From positions 1 to 43,681 of the forward strand of contig JAISSD010000237.1 in the NCBI GenBank assembly GCA_031273295.1: a stretch of 43,681 bases of DNA. The letters run 5' to 3'. Source of the DNA: Prevotella sp. Its GTDB lineage: Bacteria > Bacteroidota > Bacteroidia > Bacteroidales > Dysgonomonadaceae. Shown here one piece after another: positions 1 to 43,681 of this stretch (its first letter is position 1; each line of letters opens with the position of its first letter). The notes beneath the pieces are model-generated. The model did not search any database, was not told the origin of the DNA, and saw nothing but the letters and a program-made list of their open reading frames with translations. The position numbers and the translations under genes are program-made.

Positions 1-333
1 TTTTTTGCCGGGTAATTCAAAATAGAAACCGGCTATGTCTACTTCATTGCCATTAATCTTCCGGTATACATGCCCGAATCGACAGATAACCCGTATTTCT
101 TCAAGCGCTTCATTGACAACCTGTAAAATATCGCCTTCGTATATTTCGTTTTTGTTTTTATCGAAATAGCCGGAGAACCGGTCTCTTATACCCCATTCAA
201 ATACGCCTTTTTCCCAGTCGCCGGATGGATGCAGTTTTCTCTCCCATACCACGTCGGAGGTTAACTGTTCGAAGCCCCAAAGAGACATTTCGCCGTCCTT
301 TCCGATTTTCCATACTCTGAATTTTGTTTCCAT
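1..333 (-). CDS. YopX-like phage protein, C-terminus cut by window edge
   Basis: The frame starts at an ATG at 333 and stays open for 111 codons to base 1, so the end lies outside the window. The protein begins METKFRVWK and later has YFDKNKNEIYEGDIL, which closely resembles the KFRVWD start and NGKEIYEGDIV core of the YopX family. YopX proteins are small and common in phage early regions; their biochemical role is not established. It is the last visible gene of the leftward early operon. The family call is by motif resemblance only. Confidence 0.75.
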   Translation of the reverse strand, partial: METKFRVWKIGKDGEMSLWGFEQLTSDVVWERKLHPSGDWEKGVFEWGIRDRFSGYFDKNKNEIYEGDILQVVNEALEEIRVICRFGHVYRKINGNEVDIAGFYFELPGKK

Positions 334-380
334 AATTTACTTGTGTTTTTGTTCACTCCGCAAATTTGCGGAGTGATGTT

Positions 381-581
381 TTATTCGTCAACTGATTTTT
401 TATACCTTAGCCTGAGAGCAGCCAGGCTTCGCGGATTTTCCGGGCTTGCGCAATGAGAACACAAAGTCTGCGTCTCGTCTGTCCACCAGCACGGGCCATA
501 CCATGAGTCCATGCATGCATTTTCGTCGGTACAGCCACAGATTTTACATGTACCGGCTTCGGGTTCTTTTATTTTTTTCAT
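381..581 (-). CDS. Small Cys-rich probable zinc-binding protein
   Basis: This is a 66-residue protein. Residues 12-44 contain CKICGCTDENAC, then a Trp-rich stretch (WYGPCWW), then LCSHC. The spacing of Cys pairs suggests a small zinc-binding module. A CxxCGCT...LCxxC pattern recurs in small proteins of Bacteroidales phages and mobile elements, but I know of no assigned function. The C-terminal third is basic and helical. It is embedded in the early minus-strand operon between the YopX-like gene and the gene at 592-975. Confidence 0.7.
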   Translation of the reverse strand: MKKIKEPEAGTCKICGCTDENACMDSWYGPCWWTDETQTLCSHCASPENPRSLAALRLRYKKSVDE

Positions 582-591
582 AATTCCCTGT

Positions 592-975
592 TTATTTTTT
601 TGGTTTGTTTATTAATTTCTCCCTCTCCATGCACAGGTAGTTATACCTGTCTATTGCGATACGCCATGCCCGCATATCCGGGAGGAGGAGAAGTTTTTCC
701 TCTATGGATGCTATTTCCCTGTCAAGTTCCTTCAGGCTTTTAGGGGGTATACGCTCGTAAATCTTAGCCGGAAGAACCTTCGTAAATGTTACGGGCGTTA
801 CCTGTTCCGTCTTTTCGGGCGTAATTTCATCCAGGCCCAGTTCTCTGGCTTTTTTGACCAGCATGCAACGGGTTTTACCTGTTTTTGCCGCCAGTACGTT
901 GATATCCCGCGTCGAGCCGTACTCTCTGCGCAGCGTATTGAGTTGCCTTACGCTCCATGTGTCTTCAACCTTCAT
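592..975 (-). CDS. Predicted DNA-binding early protein (SANT/HTH-like N-terminus)
   Basis: This is a 127-residue protein. Residues 6-48 (WSVRQLNTLRREYGS then NVLAAKTGKTRCMLVKKARELGL) look like a Myb/SANT-type helix-turn-helix, a fold common in small phage regulators. The C-terminal half is an alpha-helical, charged segment that could form a coiled coil (about residues 80-120). Its start lies one base after the stop of the upstream gene (977-1183), so translation is probably coupled. Binding target and role are unknown. Confidence 0.65.
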   Translation of the reverse strand: MKVEDTWSVRQLNTLRREYGSTRDINVLAAKTGKTRCMLVKKARELGLDEITPEKTEQVTPVTFTKVLPAKIYERIPPKSLKELDREIASIEEKLLLLPDMRAWRIAIDRYNYLCMEREKLINKPKK

Positions 976-976
976 G

Positions 977-1183
977 TCAATACAGGTATTTATCTTCCTC
1001 CATCAGTTCCTTTATCCGGCGATCGCGCGCCGCTTTCGTCGGGAATTTTTCCAGTACCTTCCAGGTTCCGAAGCAGTCACTGTAGCGGATACGATATTTA
1101 CGTTCTTTATTCCATCCGCCGTCATCCGCGCGCAGGAAGACATAGCCGGCTTTTAATAATTTTTCTACGCTGTTCTTTTCCAT
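977..1183 (-). CDS. Small conserved-looking early phage protein
   Basis: This is a 68-residue protein, basic and aromatic, with a YVFLRADDGGWNKERKYRIRY segment and a charged C-terminal helix (AARDRRIKELMEEDKYLY). I do not recognise a family. It is packed between neighbours with almost no spacing, as expected for an early-operon gene. The composition, including many Arg and Lys, would suit nucleic-acid contact, but that is only inference. Confidence 0.6.
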   Translation of the reverse strand: MEKNSVEKLLKAGYVFLRADDGGWNKERKYRIRYSDCFGTWKVLEKFPTKAARDRRIKELMEEDKYLY

Positions 1184-1200
1184 ATTCTTTTTTTTCCGGT

Positions 1201-1335
1201 TTAATAAATTACTATTACATCTCCGTTATCGACGACGCCGTCGACAGGGATACAGTTAATATCGCCGGCGTTGATCACGACTTCCATGTCATCGTCGCAG
1301 TCCGACAATGCTTCAATCAATTCTTTTACTGTCAT
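1201..1335 (-). CDS. 44-residue acidic early protein
   Basis: The short frame ATG (1335) to TAA (1201) encodes MTVKELIEALSDCDDDMEVVI followed by an acidic, valine-rich tail ending DVIVIY. The beginning MTVKELIEAL plus an acidic turn and a hydrophobic strand is a pattern I associate with tiny phage proteins that start TVKELIEAL..., usually of unknown function. It fills an otherwise empty gap in a tightly packed operon, which supports it being real. No function can be assigned. Confidence 0.55.
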   Translation of the reverse strand: MTVKELIEALSDCDDDMEVVINAGDINCIPVDGVVDNGDVIVIY

Positions 1336-1359
1336 TGGTTTTCCTCCTTTGTTTTCGGG

Positions 1360-1575
1360 TCAGTCTTCTTCTCTGAAGACTTTTGTTGTGTTGATAACGC
1401 CGGCGCTATCTTTTTCTTTGCCGTCCCGTATAAATACCTTGTCGTGCATTAATGCCTCATAATTTGACCTGGTAGTCCAGAAGACGCAACAACGTCCGTC
1501 AATGTATATGTGGCATCTGATTAAATCTATTTCAGGCGATGCGTCTATAACGTCTATTTGCAATTCTCTTTTCAT
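1360..1575 (-). CDS. Small hypothetical early protein
   Basis: This is a 71-residue protein beginning MKRELQIDVIDASPEIDLIRCHIYIDGRCCVFWTT. It alternates predicted strands and turns and contains three cysteines without a clear zinc motif. I do not recognise the family. It is co-oriented and closely spaced with the other early genes, so it is probably part of the same transcript. Confidence 0.55.
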   Translation of the reverse strand: MKRELQIDVIDASPEIDLIRCHIYIDGRCCVFWTTRSNYEALMHDKVFIRDGKEKDSAGVINTTKVFREED

Positions 1576-1588
1576 GTTATTATAATAT

Positions 1589-1867
1589 TTAATTGTTCAT
1601 TTTCCGCAGATATTCTGCCGGCACGGTATTCATCCATGCTTCGCGTTCCATCCGGACGACATTGATATTGCCAAGGTAAGCCCTTGTTACATAGAATAAA
1701 TCAGTAGCGTTATCCATCTTGTCGGCGATGGATTCCAGCATCATCCGCGAATGCACAAGCATGGTATGCAGGGCAAGGATGGCGTCGCGGTATTCGGGCG
1801 GATCGACAGGGACTCCGGCCTTGGCGTCGTCAATTACCTGCTGGAGTGATCTTTTTTGCATGATCAA
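1589..1867 (-). CDS. Small helical early protein
   Basis: The frame encodes up to 92 residues. Starts at 1867 (MIMQKRS) or 1861 (MQKRS) are both possible. The protein is mostly helical (LQQVIDDAKAG, then DAILALHTMLVHSRMMLESIADKMDNATD) and lacks motifs I recognise. Its 5' end overlaps the 3' end of the upstream gene (1830-2177) by about 30-40 bases in another frame, typical of compact phage early operons. Function unknown. Confidence 0.55.
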   Translation of the reverse strand: MIMQKRSLQQVIDDAKAGVPVDPPEYRDAILALHTMLVHSRMMLESIADKMDNATDLFYVTRAYLGNINVVRMEREAWMNTVPAEYLRKMNN

Positions 1868-2177
1868 GAATTTGATTGTTTATGCCAGCCAGGTGAGACA
1901 CCACACCACTCATCAAGGTATCCGCAAGTTCGGGAGCGTGATTCAATGTGCCTTTTATCAGGTTGGCGACGCAATGATCGCAACCGGTAATTATTGAAAC
2001 ATGGCGTTTATCGTCATCATACCGGTCATTATCCGGAGAACAGGCCATTAGCATAATTGTCCATCCTTTCTTTTGGGAAAGATTTACTACTCTGTCCATC
2101 AGTTCTATCAGTTTCCTTTCTTCCGGATCAGTGATTTGATCAGGAATGTCGATTCGGTTAAATTTTTCTTTTTCCAT
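1830..2177 (-). CDS. Hypothetical early protein, 115 residues
   Basis: The protein starts MEKEKFNRIDIPDQITDPEERKLIELMDRVVNLSQKKGWTIMLMACSPDND and contains a CDHCV pair near its middle. The layout (helix, strand with small residues, acidic loop, a short Cys/His cluster) does not match a family I can name. It overlaps the next gene downstream and is separated from the 2193-2405 gene by only a few bases, so it is part of the early operon. Confidence 0.6.
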   Translation of the reverse strand: MEKEKFNRIDIPDQITDPEERKLIELMDRVVNLSQKKGWTIMLMACSPDNDRYDDDKRHVSIITGCDHCVANLIKGTLNHAPELADTLMSGVVSHLAGINNQILDHAKKITPAGN

Positions 2178-2192
2178 AATTTCTGTTTTTAG

Positions 2193-2405
2193 TCATTCCG
2201 CAAAATTGCGGTTCGGGTTAATAAAATGTGATTGATAGCCTTCCTGATAGTCGATATAACCCAGCCGGCCAAGTTCGCCAAGTAACCGATCCGCCCGGTT
2301 GTGGCCTATCCCCAAATTTTCCATCAGAAATGTTTTTGCAACAGTACCCCGGCCTTCGAGCAGGGCGATGGCTTTGAGAATTGAAAGATCCTGATTTTTG
2401 TCCAT
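2193..2405 (-). CDS. Small winged-helix DNA-binding protein (FtsK-gamma-like)
   Basis: This is a 70-residue protein that is essentially one winged-helix domain. The order is ILKAIALLEGRGTVAKTFLMENLGIGHNRADRLLGELGRLGYIDYQEG, that is a first helix, a TVAKTFL helix, then a recognition helix with NRADRLLGELGRLGYI. This is strongly reminiscent of the gamma domain of FtsK/SpoIIIE (SxxLLQRxxxIGYxRAxxLxxxLExxGIV), here as a stand-alone protein. It probably binds DNA as an early regulator or replication accessory. It lies directly downstream of the replication-like gene at 2442-3119. Confidence 0.7.
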   Translation of the reverse strand: MDKNQDLSILKAIALLEGRGTVAKTFLMENLGIGHNRADRLLGELGRLGYIDYQEGYQSHFINPNRNFAE

Positions 2406-2441
2406 AATTCTTTGTTTTTTAATATTTATACCAGGGTATTT

Positions 2442-3119
2442 TTATGTAGAATTTATCCTGGAGAGAATGAATTTTACGGGTTGGTTTATTTTCCCTTTGC
2501 TTTCAGTGATTTCCGCCAGCGCCTTCCATACAGGATGTCCTATTTTACCGTAATTTGACAGCTTCACTATCCTGTTATAGTCGTCGGGCGAACATTTCAA
2601 TTCGGTCAATTTCCGTTTGAGTCCTTCCCAGTTCCGCTTAACCCCGTCGGCTGGAGGTTCTGATCCGATATGTTGTTCCTGTACCGGCGGCAGGGAACTG
2701 GATGGAGGCGTAGCGGCGGTATCAGGCCTGTAGGCCGTGATTGCGGGCGTGGGTGTCTGGCCCGGATTATACCCGGTACCGGCTTCACTGCCTGTTGTAT
2801 CCGGTATGTCTGCACCTTTGCCGGGTCCGGTATTTTCGTCAGGCAGGGGTTGCAGGCTGTAGATTACATTTGCCACTCCGTTTTTTGCGCGGAAGTGGAT
2901 CATCCCTCTTGTTTTCAGTCCTTCCCTGGCCCTCTTCAGGGAGTTGTAGGACATACCCAGTTCTCCCTGTATCCATGAGTTAGTCCTGTTTATCCGCGTC
3001 CTCCATCCGCTTTTATTGAATACTTTAAGCAGGTAAAAATACAGGCGCTGTTCTCCGGCTTTGAATATTTGCAACTCGTTCTGTTCCCAGAAGTTGTTTA
3101 TAAGGTTTATATAGCTCAT
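2442..3119 (-). CDS. Replication-initiator-like protein with N-terminal winged helix
   Basis: This is a 225-residue protein. Residues 1-90 (NNFWEQNELQIFKAGEQRLYFYLLKVFNKSGW then GELGMSYNSLKRAREGLKTRGMIHF) match the winged-helix beginning of phage replication organisers and DnaD-like proteins, which bind origin DNA and help load helicase. A Pro/Thr/Gly-rich linker follows (about 95-155). The C-terminal 65 residues form a helical domain (GLKRKLTELKCSPDDYNRIVKLSNYG) of the kind that contacts helicase or loader. In such phages the origin often lies inside this gene, but I see no clear iteron array in the linker-coding region. Confidence 0.65.
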   Translation of the reverse strand: MSYINLINNFWEQNELQIFKAGEQRLYFYLLKVFNKSGWRTRINRTNSWIQGELGMSYNSLKRAREGLKTRGMIHFRAKNGVANVIYSLQPLPDENTGPGKGADIPDTTGSEAGTGYNPGQTPTPAITAYRPDTAATPPSSSLPPVQEQHIGSEPPADGVKRNWEGLKRKLTELKCSPDDYNRIVKLSNYGKIGHPVWKALAEITESKGKINQPVKFILSRINST

Positions 3120-3128
3120 AAACTGTTT

Positions 3129-3413
3129 TTATGATTCTTTGAATTTTGCCAGTTCCGCTTCCGCTTGTTTTACAGCTGCTATTTCGCGGCGGCTGTAATA
3201 GATCGGCGAATTTTTAGCGGCGCCGCGCCTGATTTTTGTGATATTCCCTTTTTTTATGTGGTAGAGCAACCACCTTTTGCTACCCGCTATTTGCGCGGCT
3301 TCTTCAAATTTCAGGTCGTCGAAGGCAGGAAAAAGCTGCTTTAAAACTCCCAGAACAGATACATCGCTGGCTTCTATTATAGCTTGTTTCAGTGTAAAAA
3401 TATCAGGATACAT
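3129..3413 (-). CDS. Small putative regulator, 94 residues
   Basis: The N-terminal half is helical (FTLKQAIIEASDVSVLGVLKQLFPAF). Then EEAAQIAGSKRWLLYHIKKGNITKIRRG resembles an excisionase/MerR-like helix-turn-helix in which a short helix pair reads DNA and a wing follows. The C-terminus is a charged helix. It sits second in the leftward early operon just after the divergent control region, where Cro- or excisionase-type regulators are usually found. Its start overlaps the end of the 3403-3594 gene by 11 bases. Confidence 0.6.
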   Translation of the reverse strand: MYPDIFTLKQAIIEASDVSVLGVLKQLFPAFDDLKFEEAAQIAGSKRWLLYHIKKGNITKIRRGAAKNSPIYYSRREIAAVKQAEAELAKFKES

Positions 3414-3594
3414 ATTGTTGCGAATTATTGGTTACAACTTCCACGCCGCCAAGTTCCAGCGCTTTTTCGCGTATTTTTATAGCCGTTTCCGTATTGGTCA
3501 TGCCGAATAAAGCCGAACGGATAGTTGGATATGTGGTTTTAAGGGCCTCCTTAATTTGTTTTTTTATCCTGTGCTTTACTATTATTTCAGTCAT
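3403..3594 (-). CDS. First early gene, small Cro-position protein
   Basis: The longest frame opens at 3663, but the promoter boxes at 3633-3664 would lie inside it, so the ATG at 3594 (MTEIIVKHRIKKQIKEAL) is chosen. This gives a protein of about 63 residues. It is basic and helical with TTYPTIRSALFGMTNTETAIKIREKALELGG, which could be a helix-turn-helix with an EKALELGG helix end. Facing the repressor gene across the operators is the classical position of a Cro-like regulator. Assignment rests on position and size. Confidence 0.6.
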   Translation of the reverse strand: MTEIIVKHRIKKQIKEALKTTYPTIRSALFGMTNTETAIKIREKALELGGVEVVTNNSQQYVS

Positions 3595-3632
3595 AATATT
3601 TACATTTGTTTTCAATATTAAAATCAATAGTG

Positions 3633-3664
3633 CAAATGTACGTGGTAATATTACTATCGACAAG
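3633..3664 (-). promoter_or_regulatory. Early leftward Bacteroidetes-type promoter
   Basis: On the minus strand the -7 box is TACATTTG (3633-3640, matching TAnnTTTG). The -33 box is CTTG (3661-3664, one mismatch to TTTG), with a 20-base spacer. It points at the gene starting at 3594. One palindromic site lies in the spacer and another overlaps the -33 box. Confidence 0.6.
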
Positions 3665-3715
3665 TAATGATACTACTTTATTTCCTAAATTAACTTTATT
3701 TAACGGTATTATTAC
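3645..3715. promoter_or_regulatory. Three GTA-N4-TAC operator-like sites
   Basis: GTAATATTAC (3645-3654), GTAATGATAC (3664-3673) and GTATTATTAC (3706-3715) all share GTA-N4-TAC; the first is a perfect palindrome. Two cover the leftward promoter and the third lies four bases before the repressor ATG. This is the arrangement expected of lysis/lysogeny operators bound by the XRE repressor and a Cro-like partner. Binding is inferred. Confidence 0.55.
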
Positions 3716-3718
3716 TAT

Positions 3719-4138
3719 ATGGAAGCAGAAGATATAAAACGTCTAAGGCAAATATTAGGGCTAACTCAAAAAGAATAAGCCGAAAAAATAGGGGTTTCTC
3801 TAAAAACTATCACCAACTATGAAACTGGCGGTGTAGTTCCAGCCAATAAGCAGAAATTATTGGGCGCATTGTCTATAGAAGCCCTTAATAATTTCGACCA
3901 CAACAGGGGTTATATAAATACGGGTGGAGGCCACAATATTAATTTAGCAGGTACAGACTACCAAAAAATTATAGATAAAGATATACTGGAATTAAGGGGG
4001 GGGAATGCAAATAAAATATACTTGCAGGAAATAGACAGCCTGAAAGCTGAAATAGCAAGGCTGGAAGCCATAATAAAGTCGAAAGACGAAACTATAGCCG
4101 CAAAAGACGAAACTATAGAAATATTGAGAAAAAAGTGA
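3719..4138 (+). pseudogene. XRE-family phage repressor interrupted by TAA at codon 20
   Basis: From the ATG at 3719 the reading is MEAEDIKRLRQILGLTQKE, stop, AEKIGVSLKTITNYETGGVVP. This is a textbook XRE helix-turn-helix (LRxxxGLTQxExAxxIGVSxxTIxNYE) with TAA at 3776-3778 where a hydrophobic residue, usually Leu or Phe, belongs. One base change from TTA would create it. The remaining frame has a Gly/Asn-rich linker (INTGGGHNINLAGTDYQ) and a C-terminal leucine-zipper-like coiled coil (about residues 105-138) typical of Bacteroidetes phage repressors. An internal ATG at 3860 could give a truncated 92-residue product lacking the helix-turn-helix. Suppression or sequencing error are alternatives. 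Confidence 0.75.
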
Positions 4139-4174
4139 ATGTGGTAAAGTACATAAAAAATTCCAGGAAAAAAA

Positions 4175-5092
4175 ATGGAAAACGTAAATTTTACTGCTTT
4201 TGATTTCGAAACGGCTTACGGCCAAAAAAATGCCTGCCAGTTAGGTGTAGTTGTCGTTAAAAAAGGCCATATAGTGGAAGAAAAATCCTTTTTGATTCGT
4301 CCTCCGGAAAATAAAATTTCAAAATATTGCCAGCAGATACACGGTATAAATCCGGCAATGACAAAAAGCGCTCCTGCGTTTGATACGTTATGGCCGGATA
4401 TTAAACAATACTTCGAACGGCAAGTCATTGTTCACCATAGTGATGGTTTTGACACGCGGATTCTGAATCAGGAATTCGATTTTTACAATATTCCTCCTTG
4501 CCGTTTTGTTGCCGTGGAAAGCACAATGTTGCTATTCGACAACAAATACAGTCGAAGTCTGGCCAATCTGTGCATGGCCTACGGCATAGAGATGACGCAT
4601 CATCATGATGCGGCCTCCGACGCCCGGTGTTGCGCAGAAATTTTTCTAAGATACTTGAAAGGAGAGGAACCCGATTATGCCGTTTTACCCGGTAAAAAAA
4701 ACGGAGTATATCCTGACGATCCGACAGGCTATAAACCTCGTGCATCATTCAATATAAAGAATGATGCAAGCAGAATTGTAAAACCGGATACCAAAGTTCA
4801 GGATTTAGGTATTGTAACAAACAGGGATACTGTTTTCTATGACAGGAAAGTAGTTGTATCGGGCGTGTTTGAGCGTTATCCGATACGTAATGACCTGGGA
4901 GTTTTTCTTAAAAACCTGGGCGCCGATATCAACGGATCAATTTCTTCCAGAACCGATATCTTTGTAACAGGAAAAGATTCCGGGCCGAAAAAAACGGAAA
5001 AGGTTCTGGAACTTAAAGATCAGGGATACAATATCCGGATCATTGAAGAATCGCAATTATATAAAATATTAGATGAAATAAATCATGGCTAA
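4175..5092 (+). CDS. DnaQ-like 3'-5' exonuclease with C-terminal BRCT domain
   Basis: This is a 305-residue protein. The N-terminus has the exonuclease I motif FDFETAYG (D10, E12). IHGINPAMT and a middle motif HHSDGFDTRILNQEF follow, and HHHDAASDARCCAEIF gives the HxxxxxD motif of DEDDh nucleases. Residues about 215-300 (RKVVVSGVFERYPIRNDLGVFLKNLGADINGSISSRTDIFVTG) form a BRCT domain like those of NAD-dependent DNA ligases. Such DnaQ-BRCT proteins are found in many bacteria and act in DNA repair or proofreading. It is the second gene of the rightward lysogeny transcript and overlaps the next gene by 8 bases. Confidence 0.85.
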   Translation: MENVNFTAFDFETAYGQKNACQLGVVVVKKGHIVEEKSFLIRPPENKISKYCQQIHGINPAMTKSAPAFDTLWPDIKQYFERQVIVHHSDGFDTRILNQEFDFYNIPPCRFVAVESTMLLFDNKYSRSLANLCMAYGIEMTHHHDAASDARCCAEIFLRYLKGEEPDYAVLPGKKNGVYPDDPTGYKPRASFNIKNDASRIVKPDTKVQDLGIVTNRDTVFYDRKVVVSGVFERYPIRNDLGVFLKNLGADINGSISSRTDIFVTGKDSGPKKTEKVLELKDQGYNIRIIEESQLYKILDEINHG

Positions 5093-5546
5093 AAAAGAAA
5101 CAGTAAAATTAACACCCGAAGGATTGCAACTGGTGACAGTTCTGGATTATGGCAGTATCGCCGAAATGAATGGTTTTTATCAAAAAGAGGTATTTTTCAC
5201 AGCGGGTTTCGAAGGTGAAAAATCCTACCTGTATCAGGCTTTGGGAAATCTTGGAGCCTATGCCAGGGACTATGATTTTGACAAGGATATATCCCTGGTT
5301 ATAATCGGCAACGGTATTCTGGAAAGTTATAAAAATGGAAATCCGCAATCTTTTATACCGGAACTGGAAGAAAAATTAAACATGAACAGTTCTCCTTACA
5401 GGAGGATGAAATTCATATCGGAGGATCAATTGACATGGTATCTGGAAAACCGTATCAAACTGACTGAAGATGAACAACTGGCAGGGTTGATCAAAAAATA
5501 CAGGGAGAGTAAAAAAAAGTGTTCGAGCGGTAATTTGTTTTCTTGA
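5085..5546 (+). CDS. BRCT-like domain protein
   Basis: This is a 153-residue protein translationally coupled to the exonuclease gene (8-base overlap). Residues about 30-75 (FYQKEVFFTAGFEGEKSYLYQALGNLGAYARDYDFDKDISLVIIGNG) follow the BRCT layout: strand, Gly, helix, LG-A, helix, then a strand reading SLVIIG where BRCT has TDLVIxG. The remainder is helical and Lys-rich. It probably works with the upstream DnaQ-BRCT protein on DNA, perhaps as a partner through BRCT pairing. The BRCT assignment is from sequence layout, not a search. Confidence 0.55.
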   Translation: MAKKETVKLTPEGLQLVTVLDYGSIAEMNGFYQKEVFFTAGFEGEKSYLYQALGNLGAYARDYDFDKDISLVIIGNGILESYKNGNPQSFIPELEEKLNMNSSPYRRMKFISEDQLTWYLENRIKLTEDEQLAGLIKKYRESKKKCSSGNLFS

Positions 5547-5567
5547 AAAATCAATTGTCATTCAGTT

Positions 5568-5927
5568 ATGAATATCAACAAAAAAGAAATCGACAGATTA
5601 TTGCGATTGTTGGACGAAGATTCTTACGGCATCCGGACGGGACAGATCATCCACGATAAAAAAATTGACAGATCCATTATTCACAAGGCTAAAAATATGG
5701 GATATGTCAGGTTTTACAACGAGCAGTTGAAAGAATATACAGATGTATTCAATGATTCTTGTTTCTGCAGGATAACCGGAGTAGGTTCACAAACAATAAA
5801 CCGGTACGGAGGACTGGAAAAAATTATCGAATATGACTGGTGGAATAGAACACTGGCAATTGTAGCCATTGCCATCGCATTTTGTTCTCTGGTTGCAGCC
5901 GTTTGTTCCTTGATATTTCAGCGGTAA
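5568..5927 (+). CDS. C-tail-anchored membrane protein with N-terminal winged-helix-like part
   Basis: This is a 119-residue protein. Residues 1-50 (LLRLLDEDSYGIRTGQIIHDKKIDRSIIHKAKNMGYVRF) look like a small winged helix. Residues about 94-117 form a strong hydrophobic helix (TLAIVAIAIAFCSLVAAVCSLIF) ending QR, so the protein should sit in the inner membrane with its N-terminus in the cytoplasm. It is the last gene of the lysogeny transcript. Membrane proteins in this position of prophages often exclude superinfecting phages; that role is inference here. Confidence 0.6.
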   Translation: MNINKKEIDRLLRLLDEDSYGIRTGQIIHDKKIDRSIIHKAKNMGYVRFYNEQLKEYTDVFNDSCFCRITGVGSQTINRYGGLEKIIEYDWWNRTLAIVAIAIAFCSLVAAVCSLIFQR

Positions 5928-5933
5928 TAATAA

Positions 5934-5961
5934 CCCCGATATCAAATAAACGATACCGGGG
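5934..5961 (+). terminator. Hairpin ending the lysogeny transcript
   Basis: A 10-base stem, CCCCGATATC (5934-5943) pairing with GATACCGGGG (5952-5961) with one mismatch and an 8-base loop, begins 6 bases after the stop at 5927. No long T run follows, so it may terminate weakly or stabilise the 3' end. Confidence 0.5.
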
Positions 5962-5962
5962 A

Positions 5963-5981
5963 CTTGCAAGGCTCTTGCAAG
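5963..5981. repeat. Pair of CTTGCAAG palindromes
   Basis: Two identical 8-base palindromes, CTTGCAAG at 5963-5970 and 5974-5981, are separated by 3 bases between the convergent 5568-5927 and 6004-6393 genes. This could be a protein-binding site or part of a bidirectional 3' end structure. Confidence 0.4.
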
Positions 5982-6003
5982 ATTTGCGTTAAACAAAAAG
6001 CAA

Positions 6004-6393
6004 TTACAAAGAAATACTCAATGAGCCTATTTTTTTAGATATGTCGTCAAGCGCAAATTTCAGTTTCTCTATTTCCTGACAGGTGAAACTGGCAGGTTTT
6101 CCATTAACTACATTTCCATTGATACGCTGGTAAAGCCACGTATCCGATTTATTAAAGTATGTTTTTGCGATATAAACAAGTGAAATAGCAGGTATTACAT
6201 CTTGCATTTTCTGTTTTAGCGCAAGTTCTGTCGCTTTGTTTGCCGTTTCTTTGGCAGATTCAACCATTGCTTCTGCAAATTGATCCGGATTTTCATTGAT
6301 AAGTTCCTGCATCCTGGCATCAACAATATCCCGATCTTTATCGCTCTTTGCTTCGCAAAAATCCTTTTTTAATTTGTTTATTCTATCTTTCAT
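6004..6393 (-). CDS. DUF5053-like protein
   Basis: This is a 129-residue protein. It starts MKDRINKLKKDFCEAKSDKDRDIVDARMQELI, has a helical middle with EAMVESAKETANKATELAL, and a C-terminal part PAISLVYIAKTYFNKSDTWLYQRINGNVVNGKPASFT. The last part looks like a helix-turn-helix followed by a NGNxVNGKPA loop. This order matches the DUF5053 proteins that I know from Bacteroidales prophages; function is unknown. It is transcribed leftwards with the 54-residue gene at 6439-6603, towards the end of the lysogeny transcript. Confidence 0.75.
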   Translation of the reverse strand: MKDRINKLKKDFCEAKSDKDRDIVDARMQELINENPDQFAEAMVESAKETANKATELALKQKMQDVIPAISLVYIAKTYFNKSDTWLYQRINGNVVNGKPASFTCQEIEKLKFALDDISKKIGSLSISL

Positions 6394-6409
6394 AACGGTT
6401 GTTTTTTAT

Positions 6410-6429
6410 CCCCCCCTTTGAGGGGGGGG
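6410..6429. repeat. C-run/G-run hairpin between two small genes
   Basis: Seven C (6410-6416), a short loop, then eight G (6422-6429) make a strong GC stem in AT-rich DNA between 6393 and 6439. Neither strand has a convincing T run. It resembles short C/G-run inverted repeats scattered in Bacteroidetes genomes. It may protect or attenuate the two-gene transcript. Confidence 0.4.
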
Positions 6430-6438
6430 TTAATTAAA

Positions 6439-6603
6439 TTAATGACCAATTTCTTTAAGCCTTTCGATTGTTGTTTGTATTTGTTCATCGAAGTAGGCTT
6501 CCATTTTTTTCGATCTTGCACTTATTTCTTTGTAATAAGAGAGAAGGAACAAGAGTTCTTTTTCAAGAAACTTTTTTTCTTTTTTCATTTCTTTGCTCAA
6601 CAT
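6439..6603 (-). CDS. 54-residue helical protein upstream of the DUF5053-like gene
   Basis: The ATG at 6603 opens a 54-residue frame ending at TAA 6439. It is highly charged and helical (MLSKEMKKEKKFLEKELLFLL then KKMEAYFDEQIQTTIERLKEIGH), suggesting a single long helix or coiled coil. A minus-strand -7 box (6631-6638) lies 28 bases upstream of the start, which supports expression. No family recognised. Confidence 0.55.
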   Translation of the reverse strand: MLSKEMKKEKKFLEKELLFLLSYYKEISARSKKMEAYFDEQIQTTIERLKEIGH

Positions 6604-6630
6604 ATCAAATAACGTTTTTGTTTAACAATA

Positions 6631-6638
6631 CAAATGTA
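6631..6638 (-). promoter_or_regulatory. -7 box for the 6603/6393 gene pair
   Basis: On the minus strand TACATTTG matches TAnnTTTG exactly, 28 bases before the ATG at 6603. I see no TTTG -33 box at the normal distance, so it is a partial match. Confidence 0.45.
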
Positions 6639-6710
6639 ATAATGATTTCCTTATTAAGAAAGCTTTTGAGTAATTATTTTTTGAAAAACAAAAGATTTAA
6701 CATTTTCAAA

Positions 6711-6743
6711 CAAAATCCGCCTCGCTTGAGACAAGCAGGGCGG
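6711..6743 (-). terminator. Rho-independent terminator of the tail/receptor operon
   Basis: On the minus strand, CCGCC-(2)-GCTTG-tct-CAAGC-(2)-GGCGG (6743 down to 6717) is followed by ATTTTGTTTG. It lies about 35 bases after the stop of the 6777-6947 gene and closes the leftward late operon. Confidence 0.75.
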
Positions 6744-6776
6744 AACAATCTGTACGGGTAAATCACCGGGTCAAAT

Positions 6777-6947
6777 TCATGTATTTACATTTTCGGCTTC
6801 GTCTACGGGGATTTCGATATAATTGTCTGCGGAATCGTTAATCCCCAGATAGATAACAGAACCGAATACTTGCGATTTGTCTTTGCTGGCCAAAACATAA
6901 CCGTTGCCGGCGACTATCCGGGTCAATTTTATTTCTTCTTTTTTCAT
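6777..6947 (-). CDS. 56-residue tail-end small protein
   Basis: The frame from ATG 6947 to TGA 6777 begins MKKEEIKLTRIVAGNGYVLASKD and ends EIPVDEAENVNT. It contains the segment VIYLGINDSADNYIEIP. A KLTRIVAxxGxVL ... VYLGxNDxxxNW/Y-EI pattern recurs in small proteins after tail fibre genes in Bacteroidales prophages; the function is unknown, possibly a small chaperone or cap. It is the last gene before the operon terminator. Confidence 0.65.
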   Translation of the reverse strand: MKKEEIKLTRIVAGNGYVLASKDKSQVFGSVIYLGINDSADNYIEIPVDEAENVNT

Positions 6948-6971
6948 TTTTATTTTAGGTTTTAATTAATG

Positions 6972-8018
6972 TCAAGCCAGCGTATATCCCTTGCCGGTGG
7001 CTATGGCTATTTGCGCATCGGTTAGCTTGGCCAGATTTGTGCTTCCGATTTTAATTGTGACAGTAACACTGGCAGGGCCAAGATTGTTGAACAAATCTAC
7101 CAGGGAGGCAACTGTCAAATATTTGCTGTAACTGATATCAAGGGCCGGACTAACCCATCCGGGTTCGACAATGACAGTCAACAAGCCGCTCAAACCTGAA
7201 AAAGAGCCTACTATATTGGTCACTGCTTTGGGGATGGCAAACGACTTCAGGGAAGTACATTCAGCGAAAGTGGAGCTTGAGATTTGTTTCGCATTTGCCG
7301 AAAGAGTAACGGTTCTTAGCGATTTGCATCTATCGAAAGCGCCGGAGTTCATGGTTGTTACGCTATCCGGGATGGCTACCAGTGCAAGGGAGCTGCAATA
7401 CATGAAAGCATAAGAAGTCAATACGGAATTGGAGGTGGTCAGACCGGGGGTTGTTTTGAAAGCTTCCAGAATCTGGTTTGCGCTTCCATAAGATGTACCT
7501 CCGGCTTTCATTCCCGTCAAATTTGCGTCGCCCGCAAAAACAAACAGGGCGTCGATTGTAGCCACATTGCCGACAATATTTCTTCCGGCAGTATTGTATA
7601 CGGTGATATACCTTGTGCTATAACCGAGCGAACAGGGCTTGTCTTGCGAAGCGTCCCATGTATGGATAAAATCACCGGTACCCTCGTATACAGCTCCGTC
7701 GGAAGTTGCGTATTTATTGCCGCCCAGTTCCGCATTTTTTATATTAACGGAATTGTTGCTGTCGGACAATAATATGATCATCCGTTTGTCCGGATCAGGG
7801 TCGTCGTTGAATATCTGCTGTATATCCCACCAGTCGGGTTGCGGCGTCCACGGCGTAGCGCCTCCTCCTCCCCCTCCCGCGCTTATCTGCCTTATCTTTT
7901 CAGCATATCCGGATAGTTTCACGGAGGTATCCACCGGTACTCCCTTGTCGTTTATCGCTTGGCGGATACCTTCCTTGCTGTTCAATACAGCCTGTAATTT
8001 CTGCGCTGTTGTTCCCAT
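6972..8018 (-). CDS. Tail protein with BspA-like leucine-rich repeats
   Basis: This is a 348-residue protein. Residues 1-45 (TAQKLQAVLNSKEGIRQAINDKG then SGYAEKIRQI) form the helical N-terminus seen in phage tail fibre and appendage proteins, where it attaches to the tail. A Gly-rich hinge (AGGGGGGATP) follows. The middle and C-terminus contain LRR_5/BspA repeats: SYAFMYCSSLALVAIPDSVTT, SGAFDRCKSLRTVTLSA and SSTFAECTSLKSFAIPKAVT. BspA-type repeats bind host surface and extracellular matrix proteins in Bacteroidales. It probably acts in receptor or mucus recognition. The start lies one base after the stop of the upstream gene. Confidence 0.8.
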   Translation of the reverse strand: MGTTAQKLQAVLNSKEGIRQAINDKGVPVDTSVKLSGYAEKIRQISAGGGGGGATPWTPQPDWWDIQQIFNDDPDPDKRMIILLSDSNNSVNIKNAELGGNKYATSDGAVYEGTGDFIHTWDASQDKPCSLGYSTRYITVYNTAGRNIVGNVATIDALFVFAGDANLTGMKAGGTSYGSANQILEAFKTTPGLTTSNSVLTSYAFMYCSSLALVAIPDSVTTMNSGAFDRCKSLRTVTLSANAKQISSSTFAECTSLKSFAIPKAVTNIVGSFSGLSGLLTVIVEPGWVSPALDISYSKYLTVASLVDLFNNLGPASVTVTIKIGSTNLAKLTDAQIAIATGKGYTLA

Positions 8019-8019
8019 A

Positions 8020-8307
8020 TTATACTACCTCCCCGTTAATTGAATCCAGTACGCGGTTTATGTCGCCGATGGAATCCGAAAAAAGGTTGCTGAATTGCGC
8101 TTCGATGTTATCGGGGGTTACAGGGGCGCCATCGAGTGTAATGCCGCCGGCAAACGGTTCGCTGATATGCACCATACCGGGATGACAAGTCAGGAATACC
8201 CTGGCGCTGTCGTAAGAATAGGATACCTTCGATTTGGCCGTAACAAGGACTATTTGTCCGTTACGTTCAATTTTAACCGTTCTGTCGCTTGTAGTAATTG
8301 CTAACAT
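8020..8307 (-). CDS. Small tail-associated protein
   Basis: This is a 95-residue protein, predicted mostly beta in the first 60 residues (LAITTSDRTVKIERNGQIVLV then SYDSARVFLTCHPGMVHI), with a helical C-terminus (FSNLFSDSIGDINRVLDSINGEVV). It lies between the propeller-BACON protein and the LRR tail protein with essentially no spacing to the latter. A small structural or assembly role for the fibres is likely by position. Family not recognised. Confidence 0.6.
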   Translation of the reverse strand: MLAITTSDRTVKIERNGQIVLVTAKSKVSYSYDSARVFLTCHPGMVHISEPFAGGITLDGAPVTPDNIEAQFSNLFSDSIGDINRVLDSINGEVV

Positions 8308-8362
8308 GTTATTTAAATTTTAATTATCTTTACCGGTGATATATACTGAAATTGCTACGAAC

Positions 8363-8401
8363 CAGGGGCTGCATCCAAGCGAGGAGCAACCCTGTTTTTT
8401 T
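8363..8401. terminator. Hairpin after the propeller-BACON gene, T run on plus strand
   Basis: CAGGG (8363-8367) and TGC (8370-8372) pair with GCA (8386-8388) and CCCTG (8390-8394), followed on the plus strand by TTTTTTT (8395-8401). For the minus-strand operon it lies just after the stop at 8406 without a T run, so it could only pause or stabilise there. As a terminator it would block plus-strand (antisense) transcription. Confidence 0.45.
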
Positions 8402-8405
8402 GCGC

Positions 8406-10199
8406 CTAGTCGATTGAAAAATGCTGTATTGTATCGCTTGATAAAGTGAATGAACCTATAACAGTCCAGTAATCGCCCTCCTCGTATCGCCATACAAATA
8501 TGCTATCGCCAAGGCCCCTTGTAACCATGTTGCCGCCGTTGTCATTCACTTGAAAATTGTCAACGCCATTCCACCAGTGTTTATATGATTCCGCTTCCGC
8601 CAATACTGTCATCGAATATCCATGATAGTCGCCTTCGGGAGTATAACCATCCGCCATTTCCGCAAACCGTATCTGACCGGCAGAAACATTTGAATAGACA
8701 ATAACAGGATGTGCCGACTGCCTGACAGTCACGGTAGCAGTATCGGAAGCGTCGGCATTTTGAAACACAATCTGCCCTTCACGTGCATATCCCGGATTTT
8801 CCTGAACCTGAATCATTACGACAGTATCAAGGTACCCTGAATCAGGTATGCATTCCAGCCAGTCGGGTTTGCTTTGTACATCCCAGTCGGTATTGCACGT
8901 TATATATACGCTGTCGCTGACGCCGTTCCATTCAAATTCCAACAGGGACGGCGACGCTTCTATTGTCCATATTTCTGCAGCCGCCTGTGTAACTACCAGC
9001 ATATCGCTTGCCGTGCCGTCTGCCGTGCGTACAGTGACGGTAGCCGTTCTCGCTTCGCCCGTGTTGGCGGCAGATGTATACACCAGCTGGCGCTCGCCGG
9101 CTGCGGATGTCTGCTTCTTCACGGCAAGCCATGCCTGGTTGGATACATACGTCCATCCCGGCGAGGAAGAGGTAACATACCCCAGCGGTTGCAGCGTCTG
9201 CCCGGTGGCAGGTATCGACAGGGAATGAGGCTCTATGGATATGGTTGGCGGCGTTAAAGGCGGGGTCGGTACGATTACAAGGATACGGCTCTCGTATAAC
9301 GGCGCACAATACAGCTTGCCGTTGGGCGCAAGTGCACTCCCTACGTATTTATAATTTCCCGGAATACTGCCGAATGTGGTATAAGTGTTATTCGCCGGAT
9401 CAATGCATAATATACCGTCAGCGTGATTCGGAGCACAGTATAGCTTCCCGTTTGGCGCAAGTGCAATGCTTCTGTATCGTTCGCTCCCCGGTATATTGCC
9501 GAATGTCGAAAAAGTATTGTTTGCCGGATCAACACACAATATATCGGTTGCACTGTATGGAGGACTGTATAATTTCCCGTTGGGCGCAAGGGCCATCCCC
9601 TGGTATCTGTAAGTACTGGTACGGGTGCCGAATGTGGTAAAAGTATTGTTTGACGGATCAATGCACAATATGTACGAATAGTATAACGGAGCACAGTACA
9701 GCTTGCCATTGGGAGCAAGAGCGATGCCTTCATATTTATAGCTCCCTGATATACTGCCAAATGTTGTATAGCTGTTATCCGACGGATCAATACACAATAT
9801 ATTGGTTGCATTGTACGGCGCGGCGTACAGTTTGCCATTGGGAGCCATGGCAATACATCTGTATTTGGCGCTCCCCGATATATTTCCGAATGTTGTATAG
9901 GTATTGTTAGCCGGATCAATGCACAATATGGTATTTGTATCGTATGGCGCACAATACAGCTTGCCATTGGGTGCAAGAGCAATGCTTCTGTATTTGTAAG
10001 TTCCAGAGAAGTAACCGAATGTAGTATAGGTGTCATTCGCCGGATCGATGCATAGTATGCCCGAAGCATTTAATGGAGGACAGTATAATTTCCCGTTGGG
10101 AGCCAGAGCGATGGCGCTGTATTTGTCTTCTGACGTTCCTATACTGCCGAAAAAATAATAGCTGTCCTGTTCTGTTATTGCGTATAATCTTCTTCTCAT
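8406..10199 (-). CDS. Receptor-binding tail protein: seven-bladed propeller plus two BACON domains
   Basis: This is a 597-residue protein. Residues about 16-312 hold seven near-identical 43-residue repeats, each containing ALAPNGKLYCAP then ILCIDPANNTYTTFG (ALAPNGK at residues 31, 74, 117, 160, 203, 246, 289), as in a seven-bladed beta-propeller. Residues about 316-405 and 410-500 are two BACON-type domains (AWLAVKKQTSAAGERQLVYTS; PDWLECIPDSGYLDTVVMIQV), each ending in a TVTV strand. BACON domains occur in Bacteroidetes glycan-targeting proteins and in crAss-like phages, and are proposed to bind mucin or glycans. The C-terminal 95 residues are a unique beta-rich tip. The gene lies in the tail-fibre cluster. 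Role inferred: host or mucus recognition. Confidence 0.8.
   Translation of the reverse strand: MRRRLYAITEQDSYYFFGSIGTSEDKYSAIALAPNGKLYCPPLNASGILCIDPANDTYTTFGYFSGTYKYRSIALAPNGKLYCAPYDTNTILCIDPANNTYTTFGNISGSAKYRCIAMAPNGKLYAAPYNATNILCIDPSDNSYTTFGSISGSYKYEGIALAPNGKLYCAPLYYSYILCIDPSNNTFTTFGTRTSTYRYQGMALAPNGKLYSPPYSATDILCVDPANNTFSTFGNIPGSERYRSIALAPNGKLYCAPNHADGILCIDPANNTYTTFGSIPGNYKYVGSALAPNGKLYCAPLYESRILVIVPTPPLTPPTISIEPHSLSIPATGQTLQPLGYVTSSSPGWTYVSNQAWLAVKKQTSAAGERQLVYTSAANTGEARTATVTVRTADGTASDMLVVTQAAAEIWTIEASPSLLEFEWNGVSDSVYITCNTDWDVQSKPDWLECIPDSGYLDTVVMIQVQENPGYAREGQIVFQNADASDTATVTVRQSAHPVIVYSNVSAGQIRFAEMADGYTPEGDYHGYSMTVLAEAESYKHWWNGVDNFQVNDNGGNMVTRGLGDSIFVWRYEEGDYWTVIGSFTLSSDTIQHFSID
9266..10154 (-). 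repeat. Seven in-frame 129-bp tandem repeats coding for propeller blades
   Basis: The 129-base unit (43 codons) occurs seven times. The DNA copies are similar but not identical, with most differences at third positions and in a loop of about 8 residues after the NGKLYCAP segment. Spacing is constant, so copy number equals blade number. Such repeats can gain or lose copies by recombination. Confidence 0.8.
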
Positions 10200-10203
10200 G
10201 ATT

Positions 10204-11259
10204 TTATTGCTTTAATGATGCTTTCACACTGTACATGGTTGCCGTGTAGCACCAGATGCTTACTTCCGCAACGCCCGATGCAGGTATTTCCAGCGTAGCC
10301 GGCCCGTAGTCATTGTCGATCAAGCTAGCGACGGGCAGCGTCAATGTAATGGCAGACGAGGCTGTGTTCTTTACCCTTATAACCATCTCGTATCCCGGTT
10401 TCAGGTTTGCAATATTCGATATCGACAGGTTTGCACTGCCGGATATTTGTGCGAATGTATTGGCAGCCGTTGCCGGTATATTCGATACGGAGGAAAGCGA
10501 CTGTGCAGCCAGTTTGAATGTCAGGTAAGGCAGTATCGAATTCATGGATTGCAATAGCGAATCCCATCCGATTACCGACATCGAGCCGTCGCTCTCAACG
10601 AATACCTTGCCCGCATTGACGGTAATTGCCGCCAGTCCCTTGACCACGCCGAGCAGGTCTGTAGCCGCCTGATTCACGGTATCGGTACCGCGGTCAATCC
10701 ATTCAGATACGTCTTCCCCTGTTTCCAGGTAAGTCCATGCATGTCCTGCCGGAGCGTCCTGGTCAAGATTGACAACTGTGGCCCCGTCGCCTGGGGCTAT
10801 GCCTTTTATCGTCGTCCAGGCAATAGTCAGGTCGATTTGCGAAGGCGTAGCTCCCAGATGCACAGCTATACGTCCGATACCTTTCAGCGATGATATGTCA
10901 GCCGTATTCGTAGCTATTTGTTGAAAGCTGGCTGCGGGCATCAACCCGTTTTCCGTCTCCGAAGCCTCCCGGACAAGGGTATTCGTTGTAACGGTTATGC
11001 CCGAACCAAGATTTTTATCCACTTTGGACAAACAAAGTTTTTTCGTTGCCGGATCTTCGTCTATCGACACATTCGACAATGCCGTCTGGTTTAGTCTGTC
11101 GTCGGTGTAATCCGTGGATTTACGGACAATAGCAGGCAAGCGATAGCGTCCAGTCCAGTTATCTTCCTCCGCATCTTCCTGTACGGAACCCGGCACCCAT
11201 GATTTTTCAAAATCGTCTTCCGGCAATTCCGGCAATTCGAGTATGGATTTGTCATTCAT
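10204..11259 (-). CDS. Tail fibre/appendage protein
   Basis: This is a 351-residue protein. It opens with an acidic linker (SILELPELPEDDFEKSW), then a region LNQTALSNVSIDEDPATKKLCLSKVDKNLGSGITVTTNTLV and NGLMPAASFQQIATNTADIS, typical of trimeric fibre shafts that replicate short beta-helical turns. The last 100 residues are a beta-sandwich-like tip (GYEMVIRVKNTASSAITLTLP ... EIPASGVAEVSIWCY). It overlaps the upstream gene by 4 bases (ATGA). It probably links the baseplate protein encoded at 11256-12479 to the receptor-binding proteins downstream. Confidence 0.65.
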   Translation of the reverse strand: MNDKSILELPELPEDDFEKSWVPGSVQEDAEEDNWTGRYRLPAIVRKSTDYTDDRLNQTALSNVSIDEDPATKKLCLSKVDKNLGSGITVTTNTLVREASETENGLMPAASFQQIATNTADISSLKGIGRIAVHLGATPSQIDLTIAWTTIKGIAPGDGATVVNLDQDAPAGHAWTYLETGEDVSEWIDRGTDTVNQAATDLLGVVKGLAAITVNAGKVFVESDGSMSVIGWDSLLQSMNSILPYLTFKLAAQSLSSVSNIPATAANTFAQISGSANLSISNIANLKPGYEMVIRVKNTASSAITLTLPVASLIDNDYGPATLEIPASGVAEVSIWCYTATMYSVKASLKQ

Positions 11260-12479
11260 ATTTTCAGATTAAACTTGTCTTCCGTTGTTATACAATCTTT
11301 ATGATGTTCCGTTACAAGCAGGTCGGGCAATGCCGGTTCGTCAGGGCTTGCATATACTGATCCGGCAATCTCGCGTATCTTGAGCAATACGGAGCTTGGA
11401 GCTACGATCCGATGCCGGTAGCGTATATTTTCTGCTGTCACCAGGCAACGACAGGTATAGCCATCGGGCCGGATGAAGTAGATTTCTTCGCTCTGTATCA
11501 TGTCGCAAATAAAGTCCAGTTCCTTTTTTATTTTGTATCCTGCTTCAACCTCGAAAGCCTTGACAGACGATACGCGTTCCCTGTTTTCTTCGAAAAATCC
11601 TAAAACATTCATCGACTCCCATTTGTTTTCTTCGCTGAACGAAGGCGTGTTACAAGCATATCCCGTTACTTCTACAAGTTCGAACGCACCCAGCGAATTC
11701 AAGAACCGGAGCAGGTACCGTTCTTCGGCAATAACGCCCGGCTGTATCGCAAACGTAAACGATGCGTATCCGGAAATGCACGAAACTTTTATCATGGAAG
11801 GCGATTCGCCCATTTCAAGAAATCTGTTGTATATGGCCTCCAAGTTCATCGCGCAGACTGCGCCTTTCGTCATCGCCGGCGTATTGATAACGCTTCCGGA
11901 ACCGGAGACGAACGATATTGCCCGGCCGGGATGAATGAACATGAACGGCGACAGTTCCGTATCCCTGATCCGGATAATATTACCGTGTGTACGGGTGGTG
12001 AATATGAACTGCCTTGTAAATTTCAGTAGCCGGAAATCAAAAATGTTTTTGAAATTTTCTGCGGCCAGTTGCAGAGCCAGGCTTTTGGATATGCCGCCCC
12101 GAAAGGCGATACCGCTAAAAGCAAGGCCGCCATTGACGTAGACGCTATAACCGGTTGAGAAATTATCAACCGGGAAAACAAACCCGTCGCCGGCTAATGC
12201 GTATCCGTCTAACCGGTTCCGGACGAATCCGCAGATATCGATCGTCGCCCGGTATGGCGCTACAGTACCATAGGGGACAAGTGAAAAATAAAAGATATCT
12301 CCGTCACCTACTTTCACTCCCACTATAATCTCGTCCTGACTGTTGCTTGTGATGCCGAATATCATCGGATTACCGGCAAATGCGTATTTATACGGATAAA
12401 CCACAATCTGCAACGCACCGAGATCGATGGGGAGGTCTGTGAATCCGGGCTGAGTATTGTCGGGAGGAATATACTGCAT
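11256..12479 (-). CDS. Tail tip/baseplate-associated protein
   Basis: This is a 407-residue protein, mainly beta-strand in character. It has ALQIVVYPYKYAFAGNPMIFGITSNSQDEI at the start and a long mixed C-terminal part (FELVEVTGYACNTPSFSEENKWESMNVLGFFEENRERVSS). I cannot name a family; it resembles the large structural proteins that precede fibres in Bacteroidales phage tail clusters. It follows the lysis genes and is coupled to the fibre gene by a 4-base overlap. A structural baseplate role is inferred from position and size. Confidence 0.6.
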   Translation of the reverse strand: MQYIPPDNTQPGFTDLPIDLGALQIVVYPYKYAFAGNPMIFGITSNSQDEIIVGVKVGDGDIFYFSLVPYGTVAPYRATIDICGFVRNRLDGYALAGDGFVFPVDNFSTGYSVYVNGGLAFSGIAFRGGISKSLALQLAAENFKNIFDFRLLKFTRQFIFTTRTHGNIIRIRDTELSPFMFIHPGRAISFVSGSGSVINTPAMTKGAVCAMNLEAIYNRFLEMGESPSMIKVSCISGYASFTFAIQPGVIAEERYLLRFLNSLGAFELVEVTGYACNTPSFSEENKWESMNVLGFFEENRERVSSVKAFEVEAGYKIKKELDFICDMIQSEEIYFIRPDGYTCRCLVTAENIRYRHRIVAPSSVLLKIREIAGSVYASPDEPALPDLLVTEHHKDCITTEDKFNLKI

Positions 12480-12516
12480 ATTTTAAAAAAATAAAGAATG
12501 AAAAACCAGCTGCCGG

Positions 12517-13005
12517 CTAACAGCTTTTTTTGTATTTCCAAAAACCAAAACCAGCTACCGCCAGCACAAAAGCTCCGGCAACCCAGAGCCATTCGGTTCC
12601 CTGTACAAGACGGTAATCGGTTTTCGAATCTTCACTGACTGTTTCTTTTGTCTGCGTGCCGGTGACGGACGCGCTGTCAGTTGTTTGTTCTGCTACGGAA
12701 ACATCAGATGATCCTGTATGGCTAACAGCCACCCCGGTTCGATCGGCTCCCCGCCAGTTGTCCTGTACAGCCTGTATGCTTCCATCAGGTCTGTACCATA
12801 TTGTTCGAATATATTGTCTTTCGGCGGTGATATCCGCCATGCTGTCGCACCGGAAGACATATGAGGATGCACTGTCTTTTCGGGTCGACAACACATTCGA
12901 AGCGCTTTCCGACAACACCTCGAAAGAACTGTTACGATTCTTGCTGCTATGGCAAGAAAAAACAGCGGATAAAAAGAACGCAAATATGACAACATAAAAT
13001 TTCAT
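12517..13005 (-). CDS. Candidate unimolecular spanin (lipoprotein with C-terminal membrane helix)
   Basis: This is a 162-residue protein. Residues 1-18 (MKFYVVIFAFFLSAVFSC) are a lipoprotein signal with the lipidation Cys at 18. The mature part is Ser/Thr/Asp-rich and extended (about residues 19-135). Residues about 138-157 (EWLWVAGAFVLAVAGFGFW) form a membrane helix ending KYKKSC. An N-terminal lipid anchor plus a C-terminal inner-membrane helix is the defining layout of u-spanins such as phage T1 gp11, which fuse the two membranes in the last step of lysis. It directly follows the endolysin gene with an ATGA overlap, as expected. No acidic surface-export signal follows the Cys, so an inner-leaflet outer-membrane location is plausible. 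Confidence 0.75.
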   Translation of the reverse strand: MKFYVVIFAFFLSAVFSCHSSKNRNSSFEVLSESASNVLSTRKDSASSYVFRCDSMADITAERQYIRTIWYRPDGSIQAVQDNWRGADRTGVAVSHTGSSDVSVAEQTTDSASVTGTQTKETVSEDSKTDYRLVQGTEWLWVAGAFVLAVAGFGFWKYKKSC

Positions 13006-13631
13006 TTGGATGTTTTTTGATTTACATGGTTATTGCAATCTTCTACCGAATCCACTATCCAGTCTTCAACCCGTTTGCAGAACCGGGCGTCTTCCAGCAG
13101 GGATACATCGTCTTTGTTGTCCTGGAACAAACATTCGATCAACAAGGCGAAGTAGTCGCCCGTCAGCACGGTGAAGTCATTTTCAAAATCCCGTTCAAGA
13201 TATTCGTCTTTATATAATCTGCGCCGTACACCGGGCATCCATTCGGATATCCGCTGAATGAAAAAGCCGGCGAAAATATCCGACGTCGTTTTGCCTGTGG
13301 AAGTCCATACGCTGACGCCGGTTGCCGTTTCCCAGGCTGTGCCGTTTCCTTTGGCGTCGTTATGCAGGGAGATCAGTAGCGGCACCAGACTTGAATCTTT
13401 TTTAGCATAGGTATTTGCGATACGCTTCCTGGCCGACAGGCCTGTTTCCGTGTCCGATTCGTTTGTCCATACCACCGTATAGCCAAGCGCCTTTAGCAGA
13501 TGATCTACCTCTTTGAGTCGTTCACGCGACCATTTGTATTCGCGATGGCGCCCGTCGGGCGATCGCTTTCCCGGTACTTCTTCGCCGTGTGCCGGGTCCA
13601 GAATGACGAGAAGCTTCTTATTTGTTGTCAT
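13002..13631 (-). CDS. N-acetylmuramoyl-L-alanine amidase endolysin (Amidase_3)
   Basis: This is a 209-residue protein that cuts the bond between MurNAc and L-Ala in peptidoglycan. The Amidase_3 signature is complete: LDPAHGEEVPGK (zinc His15), REYKWSRER (Glu31), LISLHNDA (zinc His90) and LLIECLFQDN (catalytic Glu166). There is no signal peptide, so release needs the holin. The gene overlaps both the holin-like gene (13618-13851) and the spanin candidate (ends at 13005), forming a compact lysis cassette. Confidence 0.9.
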   Translation of the reverse strand: MTTNKKLLVILDPAHGEEVPGKRSPDGRHREYKWSRERLKEVDHLLKALGYTVVWTNESDTETGLSARKRIANTYAKKDSSLVPLLISLHNDAKGNGTAWETATGVSVWTSTGKTTSDIFAGFFIQRISEWMPGVRRRLYKDEYLERDFENDFTVLTGDYFALLIECLFQDNKDDVSLLEDARFCKRVEDWIVDSVEDCNNHVNQKTSK

Positions 13632-13851
13632 CTGTCTTGTCCTCCTCCCTGTTATTAAGTATTTTTATTTTGTATGTATAGTCGATGCCGAAGATTGCGC
13701 CGACAAATGTCAGTATTTCGCCAAAGGCAATTAATACAGAATGGTCTATCACGCCCAGGGGCGGCACGCAGAATCCGGCGACAAGCAGGCTGCTGCCTAC
13801 GAGAACAAGCAGTACCGATACTGCCAGCTGGATTTTTAATTTTTCTTTCAT
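13618..13851 (-). CDS. Holin-like membrane protein
   Basis: This is a 77-residue protein with two hydrophobic helices: QLAVSVLLVLVGSSLLVAGF (about residues 8-27) and SVLIAFGEILTFVGAIFGIDY (about 38-58). A charged C-terminal tail follows (KILNNREEDKTDDNK). Size, two membrane spans and a charged C-terminus fit a class II-type holin that makes the inner-membrane hole for the endolysin. Its coding end overlaps the amidase start by 14 bases. Assigned by architecture and context. Confidence 0.75.
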   Translation of the reverse strand: MKEKLKIQLAVSVLLVLVGSSLLVAGFCVPPLGVIDHSVLIAFGEILTFVGAIFGIDYTYKIKILNNREEDKTDDNK

Positions 13852-13919
13852 ACGTAAAAAAATTAGATATCAATCCCAAAAATCGGTATAACGGAGGCGA
13901 ATTTAAAGGACAAAAATTA

Positions 13920-13927
13920 TAACTTTG
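13920..13927 (+). promoter_or_regulatory. -7 box of toxin-antitoxin promoter
   Basis: TAACTTTG matches TAnnTTTG exactly, 23 bases upstream of the antitoxin ATG at 13951. A clear TTTG -33 box is not visible at 19-21 bases. Confidence 0.5.
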
Positions 13928-13950
13928 TAAAACATTGAAATTGTACAGAT

Positions 13951-14190
13951 ATGGATAAAACAACATTATTATATGTAGAAAGAGAAAAAGCAATTAAATC
14001 TCTTCTGAATGTTAAAGATATAAGCGTTATCAAGAAAATTCGCTCTATCTTGAATAAAGAAACTGTAAAGCTGCCTGCGGTTATGACAGTAGATGAAATG
14101 AGGGCCGAAGCAATGCAATCAGTTGAAGATGCGAAGCAAGGAAAGGGAAAATCAATGGAGCAACTTTTTAAAGAAGCGAAAGAATGGTAA
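13951..14190 (+). CDS. Type II antitoxin, pair 1
   Basis: This is a 79-residue helical protein with an N-terminal segment LLYVEREKAIKSLLNVKDISVIKKIRSILN and a C-terminal tail PAVMTVDEMRAEAMQSVEDAKQGKGKSMEQLFKEAKEW. The second half matches the extended toxin-wrapping tails of antitoxins paired with RelE/ParE toxins, especially the MTxDEM...EA...I/VEDxKxGKxxSxEEL theme. It runs on the plus strand against surrounding late genes and ends with a 7-base overlap into the toxin gene. Confidence 0.75.
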   Translation: MDKTTLLYVEREKAIKSLLNVKDISVIKKIRSILNKETVKLPAVMTVDEMRAEAMQSVEDAKQGKGKSMEQLFKEAKEW

Positions 14191-14501
14191 TAGATTTCCA
14201 GCCTGAAGCAGCGAACAAATTAAAGGAAATACATGCTTATTATAAAGAAAAAAGCGAGTTGGCAGCAGATAAAATATTAAGTGATATTTACGATGCTTTA
14301 CTACCTCTAAAAACATTTCCTCAAATGGCAGCTATTGAATCTCTTTTATCCGACGCTCCTGTTACTTTCCGTTCTTTGATAGTTAGATCAATGTTTAAAG
14401 TAATCTACTTTATTGATGAAGACAGGGACGTTATTAATATTGCAACTATCTGGGATTGTCGCCAGGACGACAGGAAAATGAGAGCCGAAGTATTGGGCTA
14501 G
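14184..14501 (+). CDS. RelE/ParE-family toxin, pair 1
   Basis: This is a 105-residue protein with the RelE/ParE layout: FQPEAANKLKEIHAYYKEKSELAADKILSDIYDAL (two helices), FPQMAAIESLL, then the beta-sheet core FRSLIVRSMFKVIYFIDEDRDVINIATIWDCRQDDRKM. The DCRQD end is typical of the family. RelE members cleave mRNA on the ribosome and ParE members poison gyrase; the sequence alone does not decide which. It overlaps the antitoxin by 7 bases. Confidence 0.85.
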   Translation: MVIDFQPEAANKLKEIHAYYKEKSELAADKILSDIYDALLPLKTFPQMAAIESLLSDAPVTFRSLIVRSMFKVIYFIDEDRDVINIATIWDCRQDDRKMRAEVLG

Positions 14502-14636
14502 GCAAGTTGGCCGGTTGTGACAAGCTTTTAATTTTGTGCTTGCAGCAAGAGGAGATGTATTAAGTTGGCATACCCTCTTTTTCTTTTGCGGGTACCCCGA
14601 TTAAGCAGTTTGAATATGAAGAAAAATTATTTTTTT

Positions 14637-14690
14637 GAACTCTTTTCCCGGGTGCATTTCCCGGCTATCCAAATACCGGACATCATATCA
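14637..14690. repeat. Direct repeat, left copy, bounding the nuclease gene
   Basis: The 54-base copy starts GAACTCTTTTCCCGGG and ends GGACATCATATCA. It matches the copy at 15186-15240 with about four substitutions and one single-base indel. The nuclease start codon lies at its right end. Confidence 0.85.
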
Positions 14691-15154
14691 TGATAAAACT
14701 TTTTATACTCTCCATTCTATTGCTGTCAACCCAGGAAACCCTGATCAAAGGAAAGGTCATAAAAGTTACCGACGGTGATACTATAACGATTCTGACAGAA
14801 GACAACAAGCAGGTAAAAATAAGATTTGACGGGATTGATTGTCCGGAACGAAACCAGGACTTCGGTACAAAGGCGACAAACTTTACCAAAGATCTGTGCG
14901 CCGGCAAAAACGTAACCGTTAAAGTTAAAGGTACCGACTATTACAGGCGTACTCTTGGAGTGGTCTATGTGGGTTCTGTCAACATTAATGAGTCCCTGTT
15001 AAAACAGGGACTTGCCTGGGTGTACAAATATAACAAGTCGAAACACTATATCAAACTTGAACAGGAAGCCCGGATGAAAAAAATCAATATCTGGAGTATG
15101 AAAAAACAAATTGCTCCATGGGAATGGAGGAAAACAAGAAAAACAAAAAAATAA
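14690..15154 (+). CDS. Exported thermonuclease (SNase family)
   Basis: This is a 154-residue protein. Residues 1-16 (MIKLFILSILLLSTQE) are a short signal peptide or anchor. The nuclease core is complete: VTDGDTITIL (Asp28), IRFDGIDCPER (Arg45, Asp50, Glu53) and DYYRRTLGVVYV (Arg87). These correspond to the calcium ligands and catalytic Arg/Glu of staphylococcal nuclease. It should cleave DNA and RNA outside the cytoplasm. As prophage cargo it could feed the host nucleotides or degrade competing DNA; this is inference. It is bounded by direct repeats and has opposite orientation to the helicase gene that follows. Confidence 0.85.
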   Translation: MIKLFILSILLLSTQETLIKGKVIKVTDGDTITILTEDNKQVKIRFDGIDCPERNQDFGTKATNFTKDLCAGKNVTVKVKGTDYYRRTLGVVYVGSVNINESLLKQGLAWVYKYNKSKHYIKLEQEARMKKINIWSMKKQIAPWEWRKTRKTKK

Positions 15155-15185
15155 AGATAAAAAGATTGTTTCTCAATTTTTTCTG

Positions 15186-15240
15186 GAACTCTTTTCCCGG
15201 ATGCACTCCCTGGCTATCCAAATACCGGACATCATAATCA
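15186..15240. repeat. Direct repeat, right copy, bounding the nuclease gene
   Basis: This 55-base copy ends just before the stop codon of the helicase gene (15242). Together with 14637-14690 it brackets the nuclease gene. On the minus strand both copies contain a 19-20-codon frame starting MMSGIWIA and containing REKSS. Confidence 0.85.
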
Positions 15241-15241
15241 G

Positions 15242-16879
15242 TTATATTTCCGAGATATATTCACGAAGTTTTTGTTTATCATTCAAAATACGCTTTATTT
15301 CAGCGTCAAGGTTTGACTTTCTATTGATATTGCGTTGTATTTTTATGTCAATGCCCGAATCGGTGACCAGGTCGTAGATGAACATGTTTTGAGTTTGTCC
15401 GGGACGTTCGATTCGCCCGACAGTTTGTTTATCTTCGATATATTTGAACGTGCGCGAGAACCTGAACATCACATTGCAGGTTTGCAGGCCATTCAAGCCG
15501 GTACCGCCGCTGCTGGCCGTTGCGACGAAGTATTTTCTTTTACCCGCCACGAACAATTCTTTTTCACGGTCGCGATCTTTCCGGTTTTTACCTGAAAAAA
15601 CGGCGCAATTTTCAGCGCCAAGGAACTCTGTCAGCAAATCTATCTCAAACAGGTATTTGCAAAAAAACAAAGCTCTTTCAGGCAGTCCTATCTGATTGAC
15701 CAGTTCGAATTTATTTGTTCCGATATATATAAATTCTCCGGATTGGTCATAATAATAGCCGCATGTAATTTGCTGCATTCTAGTAAGATACAAGAATATT
15801 GTTTCGCTTGTATAATTGTCCGAATCAATCAGGGATAGCAATTCCTCTTTTGTTTTGAAGTAAACATACTCCTGTTTTTCTGTTAGATTGCAAGAGTAGG
15901 TATAATTGAACAGCAAGGGTAAATCCAGACAGTCTTCTTTCCGGATTTGATACGTGTACGGCTCAATCAATCCGGTAAGGTAATCCAGATTTTTGTATCC
16001 TACAATGTCATTGCCGGTAATACCGCCATACAGCACATAACGGTTTTCGTATTCCGTCCATGTATTGCACTGCATTATCAGATTCGACAACATGGAGTAT
16101 TGCATGTACAGGTCATGCACGTGATCGGCGATTGGAGTGCCTGTCATAATCAATTTCCAGGATGATTGTTTGCAAATATCCTTTATGAGTTTTGACCGGA
16201 TGGCCTTCGGAGTTTTCACCAGGTGGCTTTCGTCAATCACAATCATTGTCTCCGAATCGGTGAAAAGATGCGCTTTTTCATAAGCACGAATGGAAGAACT
16301 CATGCTTTCAATTCCCACGTATTCCCAGATCAAATCCGGTTCACGGCAGAATTTTTCGACCTCTTTCTGAAAATTCAAAATAGTTGATACAGGGCAGAAT
16401 ACCAACACCTTGAATATACGTTTTGCCAGAAATCTGGATACTGCCAGGTCGATCGCTATTTTTGTTTTGCCGGTGCCGACATCGGAAAACAAAGCTCCCA
16501 CTTTCATTTTACCCAGGAATGACAATGCTTCTACCTGATGCTTCATGCCGGCATTGGATACCGGTACAAGGCAATCCTTCAATCTTTCATTAACGGGAGT
16601 TTCCTTGCGTTTCATTTCGCAACCGGATATTATTTCCCTGTAATTTTCCGACATTTCGTATTTTATACTCTCGGCAATTGCATCCCATTCCCACTCGTGT
16701 TTGCGTTCATGGAATGCTTTGACTTGAAAAACCAGGCGATCATTTACAACTTCAAGCCAGATACTGACATTGCAGAACCTGTCACGCCAGGTTCTGGTAT
16801 TGAAATAAAGACGTTGTTTGCCGTATTTATCCCAATACCTTGTGCCTTTGATTCTATTTTCCAACTCTTTTAGAACCAT
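15242..16879 (-). CDS. SNF2-family DNA helicase/translocase
   Basis: This is a 545-residue superfamily 2 protein. Motif I is GALFSDVGTGKTKIAI (Lys139), with FCPVSTILNF (Ia), VIDESH (II, 216-219) and MTGTP (III, 246-249). The C-terminal lobe has FVATASSGGTGLNGL (V) and QTVGRIERPGQTQ (VI, about 490). The VI motif with R-PGQ and the DESH box are SNF2-like. Such phage proteins move along double-stranded DNA during replication, recombination or packaging. Its start overlaps the 77-residue gene (16870-17103) by 10 bases, and a promoter lies at 17371-17402. It is unusually far from the other replication genes. Confidence 0.9.
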   Translation of the reverse strand: MVLKELENRIKGTRYWDKYGKQRLYFNTRTWRDRFCNVSIWLEVVNDRLVFQVKAFHERKHEWEWDAIAESIKYEMSENYREIISGCEMKRKETPVNERLKDCLVPVSNAGMKHQVEALSFLGKMKVGALFSDVGTGKTKIAIDLAVSRFLAKRIFKVLVFCPVSTILNFQKEVEKFCREPDLIWEYVGIESMSSSIRAYEKAHLFTDSETMIVIDESHLVKTPKAIRSKLIKDICKQSSWKLIMTGTPIADHVHDLYMQYSMLSNLIMQCNTWTEYENRYVLYGGITGNDIVGYKNLDYLTGLIEPYTYQIRKEDCLDLPLLFNYTYSCNLTEKQEYVYFKTKEELLSLIDSDNYTSETIFLYLTRMQQITCGYYYDQSGEFIYIGTNKFELVNQIGLPERALFFCKYLFEIDLLTEFLGAENCAVFSGKNRKDRDREKELFVAGKRKYFVATASSGGTGLNGLQTCNVMFRFSRTFKYIEDKQTVGRIERPGQTQNMFIYDLVTDSGIDIKIQRNINRKSNLDAEIKRILNDKQKLREYISEI

Positions 16880-17103
16880 CTTACTTTTTTGTTGGAATAT
16901 TGAAGTTCCTTTTGCTCTAATATCCAGGCTGATATCCAGTAGGCGTCGGATTTTTGAACGTCAAAGTCCTGGCCGAATACCTGGCTTTTCGGTATTACTG
17001 CCGTTGAACCGTCAAAGGCCGTTGCCTTATAGGCTTTTTCGGAGATTGAAAACAGACTCTCAAGCCTGACTGAATAACATTTTGTTTTCTTTTGATTGTT
17101 CAT
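16870..17103 (-). CDS. Small protein coupled to the SNF2 helicase
   Basis: This is a 77-residue protein beginning MNNQKKTKCYSVRLESLFSISEKAYKATAFDGSTAVIPKSQVFG. A beta-rich segment followed by SDAYWISAWILEQKELQYS resembles small single-domain proteins found beside phage helicases, perhaps an OB-like or clamp-like accessory. The 10-base overlap with the helicase start suggests coupled translation and joint function. Family not recognised. Confidence 0.6.
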   Translation of the reverse strand: MNNQKKTKCYSVRLESLFSISEKAYKATAFDGSTAVIPKSQVFGQDFDVQKSDAYWISAWILEQKELQYSNKKVRWF

Positions 17104-17144
17104 TTTGTTTTGATTTTTAGGGGCGGTTGGCCGCCCCGGTTATT

Positions 17145-17333
17145 TTACTTGCCTGCTTCCAGGCTGTCCCAGTAGTCGTTTAAATCCCGGAACATTTCTG
17201 TGATATCTTCCGGATCGCTTGTTTCAAGTACTGAAATCAATTTTCTTTCTGCTTGCTTGAATACCTTTGTATCCCTGTGATTTTTCAGGTAAACCAAATA
17301 GGTCTCAACTGCATTTGCCAATTCTCTGTTCAT
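17145..17333 (-). CDS. Small helical protein, first gene of the helicase unit
   Basis: This is a 62-residue, all-helical, acidic protein (MNRELANAVETYLVYLKNHRDTKVFKQAERKLISVLE...). It lies downstream of a well-formed minus-strand promoter (17371-17402) and upstream of the 77-residue and helicase genes. No domain is recognised. It is probably co-transcribed with the helicase. Confidence 0.6.
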   Translation of the reverse strand: MNRELANAVETYLVYLKNHRDTKVFKQAERKLISVLETSDPEDITEMFRDLNDYWDSLEAGK

Positions 17334-17370
17334 TTTTTTATTTGTAAATATTAAACTTTAATTATTTACA

Positions 17371-17402
17371 CAAACGTAAAGCTATAATATTAAATACGCA
17401 AA
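17371..17402 (-). promoter_or_regulatory. Bacteroidetes-type promoter for the helicase unit
   Basis: On the minus strand the -33 box is TTTG (17399-17402), then a 20-base spacer, then the -7 box TACGTTTG (17371-17378). Both boxes match the consensus exactly. It is positioned 38 bases upstream of the ATG at 17333, and is the best promoter match in the window. Confidence 0.7.
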
Positions 17403-17514
17403 TCTTCCACAATGTTTTTACTCTGCTTTAATATTTTTTAATAATGCCATAGTATTACATAATATATAATATTTAAAGTTTAATAATTACATTTACATTC
17501 TCAAATAAAAAATT

Positions 17515-17826
17515 ATGGGATTAAAAATAAAAAAGGTCTTAAAGGATAGAGGCATGTCGGTTCAGGATCTGGCCGCCAAAATGGGCATAACCAGAATAGC
17601 CCTGTCATACCAGATAAACGGGAATCCAACATTGGAGACCCTGAACAAAATAGCGGAGCATATCGGGGTTGACATCTCCGAATTGTTTGAATGCCGCCCT
17701 GTATCCGGGAATCCAACATTGGAGATTCTGGTTAAAATTGCGGAACATATCGGAGTCGATGCAGGCGAATCGGTCGAATATCGCTGCCCCAAATGCGGTT
17801 GTACGGTAGAACTAAAGGAAAAATAA
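17515..17826 (+). CDS. XRE-type regulator with internal duplication and C-terminal zinc ribbon
   Basis: This is a 103-residue protein. Residues 1-60 are an XRE helix-turn-helix (IKKVLKDRGMSVQDLAAKMGITRIALSYQINGNPTLETLNKIAEHIGVDISELFE). The segment GNPTLETLNKIAEHIGVDISE is then repeated 29 residues later as GNPTLEILVKIAEHIGVDAGE. The C-terminus YRCPKCGCTVELKE is a half zinc-ribbon. Bacteroidales XRE proteins often end helix 5 with IAxxIGVxxxELF, so the second copy is an extra helix pair rather than a second full domain. It faces away from the helicase unit and precedes TA pair 2; it may repress one of the nearby promoters. Confidence 0.75.
   Translation: MGLKIKKVLKDRGMSVQDLAAKMGITRIALSYQINGNPTLETLNKIAEHIGVDISELFECRPVSGNPTLEILVKIAEHIGVDAGESVEYRCPKCGCTVELKEK
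17620..17769 (+). repeat. 87-base offset tandem duplication inside the XRE gene
   Basis: Copy 1 (17620-17682) and copy 2 (17707-17769) both start GGGAATCCAACATTGGAGA and are 87 bases (29 codons) apart. Differences are partly synonymous, so the duplication is not brand new. It keeps the reading frame. Confidence 0.8.
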
Positions 17827-17866
17827 ACGAAAGTCCGGAAGACTGTTTACATATATATATAATAAT

Positions 17867-17898
17867 ATTGTATATATCATATATATGGTGTATATTTG
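17867..17898 (+). promoter_or_regulatory. Promoter of toxin-antitoxin pair 2
   Basis: The -33 box is ATTG (17867-17870, one mismatch), with a 20-base spacer, then the -7 box TATATTTG (17891-17898, exact). It lies 22 bases before the antitoxin ATG. The spacer is full of TATATA steps that could hold antitoxin operator repeats. Confidence 0.6.
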
Positions 17899-17920
17899 CA
17901 ATTTATAAAAATGAATTATT

Positions 17921-18169
17921 ATGAATACAACAGTAGCCAAAAAAAGAAAAGTAATAGATCTGGATGAACAGACTTTCAAGATTTTATCAATAAAGGCAGC
18001 TACTGCCGGAACAAATTTAAAGGTACTGATTGAAAGGGCGCTCTCCAGCATGGCTGAAGACACTGAAGATGCAGATATGTACAAATATTTGATACAGACA
18101 GACCCGGACGGTAAAAAGATTTTAAACAAGGAAGAACAGAGCCGGTTTGAAAAATGGCTTGGAATATGA
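17921..18169 (+). CDS. Type II antitoxin, pair 2
   Basis: This is an 82-residue protein. The N-terminus KKRKVIDLDEQTFKILSIKAATAGTNLKVLIERALSSMAE has the strand-helix-helix order of a ribbon-helix-helix DNA-binding domain. The C-terminal tail (DADMYKYLIQTDPDGKKILNKEEQSRFEKWLGI) would bind the toxin. The stop overlaps the toxin ATG in an ATGA at 18166-18169. It probably autoregulates the promoter at 17867-17898. Confidence 0.75.
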   Translation: MNTTVAKKRKVIDLDEQTFKILSIKAATAGTNLKVLIERALSSMAEDTEDADMYKYLIQTDPDGKKILNKEEQSRFEKWLGI

Positions 18170-18489
18170 CAGTCAAATTTTCAAAAAGCTTTGAAAGATC
18201 AGTCCAGAAACTCTCCGGAAAGATGTTTAAATCCGTCAAGGGTGTGATTGTGGAAGTTATTTCAGCAAAAAGTCTGAATGAGATTACCGACTGCAAAAGG
18301 TTGTCAGGATTTGACAATATTTACAGGATACGTATAGGCGATTTACGCGCTTTGTTTTTACTGACAGTTGTTCAAGATATAGATGCCGGAGGTGAATCTG
18401 AAGAAATCATTGTGTTTGAGTATTTGACTGCAAGAGGTCAAATATATTCTAAAAAAACAGAAGAACAACTTCGGCGGCTAGATAAATAA
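18166..18489 (+). CDS. RelE-family toxin, pair 2
   Basis: The protein is 107 residues from the ATG at 18166 (MTVKFSKSFERSV); an upstream ATG at 18154 is possible but would overlap the antitoxin more. KFSKSFERSVQKLSGKMFKSVKGVIVEV, DCKRLSGFDNIYRIRIGDLRALFLL and a final beta-rich part follow the RelE fold, in which G-x-YRIRIGDxR is the core strand pair. It probably cleaves mRNA on ribosomes. It is unrelated in detail to the toxin at 14184-14501, so the two pairs are independent acquisitions. Confidence 0.8.
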   Translation: MTVKFSKSFERSVQKLSGKMFKSVKGVIVEVISAKSLNEITDCKRLSGFDNIYRIRIGDLRALFLLTVVQDIDAGGESEEIIVFEYLTARGQIYSKKTEEQLRRLDK

Positions 18490-18517
18490 AAATTGAAGAT
18501 TATTATAAATTTACAAT

Positions 18518-18548
18518 GCTCCCGTGTATGAAAGTCCGGGAGCTATTT
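18518..18548 (+). terminator. Terminator of toxin-antitoxin pair 2
   Basis: GCTCCCG (18518-18524) pairs with CGGGAGC (18537-18543) around a 12-base loop, followed by TATTTTTATTT. It separates the plus-strand cargo from the end of the minus-strand tail gene at 18549. Confidence 0.75.
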
Positions 18549-20462
18549 TTATTTATACAACTTAATCGTGCGGAATAACGCTTCGCCGACTTCCACATTG
18601 TTGTCCAAATCAATGGAGAAGGATAGTTTCTGCGGTAGCAACGGCTGGTTCTCTACCATGTATATGTTGTCGAAACGGAAATTCATTATATCTGCCAGGT
18701 CTAAACGCAAAGGCAGGTTTACCTCATAGAATGAATCAAGGATAACGGCGGCATATTTGGCCCAGAATTTCTGATACAGGCCGTTCAATCCTCCAAAAAT
18801 CAGGTCGAAACCTCCCGGACAAGGCAAGCCTTCGGAATCGTATCCGTATATATTGCCGTAAACGCTTAACGGATTCAGTTCGGACGCTGTATTGTAATTC
18901 CGGCCTCTATAAAAAGCCGCCATAACAGGACATTCGGTCGAACCGTCGCTATCTTCCAGATTCTCGCCGGTACCATCCTCGTTTTTATTATAAGGCTTCA
19001 GCGTCGTATTTAAATGCCGGCGTTTGCCGATGAACAGCATCCGTAAATTATAACCCGGATATCCTGTCGACGCAAACGCCGCCGTATATCTCACAAAAAC
19101 CGGCAAATTAGCAGTATGTTCGCGATTACTCTCCTTGCTTTCATAATCGTCATCGACGGAACTTTCTTTTTCCAGGTAAAAATCGAACAGGTACTGGGAA
19201 TGATACTTCCAACTGACAGATGTGACGCCGCCCTGAAGGGTAGTAGTAAGCCGTTCCCATATCTGGCCGTAACTCTGTATAAAATAATACCCGTCGCGGC
19301 TAGCCTGTGAAAAACTAGCGACATGGTACAATACGTAATATTCATCCTGGAATTTGTTAAGCGTATCGAAATTCGTATTGGAAAATTCGATAGAACGCTT
19401 GTTTGCAAGCTTTATGAGTTTGGGATCGGTTAAATTGATAACAGGATCTCCGCTTAAGCAGGAATCCAGGACTTTGTAATCTTTATTGTCAATCAGGTCA
19501 TTCCAAAACTTTACTTCCACGTATTTATGATCCGCCGATAAAAAGAATTCGCATCCGTAATCGGTACGAATCGATTCCAGATAGTCGCTGATCTTGACTG
19601 ACGGCACCAACTGCGAATATTTGATCCGGGCATTAACGACAGTATCCGCGGTATTGTTCAGTACGACTATTTTTTGCATTTGAGGATCGGTGTCGAATAT
19701 GGATTCCCGCAATTCATATCCGAAATATTCAAATATACGGCGCAATACATAGCCTTGCTTTAAAAAAGGCGTAATACCGTATCCTTTGGGTACATCCACC
19801 CAGTTGTTTTCTTCGCGGTACTGGCGCGCAATGCGCCCGGCAAGTTTCAGATAGGGCTGTCCATAAAGGTCGGTATCTATAATGTCAGGGGCGTCAACGC
19901 CTGACGACATTTGTTCGTTGAGTATCCAGTAAAATGTAAAACCGGTATTACCCATTCCTTCTACATCTACGGATTCATTGTAATAATCCGTAGCTACGGG
20001 GAACAGGTAAAAGTCGTCTCGGATATTATCCACCATCACCAGTTCCATGTATTTGATCATCATATCCAGATCATCGTCGAAGGTTCCATCCACATGGAAA
20101 TCAGACGCCGGGCGCGTAATATTGAAAGCCTGCGGCATATCCACTTCTTTCATTCGTGCATACATCGGCGACTCTTCCATATAGATGGCCGCTTCCCTGT
20201 CCTTGCTGCCTGATGCGATGCGCAACAATCCCTGCTTCCGATACACTCCTGCTTCTACAATGACATCATGGTTGCGCCTGTATTTATATTGCGCCTGCAA
20301 ACTGACGGCTCCCAAATGGCGGGTATTATTGGCCGTATCGGGCAAGGTGACAGGCAAGGACATGGTACCGTAGTTGGCCAGCATGGGATTATTCATCGTA
20401 ATATTCAACTTTGCGTCCGGCTTCATATCCAGCACGCCGCCATCTTCCAATCGGATATCCAT
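18549..20462 (-). CDS. Large tail protein after the tape measure (distal tail/tip candidate)
   Basis: This is a 637-residue protein. The N-terminus (MDIRLEDGGVLDMKPDAKLNITMNNPMLANYGTMSLPVTLPDT) has the pattern of Bacteroidales phage tail proteins that start with a beta-strand pair and PVTLPxTxxN. The middle is a mixed alpha/beta region with many aromatic residues. The C-terminus ends SIDLDNNVEVGEALFRTIKLYK. It is the gene directly after the tape measure, the standard place for distal tail and tail-tip proteins. Function by position and size. Confidence 0.65.
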   Translation of the reverse strand: MDIRLEDGGVLDMKPDAKLNITMNNPMLANYGTMSLPVTLPDTANNTRHLGAVSLQAQYKYRRNHDVIVEAGVYRKQGLLRIASGSKDREAAIYMEESPMYARMKEVDMPQAFNITRPASDFHVDGTFDDDLDMMIKYMELVMVDNIRDDFYLFPVATDYYNESVDVEGMGNTGFTFYWILNEQMSSGVDAPDIIDTDLYGQPYLKLAGRIARQYREENNWVDVPKGYGITPFLKQGYVLRRIFEYFGYELRESIFDTDPQMQKIVVLNNTADTVVNARIKYSQLVPSVKISDYLESIRTDYGCEFFLSADHKYVEVKFWNDLIDNKDYKVLDSCLSGDPVINLTDPKLIKLANKRSIEFSNTNFDTLNKFQDEYYVLYHVASFSQASRDGYYFIQSYGQIWERLTTTLQGGVTSVSWKYHSQYLFDFYLEKESSVDDDYESKESNREHTANLPVFVRYTAAFASTGYPGYNLRMLFIGKRRHLNTTLKPYNKNEDGTGENLEDSDGSTECPVMAAFYRGRNYNTASELNPLSVYGNIYGYDSEGLPCPGGFDLIFGGLNGLYQKFWAKYAAVILDSFYEVNLPLRLDLADIMNFRFDNIYMVENQPLLPQKLSFSIDLDNNVEVGEALFRTIKLYK

Positions 20463-20474
20463 ACTGTTTTGAAT

Positions 20475-23400
20475 TTAATATTTACTGCTAAAATTTTCGT
20501 AATCCTTCATTTTTGCATTGGTTTCTTTCAATGCCTGATAATTAACGCCCAGTCCGTTGGTTTCCGCACGATCGAGTATTTTACCCAGCCTGGATAGAAC
20601 TTCCCCGATTGCCGTTATATTCTGTTCACTATAATTAGCATCACCGGAATAGCGGATACCCGGATCATTGTAGCCGCCATCGGCAAGGCCTGCCGGCATC
20701 GGATTGCTGCCGGTACGCTGGCGCCGGATGCTTTCTATGGCCCGTATCATATCGCTGACTACCGGTATTTTCATTTCGGGCTGTGCAATGACATATTCGC
20801 CGGCATGGTAGTCCACGCCATTGGGGAATGTGCCTTTCACCTGGTAACGGCTACCGGGTCCGGTATAACCGCCGTCGATTCCTGCATCGTTATATCCTCC
20901 GTCGGCAAGGCCGTTGGCCACACGTGCATGAGTACTGGCCGAAGCGGAATTATCACTTGACGATGAATCTGTTTTTTTACCGATAAGGCCTTTCAGGGCG
21001 GATTTGGCCGCCATCATGGCTGCCGTGATCACGCCGGTAAGAATGGCAATACGTGCGAAACCCGTTGCGCCGAATGAAAGCACGGAATCGGGGGTTGCCA
21101 TAGCTTCGGCGGTACTGCGGGCGATAGCTCCGGTACCGGTAGCGGCCACTTTAATTATTTCGGTGTTGATCATCTGTGTAATGGTATCAAACAGTATATC
21201 AAGCATCACATCGGCAAAACTTTTCAGCGCATCTTCCTGTCCGGAGATGACGTCGCCCAATACCGCGCCTATGGAAGCGCCGTATTGCCGGTATTCATTT
21301 TTGCGCCGGTTAAATTCACCGGTATACAGTTTTGTAAGTTTCGATTCTTCCGAAGCCTGTTTTTTCAGGATATTTGAAATATCCAGTCCTGCGGCATTAC
21401 GGGCATCAACTTCTTCCTGAATAAGAGACAGGCGTTTCTTCTGGAGTTCTACTTCGGCATCGAAGGCTTTGGCTTGTGCAAGAGCGCCTGTATCCTTGTT
21501 AAGGGAAAGTGCATTGGCTTCGTCTTCGATGGCTTTCTGTTTGCCGGCTTTGTCCTTGCCGAATTTTTCCTGGAAATCTTCTTCTCCCTGCGCTTTTTCT
21601 TTTGCTCTGGCATCGTTCCGGATTTTCAGGAGATTGTCCTGATGTTGTTTTTCCAGGAGTTCCAGCGCATCTGATTTCTGCTGCAACAGAGTTTTTTCCT
21701 GTTCGGTTTCAGCTGACATCCGGAGCATCTGGAGTTCCTGTCTAGATTTACCATATATACCCAAATCACGCAGGCGCTCTTCATGTGCCCGTTTTTCCTG
21801 TTCTTGCGGATTGGCGACAAGAATAATCTGTTCCAGTTTTGCACGAAAAGCGATTTCCTGCTGCAAGCGCTTATTTTGTATTACGGCTATTTTGTTACTG
21901 ACGTCGTCTTTGACTTCCTTCCGTGTCGCATTGTCCTTGAATTCGGTCAAAGCCTGTTCGCGAATGATATAGGCAGCTTGCTCCTGCGAGAATATTTTCC
22001 GGTTGTATTCCGATTCGGATTTTATTTTACCATCCAGATATTCCTTATTTATCTTAGCCAGCTTGTTGTTATGCGCTGTATCCAGCGCCTCTATCAGTTC
22101 GTTCATCGATTTACGCTCGGCAAGCAGGATTTTAGCTTCTTTTTTTGCCTGATCCTTCTGTTGTTTGTCGCCGTCAACATTTTCCGTGAATCGTTGATCG
22201 CGGATTTGCCTGGCGAGCTGTAAAAATTCACTGGCCGCATTTTTTTCATCTTTTATCCATGCATCCAGTTCCTTTTTATTCATTTCAGTGAATCGGGTCC
22301 TGTTTTCCGACATTTTTTTCTGATGCTCGATTTGGTGTTCTATGGTTGTCCCGTTCAGGTCATCCAGGTATGCCCGAGTACCCCTTTGCAACTCAAGATA
22401 CTTTTCATATTCAGCCTTCGTCTCCTGATATTCTTTTTCGGACATCTTCCTCTTTTGGGATATAGTCTGCCCGCGACCGCTTGGTACGAAGTATGTTGTT
22501 TCTCCGGACATTAATTTGTCCTGGAGGATATCTACCTGGGTGGTATAGGATTTCAATTTTTTGGTTTGTTCGTCGATAGCATCTGCATTCATGACCTTTA
22601 GTTTGGCTTTTTGCGCCGCGATAAAGTCATAAACTTTAGCCGTATTTATGGACAGGACATTCCCGTATTGATCGAATTGAGTGATGACACCCGGAACCGT
22701 ATTCGACAGGATATTCATGATGCTGTTCAGTTCGGTTTGTTCATCTTTGTTCAAGATAGCCTTCCCTTTTAATTCGTCATATCTCCGGGCCAGTTTTTCT
22801 GTATTCAGTTCCAGATCCGCAACCTTCTCAAGCTGATTTTGGTAGCGGTCATTCAAACTGTCCGTATCCCCGGCAAGATTGGATATTTTGTCTGCAATAT
22901 TGCCGGATATTTCATCCCAAAGATTACCCAGCCATTGGAATTTTTGCCCGACTTTCAGTTGTGCATTCTCCCATTTTGTTGCGGCTTGAGCCGCTTTTTC
23001 AGCGCCCGTCAGAGCGGTATCTCCCTGCTCTTTCAACTTCTCGTTTACAATATTTAGAACGGCAACCGTAAAATCGCCTGTTTTCTTGACTTCGCTTTGA
23101 ACGCGACTGGCAGATATTCCAAGATTGTCGAGTACCAATGTTGATTTTCGGCCAAGGCCGTTCACAATAGAATCAGCCATCTCATCAATATCCGTTCCAA
23201 GTTTTTTGGCCTGCATTTGAGCAAACTTCATAAGATTTGCCATCTTGTCAATACCGATACCCAATTCATTGGCGCTAACGGCTTTTTCCATCAATTCAAG
23301 GTCGCTGACTGTACTTTTGGTTGCAGCACGCATCTCGTCCAGGTAATGTTTACTGTTATTGAGGCCGCTGAAAGCTTTTACAACGCCTTCAGCGCCGTTT

Positions 23401-24038
23401 GCCATACCTATTCCCGTTTTTATCCATTCTACACCGGCAGATACCCATTCCTTGATTTTATCGACGCCTTTTGTCATCATATTTCCGGCAAAAACAGCCA
23501 GGCTGTTCTGTAAGACAGATGTTGCTTCGCCGGCGCCTTTGCGAAGCTCTCCCATCCTGTCATTGACCCGGTTCAATTTTTTTTCAAGCGCATCATAAGC
23601 TTGGGAATCTACTGACTTGGAAGTGTTATCCAATTGTTTTTGAAGTTCAGCGGCACGCTTCTTTAATTGCGTCATGGTCATATCCTCTACCTTGAGGTTT
23701 TTGACCATTTCTTTGGCCTTGAGATCATTTTCTTCGATGGCCTTTTTATTGTCCCTGATGCGCTTCGTATAATCGGCCATGTCGCTGGCTGCAGATTTAT
23801 AAGTAGCTTTGGCCTCCCGGTATGCATTGCTGTCTTCCTTGCCAGCGGCTGCAAGTTTTTTCATTTCTTTTTCGGATTTGGCCATTTGTTTGGCTATTAG
23901 CTTCAATTCGGATTCCAGCAATTTGTTGTCAGCGGTCAGCTGTTGTGTCTCGGAAGATATCGTAGTCAGTTCCGACTGAAGGCCCTTTGCATCCAGCGAC
24001 AGTATCCATTTTATCTGGTCGTCTTTTAGTTTTGCCAT
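20475..24038 (-). CDS. Tape measure protein
   Basis: This is a 1187-residue protein with long coiled-coil helices in the first 200 residues (LKDDQIKWILSLDAKGLQSELTTISSETQQLTADN...) and again around 500-900. A TMP-type region occurs around 200-350 (GVVKAFSGLNNSKHYLDEMRAATKSTVSDLELMEKAVSANELGIG). A cluster of hydrophobic helices (about 960-1060, ITQMINTEIIKVAATGTGAIA ... ILTGVITAAMMAAKSALKGLIG) precedes a Gly-rich C-terminal part. It is the longest gene of the late region. Tape measures set tail length; this size implies a long, siphovirus-like tail. Confidence 0.85.
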   Translation of the reverse strand: MAKLKDDQIKWILSLDAKGLQSELTTISSETQQLTADNKLLESELKLIAKQMAKSEKEMKKLAAAGKEDSNAYREAKATYKSAASDMADYTKRIRDNKKAIEENDLKAKEMVKNLKVEDMTMTQLKKRAAELQKQLDNTSKSVDSQAYDALEKKLNRVNDRMGELRKGAGEATSVLQNSLAVFAGNMMTKGVDKIKEWVSAGVEWIKTGIGMANGAEGVVKAFSGLNNSKHYLDEMRAATKSTVSDLELMEKAVSANELGIGIDKMANLMKFAQMQAKKLGTDIDEMADSIVNGLGRKSTLVLDNLGISASRVQSEVKKTGDFTVAVLNIVNEKLKEQGDTALTGAEKAAQAATKWENAQLKVGQKFQWLGNLWDEISGNIADKISNLAGDTDSLNDRYQNQLEKVADLELNTEKLARRYDELKGKAILNKDEQTELNSIMNILSNTVPGVITQFDQYGNVLSINTAKVYDFIAAQKAKLKVMNADAIDEQTKKLKSYTTQVDILQDKLMSGETTYFVPSGRGQTISQKRKMSEKEYQETKAEYEKYLELQRGTRAYLDDLNGTTIEHQIEHQKKMSENRTRFTEMNKKELDAWIKDEKNAASEFLQLARQIRDQRFTENVDGDKQQKDQAKKEAKILLAERKSMNELIEALDTAHNNKLAKINKEYLDGKIKSESEYNRKIFSQEQAAYIIREQALTEFKDNATRKEVKDDVSNKIAVIQNKRLQQEIAFRAKLEQIILVANPQEQEKRAHEERLRDLGIYGKSRQELQMLRMSAETEQEKTLLQQKSDALELLEKQHQDNLLKIRNDARAKEKAQGEEDFQEKFGKDKAGKQKAIEDEANALSLNKDTGALAQAKAFDAEVELQKKRLSLIQEEVDARNAAGLDISNILKKQASEESKLTKLYTGEFNRRKNEYRQYGASIGAVLGDVISGQEDALKSFADVMLDILFDTITQMINTEIIKVAATGTGAIARSTAEAMATPDSVLSFGATGFARIAILTGVITAAMMAAKSALKGLIGKKTDSSSSDNSASASTHARVANGLADGGYNDAGIDGGYTGPGSRYQVKGTFPNGVDYHAGEYVIAQPEMKIPVVSDMIRAIESIRRQRTGSNPMPAGLADGGYNDPGIRYSGDANYSEQNITAIGEVLSRLGKILDRAETNGLGVNYQALKETNAKMKDYENFSSKY

Positions 24039-24043
24039 GTTTA

Positions 24044-24460
24044 TTAATTTGATGATAAACTGTTTGCTGAAAAAGATTCACGCAATTTGTCGCCTACAAA
24101 GTCGGCGATTTTTTGGCCATAGCCATTGCGTATGTCTTTTAGAGCGTTATTATAGAGAATTCCCCACACCTGCCGGTTGTAGAGCATCCGGTTGCCAAGC
24201 CGTTTCATGTCCATAAACCGGATATATACCGGATATACGGCAGCCACATTAAATTCTTCACCCTGCGATTGCATGTAGTATTCGGGACTGGCAAGCGCGT
24301 TTTCAAGCCTGCCTGTATGGCGATTCACTTTTGAGCGGCGTGTGGCTTTAAGGTCTTTGCCGGAATGGTAAATACCCTGCGCCACAACCAGCTGCTGCGC
24401 TTTAAAGATATTCCGGATATCGCGTTCCAGAATCTGCCGGATAAATTCATCTTGGGCCAT
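24044..24460 (-). CDS. Tail/neck protein upstream of the tape measure
   Basis: The frame opens at 24481, but the ATG at 24460 (MAQDEFIRQILERDIRNIFKAQQL) is the likelier start, giving 138 residues. The layout (helical N-terminus, RRSKVNRHTGRLENALASPEYYMQ, then YPVYIRFMDMKR) resembles HK97-gp10-like neck proteins, which join head and tail; the basic HTGRLENAL segment is typical. It ends 5 bases before the tape measure start. Assignment is tentative. Confidence 0.55.
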   Translation of the reverse strand: MAQDEFIRQILERDIRNIFKAQQLVVAQGIYHSGKDLKATRRSKVNRHTGRLENALASPEYYMQSQGEEFNVAAVYPVYIRFMDMKRLGNRMLYNRQVWGILYNNALKDIRNGYGQKIADFVGDKLRESFSANSLSSN

Positions 24461-24506
24461 GTTTTCACTTTGTACAATCATAATATTTTCAGTTACAAGT
24501 TACGAA

Positions 24507-24902
24507 TCATCTGATTTTCTTTAGCCGGTCTATCATTTCCTCCAAGGCGGCACGGCGCAGATCTGTCAGGTTATCGATCAGGCCCGTAGCCGTGTGGAAT
24601 ATGATATCCTGTTGCCGGAATTCTTCCATGTCCAAAGCGTCGAACAGTATGAAGAGCACGCCGATCAGACCCGACGGAATGGAGGCAGAGCTCCAGCCAT
24701 AGATACGAACCTTTTTCTGGAATATGAACGGATAGAAATATGTCCGGCTGGTACATGATGCTATCCTGGTAGCGGGCAGGCGCAAGCGCTCCGGCAATGC
24801 GGGAAACTCTATCAGGGATTCCAGGTCTATCAGGTACTGGAAGCGTTCGTGCCAGGAATCCATCGCGTTGAACATTTTTATAAATTGTATTTGGCGATCC
24901 AT
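24507..24902 (-). CDS. Tail or connector protein, 131 residues
   Basis: The protein starts MDRQIQFIKMFNAMDSWHERFQYLIDLESLIEFPALPERLRLPATRIASCTSRTYFYPFI and ends in a helical region (DLRRAALEEMIDRLKKIR). No family is recognised. It lies between the 183-residue and neck-like genes in a block of small connectors, 2 bases from its upstream neighbour, so it is probably part of tail completion. Confidence 0.55.
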   Translation of the reverse strand: MDRQIQFIKMFNAMDSWHERFQYLIDLESLIEFPALPERLRLPATRIASCTSRTYFYPFIFQKKVRIYGWSSASIPSGLIGVLFILFDALDMEEFRQQDIIFHTATGLIDNLTDLRRAALEEMIDRLKKIR

Positions 24903-24904
24903 GG

Positions 24905-25456
24905 TTAAATCAGGTTTGTTTTTTCGTAATCAAAAATAGCCATCCATCCGGAGTGGCCATAAAAGAGGGATTCCTCGATGGGGAATATTTCGGAAGGGAA
25001 GTTAATCAGCCGGGTATTGCCGCAGAATCCAAGATCGCTCTGGTCGGCTTCCATCCGGTCGAGTATGCCGGTCAGGATCTCAAATGTTTCAGCCATCAGG
25101 AGCGTTTCATTCAGATTGTCGTTGTTGGCAATGGAACAGGGATAGGCGACATATACTGCGAGTTTTTGTTTCACGCCCAGCCTGATCACGGGATTGTATG
25201 ACAGCGCGCCGTATTCGACATAGAGGATGATATCCTTATTGTTCCGGATATGATCGGAAACGTACTTTTCGTTCATCGAGAACACATAGTTGGATATCCT
25301 GTCTATGACAGCGGTATCGGGTGCATTGAGTATGTCGGCGGCTACTTCGGCGTATCCGGGCCGCTGCGAGTAACCGGGGTTAGCCAGTATGTTACGCAAG
25401 GCTTGTTTTTTTACAAAGCCGGCGAAATATTTGAACAGGGTCAGATGCAATTCCAT
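24905..25456 (-). CDS. Tail completion/terminator candidate
   Basis: This is a 183-residue mixed alpha/beta protein (LHLTLFKYFAGFVKKQALRNIL ... VIRLGVKQKLAVYVAYPCSIANNDNLNETLLMAETFEILTGILDRMEADQ). Order and size would fit a tail terminator, whose alpha-beta sheet ends the tube, but no signature motif is visible. It is tightly packed with both neighbours. Confidence 0.5.
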   Translation of the reverse strand: MELHLTLFKYFAGFVKKQALRNILANPGYSQRPGYAEVAADILNAPDTAVIDRISNYVFSMNEKYVSDHIRNNKDIILYVEYGALSYNPVIRLGVKQKLAVYVAYPCSIANNDNLNETLLMAETFEILTGILDRMEADQSDLGFCGNTRLINFPSEIFPIEESLFYGHSGWMAIFDYEKTNLI

Positions 25457-25460
25457 AATT

Positions 25461-26471
25461 CTAATTGATCAGTTTGTTGATATTACCGATACTGATATTT
25501 GTTTTCCCGGACAGTTCGTCCATCTTGACTCCGGAGGCTATGGCTGACGAGAGGTTGCGCTTCAGGGTGATCAACAGGGCATCGAAGAAATTGTTTACCG
25601 TGTCGTGTTCATTATATCCCTGACCGGCTATTACAAGTACCGTTTCGTTCATGCCGATACGGATACGGCTGCCGTCATCTCCGGCATTGTTGCCGGAAGC
25701 GCTGAACAGGATTGAATAATATGGATGGGTAACATAATACTCCACGATGCCGGAGAGCCAGCACATCACCCCTGTTTTTATCCCGGCAGGTATGTTTTTT
25801 ATTTCGGGCCGGTCGAGTACCATATTCTCGTTATAATTGCCGGAAGCAGGGTACAGGATGGAAATTATTTTGTCGACGCATTTGCTTCTCACTTCGCTTT
25901 CGGTACTGGAACTGTACAGCGAATAGATATCGAAGCAGTCGGAAAACTCGCGTGCGGTGATATTCGTAAAGGGGCTGATATCCCGGATGAATTTTTTGCC
26001 GGCATAATTTTCCCGGCCTATCCGGATATATGGAAAAGGATTGCTGCGAAAGGTGTTGTTTATCCGGATTGACCTGTCTTCCATACGGAAGGCGAAATCA
26101 AGCTGTTCGGACAGCCTGAACAGGTTGTAATTGATAATATCGCGGTCGTAACGCTTTGGCTTGCGGGTCCGGTACCAGACGTTCCAGTATCCGGTGAACC
26201 GGGTAGGTCCAAGCCTGGCCAGATACCACAACGCCACGAAAGGCGTGATTGCAAACAGTAGCAGGTAACGGATCAGTAGCGATACAATACCCCTTGACGG
26301 TTTATAACCGGTAAGGTAAACCAGCATACGGATTCTGAATGCGACGGGATCGAGACGGCTGCCGAGTAGCTGTTCCAGTAATCCAAACGCATATATTTTT
26401 TGACTGCGGGCAAGTTCGTCCCAGGATTCTGGAAGCAGAAGCGATTTTTTGTGAAGCTGTATTTTTTTCAT
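25461..26471 (-). CDS. Phage structural or assembly protein with a central hydrophobic helix
   Basis: This is a 336-residue protein. The N-terminus MKKIQLHKKSLLLPESWDELARSQKIYAFGLLEQLLG is followed by a strongly hydrophobic stretch at residues 62-86 (IVSLLIRYLLLFAITPFVALWYLA). The rest is soluble, with an SISIGNINKLIN-like C-terminal end. Such a membrane-like segment is odd in a particle protein and might be buried in assembly or contact a membrane during DNA entry. It lies between the portal-proximal DUF6712-like gene and the tail genes. Family uncertain. Confidence 0.55.
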   Translation of the reverse strand: MKKIQLHKKSLLLPESWDELARSQKIYAFGLLEQLLGSRLDPVAFRIRMLVYLTGYKPSRGIVSLLIRYLLLFAITPFVALWYLARLGPTRFTGYWNVWYRTRKPKRYDRDIINYNLFRLSEQLDFAFRMEDRSIRINNTFRSNPFPYIRIGRENYAGKKFIRDISPFTNITAREFSDCFDIYSLYSSSTESEVRSKCVDKIISILYPASGNYNENMVLDRPEIKNIPAGIKTGVMCWLSGIVEYYVTHPYYSILFSASGNNAGDDGSRIRIGMNETVLVIAGQGYNEHDTVNNFFDALLITLKRNLSSAIASGVKMDELSGKTNISIGNINKLIN

Positions 26472-26476
26472 TTCGT

Positions 26477-27394
26477 TCAGTTAAAATAAAACCTGTCGTT
26501 TTCGTTTACGTTGACGGATGAGAAGCGCGGCGGGTCGGCGACATCCTTTTTGTTGTTTTTCACGGCATCTCTTTTCAGTCTTACATCCCAGTCAGTCCAG
26601 TAAGCCTGCGCTTTGCGTGCATATATGCCGGCTACTTTTTCCCGGATATAAGTATCGGCCTGCGCATTGTGATTTTTACCCATTTCGTTGCTGATATCCT
26701 TGCGGATCGGTTCAGGCAGGATCATGTATGCAAGGCGCATGCAGGCACGCGCCATGACATCGTAGCACAATGCGCGGGTATTGTAATCGTCCTTGACTAC
26801 CGGCTTTGGCAGGCGCGATTCTACACATTCCATCCATACTTCGCGTATAATCGACCGTACGGCGATGACGAAGTACAGATCAGGCACGCCTACCCACTTT
26901 TCGAAGTCTCCGGCATCGACAGGTATATCACTGTCCGTATCCGGATTCCAGCCGGGGAAATCATCGCTGTTGTCGTTCAGATAACCGACAAGCATGTTTA
27001 TCCAGAACCAGCCGGTGGTGACAAGGTTGTCGGACAGCTGATCCTGCTGGTATTTGAATACGGTGGTTTCGTCATCGTTTTTTTTTACGGTTACGCCATC
27101 GTTTCCGATACGGGTAATCAGGAAGATCAGATGCTCGTAAACAGAAAAATGGGCTATGGCGCGCTGCAAACAGTTGCGCGCCGTCATGCTTTTTTCTTCG
27201 TCAGGGGAGGCCGTACCGGTACACAGCAGGTCGTAAAACTCCTGTGTGAATATTTTGTACAGGAACACGGCAGCCTTGCACATGGAGCTCTCTATGTTCC
27301 TGTAGTCAAGCGTAACATTAACGCCGGATATCACCGTTTTGAATTCGGCGGCAAAAGTGGCAGGATTGGTGGTGTCGAACGGTAATTTTATCAT
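26477..27394 (-). CDS. DUF6712-like head-tail connector protein
   Basis: This is a 305-residue protein beginning MIKLPFDTTNPATFAAEFKTVISGVNVTLDYRNIESSMCKAAVFLYKIFTQEFYDLL. The N-terminal order (MIKLPF, short loop, two helices) and the long helical body (YDVMARACMRLAYMILPEPIRKDI) resemble DUF6712, a family I associate with Bacteroidales phage genes next to the portal. A head completion or connector role fits. It follows the portal gene. Confidence 0.6.
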   Translation of the reverse strand: MIKLPFDTTNPATFAAEFKTVISGVNVTLDYRNIESSMCKAAVFLYKIFTQEFYDLLCTGTASPDEEKSMTARNCLQRAIAHFSVYEHLIFLITRIGNDGVTVKKNDDETTVFKYQQDQLSDNLVTTGWFWINMLVGYLNDNSDDFPGWNPDTDSDIPVDAGDFEKWVGVPDLYFVIAVRSIIREVWMECVESRLPKPVVKDDYNTRALCYDVMARACMRLAYMILPEPIRKDISNEMGKNHNAQADTYIREKVAGIYARKAQAYWTDWDVRLKRDAVKNNKKDVADPPRFSSVNVNENDRFYFN

Positions 27395-27415
27395 TTCGGT
27401 TATAAAATTTAATTG

Positions 27416-28981
27416 CTAGTTATTCTCCGGAGTTGCATTACCCGCAGGGCGTTCGCTACCGGTGGTATCCTGGAGCTTGGAAGGAATGTCGATCCAGAAT
27501 CCCCATTTAATGCCCTGGGCTTTGGCTTCCGGGAAATTAATGTGCATGGCCCTGTTGTATTCCTTGAGTATAAAGTATTCGTCGAGCACCAGTTGCAGGA
27601 CATACATCAGGTAGTTGTACCAGGCTTCGTTGCCCGACCGGTTGGTCAATCCGGAATGGTCGACATTGGTAATGGAACCGGAGATGCCCAGGCTCATAAG
27701 TATGCTTTTGATGCTGCTTTCGTCGTATTTGTCCACGGCATCGAAAAACTCTTTGAATTTTCCGGGAAATTCCTTGAATTCCCAGCCTTCTTCGCCCCAT
27801 TTGAGCGTTGCGTAAAGTTTACCCTGGTTTTTGCCTTCGCCGGTCATCACTTCGGTGATCTTGGTCAGTTCGGCTTTGATTAGCTGATCCATCATGCCCT
27901 CGTAGAATCCAAGAGGACGGCCTTTTTTGTCGAGTAATTTTACCCCCCGGTATTCACTCTGTATAACTCCGTAGTCGGGATCGGAAGGGGCTATGTTGTC
28001 GGCGCATATTCCTTGCAGTATTTCCCTGTGCTTGTCGTACCAGGGCGCCGGAATGGTAGCATGTACATGATTGTTAAGGGCATTGCCAAGGTAACTGTTA
28101 CGGTATTTGGGGGCCAGCTTGCAGGCTTTAAGATATTCCCTGATGCCGGCAAACCAGTCGTTATAAGCGTAAGTCCATTTTGTAAACGTTTTGTCGGAGT
28201 TAAAGGCTATGGCTGCAGGATATTTTAAAGGTTCTTTCGGCGAAAAACGCGGAAATACTTCATAACCGGTACCGGTGATATTTATCCAGTCGCCGACAAT
28301 AACATACCGGCAGTCTTCGTTTTTTATCCTTTTGTTCAGGCCCGGATTCCGTGTGGCAAGGCGCGCTTCGTCCGCACCCACATATTTAAGCGCGTCGACA
28401 GGCATGCTCCCGTTTATGCGGCGCGACCTGGCATAACAGTATTGTGATACGCAAGTCTTGACATGGTAATAGTCGTTCATTATGTTTTTGAGATATTCCC
28501 ACGGATGGGGATATCCCTTTTCTTCCCAGCTTTCAGTCCATGCGATGATAGCTTGCGCAAGCCCGTCGTTAACCGGCATGCGGACGCGCTTTTGATTTTC
28601 ACCTTCGCCGGCGACTACTTCACGATAAAGCCTGGGGCCGCGTCCAAACAGGAAGCGAATCTGCTTGCCGATAAGCGTCGGTAACAGTTTGTTTTCGCTA
28701 ATGCCGGCAAATACTTCCTGCGGATACAGGTTGTGTCCATCGCCCCAAACGGGAACTACATAGCCGTCGGCCAGATTAAGCGTCATCCGGTCGCTGATAT
28801 ACCGGGAGTGTATCGTGCGGGTTTCCTCGAAAAATATATCTTCGCGGTCGGTTATACCCTGCACTTCGAACGTCACTACACCCACATCTTCAACAACGGC
28901 GTATCCGCGTTTTCCATCGAATGTCCTTACATCTGTTTTCGGGGATTTACCCGCACGTCCCGTTTTCGATTTTTTCTTCAT
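27416..28981 (-). CDS. Portal protein
   Basis: The product is 521 residues from the ATG at 28981 (MKKKSKTGRAGK), which overlaps the previous stop in an ATGA; a longer in-frame start at 29053 would overlap that gene more. The body has LPTLIGKQIRFLFGRGPRLYRE, YLKNIMNDYYHVKTCVSQYCYARSRR, the helix-rich wing region, KGRPLGFYEGMMDQLIKAELTKITEVM and a C-terminal DEYFILKEYNRAM. It has the size and clip/wing/stem helical pattern of portal proteins, and lies downstream of the terminase genes. Twelve copies of the family form the DNA channel in the head. Confidence 0.75.
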   Translation of the reverse strand: MKKKSKTGRAGKSPKTDVRTFDGKRGYAVVEDVGVVTFEVQGITDREDIFFEETRTIHSRYISDRMTLNLADGYVVPVWGDGHNLYPQEVFAGISENKLLPTLIGKQIRFLFGRGPRLYREVVAGEGENQKRVRMPVNDGLAQAIIAWTESWEEKGYPHPWEYLKNIMNDYYHVKTCVSQYCYARSRRINGSMPVDALKYVGADEARLATRNPGLNKRIKNEDCRYVIVGDWINITGTGYEVFPRFSPKEPLKYPAAIAFNSDKTFTKWTYAYNDWFAGIREYLKACKLAPKYRNSYLGNALNNHVHATIPAPWYDKHREILQGICADNIAPSDPDYGVIQSEYRGVKLLDKKGRPLGFYEGMMDQLIKAELTKITEVMTGEGKNQGKLYATLKWGEEGWEFKEFPGKFKEFFDAVDKYDESSIKSILMSLGISGSITNVDHSGLTNRSGNEAWYNYLMYVLQLVLDEYFILKEYNRAMHINFPEAKAQGIKWGFWIDIPSKLQDTTGSERPAGNATPENN

Positions 28982-29292
28982 AAAAACCATTTTATTTCGT
29001 ACCAGTTGTTGGAAGGAGAAAAACTGACAGCCCGTATAAGTTTCTTGAAGCACTGTCGCGGTTCATCGGTTTCTTCGTCTGTGAAATACAGGTAGTGATC
29101 GCTGTTTGTACTTAAACCTTCGCTCCGGCGTGCCGGGCGTATCCGACAACAGGAATAAACCCGGATCTTGCCGGATTTATCCGCCCTGTTCAGGTCGCAA
29201 GTGATGAACCTGATGGCGAACGTTGCTCCGGGCACAAGCTTTTGCCAGCGCATGCGTTCGATAGCTTCGGGGCCTGTCATTATCCTTTCCAT
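28978..29292 (-). CDS. Small protein upstream of the portal gene
   Basis: The longest frame starts at 29349 inside a terminator hairpin, so an ATG at 29292 (MERIMTGPEAIERMRW) or 29280 (MTGPEAIERMRW) is likelier. The product is about 100 residues, basic, with GATFAIRFITCDLNRADKSGKIRVYSCCRIRPARR and a C-terminal DEPRQCFKKLIRAVSF. The C-rich and Arg-rich character could be a small connector or DNA-contacting protein. It is coupled to the portal by an ATGA overlap. Family not recognised. Confidence 0.6.
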   Translation of the reverse strand: MERIMTGPEAIERMRWQKLVPGATFAIRFITCDLNRADKSGKIRVYSCCRIRPARRSEGLSTNSDHYLYFTDEETDEPRQCFKKLIRAVSFSPSNNWYEIKWFL

Positions 29293-29330
29293 GCACAAAA
29301 AAAGCTTGCCGTACTGACTTTGTAAAGGAC

Positions 29331-29358
29331 AAAAAACCTCCCGAATCACTTCGGGAGG
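29331..29358 (-). terminator. Rho-independent terminator upstream of the portal operon
   Basis: CCTCCCGAA (29337-29345), loop TCAC, TTCGGGAGG (29350-29358) is a perfect 9-base stem. On the minus strand TTTTTTG follows immediately. It would end transcripts of the 29390-29755 gene before the portal genes, unless anti-terminated. Confidence 0.8.
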
Positions 29359-29389
29359 CTACCATAAAAGCTAAATGCATACAAGGAGA

Positions 29390-29755
29390 TCAGTCGCATT
29401 CAGTATTGTTTTGATCCGGGAAGAATTTTCTTTTGATCTCCCGGCTTACAATCTTGTCCGTTTGTAGCTTGAACAGCTTTTCCGGTGCATCGACATCTCC
29501 GGAAACAGCAGCGTCGTACAAGGCGTTTTCGACCTCGAATAACCGGATATCTTTTCCTGTCAGGTATGCATTGTATTCTTTTGATGCGGGATCAGTCAGT
29601 AATTTACGCAGGTTCTCCGCATTTTGTGCGGGGAAAAACGAACAGACAATAGCAGCGGTTTGATCAATGGAATAATTTAGCTTGCCGGCCCTGGAGATCA
29701 GTTCCAGGGGATCGACAGGGGGGCGGGGTGAATTCCGTGATTCTTTATCCGGCAT
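29390..29755 (-). CDS. Small-terminase-like protein, copy 2
   Basis: The frame opens at 29830, but MPDKESRNSPRPP at 29755 is the likely start, giving about 121 residues. A helical N-terminal part (LELISRAGKLNYSIDQTAAIVCSFF) is followed by ENLRKLLTDPASKEYNAYLTGKDIRLFEVENALYDAAVSGDVDAPEKLFKLQ. The last segment repeats a pattern in the protein at 33782-34084 (ALFDAAKANDADANEKL). Both have an HTH-like start and the ALxDAAxxxDxDAxEKL helix pair, as in small terminase-related phage proteins. Its place between packaging genes and the portal supports DNA packaging. Confidence 0.6.
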   Translation of the reverse strand: MPDKESRNSPRPPVDPLELISRAGKLNYSIDQTAAIVCSFFPAQNAENLRKLLTDPASKEYNAYLTGKDIRLFEVENALYDAAVSGDVDAPEKLFKLQTDKIVSREIKRKFFPDQNNTECD

Positions 29756-30045
29756 GGTCTTCTCTTTTAGCGGCAAAATACAGCGGCTGCCAATTCCGCT
29801 GCGACACAGACTTCTCCAGACATCCGTCAAAAAAAAGAATGATACGGAAAGACAACCGCTGATATGAGGATTTTTAATAATCCCGATCAGCGGACGTCTA
29901 GAGAATTATCGTCTGGTCGCGATGTAAAGATAGGTAAAAAACAGAGACAATAAAAAAAGTTGTATTTTTTTTGAAAATAATTCGATAAATATCCGGCAAG
30001 TAATCAAAAGATTACTGCCATCCATTAAACAACTAATAAAACGGA
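29756..30045. other. AT-rich intergenic region
   Basis: About 290 bases between the small-terminase-like gene and the amidoligase partner gene. I see no convincing ORF (the extra N-terminal codons of the 29755 frame lie here), and no TAnnTTTG box on either strand. It holds A/T runs near 29940-29985. It could contain an unrecognised promoter for the 29755 gene. Confidence 0.4.
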
Positions 30046-30279
30046 CTAATCCGAATTGGTAATATAACCGCTTTCAATCAAACCGGCAACAAAGTTTTCC
30101 GGCGTGTCGAAACGGATATTTTTACTGCAATAAACTTTGTAGCGTTCTGCAAAGTTCTTCATGTATTCCTCGTCGGAACACTCGCTGTCGAAACGGCTGC
30201 TTAACCGTAATTCCGTTACGAACCGGCAGGGCGATTCCGCCTGAATCGTCCCGCCGTCTTCCAAATAATATTTTCTCAT
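30046..30279 (-). CDS. Small protein coupled to the amidoligase
   Basis: This is a 77-residue acidic protein (MRKYYLEDGGTIQAESPCRFVTELRLSSRFDSECSDEEYMKNFAERYKVYCSKNIRFDTPENFVAGLIESGYITNSD). It overlaps the amidoligase stop by 4 bases (ATGA). I associate proteins of this kind (RKYYLExGGT...LRxxSRFDSE...EYMxxFAERY) with amidoligase genes in Bacteroidales mobile elements, where they always accompany the enzyme. It might be an accessory subunit or the protein that is modified. No function is proven. Confidence 0.65.
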   Translation of the reverse strand: MRKYYLEDGGTIQAESPCRFVTELRLSSRFDSECSDEEYMKNFAERYKVYCSKNIRFDTPENFVAGLIESGYITNSD

Positions 30280-31235
30280 GCTGCCAATTCCAATGTTCTA
30301 TACTCAAAATAATTTACTAATTCCATGCTGTTGAAATTCCGTAGCGTTGCAAGCGTGTGCGTTGCCACTTCGTACTGTTCGGAATAATCGACCAGATTGC
30401 TTAAAAACCGAATCCAACTGCTTATCTTTACAAAATCGGTTGTTCCGGCGTGTTGCCTGAACTCGCAGGTTCTGTGGCGGCTGTACGATTGCGGGTTTAC
30501 TTTCCAGTACCGCGAATTTAGCAGTAAAATTTCAATACTGCGCAAATCCGCCGCGTTTTTTACTTTATGCTCGAAATTGTTTACGCTTCCAAAGCCTTTG
30601 CAGTAGGTGTTGTTGTTTGCCCTGCGGCTTTCCGGCATGAATCCGTCTATTACCTTTTCGAGCCGTCCGTAGTTGATGTATATCCGTTTCCACTGTTCGA
30701 GGCTGAATTGGCCCGCATTCAGGTGGACGTGCGTTCCGCAGGACTTGTTTACCTTTGCTCCGCACCTGTTCAGCACGTTGCAGACTTTCATTAGCTCGGC
30801 AAGCCCTGCTTCGCCTTTCAAAATCGGGCTTACAAGTTCAAATGTCCGGCTTCCCCTGATGCTGCTGTCCGTTACAAGTTTCCAGTGTGGTGTTGTGCGG
30901 TGGATGTAGCCTTCCATCTCGCAATCAATACCGGCATCGTTCAATTTCCGTTTCAATGTTTGCATATCCACGTTGCAGGCTTCAAACTCAACGCCGAAAT
31001 CCTTATTGAAGGCTCCCGGCGTCATTACCTCTTCGATAGCTGCCGTTACAATGGCTGCCTGATTGAGCCGCCCTTCGCGTTGCATTCTGGCGTACACGTT
31101 TTGAACAAATCCGTAATTGCCGTTTGTTACAAGTCCGGCGATTTCTGTGCGGGTTAATCCGAGTAAAATCAGCTGTTGGACTTTGTTTGTTTTCGTTGTC
31201 GGCTGCGACAGGATGTTTTGAATTTGCGCGTTCAT
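30276..31235 (-). CDS. Amidoligase (COOH-NH2 ligase, Amidoligase_2 family)
   Basis: This is a 319-residue protein. After a helical N-terminal domain (about 1-70), the amidoligase core shows FGVEFEACNVD (first acidic motif), WKLVTDSSIRGSRTFELVSPIL, CGAKVNKSCGTHVHLNAG (HVH motif) and RTCEFRQHAGT. These are the four conserved motifs of the COOH-NH2 ligase clan, related to glutamine synthetase and ATP-grasp-like enzymes. Family members are predicted to ligate amines to carboxylates of peptides or proteins, using ATP. It forms a two-gene unit with 30046-30279, placed between the terminase and portal genes. A weak promoter (-33 CTTG, -7 CACCTTTG) precedes it at 31268-31298. It may tag a protein, wall or phage component. 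Confidence 0.85.
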   Translation of the reverse strand: MNAQIQNILSQPTTKTNKVQQLILLGLTRTEIAGLVTNGNYGFVQNVYARMQREGRLNQAAIVTAAIEEVMTPGAFNKDFGVEFEACNVDMQTLKRKLNDAGIDCEMEGYIHRTTPHWKLVTDSSIRGSRTFELVSPILKGEAGLAELMKVCNVLNRCGAKVNKSCGTHVHLNAGQFSLEQWKRIYINYGRLEKVIDGFMPESRRANNNTYCKGFGSVNNFEHKVKNAADLRSIEILLLNSRYWKVNPQSYSRHRTCEFRQHAGTTDFVKISSWIRFLSNLVDYSEQYEVATHTLATLRNFNSMELVNYFEYRTLELAA

Positions 31236-31394
31236 ATTTGCTTTATTATTAGTTGTTTAACATGATACAAAGGTGCTACTTCCTTTAGGAACACGCAAGT
31301 TGTTCCGCACTTGTTTTCAGCCTGTTAGCTATTATTGTCTTTGTTCCCTGAAACAGTGTTCAAATGTTATTCAAACAGCAAAAAAGCGAATGAA

Positions 31395-33134
31395 TTAACT
31401 TGTATATACCCCTGTTCCTGTACCGTTATATTCCGGTTTCCTGCGATCGGAAGCCGGGAGCAGGCGGTTGAATTTACCCCATAACATATACATGAATGCA
31501 GATGCCAGCTGTGTGGAATAATAAGCCTGGTCTTCAAAATCGAGACGTTCGCTGCTTTTGTCCAGTTCTACGCGGCCTTCATTTTTTTTAAGCGGCGAAT
31601 GATTGATGGAACTGACCAGGGCCTCGCACTCGTTACGGTCGACAAGTATCTGCCATCCGGCGTTTTGCCCGAACAATTTGTTTAGCAGCCTGTAATGCTG
31701 TCCGTACCAAATTGTTTCCTGTCCCTTGCTTAGCAGGTGCACTGTCCATTTACGGGCTTTGAGAGCCGCAGACAGCAGATTGGCGTCGGTATCGTTCAAT
31801 CCGCCCGACAGGGGATAGTATTTCCTGTACTCGGGTTCTTTTTGATTTGCGGCCCGGTCATAATAAAGGAATATCTCCTTGCGTTTATGGTTTCTGAAAA
31901 AAGCATCTATTTTTTCGGCGAGTTCGTCGTGCTGGTCGGGATGATATACCCACATATCTTTGAGTACGCGAAAAATCCTTTTCGATTTTTCTTCCTGGGC
32001 AAATATGATACTTGAGAAGGGGCCCGCATCGTAACCGGCAATCAGCGGCATGTTCGGGTTGCAATACTTCAGGTCGGAGCTTAGCCATTCTATCCTGTCG
32101 CTGATAGAGTATTTGTCGGCTTGCCTGTAGTCGTATCCGTCTTCGAACAGGTGTTGCTTGCCGAACCGTCCGAAGAACATATTTTTCACTTTCGTTTTTC
32201 GAACTGCCATGATGGATGTGTTCAGCTTGTCGGAATCCTTTATGTTTTTAATCTGGTTGCGTATATATTCCACTCCCAATATCTTGATGTTGGAGAACGA
32301 GGAAGCCCTGAGATATAATGTTTGTCCGCGACGGGCGGCATTCAGGCGTGGCGTCCATCTGTCAAGGAATCGCCGGTATTTTTTTTCTTCGTCGAAGTCG
32401 GTATTCGCCCGTGCTTCGATTTGCGCAGCCATACGCATATCCACGTGGTAAGATATTTCGAGTATGCGTTTCATCAGCGCCGGATTCATATCGCTCTCGT
32501 ACTTTATCCACCAGTCTTCGTCGGTTTCGAAATTGGGAGTGCTTGAAAAACCGGTAATGCCCATAAAATAATGGGAATTGCCGAATTTGGAACGGTCGGC
32601 GCGCAATGCGGGGATGATCCGTTCGATAAATTTTTCTTCAGGGATACGGATCATTTCGTCGATGAACAGATGTGCGGCATTCAGGCCTAGCATTGATTCG
32701 GGACGATCGCAGGAAACAAACTTTATCACGGTACCGGTGACGAAAGTAATTGTGTGTTTGAAGTCGGTTGTTTTTTCAATTTCCATCCGGCTCCATGCAG
32801 GATTTTCCAATGCAGGCACACCGAAATGTGGAGGAGGTTGTTTGCCGTATTCAAAGTAAACACCGCGCTCGTATTCCTGGAGGAAGTATTCCAGTACTCC
32901 CGGCAGAATATTGTCGATGATGCTCTTGTATGTGGCTGCCGCCAGAACAAGCAAGGCGCCCGGCATATCGTTTTGAACCCGGTCTATTCTGGGAGCAAGC
33001 ATATGAGTAGTCTTGCCGGAACCACGACCGACTTCTCCGAACAGGAATGTCGGGTCAAGGAGTTTTACCATTATCTGTACAATAGACAGATAGGCGTGCA
33101 GGAATACGTTTTGGCTGTATTTTTTAATCTTCAT
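31395..33134 (-). CDS. Terminase large subunit (TerL)
   Basis: The ATG at 33134 (MKIKKYSQN) is chosen; an upstream ATG at 33158 would overlap the previous gene more. Walker A is FGEVGRGSGKTTH, Walker B HLFIDEM, and a coupling motif GITGFSSTPNFE follows. The C-terminal nuclease domain has IAGYDAGPFSSIIFAQEE, LYYDRAANQKEP and DFEDQAYYSTQLASAFMYM, giving the RNase H-like acidic residues. TerL pumps DNA into the prohead and cuts it. It follows two small-terminase candidates and ends the packaging cluster. Confidence 0.9.
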   Translation of the reverse strand: MKIKKYSQNVFLHAYLSIVQIMVKLLDPTFLFGEVGRGSGKTTHMLAPRIDRVQNDMPGALLVLAAATYKSIIDNILPGVLEYFLQEYERGVYFEYGKQPPPHFGVPALENPAWSRMEIEKTTDFKHTITFVTGTVIKFVSCDRPESMLGLNAAHLFIDEMIRIPEEKFIERIIPALRADRSKFGNSHYFMGITGFSSTPNFETDEDWWIKYESDMNPALMKRILEISYHVDMRMAAQIEARANTDFDEEKKYRRFLDRWTPRLNAARRGQTLYLRASSFSNIKILGVEYIRNQIKNIKDSDKLNTSIMAVRKTKVKNMFFGRFGKQHLFEDGYDYRQADKYSISDRIEWLSSDLKYCNPNMPLIAGYDAGPFSSIIFAQEEKSKRIFRVLKDMWVYHPDQHDELAEKIDAFFRNHKRKEIFLYYDRAANQKEPEYRKYYPLSGGLNDTDANLLSAALKARKWTVHLLSKGQETIWYGQHYRLLNKLFGQNAGWQILVDRNECEALVSSINHSPLKKNEGRVELDKSSERLDFEDQAYYSTQLASAFMYMLWGKFNRLLPASDRRKPEYNGTGTGVYTS

Positions 33135-33768
33135 CTTCAGTTTCTTCAAATTCCGCATACTTGTTTATGTCCAGTTCACGGCCTGCTTCGAGTTTCAGCC
33201 TGTCTTTTTCGCTTTGGTCGATATGCCTGGCGTCGATGATCTCTTCTATCTCCTTCCATGCTGCCAGAATGCCCACCGGCGATGTATCTATCATCCGCTC
33301 CAGCTTGACATCGGCAGATACTATCTGAGGCTTGAATCTAATACGTTCCGGAGCGATGATATTGGCAGCGGCAGCAACTCTGTATTTGTGCGCCTGAACA
33401 GCGCAAAGCCGGGCTTCTTTTCTTCCATGGGCATCTGCTGCCATGAGATTCACATCGGCCAGGTTCATCATGTAGTCTGCAAAATAATTATTCCAGGCAA
33501 CGGCTGTAACCGTACAGTCGGTATTAAAAAAATTTATCGCATCGCATACCCGCTGCCGGCATAGGGGGATGGATACTTTCGGATACAATTTTTGCAGTTG
33601 TCTGGCGCACTCGCCTACGTTACGGTACTTCCGGAACAGGTTGGATGCATCGTTCAGTTCCAGGATAAAGTTTCCCAAAGCTTCGGATATCCCGACTTTT
33701 TTATGGTCGCGAAGTTCCAGAAATCTTTCCAGGATATCTACAGGTAATCGTTGCAGGTGTTCGAGCAT
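33124..33768 (-). CDS. Putative terminase-associated protein
   Basis: This is a 214-residue, almost fully helical protein (MLEHLQRLPVDILERFLELRDHKKVGISEALGNFILELNDASNLFRKY). It ends in a very acidic tail (EFEETEDED). It lies directly upstream of TerL with an overlap, the normal place for a small terminase subunit. The helical bundle and acidic tail fit that role, but no HTH is clear. It could be the real small subunit or a terminase partner. Confidence 0.6.
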   Translation of the reverse strand: MLEHLQRLPVDILERFLELRDHKKVGISEALGNFILELNDASNLFRKYRNVGECARQLQKLYPKVSIPLCRQRVCDAINFFNTDCTVTAVAWNNYFADYMMNLADVNLMAADAHGRKEARLCAVQAHKYRVAAAANIIAPERIRFKPQIVSADVKLERMIDTSPVGILAAWKEIEEIIDARHIDQSEKDRLKLEAGRELDINKYAEFEETEDED

Positions 33769-33781
33769 AATTTTTTGTTCA

Positions 33782-34084
33782 TCACAGATTAAACTTTTCG
33801 CGTATTGCCGTTTCCAGTATTTTTATATGTTGCCGCCGGTTTAGCTTCTCGTTGGCGTCAGCATCGTTTGCTTTGGCGGCGTCGAACAGGGCTTTATCCA
33901 TTGTATATTGTCCGGTAACTTTTCCTTTATGGTAAGCCCGGTATATCACACTCTGCGTATCTTGCAAATCTGTTTCGAACTGTTCCGGATCTTCCGGATC
34001 TACAAGGAAAGCGATTTCATGCGCCGGATATCCAAGCACGCCAAAAGCCTTTACCTTTTCAATGAATGCATTATCGTAGCTCAT
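33782..34084 (-). CDS. Small-terminase-like protein, copy 1
   Basis: This is a 100-residue protein. It starts MSYDNAFIEKVKAFGVLGYPAHEIAFLVDPEDPEQF, which resembles the helix-turn-helix of small terminase subunits. It ends TMDKALFDAAKANDADANEKLNRRQHIKILETAIREKF, the same ALxDAAxxxDxDAxEKL helix pair as the protein at 29390-29755. The two are probably paralogues with separate packaging roles. It is coupled to both the methyltransferase and the 33124-33768 gene. Confidence 0.65.
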   Translation of the reverse strand: MSYDNAFIEKVKAFGVLGYPAHEIAFLVDPEDPEQFETDLQDTQSVIYRAYHKGKVTGQYTMDKALFDAAKANDADANEKLNRRQHIKILETAIREKFNL

Positions 34085-35390
34085 ATTCCTTCAGTTGTTC
34101 TTCGGTTAATACTACGCCGTTTTTTTTCACTGTGACCGGTTTGCCGGCATTTTGCATGTATCTGACGTATCTTCGAATATTCAGGTCACAGTATCCCGGG
34201 TCCAGGTCTGCGGCATAGCAGCTCCTGTTAGTTTGCTCCGATGCGATGATGGTTGTTCCGGAACCGGAGAATATATCAAGTACGATGTGGCCAACAAGAC
34301 TGCAATCCATAATTGCGTCGGCTACCAGCTTTACGGGTTTAGGGGTTGGATGGTCTTTTGTACCTATGTCTGCAGATTTACCGAAGTAATTGGCACCGGG
34401 ATAATCCCAAACGTTTGTGCGATATCTTCCGGTCTGGCCTAGCATAAAGTTGTTTATGTTGCGTTCGCGCCCGCTTTTGAATGCGTATATCAGCTCATGC
34501 TTCGAGCGGTAAAATGTACCCATACCGCCGTTGTTTTTGTTCCAGACTATAATGTTCTTGCACTCGGAATATACTTTTCCGGCAGTACTTATCTCAAGGA
34601 CATGCTTCCAGTCCATACATACAAAGTGGATGGAACCTTTGACGGAGTACCGGATCAATACCAGGAAGCATTTCTTCAGGAACCCGGTGAACTGTTCTTC
34701 CGTCATTTCGCCAACCCCCATAACAAACGTTTGTACATCATTATACCCGAATCCAGTGAATTCCCTTGGTTTGAGATTATATGGCGGATCGGTAAATATC
34801 ATATGTGCATACTTGCCGTCCATCAACCGGCCTACTACATTCATATCCGTGCTGTCGCCACATATCAGCCTGTGTTCACCCAGCTCATAAAGATCATCTA
34901 TCCGGGTTACCGGATTCTTTGGCGGCAAGTCGTTAAACTCATCCTCCATAAGCTCTCGCTCCTTGTCCTTGCTTTGTGTTATCTGGTCTGCCGATGGCAG
35001 GTTAGCGTCCATCACAGGCAACTCCATTACCATGATATCCTTATACAAATTGCCGAAGTGCTCTTCCAGTTTTGGCAAATCCCATGTGCCGGCATGTGTG
35101 TTTGCCAGTAGCATGTATTGTTTTACTTCCTCCTCTGTCAACATCCGGGATGGAACACGCACATCTACCATTTCATCCGAATGTCCGCGCTCAATGTAAT
35201 ACTCCAGTCGCCGGTGGCCTGATATTAATTGCTCATCCATGTTGATCACCGGCGTGTCCACCAGACCGAACTTATCCAGGCTTTCATTTAGAACTGACTG
35301 CCCTTTCTCATTTCTTTCTCTGGGATTATAGCCTGACGGGATCAGGTCTCGCACCCTTCGTTGTTCTGTTTTCCAAAATAGTTTACTCAT
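34071..35390 (-). CDS. ParB-like domain fused to beta-class DNA methyltransferase
   Basis: This is a 439-residue protein. Residues about 1-115 are a ParB/sulfiredoxin-like domain (RVRDLIPSGYNPRERNEKG then VINMDEQLISGHRRLEYYIERG). The methyltransferase has catalytic DPPY at 201-204 (MIFTDPPYNLKPREF) before the SAM-binding motif DIFSGSGTTIIASEQ near 375, the beta-class order for N6-adenine or N4-cytosine methylation. These ParB-methyltransferase fusions are frequent in phage packaging and defence-evasion regions. It is the first gene of the packaging operon. Methylation may protect phage DNA or mark the packaging site. Confidence 0.85.
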   Translation of the reverse strand: MSKLFWKTEQRRVRDLIPSGYNPRERNEKGQSVLNESLDKFGLVDTPVINMDEQLISGHRRLEYYIERGHSDEMVDVRVPSRMLTEEEVKQYMLLANTHAGTWDLPKLEEHFGNLYKDIMVMELPVMDANLPSADQITQSKDKERELMEDEFNDLPPKNPVTRIDDLYELGEHRLICGDSTDMNVVGRLMDGKYAHMIFTDPPYNLKPREFTGFGYNDVQTFVMGVGEMTEEQFTGFLKKCFLVLIRYSVKGSIHFVCMDWKHVLEISTAGKVYSECKNIIVWNKNNGGMGTFYRSKHELIYAFKSGRERNINNFMLGQTGRYRTNVWDYPGANYFGKSADIGTKDHPTPKPVKLVADAIMDCSLVGHIVLDIFSGSGTTIIASEQTNRSCYAADLDPGYCDLNIRRYVRYMQNAGKPVTVKKNGVVLTEEQLKEYELR

Positions 35391-35763
35391 TTAGCCTTTA
35401 TTTTTATGGTTACGCAAAACTATCCTAGCGAGGTGGCGTGGCAAAGGACAATCAATCGGGTAATTTTGCCAATCAATCCGATGCTTTTTGAGCTATCCGG
35501 ATTTAAGTGTCGGGAAGTGCCAATCTTTATCCCATTTTAATATATAATATATTGATATTTAGAACCATGCGTCATATTTCATGAAAAAACGGCCTTTTTG
35601 CATTACAAGCCCCGGACACAGCGGTACGGGCCAAAGAGAGACTGATACTTTGATAAAATTTTATCAAAAATATTAAAATATTGAAATTCATCCTTTTAGC
35701 TAAAACGTATTTGTGATTTAACTAAAATCGATTGGATTTTGGATGAAAAGGAATGGATTTAGT
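35391..35763. other. Non-coding region between head and packaging operons
   Basis: About 370 bases without a convincing ORF. It holds the perfect palindrome at 35649-35668 and a minus-strand -7-like box TATTTTTG (35665-35672) for the methyltransferase gene, without a good -33 box. Such a region may carry a packaging (cos/pac) site, since terminase genes follow; I see no terminase site motif. Confidence 0.5.
35649..35668. promoter_or_regulatory. Perfect 20-base palindrome
   Basis: TTTGATAAAA followed by its exact reverse complement. It overlaps the candidate -7 box (35665-35672) of the packaging operon by four bases, so a dimeric regulator bound here could control the packaging genes. Confidence 0.45.
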
Positions 35764-35792
35764 AAAAAAATAAACCTCTAAAAGAGGTTTAT
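35764..35792 (-). terminator. Terminator of the head operon
   Basis: ATAAACCTCT (35770-35779), loop AAA, AGAGGTTTAT (35783-35792) is a perfect 10-base stem. On the minus strand it is followed by TTTTTT. It closes the head operon 25 bases after the stop at 35817. Confidence 0.8.
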
Positions 35793-35816
35793 CGTTATAG
35801 TGAAAAAACAACTTTA

Positions 35817-36284
35817 CTAACTAAGTATATCCTGTATGGCTTTTTGCTTTATTCGGGCCTTTTCCAGATTATTCTGCCATGACTGGCGTTCTTCTTCGTC
35901 TTTATACTTTTTATTGTGTAGCTGGCTTTCTATGCGCCTTATATTTTGAGTTGTATTGGTTATCTCTTTCATGAAAGCAGAGGGGTCTTCCGATTTAAGT
36001 TTGCGGAGTTCGGCCAGCTGATCTTTTTTATATTTAGTATGTATGGTCAGCCTGTGCACGTATTGGAATTTACCGGTATCGTTGTATGATTGTAGTTCCC
36101 TATGCGCCTGCTGCGCCCGAATATCCAGTGTAACGAGTTCCAACGCCAATTCCGTGTGGTCATCCAATATAGCATCAATCTCCTGTAGACGATGGTAAAT
36201 GGTTACGCGTTCGTCGTACAGGAGAATGCAAAGCTGTATATCAGGATCGGTATTCCTGAACCAGTTTATTTGGGGGAACTCTTC
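35817..36284 (-). CDS. Probable -1 frameshift extension of the 36266-36877 gene
   Basis: The frame stays open from 36302 to the stop at 35817, but between 36302 and 36167 it has no ATG, GTG or TTG start; the first conventional start codon is a TTG at 36167. Yet the upstream part reads as real protein: EEFPQINWFRNTDPDIQLCILLYDERVTIYHRLQEIDAI. It joins, by a -1 shift at A-AAA-AAG (36284-36290), to the gene at 36266-36877, giving a 353-residue fusion (198 + 155). The extension is all-helical with a coiled coil (VHRLTIHTKYKKDQLAELRKLKSEDPSAF). Tail-assembly chaperone fusions such as lambda G-T work this way, but the proximity to the capsid genes leaves a head role possible. Confidence 0.7.
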   Translation of the reverse strand, partial: EEFPQINWFRNTDPDIQLCILLYDERVTIYHRLQEIDAILDDHTELALELVTLDIRAQQAHRELQSYNDTGKFQYVHRLTIHTKYKKDQLAELRKLKSEDPSAFMKEITNTTQNIRRIESQLHNKKYKDEEERQSWQNNLEKARIKQKAIQDILS

Positions 36285-36877
36285 TTTTTTGCTCCTTTTT
36301 TTTTATCAGCCGGCACTTTGACCTTGGGCGGTGCTTCCGGTGTACCGATTTCTGTTGTTTCCTTTGGCGCTTCGTTTGCCGGCACTTCCGGCTGGGTGAC
36401 GTCTTTTGCCTGACCGGTAGCTGTGGCGTCTGCTATCGGATTGGTAGCTGTGGTGGTACCGGTACTTGTACTCTGTTCGGGTACTTGCCCCATCAGCTTT
36501 TCTACAGCGTAGATAATTTCTTCCTCTGTTTTGTCAATCCATAATGGAACGATTTCCGATAATGCTGTCAAATCTTTTTCATCGAAGTCGAAGTGTTCGA
36601 CCAGGAGTTTTTGAATGTCGGCTTCGGTTCGGGGTTCGGGGTCTGGCTGTATTTCTTTTGTTCTGTTTTCCAGAATTTCATCGGGACTTGTGATGTCCAG
36701 CAAGGCTGTTATCATCAGGGCGTCCAGTTTCGCTTTGTTGAATTGATTTACGTTGGCCAGCTGATTGAACAGGGGATGTATCTGGAATTTCTTTTTGAAG
36801 AGTTCCAAATCCTTGTCGAAGAATGCGGGATTCTTCAGTCTTACTATCTGGTCGTTTCGCTCGGTGAATTTTCGCAT
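36266..36877 (-). CDS. Head/tail assembly protein with slippery C-terminus
   Basis: The unshifted product is 203 residues. The helical N-terminal domain (residues 1-130: KFTERNDQIVRLKNPAFFDKDLELFKKKFQIHPLFN ... EEIIYAVEKLMGQVPEQ) is followed by a Thr/Ala/Pro-rich linker. The end is Lys-rich (VPADKKKGAKKKSSPK). The A-AAA-AAG heptamer lies in its last codons. It may be a tail assembly chaperone or a head-scaffold partner; position after the capsid genes cannot decide. No family recognised. Confidence 0.65.
   Translation of the reverse strand: MRKFTERNDQIVRLKNPAFFDKDLELFKKKFQIHPLFNQLANVNQFNKAKLDALMITALLDITSPDEILENRTKEIQPDPEPRTEADIQKLLVEHFDFDEKDLTALSEIVPLWIDKTEEEIIYAVEKLMGQVPEQSTSTGTTTATNPIADATATGQAKDVTQPEVPANEAPKETTEIGTPEAPPKVKVPADKKKGAKKKSSPK
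36284..36290 (-). promoter_or_regulatory. Programmed -1 frameshift slippery heptamer A-AAA-AAG
   Basis: In the zero frame the codons are GCA AAA AAG AAG AGT TCC CCC AAA TAA. A AAA AAG is the heptamer used by E. coli dnaX. After slipping, translation continues GAA GAG TTC CCC CAA, into the long open -1 frame. A 6-base stem (36254-36259 with 36241-36246) lies about 24 bases downstream, farther than is usual, and GGAG occurs one base upstream. Confidence 0.65.
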
Positions 36878-36903
36878 AATAGAGGCTTTTTATTGGTTAT
36901 TAC

Positions 36904-37704
36904 TTAGGCCCGGTATACTTCGAAGAAGGCAAATCCGGTCTCTGTTTTTGTTATCTGGAAGCTGATCCTGCTGCCTGCGGATGCGATGAAGTCCAAGCCG
37001 CGGTTTAAAATGAATTTTGCGGAGGTGGCGATCGTTGTCGGATGGGCGGAACCGGTTCCAAGTATTTCTATTATACGACCGATATCATCGGCTGTCACAT
37101 TGGTGATATCTGTTAATACGGTGTCAGCTGTGTTTTCGGACAGTTGATACTGTGGTTTTGGCGTGAGGGCGAATGTGGTGGCATCGGGTGCAACGGGAAC
37201 GGGTGGTTCGACGGGAACAGGGCCGTCGTAAAACAATATGGGTTCGGGGCATTGTCCTCCGGTGAGGGTGGATGCGATGCCTGCGGTGCCATCTTCCTGA
37301 CGGCCTATGGATGTGTAGGCGAACCTCATTCCGCCATTGCAGCCGTTGCCGGCAATGAATTTCTGGCTGTCGGAGCATCTTTCCCATATTGCGACAAAGT
37401 CTTCTCCGACGTTTTCGTAAACCCATGTCAGGGATTGTTTTGATATGCCGTCAATGACTGGCGACAGGGTGAGTACTCCGTTAAGTGGCGCCTGGCCGGG
37501 TACTGCGTTCGGGTTGATGGTATCGGTACGGGCATCGAGGTATTTGAAGTATGCGCCCGGCAACACTGGTATGGCGTTGATGGTGGCGGCTACGGCTTTG
37601 GGGAAGTTGTCGATATCGACGTTTTTTATATTTATCAGCCAAAGGCGGAATTTCAGGGTATCCAGCTTTGAGTTTTTGTCTTGTTTTGGCAGGTCAAAAA
37701 GCAT
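36904..37704 (-). CDS. Capsid-associated or major tail protein with capsid-like C-terminal domain
   Basis: This is a 266-residue beta-rich protein (MLFDLPKQDKNSKLDTLKFRLWLINIKNVDIDNFPKAVAATINAIPVLPG). A Pro/Val linker (VPVEPPVPVAP) leads to a C-terminal domain of about 90 residues: ENTADTVLTDITNVTADDIGRIIEILGTG. The same arrangement (ANTADTEITDIQNMNINNVIRIVCGS) ends the major capsid protein. The N-terminal domain could be a major tail tube or head decoration; the shared domain suggests surface display. It follows the capsid gene. Confidence 0.65.
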   Translation of the reverse strand: MLFDLPKQDKNSKLDTLKFRLWLINIKNVDIDNFPKAVAATINAIPVLPGAYFKYLDARTDTINPNAVPGQAPLNGVLTLSPVIDGISKQSLTWVYENVGEDFVAIWERCSDSQKFIAGNGCNGGMRFAYTSIGRQEDGTAGIASTLTGGQCPEPILFYDGPVPVEPPVPVAPDATTFALTPKPQYQLSENTADTVLTDITNVTADDIGRIIEILGTGSAHPTTIATSAKFILNRGLDFIASAGSRISFQITKTETGFAFFEVYRA

Positions 37705-37791
37705 GTTTGTTTAATTTAATGGTTTGTGAATTAATTAATTATTTGTTAACAAGCCGTTAGTTGCCGGTCAGGGGCTAACGGCTATCGAATG

Positions 37792-39777
37792 TTACGCGGT
37801 TATTTTGCGTTCGAGTTCCAGGTAGTTGCCTGTTGGCCTGGTCATGGTTACGTTTTCGTTGTCTACGACTTCCGTATAGTCTTCCAGCTCGGCGTAGAGT
37901 TCGATGTAATCGCCTACGGCTGCGGGTTCCCAGTCGGATGTGATGTTTGCAAATTTACCGCCTTTGGTGATGGTTGTTGCATTGGTCATGCTGCCGCATA
38001 CTATTCTGATTACGTTGTTGATATTCATGTTCTGGATATCGGTTATTTCGGTGTCAGCGGTATTGGCGGCTGTTTCGAACAGTATGTTGAGCCTGGCATT
38101 TACAATGGTTGCATCCGGGGCTAGCGTGCTTGCGGGATAGTTGGTGAAAATCCACTGGCTGGCGTATTCGGATGCAACCAGTTCTGCAGGCGTCTTGTAC
38201 TGGATGCCTGCCTGCTGGAATCCTGCGCCTTCTTTCCAGCGGGACATTACTCCGATTTCTTCCCAGTCGCGTTCGAAGTAGAAGGCAAGCATTTCGAAGG
38301 GTTTGTCTTCGTAGTTTTCTGCGTTGCCGGGGATGGTAATCATTATTTTGTAATTGTTTGGCTGCATGTTTGGCACCCATACAATATTGGCGTCTACGTC
38401 TATGACGGATTCGGGAGTGACTCCGCTAAAGTCGGAATCCCTGCCGTATTTGTCGCGGAAATTGCGGATGTACCATGAACGGTGTTTGAGGTTTGCGTAT
38501 AGTTTGTATCCGTCCATTGACGGTATTACCTGCGTGTAAAAATCCCATATTGCTTCGAAGTAGTTGACGATGGTTGTTTCGTCGTATATCCGGTAATCGT
38601 GGTTGGGATATATTTTGAGGTCTTTTTCTACGCGGTCAAGCGCCCGGTAAATACCGTCGGCGGCCAGCATGGCGGGGTTTGCAACGACATCCTGTTGCGG
38701 CACACGTACTCCGGTGACGCGCCGCATGTTCTGTTCGTTGCGCAGGATTGTGCCGAAATGTACCATTATCCATTCGATGAATGTCCACTTGATGACGTTG
38801 GAGCCTTCGCGGTTCAGGTATCCGATATACTGTTTTTCGAGTTTTATCAGGTCTTTGAACAGGAATTTGAACATTACGTCTACTACGCTGTATATTTCGG
38901 CTGTGAAGGCTACGTTTCCTTTGAAAATCTTTCCGGCACGGTAGCCTTGTGAAAGTTCTCCGAAGTTGGCTCCGGGTGCAATTTCCTTGTTTTGGATGTT
39001 GGATACCATCGGGAATATGCTGTCGACGGACGGGAGTGTGCGGATGTAGGCCAGTATGAGGTCTGTCCTTCTGACGATGTATTCTCCGGCTTTGCCAAAG
39101 AGGTCTGAATAGTCGATGGCGCTTTCTCCTGCGATCATTTTTTTGAAGTCCAGGGATCCCAGCAGGTTGTCCTTTTCGAGGGCGCCTGCGCGTTCCATGA
39201 GTTTTTGGGAGTAGTCGTTCAGGATGTTTTTGAATTCTTTTTTCCGGGACAGGTTGAGCTTGGATACCATTGGCGTGCGGCTTACCATCAGTTCTGTGTC
39301 CCAGCGGCCACGTGCGAAGATTTTGTCTTCGATGCCGAACAGGTGGGATGATGTGTGCGGCGCTATGCCAAGGGTAATGGCTTTTACTTTGGCGGGTGTC
39401 TGTTCGGCTTTTACGGTTTGGGCCGGGATGACCGGTTCCGGAACTTTGGAAAGTGTCCCGATGGTTTTTTCCTGTTCTTTTACTTTTTTTACCAGGGCGG
39501 GAACTGCTTCTGTTTTTGTTTTTGGTTTGTCGGGGCCAAAAATGGAGGCAAGGGAGATCTGGTCTTCGGGAGACAGGATGTTTGTATCGTCATCGTCGCT
39601 GTCGTCGTCGTCATCGTCGGCTTCTCTGTCGGCCTGGAATGCGATACTGTATTCTTTTTCGTATTCGGCGAAGAGTTGTTTTTGCTCGTCCGCGGTCAGG
39701 GTACCTGTTTTCATCTTGTCGCCAAAGCCGAGTTTGGTAACAAGTTTGACAAGTCTTTTTTGCCATTTTTTTTTCAT
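37792..39777 (-). CDS. Major capsid protein with N-terminal scaffold-like region and C-terminal surface domain
   Basis: The ATG at 39777 (MKKKWQKRLVKL) is chosen, 5 bases after the protease stop, rather than the longer 39822 start. The product is 661 residues. Residues about 20-165 are charged (a long Asp run, coiled coil, VKKVKEQEKTIGTLSKV), like an internal scaffold that the protease removes. The main part (about 200-540) has the capsid-typical mix (SIFPMVSNIQNKEIAPGANFGEL, TFIEWIMVHFGTILRNEQNM, VWVPNMQPNNYKIMITIPG). The last 100 residues are a beta domain shared with the protein at 36904-37704. The protease gene is directly upstream. Confidence 0.75.
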   Translation of the reverse strand: MKKKWQKRLVKLVTKLGFGDKMKTGTLTADEQKQLFAEYEKEYSIAFQADREADDDDDDSDDDDTNILSPEDQISLASIFGPDKPKTKTEAVPALVKKVKEQEKTIGTLSKVPEPVIPAQTVKAEQTPAKVKAITLGIAPHTSSHLFGIEDKIFARGRWDTELMVSRTPMVSKLNLSRKKEFKNILNDYSQKLMERAGALEKDNLLGSLDFKKMIAGESAIDYSDLFGKAGEYIVRRTDLILAYIRTLPSVDSIFPMVSNIQNKEIAPGANFGELSQGYRAGKIFKGNVAFTAEIYSVVDVMFKFLFKDLIKLEKQYIGYLNREGSNVIKWTFIEWIMVHFGTILRNEQNMRRVTGVRVPQQDVVANPAMLAADGIYRALDRVEKDLKIYPNHDYRIYDETTIVNYFEAIWDFYTQVIPSMDGYKLYANLKHRSWYIRNFRDKYGRDSDFSGVTPESVIDVDANIVWVPNMQPNNYKIMITIPGNAENYEDKPFEMLAFYFERDWEEIGVMSRWKEGAGFQQAGIQYKTPAELVASEYASQWIFTNYPASTLAPDATIVNARLNILFETAANTADTEITDIQNMNINNVIRIVCGSMTNATTITKGGKFANITSDWEPAAVGDYIELYAELEDYTEVVDNENVTMTRPTGNYLELERKITA

Positions 39778-39781
39778 AAAA

Positions 39782-40693
39782 CTATTTTTTAAATGATGAA
39801 TAAATTGATTGTTTTTCGTCATGAAGGGACTGGAGGGCTTGGGCAGCTCCTTCGAAATTTGTAATGCCGTCGATCAGTCCGTATGTGACGGCGTCTGCGG
39901 CATAAAAGTCTTTTCCCTGGATGATGCCTTCTATTGAAAGGTCAAGTTTGGGCCGGTTGTCTTTTATCAGGTTCTGGAAATGGATGGCGTATGGGGACAG
40001 GTCTTCCTGTACCAGCATTTTGTCGTCTCCTTCTTTGGCCTGCCGGTATGCCAGGTTTTTGAATTTGGATTCGGGCGGGGTCACAATGATGAATTTTATA
40101 CCGTAGTTTTCATACATTTTGTCGTCGTCGACTATCTGGATATATACGCCTATGTTGCCTGCTATGCACATCGGGTTGGTGGCTAGAATGCGGTCGCAAA
40201 ATGACAGGGCGTATATGCCTCCGGAGCAGCACATGCCGTCGATCAGGCCTATGGATGGTTTTGTACGGTTGCGGAGCGCGTCTTCGAGCTGGATTACGGA
40301 TTGGGATGTTCCTCCGGGTGTGTTGGCAAGAAGGATGGTTCCTATGATTTTTGATGACGAGTCGGCCAGTCTGATCAGGTTTGCCATGGAGTCCATGCCA
40401 TAGTTCCACCACGAGTCGTATTTTAGCATTGTGCCTATGACGGGTATTACGGCAATGGAATTTTCTTCGAAATTGTCGAAGGGATTTCCGGAGTAGTTTT
40501 CGTCGGGCAGGATGAAAGCCGAGTTCCGGATTTTGTTTTCGATGCCCAAGGTGGTGAAAAATGTTTTTATATCCTGTTGCGGCGGTTTTTCTCCTTTTAC
40601 GAGTTTTTGGACAAGGGTTTCCAGACTGCCGAATGATGATGGATGCATCAACAGTTTTGATAAAAGGATTTCGTTTAATAAAAGTTCCAGCAT
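39782..40693 (-). CDS. Prohead protease, S49/SppA-ClpP type
   Basis: This is a 303-residue protein. It has NTPGGTSQSVIQLEDAL, then the catalytic loop GLIDGMCCSGGIYALSFCD (Ser157), AGNIGVYIQI and ENYGIKFIIVTPPESKFKNLA (base Lys at 210 or 212). The order of Ser and Lys is that of S49 peptidases. Phage members cleave scaffold and capsid N-termini during head maturation. It ends 4 bases before the capsid start, supporting this. The N-terminal about 75 residues are a helical extension that could bind the scaffold. Confidence 0.9.
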   Translation of the reverse strand: MLELLLNEILLSKLLMHPSSFGSLETLVQKLVKGEKPPQQDIKTFFTTLGIENKIRNSAFILPDENYSGNPFDNFEENSIAVIPVIGTMLKYDSWWNYGMDSMANLIRLADSSSKIIGTILLANTPGGTSQSVIQLEDALRNRTKPSIGLIDGMCCSGGIYALSFCDRILATNPMCIAGNIGVYIQIVDDDKMYENYGIKFIIVTPPESKFKNLAYRQAKEGDDKMLVQEDLSPYAIHFQNLIKDNRPKLDLSIEGIIQGKDFYAADAVTYGLIDGITNFEGAAQALQSLHDEKQSIYSSFKK

Positions 40694-40774
40694 TGCATCT
40701 GATTTATATATGCAATGTTAAATGTATACGGGCGCGGGGCAAAGGACTTTATTGGCTAACGGGGAATTTTCTTT

Positions 40775-41131
40775 TTATAGCGGCTTTGAGGATTTGAATG
40801 AAATATCGGCGAATATTTTGTCGGATGTGAAGGCGAGTATGGCCGGATAGTCGGGTGATCCCATGATGAATGAGCCGGAATCGGAATATATGCGGAGGAT
40901 ATAGTATACAAGCGGGATATGGAGGTATTCGTAATCCGGACTATACTTTATCCTGGCTGAAAGGGTTTCGTTGAAAACCGGGCCCGAGTCGGTGGACTGG
41001 GATTGTCCGGAGTATGTGGCCGGGCTTTCGAGGCGCATCGGTATAAACTTTTTACCGGGCAGGGGAATTGCGTTTTCGTCGATATTGTCCCGGTGTATGA
41101 TTTCTATTCGGTTGCAGATTATTTTATTCAT
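40775..41131 (-). CDS. Hypothetical protein before the head operon
   Basis: This is a 118-residue beta-rich protein (MNKIICNRIEIIHRDNIDENAIPLPGKKFIPMRLESPATYSGQSQSTDSGPVFNETLSARIKY ... ILAFTSDKIFADISFKSSKPL). It lies about 80 bases before the protease gene and about 100 after the 41232-41720 gene. A minor head or decoration role is possible. Family not recognised. Confidence 0.6.
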   Translation of the reverse strand: MNKIICNRIEIIHRDNIDENAIPLPGKKFIPMRLESPATYSGQSQSTDSGPVFNETLSARIKYSPDYEYLHIPLVYYILRIYSDSGSFIMGSPDYPAILAFTSDKIFADISFKSSKPL

Positions 41132-41231
41132 GGTTTAATTGTTTTTTAATCAGCGACATCCATAAAATTTCCTGAAAAATGGACGGTAGTATGAGGTTGG
41201 TCGCCGTGATTTAACTTTATTTAATATTTTT

Positions 41232-41720
41232 TCAACGTGTTGCATATGCTTTTTTTTCCCTGTTTTCGCGAACCATGGATTTCCACCGGTAGTAATTTTT
41301 TGCCAGGCTGTCGGGATCAATGGATTCGATCCTGTATTTGCTTATGAAGTAATAACAGGCATCCTTGTATGTTTCGCCTTCGTCGTGTTTGCGCGAATCT
41401 ATGAATTCATGCAGGTCGGCACGGAAGAACAGTTTTACTTTCTTGTTGAAATACATGGCGGATTTGGCGCTTATGTAATTGTAATATTCGGGGTTTTTAT
41501 TGCCTTCTTTGCGATGTGGCAGTATTACTTCCAGATTACCGTCCGGAAGTGGAGCATGCTTTGGCCTTTTTATGGTTAGCGAACTCAAAATGTTATACAG
41601 ATAGATTTTATCGGGAATTGATATAATATCTGCAGGATTTCCATTGGCATCAGACACCGACCATTTACCCCGGAGGTATTCGGCCAGATAAGGCTCTATG
41701 GTAAATTTGGTGGTAATCAT
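41232..41720 (-). CDS. Late-region protein of unknown function
   Basis: This is a 162-residue protein with a mixed N-terminus (MITTKFTIEPYLAEYLRGKWSVSDANGNPADIISIPDKIYLYNILSSLTIKRPKH) and a helical C-terminus (FFRADLHEFIDSRKHDEGETYKDACYYFISKYRIESIDPDSLAKNYYRWKSM). The last part could be a helix-turn-helix, so it may bind DNA. A -7 box and operator-like site (41777-41829) precede it, making it the first gene after the regulatory region. It might be a late activator. Confidence 0.6.
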   Translation of the reverse strand: MITTKFTIEPYLAEYLRGKWSVSDANGNPADIISIPDKIYLYNILSSLTIKRPKHAPLPDGNLEVILPHRKEGNKNPEYYNYISAKSAMYFNKKVKLFFRADLHEFIDSRKHDEGETYKDACYYFISKYRIESIDPDSLAKNYYRWKSMVRENREKKAYATR

Positions 41721-41776
41721 AAATTACTTTTTTAATTATTGATCCAAGTTAGTTATTTTTTTTTATTGGTTAAAGA

Positions 41777-41829
41777 CAAAGGTATCCCTAATTTATTGAA
41801 TACGGAAGCTTGTCAATTTTTGACGAGGT
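41777..41829 (-). promoter_or_regulatory. Promoter -7 box and operator-like site before the 41720 gene
   Basis: On the minus strand TACCTTTG (41777-41784) matches TAnnTTTG. No TTTG lies at 19-21 bases, but TTGTCAATTTTTGACGAG (41810-41827) lies 25 bases upstream, a position that suits an activator site. Confidence 0.5.
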
Positions 41830-41836
41830 AATGAAT

Positions 41837-42052
41837 TTATAATTTGGTATTGCGCACATCTCCGGTTGATCGGGATTCTGTTTTGGCTATTATATAGCGG
41901 CTGGTTATATAGTTGAAGGAATCGAAAGGCCATTTGTCCAGCGTGGATTTGGAGATGCCAAGGATAGTTTTGTTTGCTTCAAAAAGGGCTGTAAGGGATG
42001 TGTATGTACTAACCCCAAGTGGACGCTGGCTGATGAAAACAAATATCTTCAT
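41837..42052 (-). CDS. Small protein at the right end of the prophage
   Basis: The frame opens at 42079 inside the promoter, so MKIFVFISQRPLGVSTYTSLTALFEANK at 42052 is the likely start (71 residues). The order (short strand, loop, helix, then SKSTLDKWPFDSFNYITSRYIIAKTES) resembles small regulator-like phage proteins. I think a helix-turn-helix is possible, but the sequence is too short to classify. A -7 box (42077-42084) precedes it. Confidence 0.6.
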   Translation of the reverse strand: MKIFVFISQRPLGVSTYTSLTALFEANKTILGISKSTLDKWPFDSFNYITSRYIIAKTESRSTGDVRNTKL

Positions 42053-42076
42053 GTGTGTAAAATGTATCTTGTTTTG

Positions 42077-42103
42077 CAAATATAGTATATTATTTTGTCA
42101 AAA
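42077..42103 (-). promoter_or_regulatory. -7 box with TTGTCAA site for the 42052 gene
   Basis: On the minus strand TATATTTG (42077-42084) matches TAnnTTTG, 24 bases before the ATG at 42052. A TTGTCAAAAA half-site (42095-42104) lies in its spacer, so a regulator binding there could repress it. Confidence 0.5.
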
Positions 42104-42140
42104 ATGATTTTTAAATATCTATTTTTCGGCTAATACCTAA

Positions 42141-42166
42141 CCTTGTCAAAAAAAAACGAGGTTATG
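42141..42166. promoter_or_regulatory. Operator-like site 3 (TTGTCAA with long A run)
   Basis: CCTTGTCAAAAAAAAACGAGG has the left half TTGTCAA and right half CGAG in common with the sites at 41810-41827 and 42487-42504, while TAACCT/AGGTTA form an outer inverted repeat around it. Confidence 0.4.
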
Positions 42167-42239
42167 CCAATTCTCAAGGATGCGGTTATGGGTCATCTTG
42201 TGTCATCTACGCCTTATTATATAGAAGAAGACTAAGAAT

Positions 42240-42288
42240 CCTCCTCTATCCTCCTTAACAGTCGATAGAGGAGGGAGGAGGAATTTTT
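42240..42288 (+). terminator. Strong hairpin followed by a T run
   Basis: CCTCCTCTATC (42240-42250) pairs perfectly with GATAGAGGAGG (42264-42274) around a 13-base loop; GAGGAGGAATTTTTTTT follows on the plus strand. It could end an unidentified plus-strand RNA made from the right-end region. Confidence 0.5.
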
Positions 42289-42486
42289 TTTATTTTAATT
42301 CTAAAAAAAAGAAGAATTTATTATCCGGATCATATATTTGGCCTTCATGCCGTTTTTTTTGCCCGTTTTATGGGCTTAGCGCGTTTTTTTGTGCGTCAAC
42401 GGGGATTTGATCGTTATGGGTGTCAAAGCGGCTTAGAAGCGCTTTAAATCGCATTTTGCATATTTTGGACGTATCTGATTCTCACC

Positions 42487-42504
42487 TTGTCAATTTTTGA
42501 CGAG
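42487..42504. promoter_or_regulatory. Operator-like site 4 (TTGTCAATTTTTGACGAG)
   Basis: It is identical for 18 bases to the site at 41810-41827. The inner GTCAA...TTGAC is an inverted repeat, as expected for a dimeric regulator. Confidence 0.5.
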
Positions 42505-42619
42505 CTTCGGAAATAATTATGGAGCATTTTTGTATTTGCCTTAAATTGTTATTTTGTTGACATATTGAATTTAAATAAAGTGAATAATATACTTATAATC
42601 AATTTATTATGAGCGTAAA

Positions 42620-42670
42620 AGCAACGGACTGAAAATCCGTGTGTCCCTGGTTCGATTCCTGGTGGTACCA
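42620..42670 (+). other. 3' part of tRNA-Phe(GAA): prophage attachment site
   Basis: GCAACGGACTGAAAATCCG is an anticodon arm with a 5-base stem (ACGGA/TCCGT) and the loop CTGAAAA, anticodon GAA. The T arm (TTCGATTCC) and the 3' acceptor strand ending TGGTACCA follow, with no encoded CCA. The D arm and 5' acceptor strand are missing, so this is the partial tRNA copy left by integration at a tRNA-Phe gene; the full gene should lie at the other end of the prophage. One T-stem pair looks mismatched. Confidence 0.75.
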
Positions 42671-42810
42671 CAAAGAAAAAAATGTCTAAAACACTGGTTT
42701 ACAGACGCTTTTCCTGTTTGAATCATATTTCGAAACGAAAGTTAATAATTCCCCGAAACTTTTAATGTCCCCATAAGTTAAGTTTGTATTAAGCTTTGAA
42801 TTTTTCATGA

Positions 42811-43092
42811 AAACGAACAAGCATTGTCAGCAAAATACAGTACGACGAAATACCAACAGCCGCGGATTTCGAGAAAAGGATAGCCGATTATCTTGCGTTT
42901 GAGTTCAGTATGATAATGCAAGGACGAGAGTATAAATTGCCTGTAAATAGAGCATATAGAAACGGATTAACTCGTGTAGGTTGTGTTTTATGTCCGTATT
43001 CTTCTGGATGGAGTGAAGATTTATGTGGGAAATTATATCCGGATACTATAAGTCCATTTATCAGTAAAATCAAATATCAATGGAATAGATAA
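42811..43092 (+). pseudogene. 3' remnant of a PAPS-reductase-like gene
   Basis: The frame is open from 42811 to 43092 (94 codons) without a proper beginning. YKLPVNRAYRNGLTRVGCVLCPYSSGWSEDLCGKLYPDTISPFIS closely follows the C-terminal pattern of PAPS reductase-like proteins (N-xY-xxGLxRVGCxxCPxSSxWxxxL...YPxxxxPF). The catalytic N-terminal domain is absent, so the gene is a fragment next to the attachment site. Stops occur upstream of 42811 in this frame. Confidence 0.65.
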
Positions 43093-43181
43093 CTATATAA
43101 AGCCAGGCAATTGGAAAATGAGAGCAGGAGGAAGAAATATTGACAGTAATTCAAGTATCAATATATAAATGCTATTGTAAT

Positions 43182-43681
43182 ATGGAAAAATCGAATAAAA
43201 ACAATAAACTGCAAATTCGTAACAGCACCGCTGAATTTCTGACTTTTGCCTATCAATCGAAAGGCGATGGCGTGGAAGTGCGCGTGCAGAACGGTACTAT
43301 TTGGCTGTCGCAAAAAAATATGGGCTTGCTGTTCGACACTTCAACAGATAATATCGGCTTGCACCTCAAAAACATATTCAACAGCAGCGAGTTGTCCGAA
43401 AGTTCAGTTACCGAGATTTTCTCGGCAACTGCTTCTGATGGCAAAAATTATCAAACCAAACACTACAACCTTGATGCAATAATTGCTGTTGGTTATCGTG
43501 TTAATTCCAAACGCGCAACGGCTTTTCGTCAATGGGCAACGGCGGTGTTGCGCGATTTCACTTTGCGCGGCTATGTGATTGACCGTAAAAGAATGGAAAA
43601 CGGAACTTTCTTTGACGATGATTATTTTGAACGGCTTTTGGAAGAAATTCGTGAAATTCGTCTGTCGGAACGGCGTTTTTA
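43182..43681 (+). CDS. RhuM-family protein, C-terminus cut by window edge
   Basis: The first 166 codons are visible and no stop is reached. The N-terminus ends EVRVQNGTIWLSQKNMGLLFDTSTDNIGLHLKNIFNSSELSESSVTEIF, followed by DGKNYQTKHYNLDAIIAVGYRVNSKRATAFRQWATAVLRDFTLRGYVID. This is the RhuM (virulence-associated) signature. RhuM proteins are widespread, often beside type I restriction-modification genes, but their activity is unproven. It starts at ATG 43182, in chromosomal DNA beyond the attachment site. Confidence 0.9.
   Translation, partial: MEKSNKNNKLQIRNSTAEFLTFAYQSKGDGVEVRVQNGTIWLSQKNMGLLFDTSTDNIGLHLKNIFNSSELSESSVTEIFSATASDGKNYQTKHYNLDAIIAVGYRVNSKRATAFRQWATAVLRDFTLRGYVIDRKRMENGTFFDDDYFERLLEEIREIRLSERRF

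Follow-up and report, generated by a model that had tools for sequence, protein, structure and literature searches.

In a group of phages of gut and mouth bacteria, one virion-assembly gene retains a run of nine A's, apparently so that the enzyme copying it sometimes stutters and the same gene gives two proteins, one short and one long. The gene was recognised in 43,681 nucleotides of Prevotella sp. DNA (contig JAISSD010000237.1, hereafter the window), where two overlapping frames on the minus strand, A and B, meet at the run. Slippage of RNA polymerase there probably yields both an A-only protein and an A-B fusion; that the slip would occur during transcription, and that it would set a ratio of the two products, we infer from sequence comparison. 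It is usual to attribute the programmed frameshifts of phage structural genes to the ribosome. If the nine A's slip as proposed, RNA-polymerase slippage would be a standing device of phage morphogenesis.

36266..36877, minus strand: ORF A, 203 aa; A was matched in 103 of 107 loci, one of them (L100) at E=0.35 only
35817..36302, minus strand: open frame of B, -1 relative to A, 161 codons counted from the run of nine A's
36296..36304, minus strand: run of nine A's, conserved putative slip site, codon phase 0 (GAT AAA AAA AAA GGA)
36284..36290, minus strand: A-AAA-AAG heptamer named in the preliminary description, in frame, not conserved (3 of 56 clusters)

ORF A has a conserved N-terminal part, followed by a linker of low complexity (T/A/P) and an end rich in Lys. 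The preliminary description had joined A and B by a programmed -1 ribosomal frameshift at the heptamer, and much of this is borne out: the heptamer lies at 36290-36284 in the end of ORF A, the -1 frame is free of stops as far as 35817, its first ATG, GTG or TTG is the TTG at 36167, and the computed translation is an A-B fusion of 353 residues. The conserved frame change and the lack of a start of its own for B also stand. The slip site does not, since the B frame opens at 36302, inside the run and upstream of the heptamer, and the conserved element is the run. Homologues, when aligned, retain the open -1 frame but mostly lack the heptamer; a second in-frame A_AAA_AAR downstream of the run was found only in the window, L084 and L094. 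B is indeed -1 to A, but a ribosomal slip is not the best reading of that relation, as the length of the run is kept whatever its codon phase. A slip in the run or at the heptamer gives the same 353 aa with different junctions (RS against GA), so that the junction peptide would be KKKRSKKEEF in the former case and KKKGAKKEEF in the latter. The conserved domain of B begins at 36284 (EEFPQINW).

Conservation of the run among homologues

Homologues were collected with B peptides as queries, so the run did not bias the sample. A tblastn search of B against phages gave 20 records, of which 18 are prophages in Porphyromonas gingivalis; two IMG/VR scans contributed 2 and 64 loci, and species genomes 21. 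When whole genomes were searched, matches came from 6 of 61 relatives and, at the level of the order, from 12 of 393 genomes, both counts including the genome of the window; among 395 genomes of the phylum that genome alone matched. A second genome draw, of nearly the same set, gave 11 matches, all found before. In total, 107 loci with B were obtained, forming 71 clusters at 90% B identity; L009 and L095, which are the window itself, were left out before counting, and L014 and L015 repeat the contigs of L001 and L002.

The frame relation of A to B was set by A and B profiles. By locus, 88 are -1, two are +1, 13 have a single in-frame ORF and four are without A (L005, L054, L062 and L087); in these four the contig starts 217-325 bases before B, and all carry the nine A's. 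By cluster, 54 have nine A's with B in -1, two have ten with B in -1, two have eight with B in +1, ten are in frame, two are without A and one (L100) is doubtful, being included in the 71 clusters and outside the 58 split ones.

The run is exactly nine long in 54 of the 58 split clusters and never shorter than eight, while its codon phase is 0, 1 or 2 in 21, 17 and 16 clusters respectively. Control runs, taken from ORFs of at least 200 aa outside A and B in the same loci, comprised 59, 25 and 4 runs of seven, eight and nine A's, i.e., exactly nine in 4 of 88, and the excess of nine at the site gave a Fisher p of 4e-30, although the rows are not independent. A quick tree was built from 69 B proteins (L100 and L104 left out); many of its branches are weak, and on it the codon phase changes at least ten times at a constant length of nine. 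Between L041 and L050, whose B proteins are 92% identical, the run has shifted by one base and is still nine long, and in the P. gingivalis prophage records nine A's were found in 18 of 18, with nine distinct junction sequences.

All A/T runs of at least nine were also scanned blind in a single locus from each cluster, in the window and in one complete phage record. The 174 run readings, from both strands, led to 40 candidate rows (some loci being listed twice), of which 39 were this site and one its antisense (L016); of the 58 split clusters, the filters recovered the site in 32 and failed to do so in the others, the window included. Sequencing or assembly error was rejected as the source of the nine A's, which occur in isolate genomes (e.g., L074, L075, L077, L081, L082) as well as in MAGs, metaviromes and the 18 P. 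gingivalis prophage records.

Two small groups depart from this pattern. In L053 (950-957) and L091, whose B proteins are 77% identical, G4A8 replaces the nine A's and B is in +1, so that length and frame have changed together; the L091 run lies 30 bases before B. In L092 and L093, both MAG contigs, there are ten A's, 22 bases before B, which is still in -1. Both pairs are poorly explained by either a polymerase or a ribosomal mechanism.

The probable A-B fusion and the origin proposed for the slip

The two overlapping frames are real. In the A/B overlap of 74 non-independent pairs, base differences fall preferentially on B-frame codon position 3 (184/186/336 of 706), and codon differences were 159 synonymous and 281 non-synonymous for B against 50 and 405 for A. 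There is no ATG, GTG or TTG from the run to the tryptophan at B position 8 in 54 of 56 clusters (the exceptions being L046 with GTG and L066 with TTG), nor any standard start codon in the open B frame upstream of the run in the 56. The residues ahead of any start are nevertheless conserved in an alignment of 32 sequences, W8 being invariant and E2, P4 and I6 nearly so. These sequence patterns make it very probable that the fusion is made in phages of this group, and the existence of single-ORF relatives indicates that it is a functional product. All 18 P. gingivalis records (L003, L004, L007, L008 and L117-L130) annotate two genes, with residue 33, an internal ATG, taken as the start of B, and thereby miss its first 32 conserved residues.

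As to how the fusion would arise, most transcripts are expected to carry the templated nine A's and to give protein A, which stops shortly after the run. In a fraction of transcripts RNA polymerase would slip on A9/T9, mostly adding one A, and ordinary translation of the A10 message would enter the -1 frame. The -1 change is what 56 of the 58 split clusters need (those with nine or ten A's), and one extra A supplies it. According to passages of a 2016 review, RNA polymerase has an RNA-DNA hybrid of 9-10 bp, slippage in vivo is efficient at nine A's or T's, and Thermus dnaX transcripts gain one or more A's (PMC5009743); Baranov et al. (2005, PMC1088944) state that a run of nine A's whose length is conserved among homologues very likely denotes purposeful transcriptional slippage. 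A homopolymer of about nine at the frame switch, conserved in length and followed by a conserved shifted-frame extension, is what was found here, save for the two clusters with eight A's and the two with ten.

The main competitor in mechanism, which we consider unlikely, is programmed -1 ribosomal frameshifting at a heptamer within the run (A_AAA_AAA or A_AAA_AAG), as in dnaX and insertion sequences, which would make the same proteins. An in-frame A_AAA_AAR overlaps the run in all 56 clusters with nine or ten A's, B is in -1 in 56 of 58, and ribosomal -1 shifts are common in the tail chaperones of phages, as stated in part of the same review (PMC5009743). Retention of the run's length in any codon phase favours RNA-polymerase slippage over such a heptamer. 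A ribosomal -1 heptamer requires seven bases in one codon phase, and constraint of that kind alone is not what is seen: nine A's are retained in all three phases, and the run slides at constant length. Moreover, 25 of 66 in-frame heptamers elsewhere end in AAG, whereas the site has no run shorter than eight in 58 clusters. A Shine-Dalgarno-like motif was rejected as a stimulator, being present in 13 of 56 (23%) against 23% in control windows, and so was a conserved downstream hairpin, with a mean z of -0.80 against -0.28 at +200 and -0.4 in the window, although strong downstream structure does occur in a few clusters (L072, z -8.6; L079, z -5.5).

Separate translation of B from a non-standard or internal start, such as the ATG at residue 33 or an ATA that overlaps the stop codon of A, is very improbable. 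A normal ATG start for B in homologues had been put forward in the preliminary description as evidence against frameshifting, and the 18 annotated records, together with a nearly invariant M33, would fit it; the frame change itself is nevertheless conserved, the residues ahead are too (W8 in 32 of 32), the constraint on the B frame extends back to the run, position 33 in the window is L, and the whole B domain is present in single-ORF relatives. Least probable is phase variation, in which replication slippage in the run would toggle the fusion within a population. Tracts of nine A's are prone to such slippage, and one single-ORF relative (L027) has nine A's, though before its ATG; none of the 107 loci, however, combines A and B in frame with a run of at least seven A's at the junction within the ORF (run lists of nine rumen loci and L105-L108), and the uniform length in the 18 P. 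gingivalis prophages, with their nine distinct junctions, also speaks against it.

RNA-polymerase slippage has its own difficulties besides the heptamer present in all 56 sites. One inserted A would not serve the pair with eight A's and B in +1; nine A's without a split gene exist, in four control runs and in the window, so that the run alone is not diagnostic; and single-ORF relatives manage without the short form. The window's example is a coding-strand run (27078-27086) inside a DUF6712 gene in which no split ORF was noticed, and it offers a natural control for the cost of slippage.

On balance we favour a wider account in which host RNA polymerase would set the short:long ratio in a group of phages mostly of Bacteroidales, replacing a lambda-like ribosomal frameshift. 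Selection would act on the length of the run, on neither its position nor its phase, matching the 9-10 bp hybrid; a rumen lineage would have hard-wired the long form, and another gone over to eight A's and the opposite frame. The run may also serve, as it occurs in nature, to report slippage by the host bacteria's RNA polymerase.

Gene neighbourhood, single-ORF relatives and possible function

The neighbouring genes in the window are as follows.

39782..40693, minus strand: head maturation protease (S49)
37792..39822, minus strand: major capsid protein, by gene order and P. gingivalis phage annotation; its start may be the ATG at 39777
36904..37704, minus strand: gene of 266 aa preceding A, possibly for the tail tube or another virion protein
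34071..35390, minus strand: ParB-like/DNA methyltransferase, next downstream of B
31395..33158, minus strand: terminase large subunit, by gene order, with a Pfam Terminase_6N match below cut-off
27416..29053, minus strand: portal, by gene order
20475..24038, minus strand: tape measure protein (phrog_167, E=1.8e-4), about 12 kb from A/B

The possible capsid start at 39766-39777 is an ATG followed by nine A's (ATG AAA AAA AAA TGG), beyond the stop codon of the protease gene (39782). At 30276-31235 an amidoligase was recognised (PF12224, E=1.7e-38), and a SufE-like domain protein (PF02657, E=1.9e-18) lies at 24507-24902, between portal and tape measure.

Pfam, PHROGs and NCBIfam gave only weak matches or families of unknown function for A, B, the A-B relatives and the 266-aa gene. 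A PDB profile search with B gave no match up to E=5, and one with the 266-aa gene gave antibody chains at E 0.02 or worse among 60 of 856 matches. The gene before A forms one family, 41 of 42 sequences being linked by blastp, and 24 of these 42 relatives match phrog_19897 (unknown function). It is tentatively a tail tube gene: the L023 homologue matches tail tube phrog_185 (E=1.4e-4) over half of the profile, and the phrog_185 search of the window's own genome gave no match. A phrog_3267 'tail protein' match (L089:4208-5281) was rejected as support, because it belongs to an extra gene, the L089 tube homologue being at 3265-4185. In three loci (L073:4896-5549, L092:4714-5697, L034:2033-3043) the tube-like gene opens with a long hydrophobic stretch of the kind seen in signals and membrane anchors, an unusual feature in a virion protein. 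The tube-like profile also matches the major capsid protein in L037:2466-4460 (E 2e-5) and L113:9034-11253 (E 2.5e-13), suggesting that the two share a domain. The preliminary description had placed the pair after the capsid genes and away from the tape measure. The distance from the tape measure holds; the former statement is amended by the intervening gene, which may be the tail tube.

A-B occurs as one in-frame ORF in 10 of 71 clusters, six from rumen and four distant. The rumen clade (L025-L033) has a single ORF, lacks the run and falls within phages with nine A's (supports 98 and 87 on the quick tree); in L027, L030 and L031 the gene lies beside the portal, apart from the capsid and tube genes. 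In the four distant clusters, represented by the longer stretches L110-L113, A-B lies between a tube-like gene and the terminase in 4 of 4. Their order matches that of the split phages, with the capsid gene recognised in three of the four. Among named phages, homologues were found in Ingeline (gp47) and 6H (gp23), both Duneviridae, and in Bacteroides phage BT-TP2 (gp13), each an uninterrupted ORF unlike the split A/B. The distant relative in L112 matched these three by tblastn at E 5e-25, 1e-14 and 9e-20 respectively, and the B profile, in one-protein searches, at 5e-9, 8e-5 and 9e-8. The A domain is clear only in BT-TP2 (E 2e-9) and weak in Ingeline and 6H (0.014 and 0.059); a tblastn search with A itself (P0001) against phages gave no match, though its profile recognises A there. 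A tube-like gene lies upstream in all three as in the split phages, being adjacent only in BT-TP2, the single ORF of which has nine A's at its extreme end. Ingeline is described as siphovirus-like in part of one paper (PMC8776804), and passages of the literature on Ingeline and laban6-1 mention no virion proteomics for these genes.

Less firmly than the slip in transcription is proposed, the two products may be a pair of assembly proteins of the virion, perhaps of its tail, made in a set short:long ratio; there is about an even chance that they form a tail-assembly-chaperone pair of the gpG/gpGT kind. The contrary view, in which A-B would be a single ordinary protein of the virion or of morphogenesis, with A-only as a by-product and no chaperone pair, has a little under an even chance. 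It agrees with the two groups and the named phages encoding A-B as a single ORF, with the relocation of the gene beside the portal in the rumen clade, with the 12 kb to the tape measure and with the absence of homology of A and B to a named family. In BK068107 (L109), two annotated genes in different frames (25412-25801 and 25713-26177), which share some 90 bases and immediately precede the tape measure, could fill the chaperone role there. On the other hand, the split at nine A's is retained in 54 of 71 clusters, suggesting that both forms matter, and the window has no evident split pair just before its tape measure. The in-frame relatives provide a natural comparison for the old question of why a short and a long assembly protein are kept.

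Comparison with known systems

The nearest precedent for the proposed mechanism is dnaX of Thermus thermophilus, which likewise carries nine A's on the sense strand and gives heterogeneous mRNA and two products with a common N-terminus, according to passages of two papers (PMC5009743, PMC1088944). There, however, the slip yields the shorter product, whereas in the phage gene it would be needed for the longer one, and the phage run, unlike that of Thermus dnaX, lies in a virion-region gene and is conserved across a phage group. Insertion sequences with nine A's linking overlapping orfA and orfB, of which part of one study lists 27 elements in five organisms, share this arrangement and the length criterion with A/B (PMC1088944), but encode a transposase instead of a virion-region protein.

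A poly-A tract in a Campylobacter phage methyltransferase prompted a passing suggestion of slippage (PMC2853527), and an Acinetobacter prophage topoisomerase and tape measure are said to appear made by transcriptional slippage (PMC6095929), both in passages of the papers; the P. gingivalis phage paper, in the parts available, mentions frameshifts once, for spanins (PMC10367356). Among the matches listed from open-access papers, none demonstrated transcriptional slippage in a virion gene of a phage.

Lambda gpG/gpGT resembles A/B in making a short protein and a -1 extended one from a structural-operon gene beside a possible tail-tube gene. A/B differs in that sequence similarity to that pair was not found, the run has a fixed length in free codon phase, the pair lies away from the tape measure and some relatives have the fused form only. 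The class of mechanism is known, and its use in this phage gene would be a new variant.
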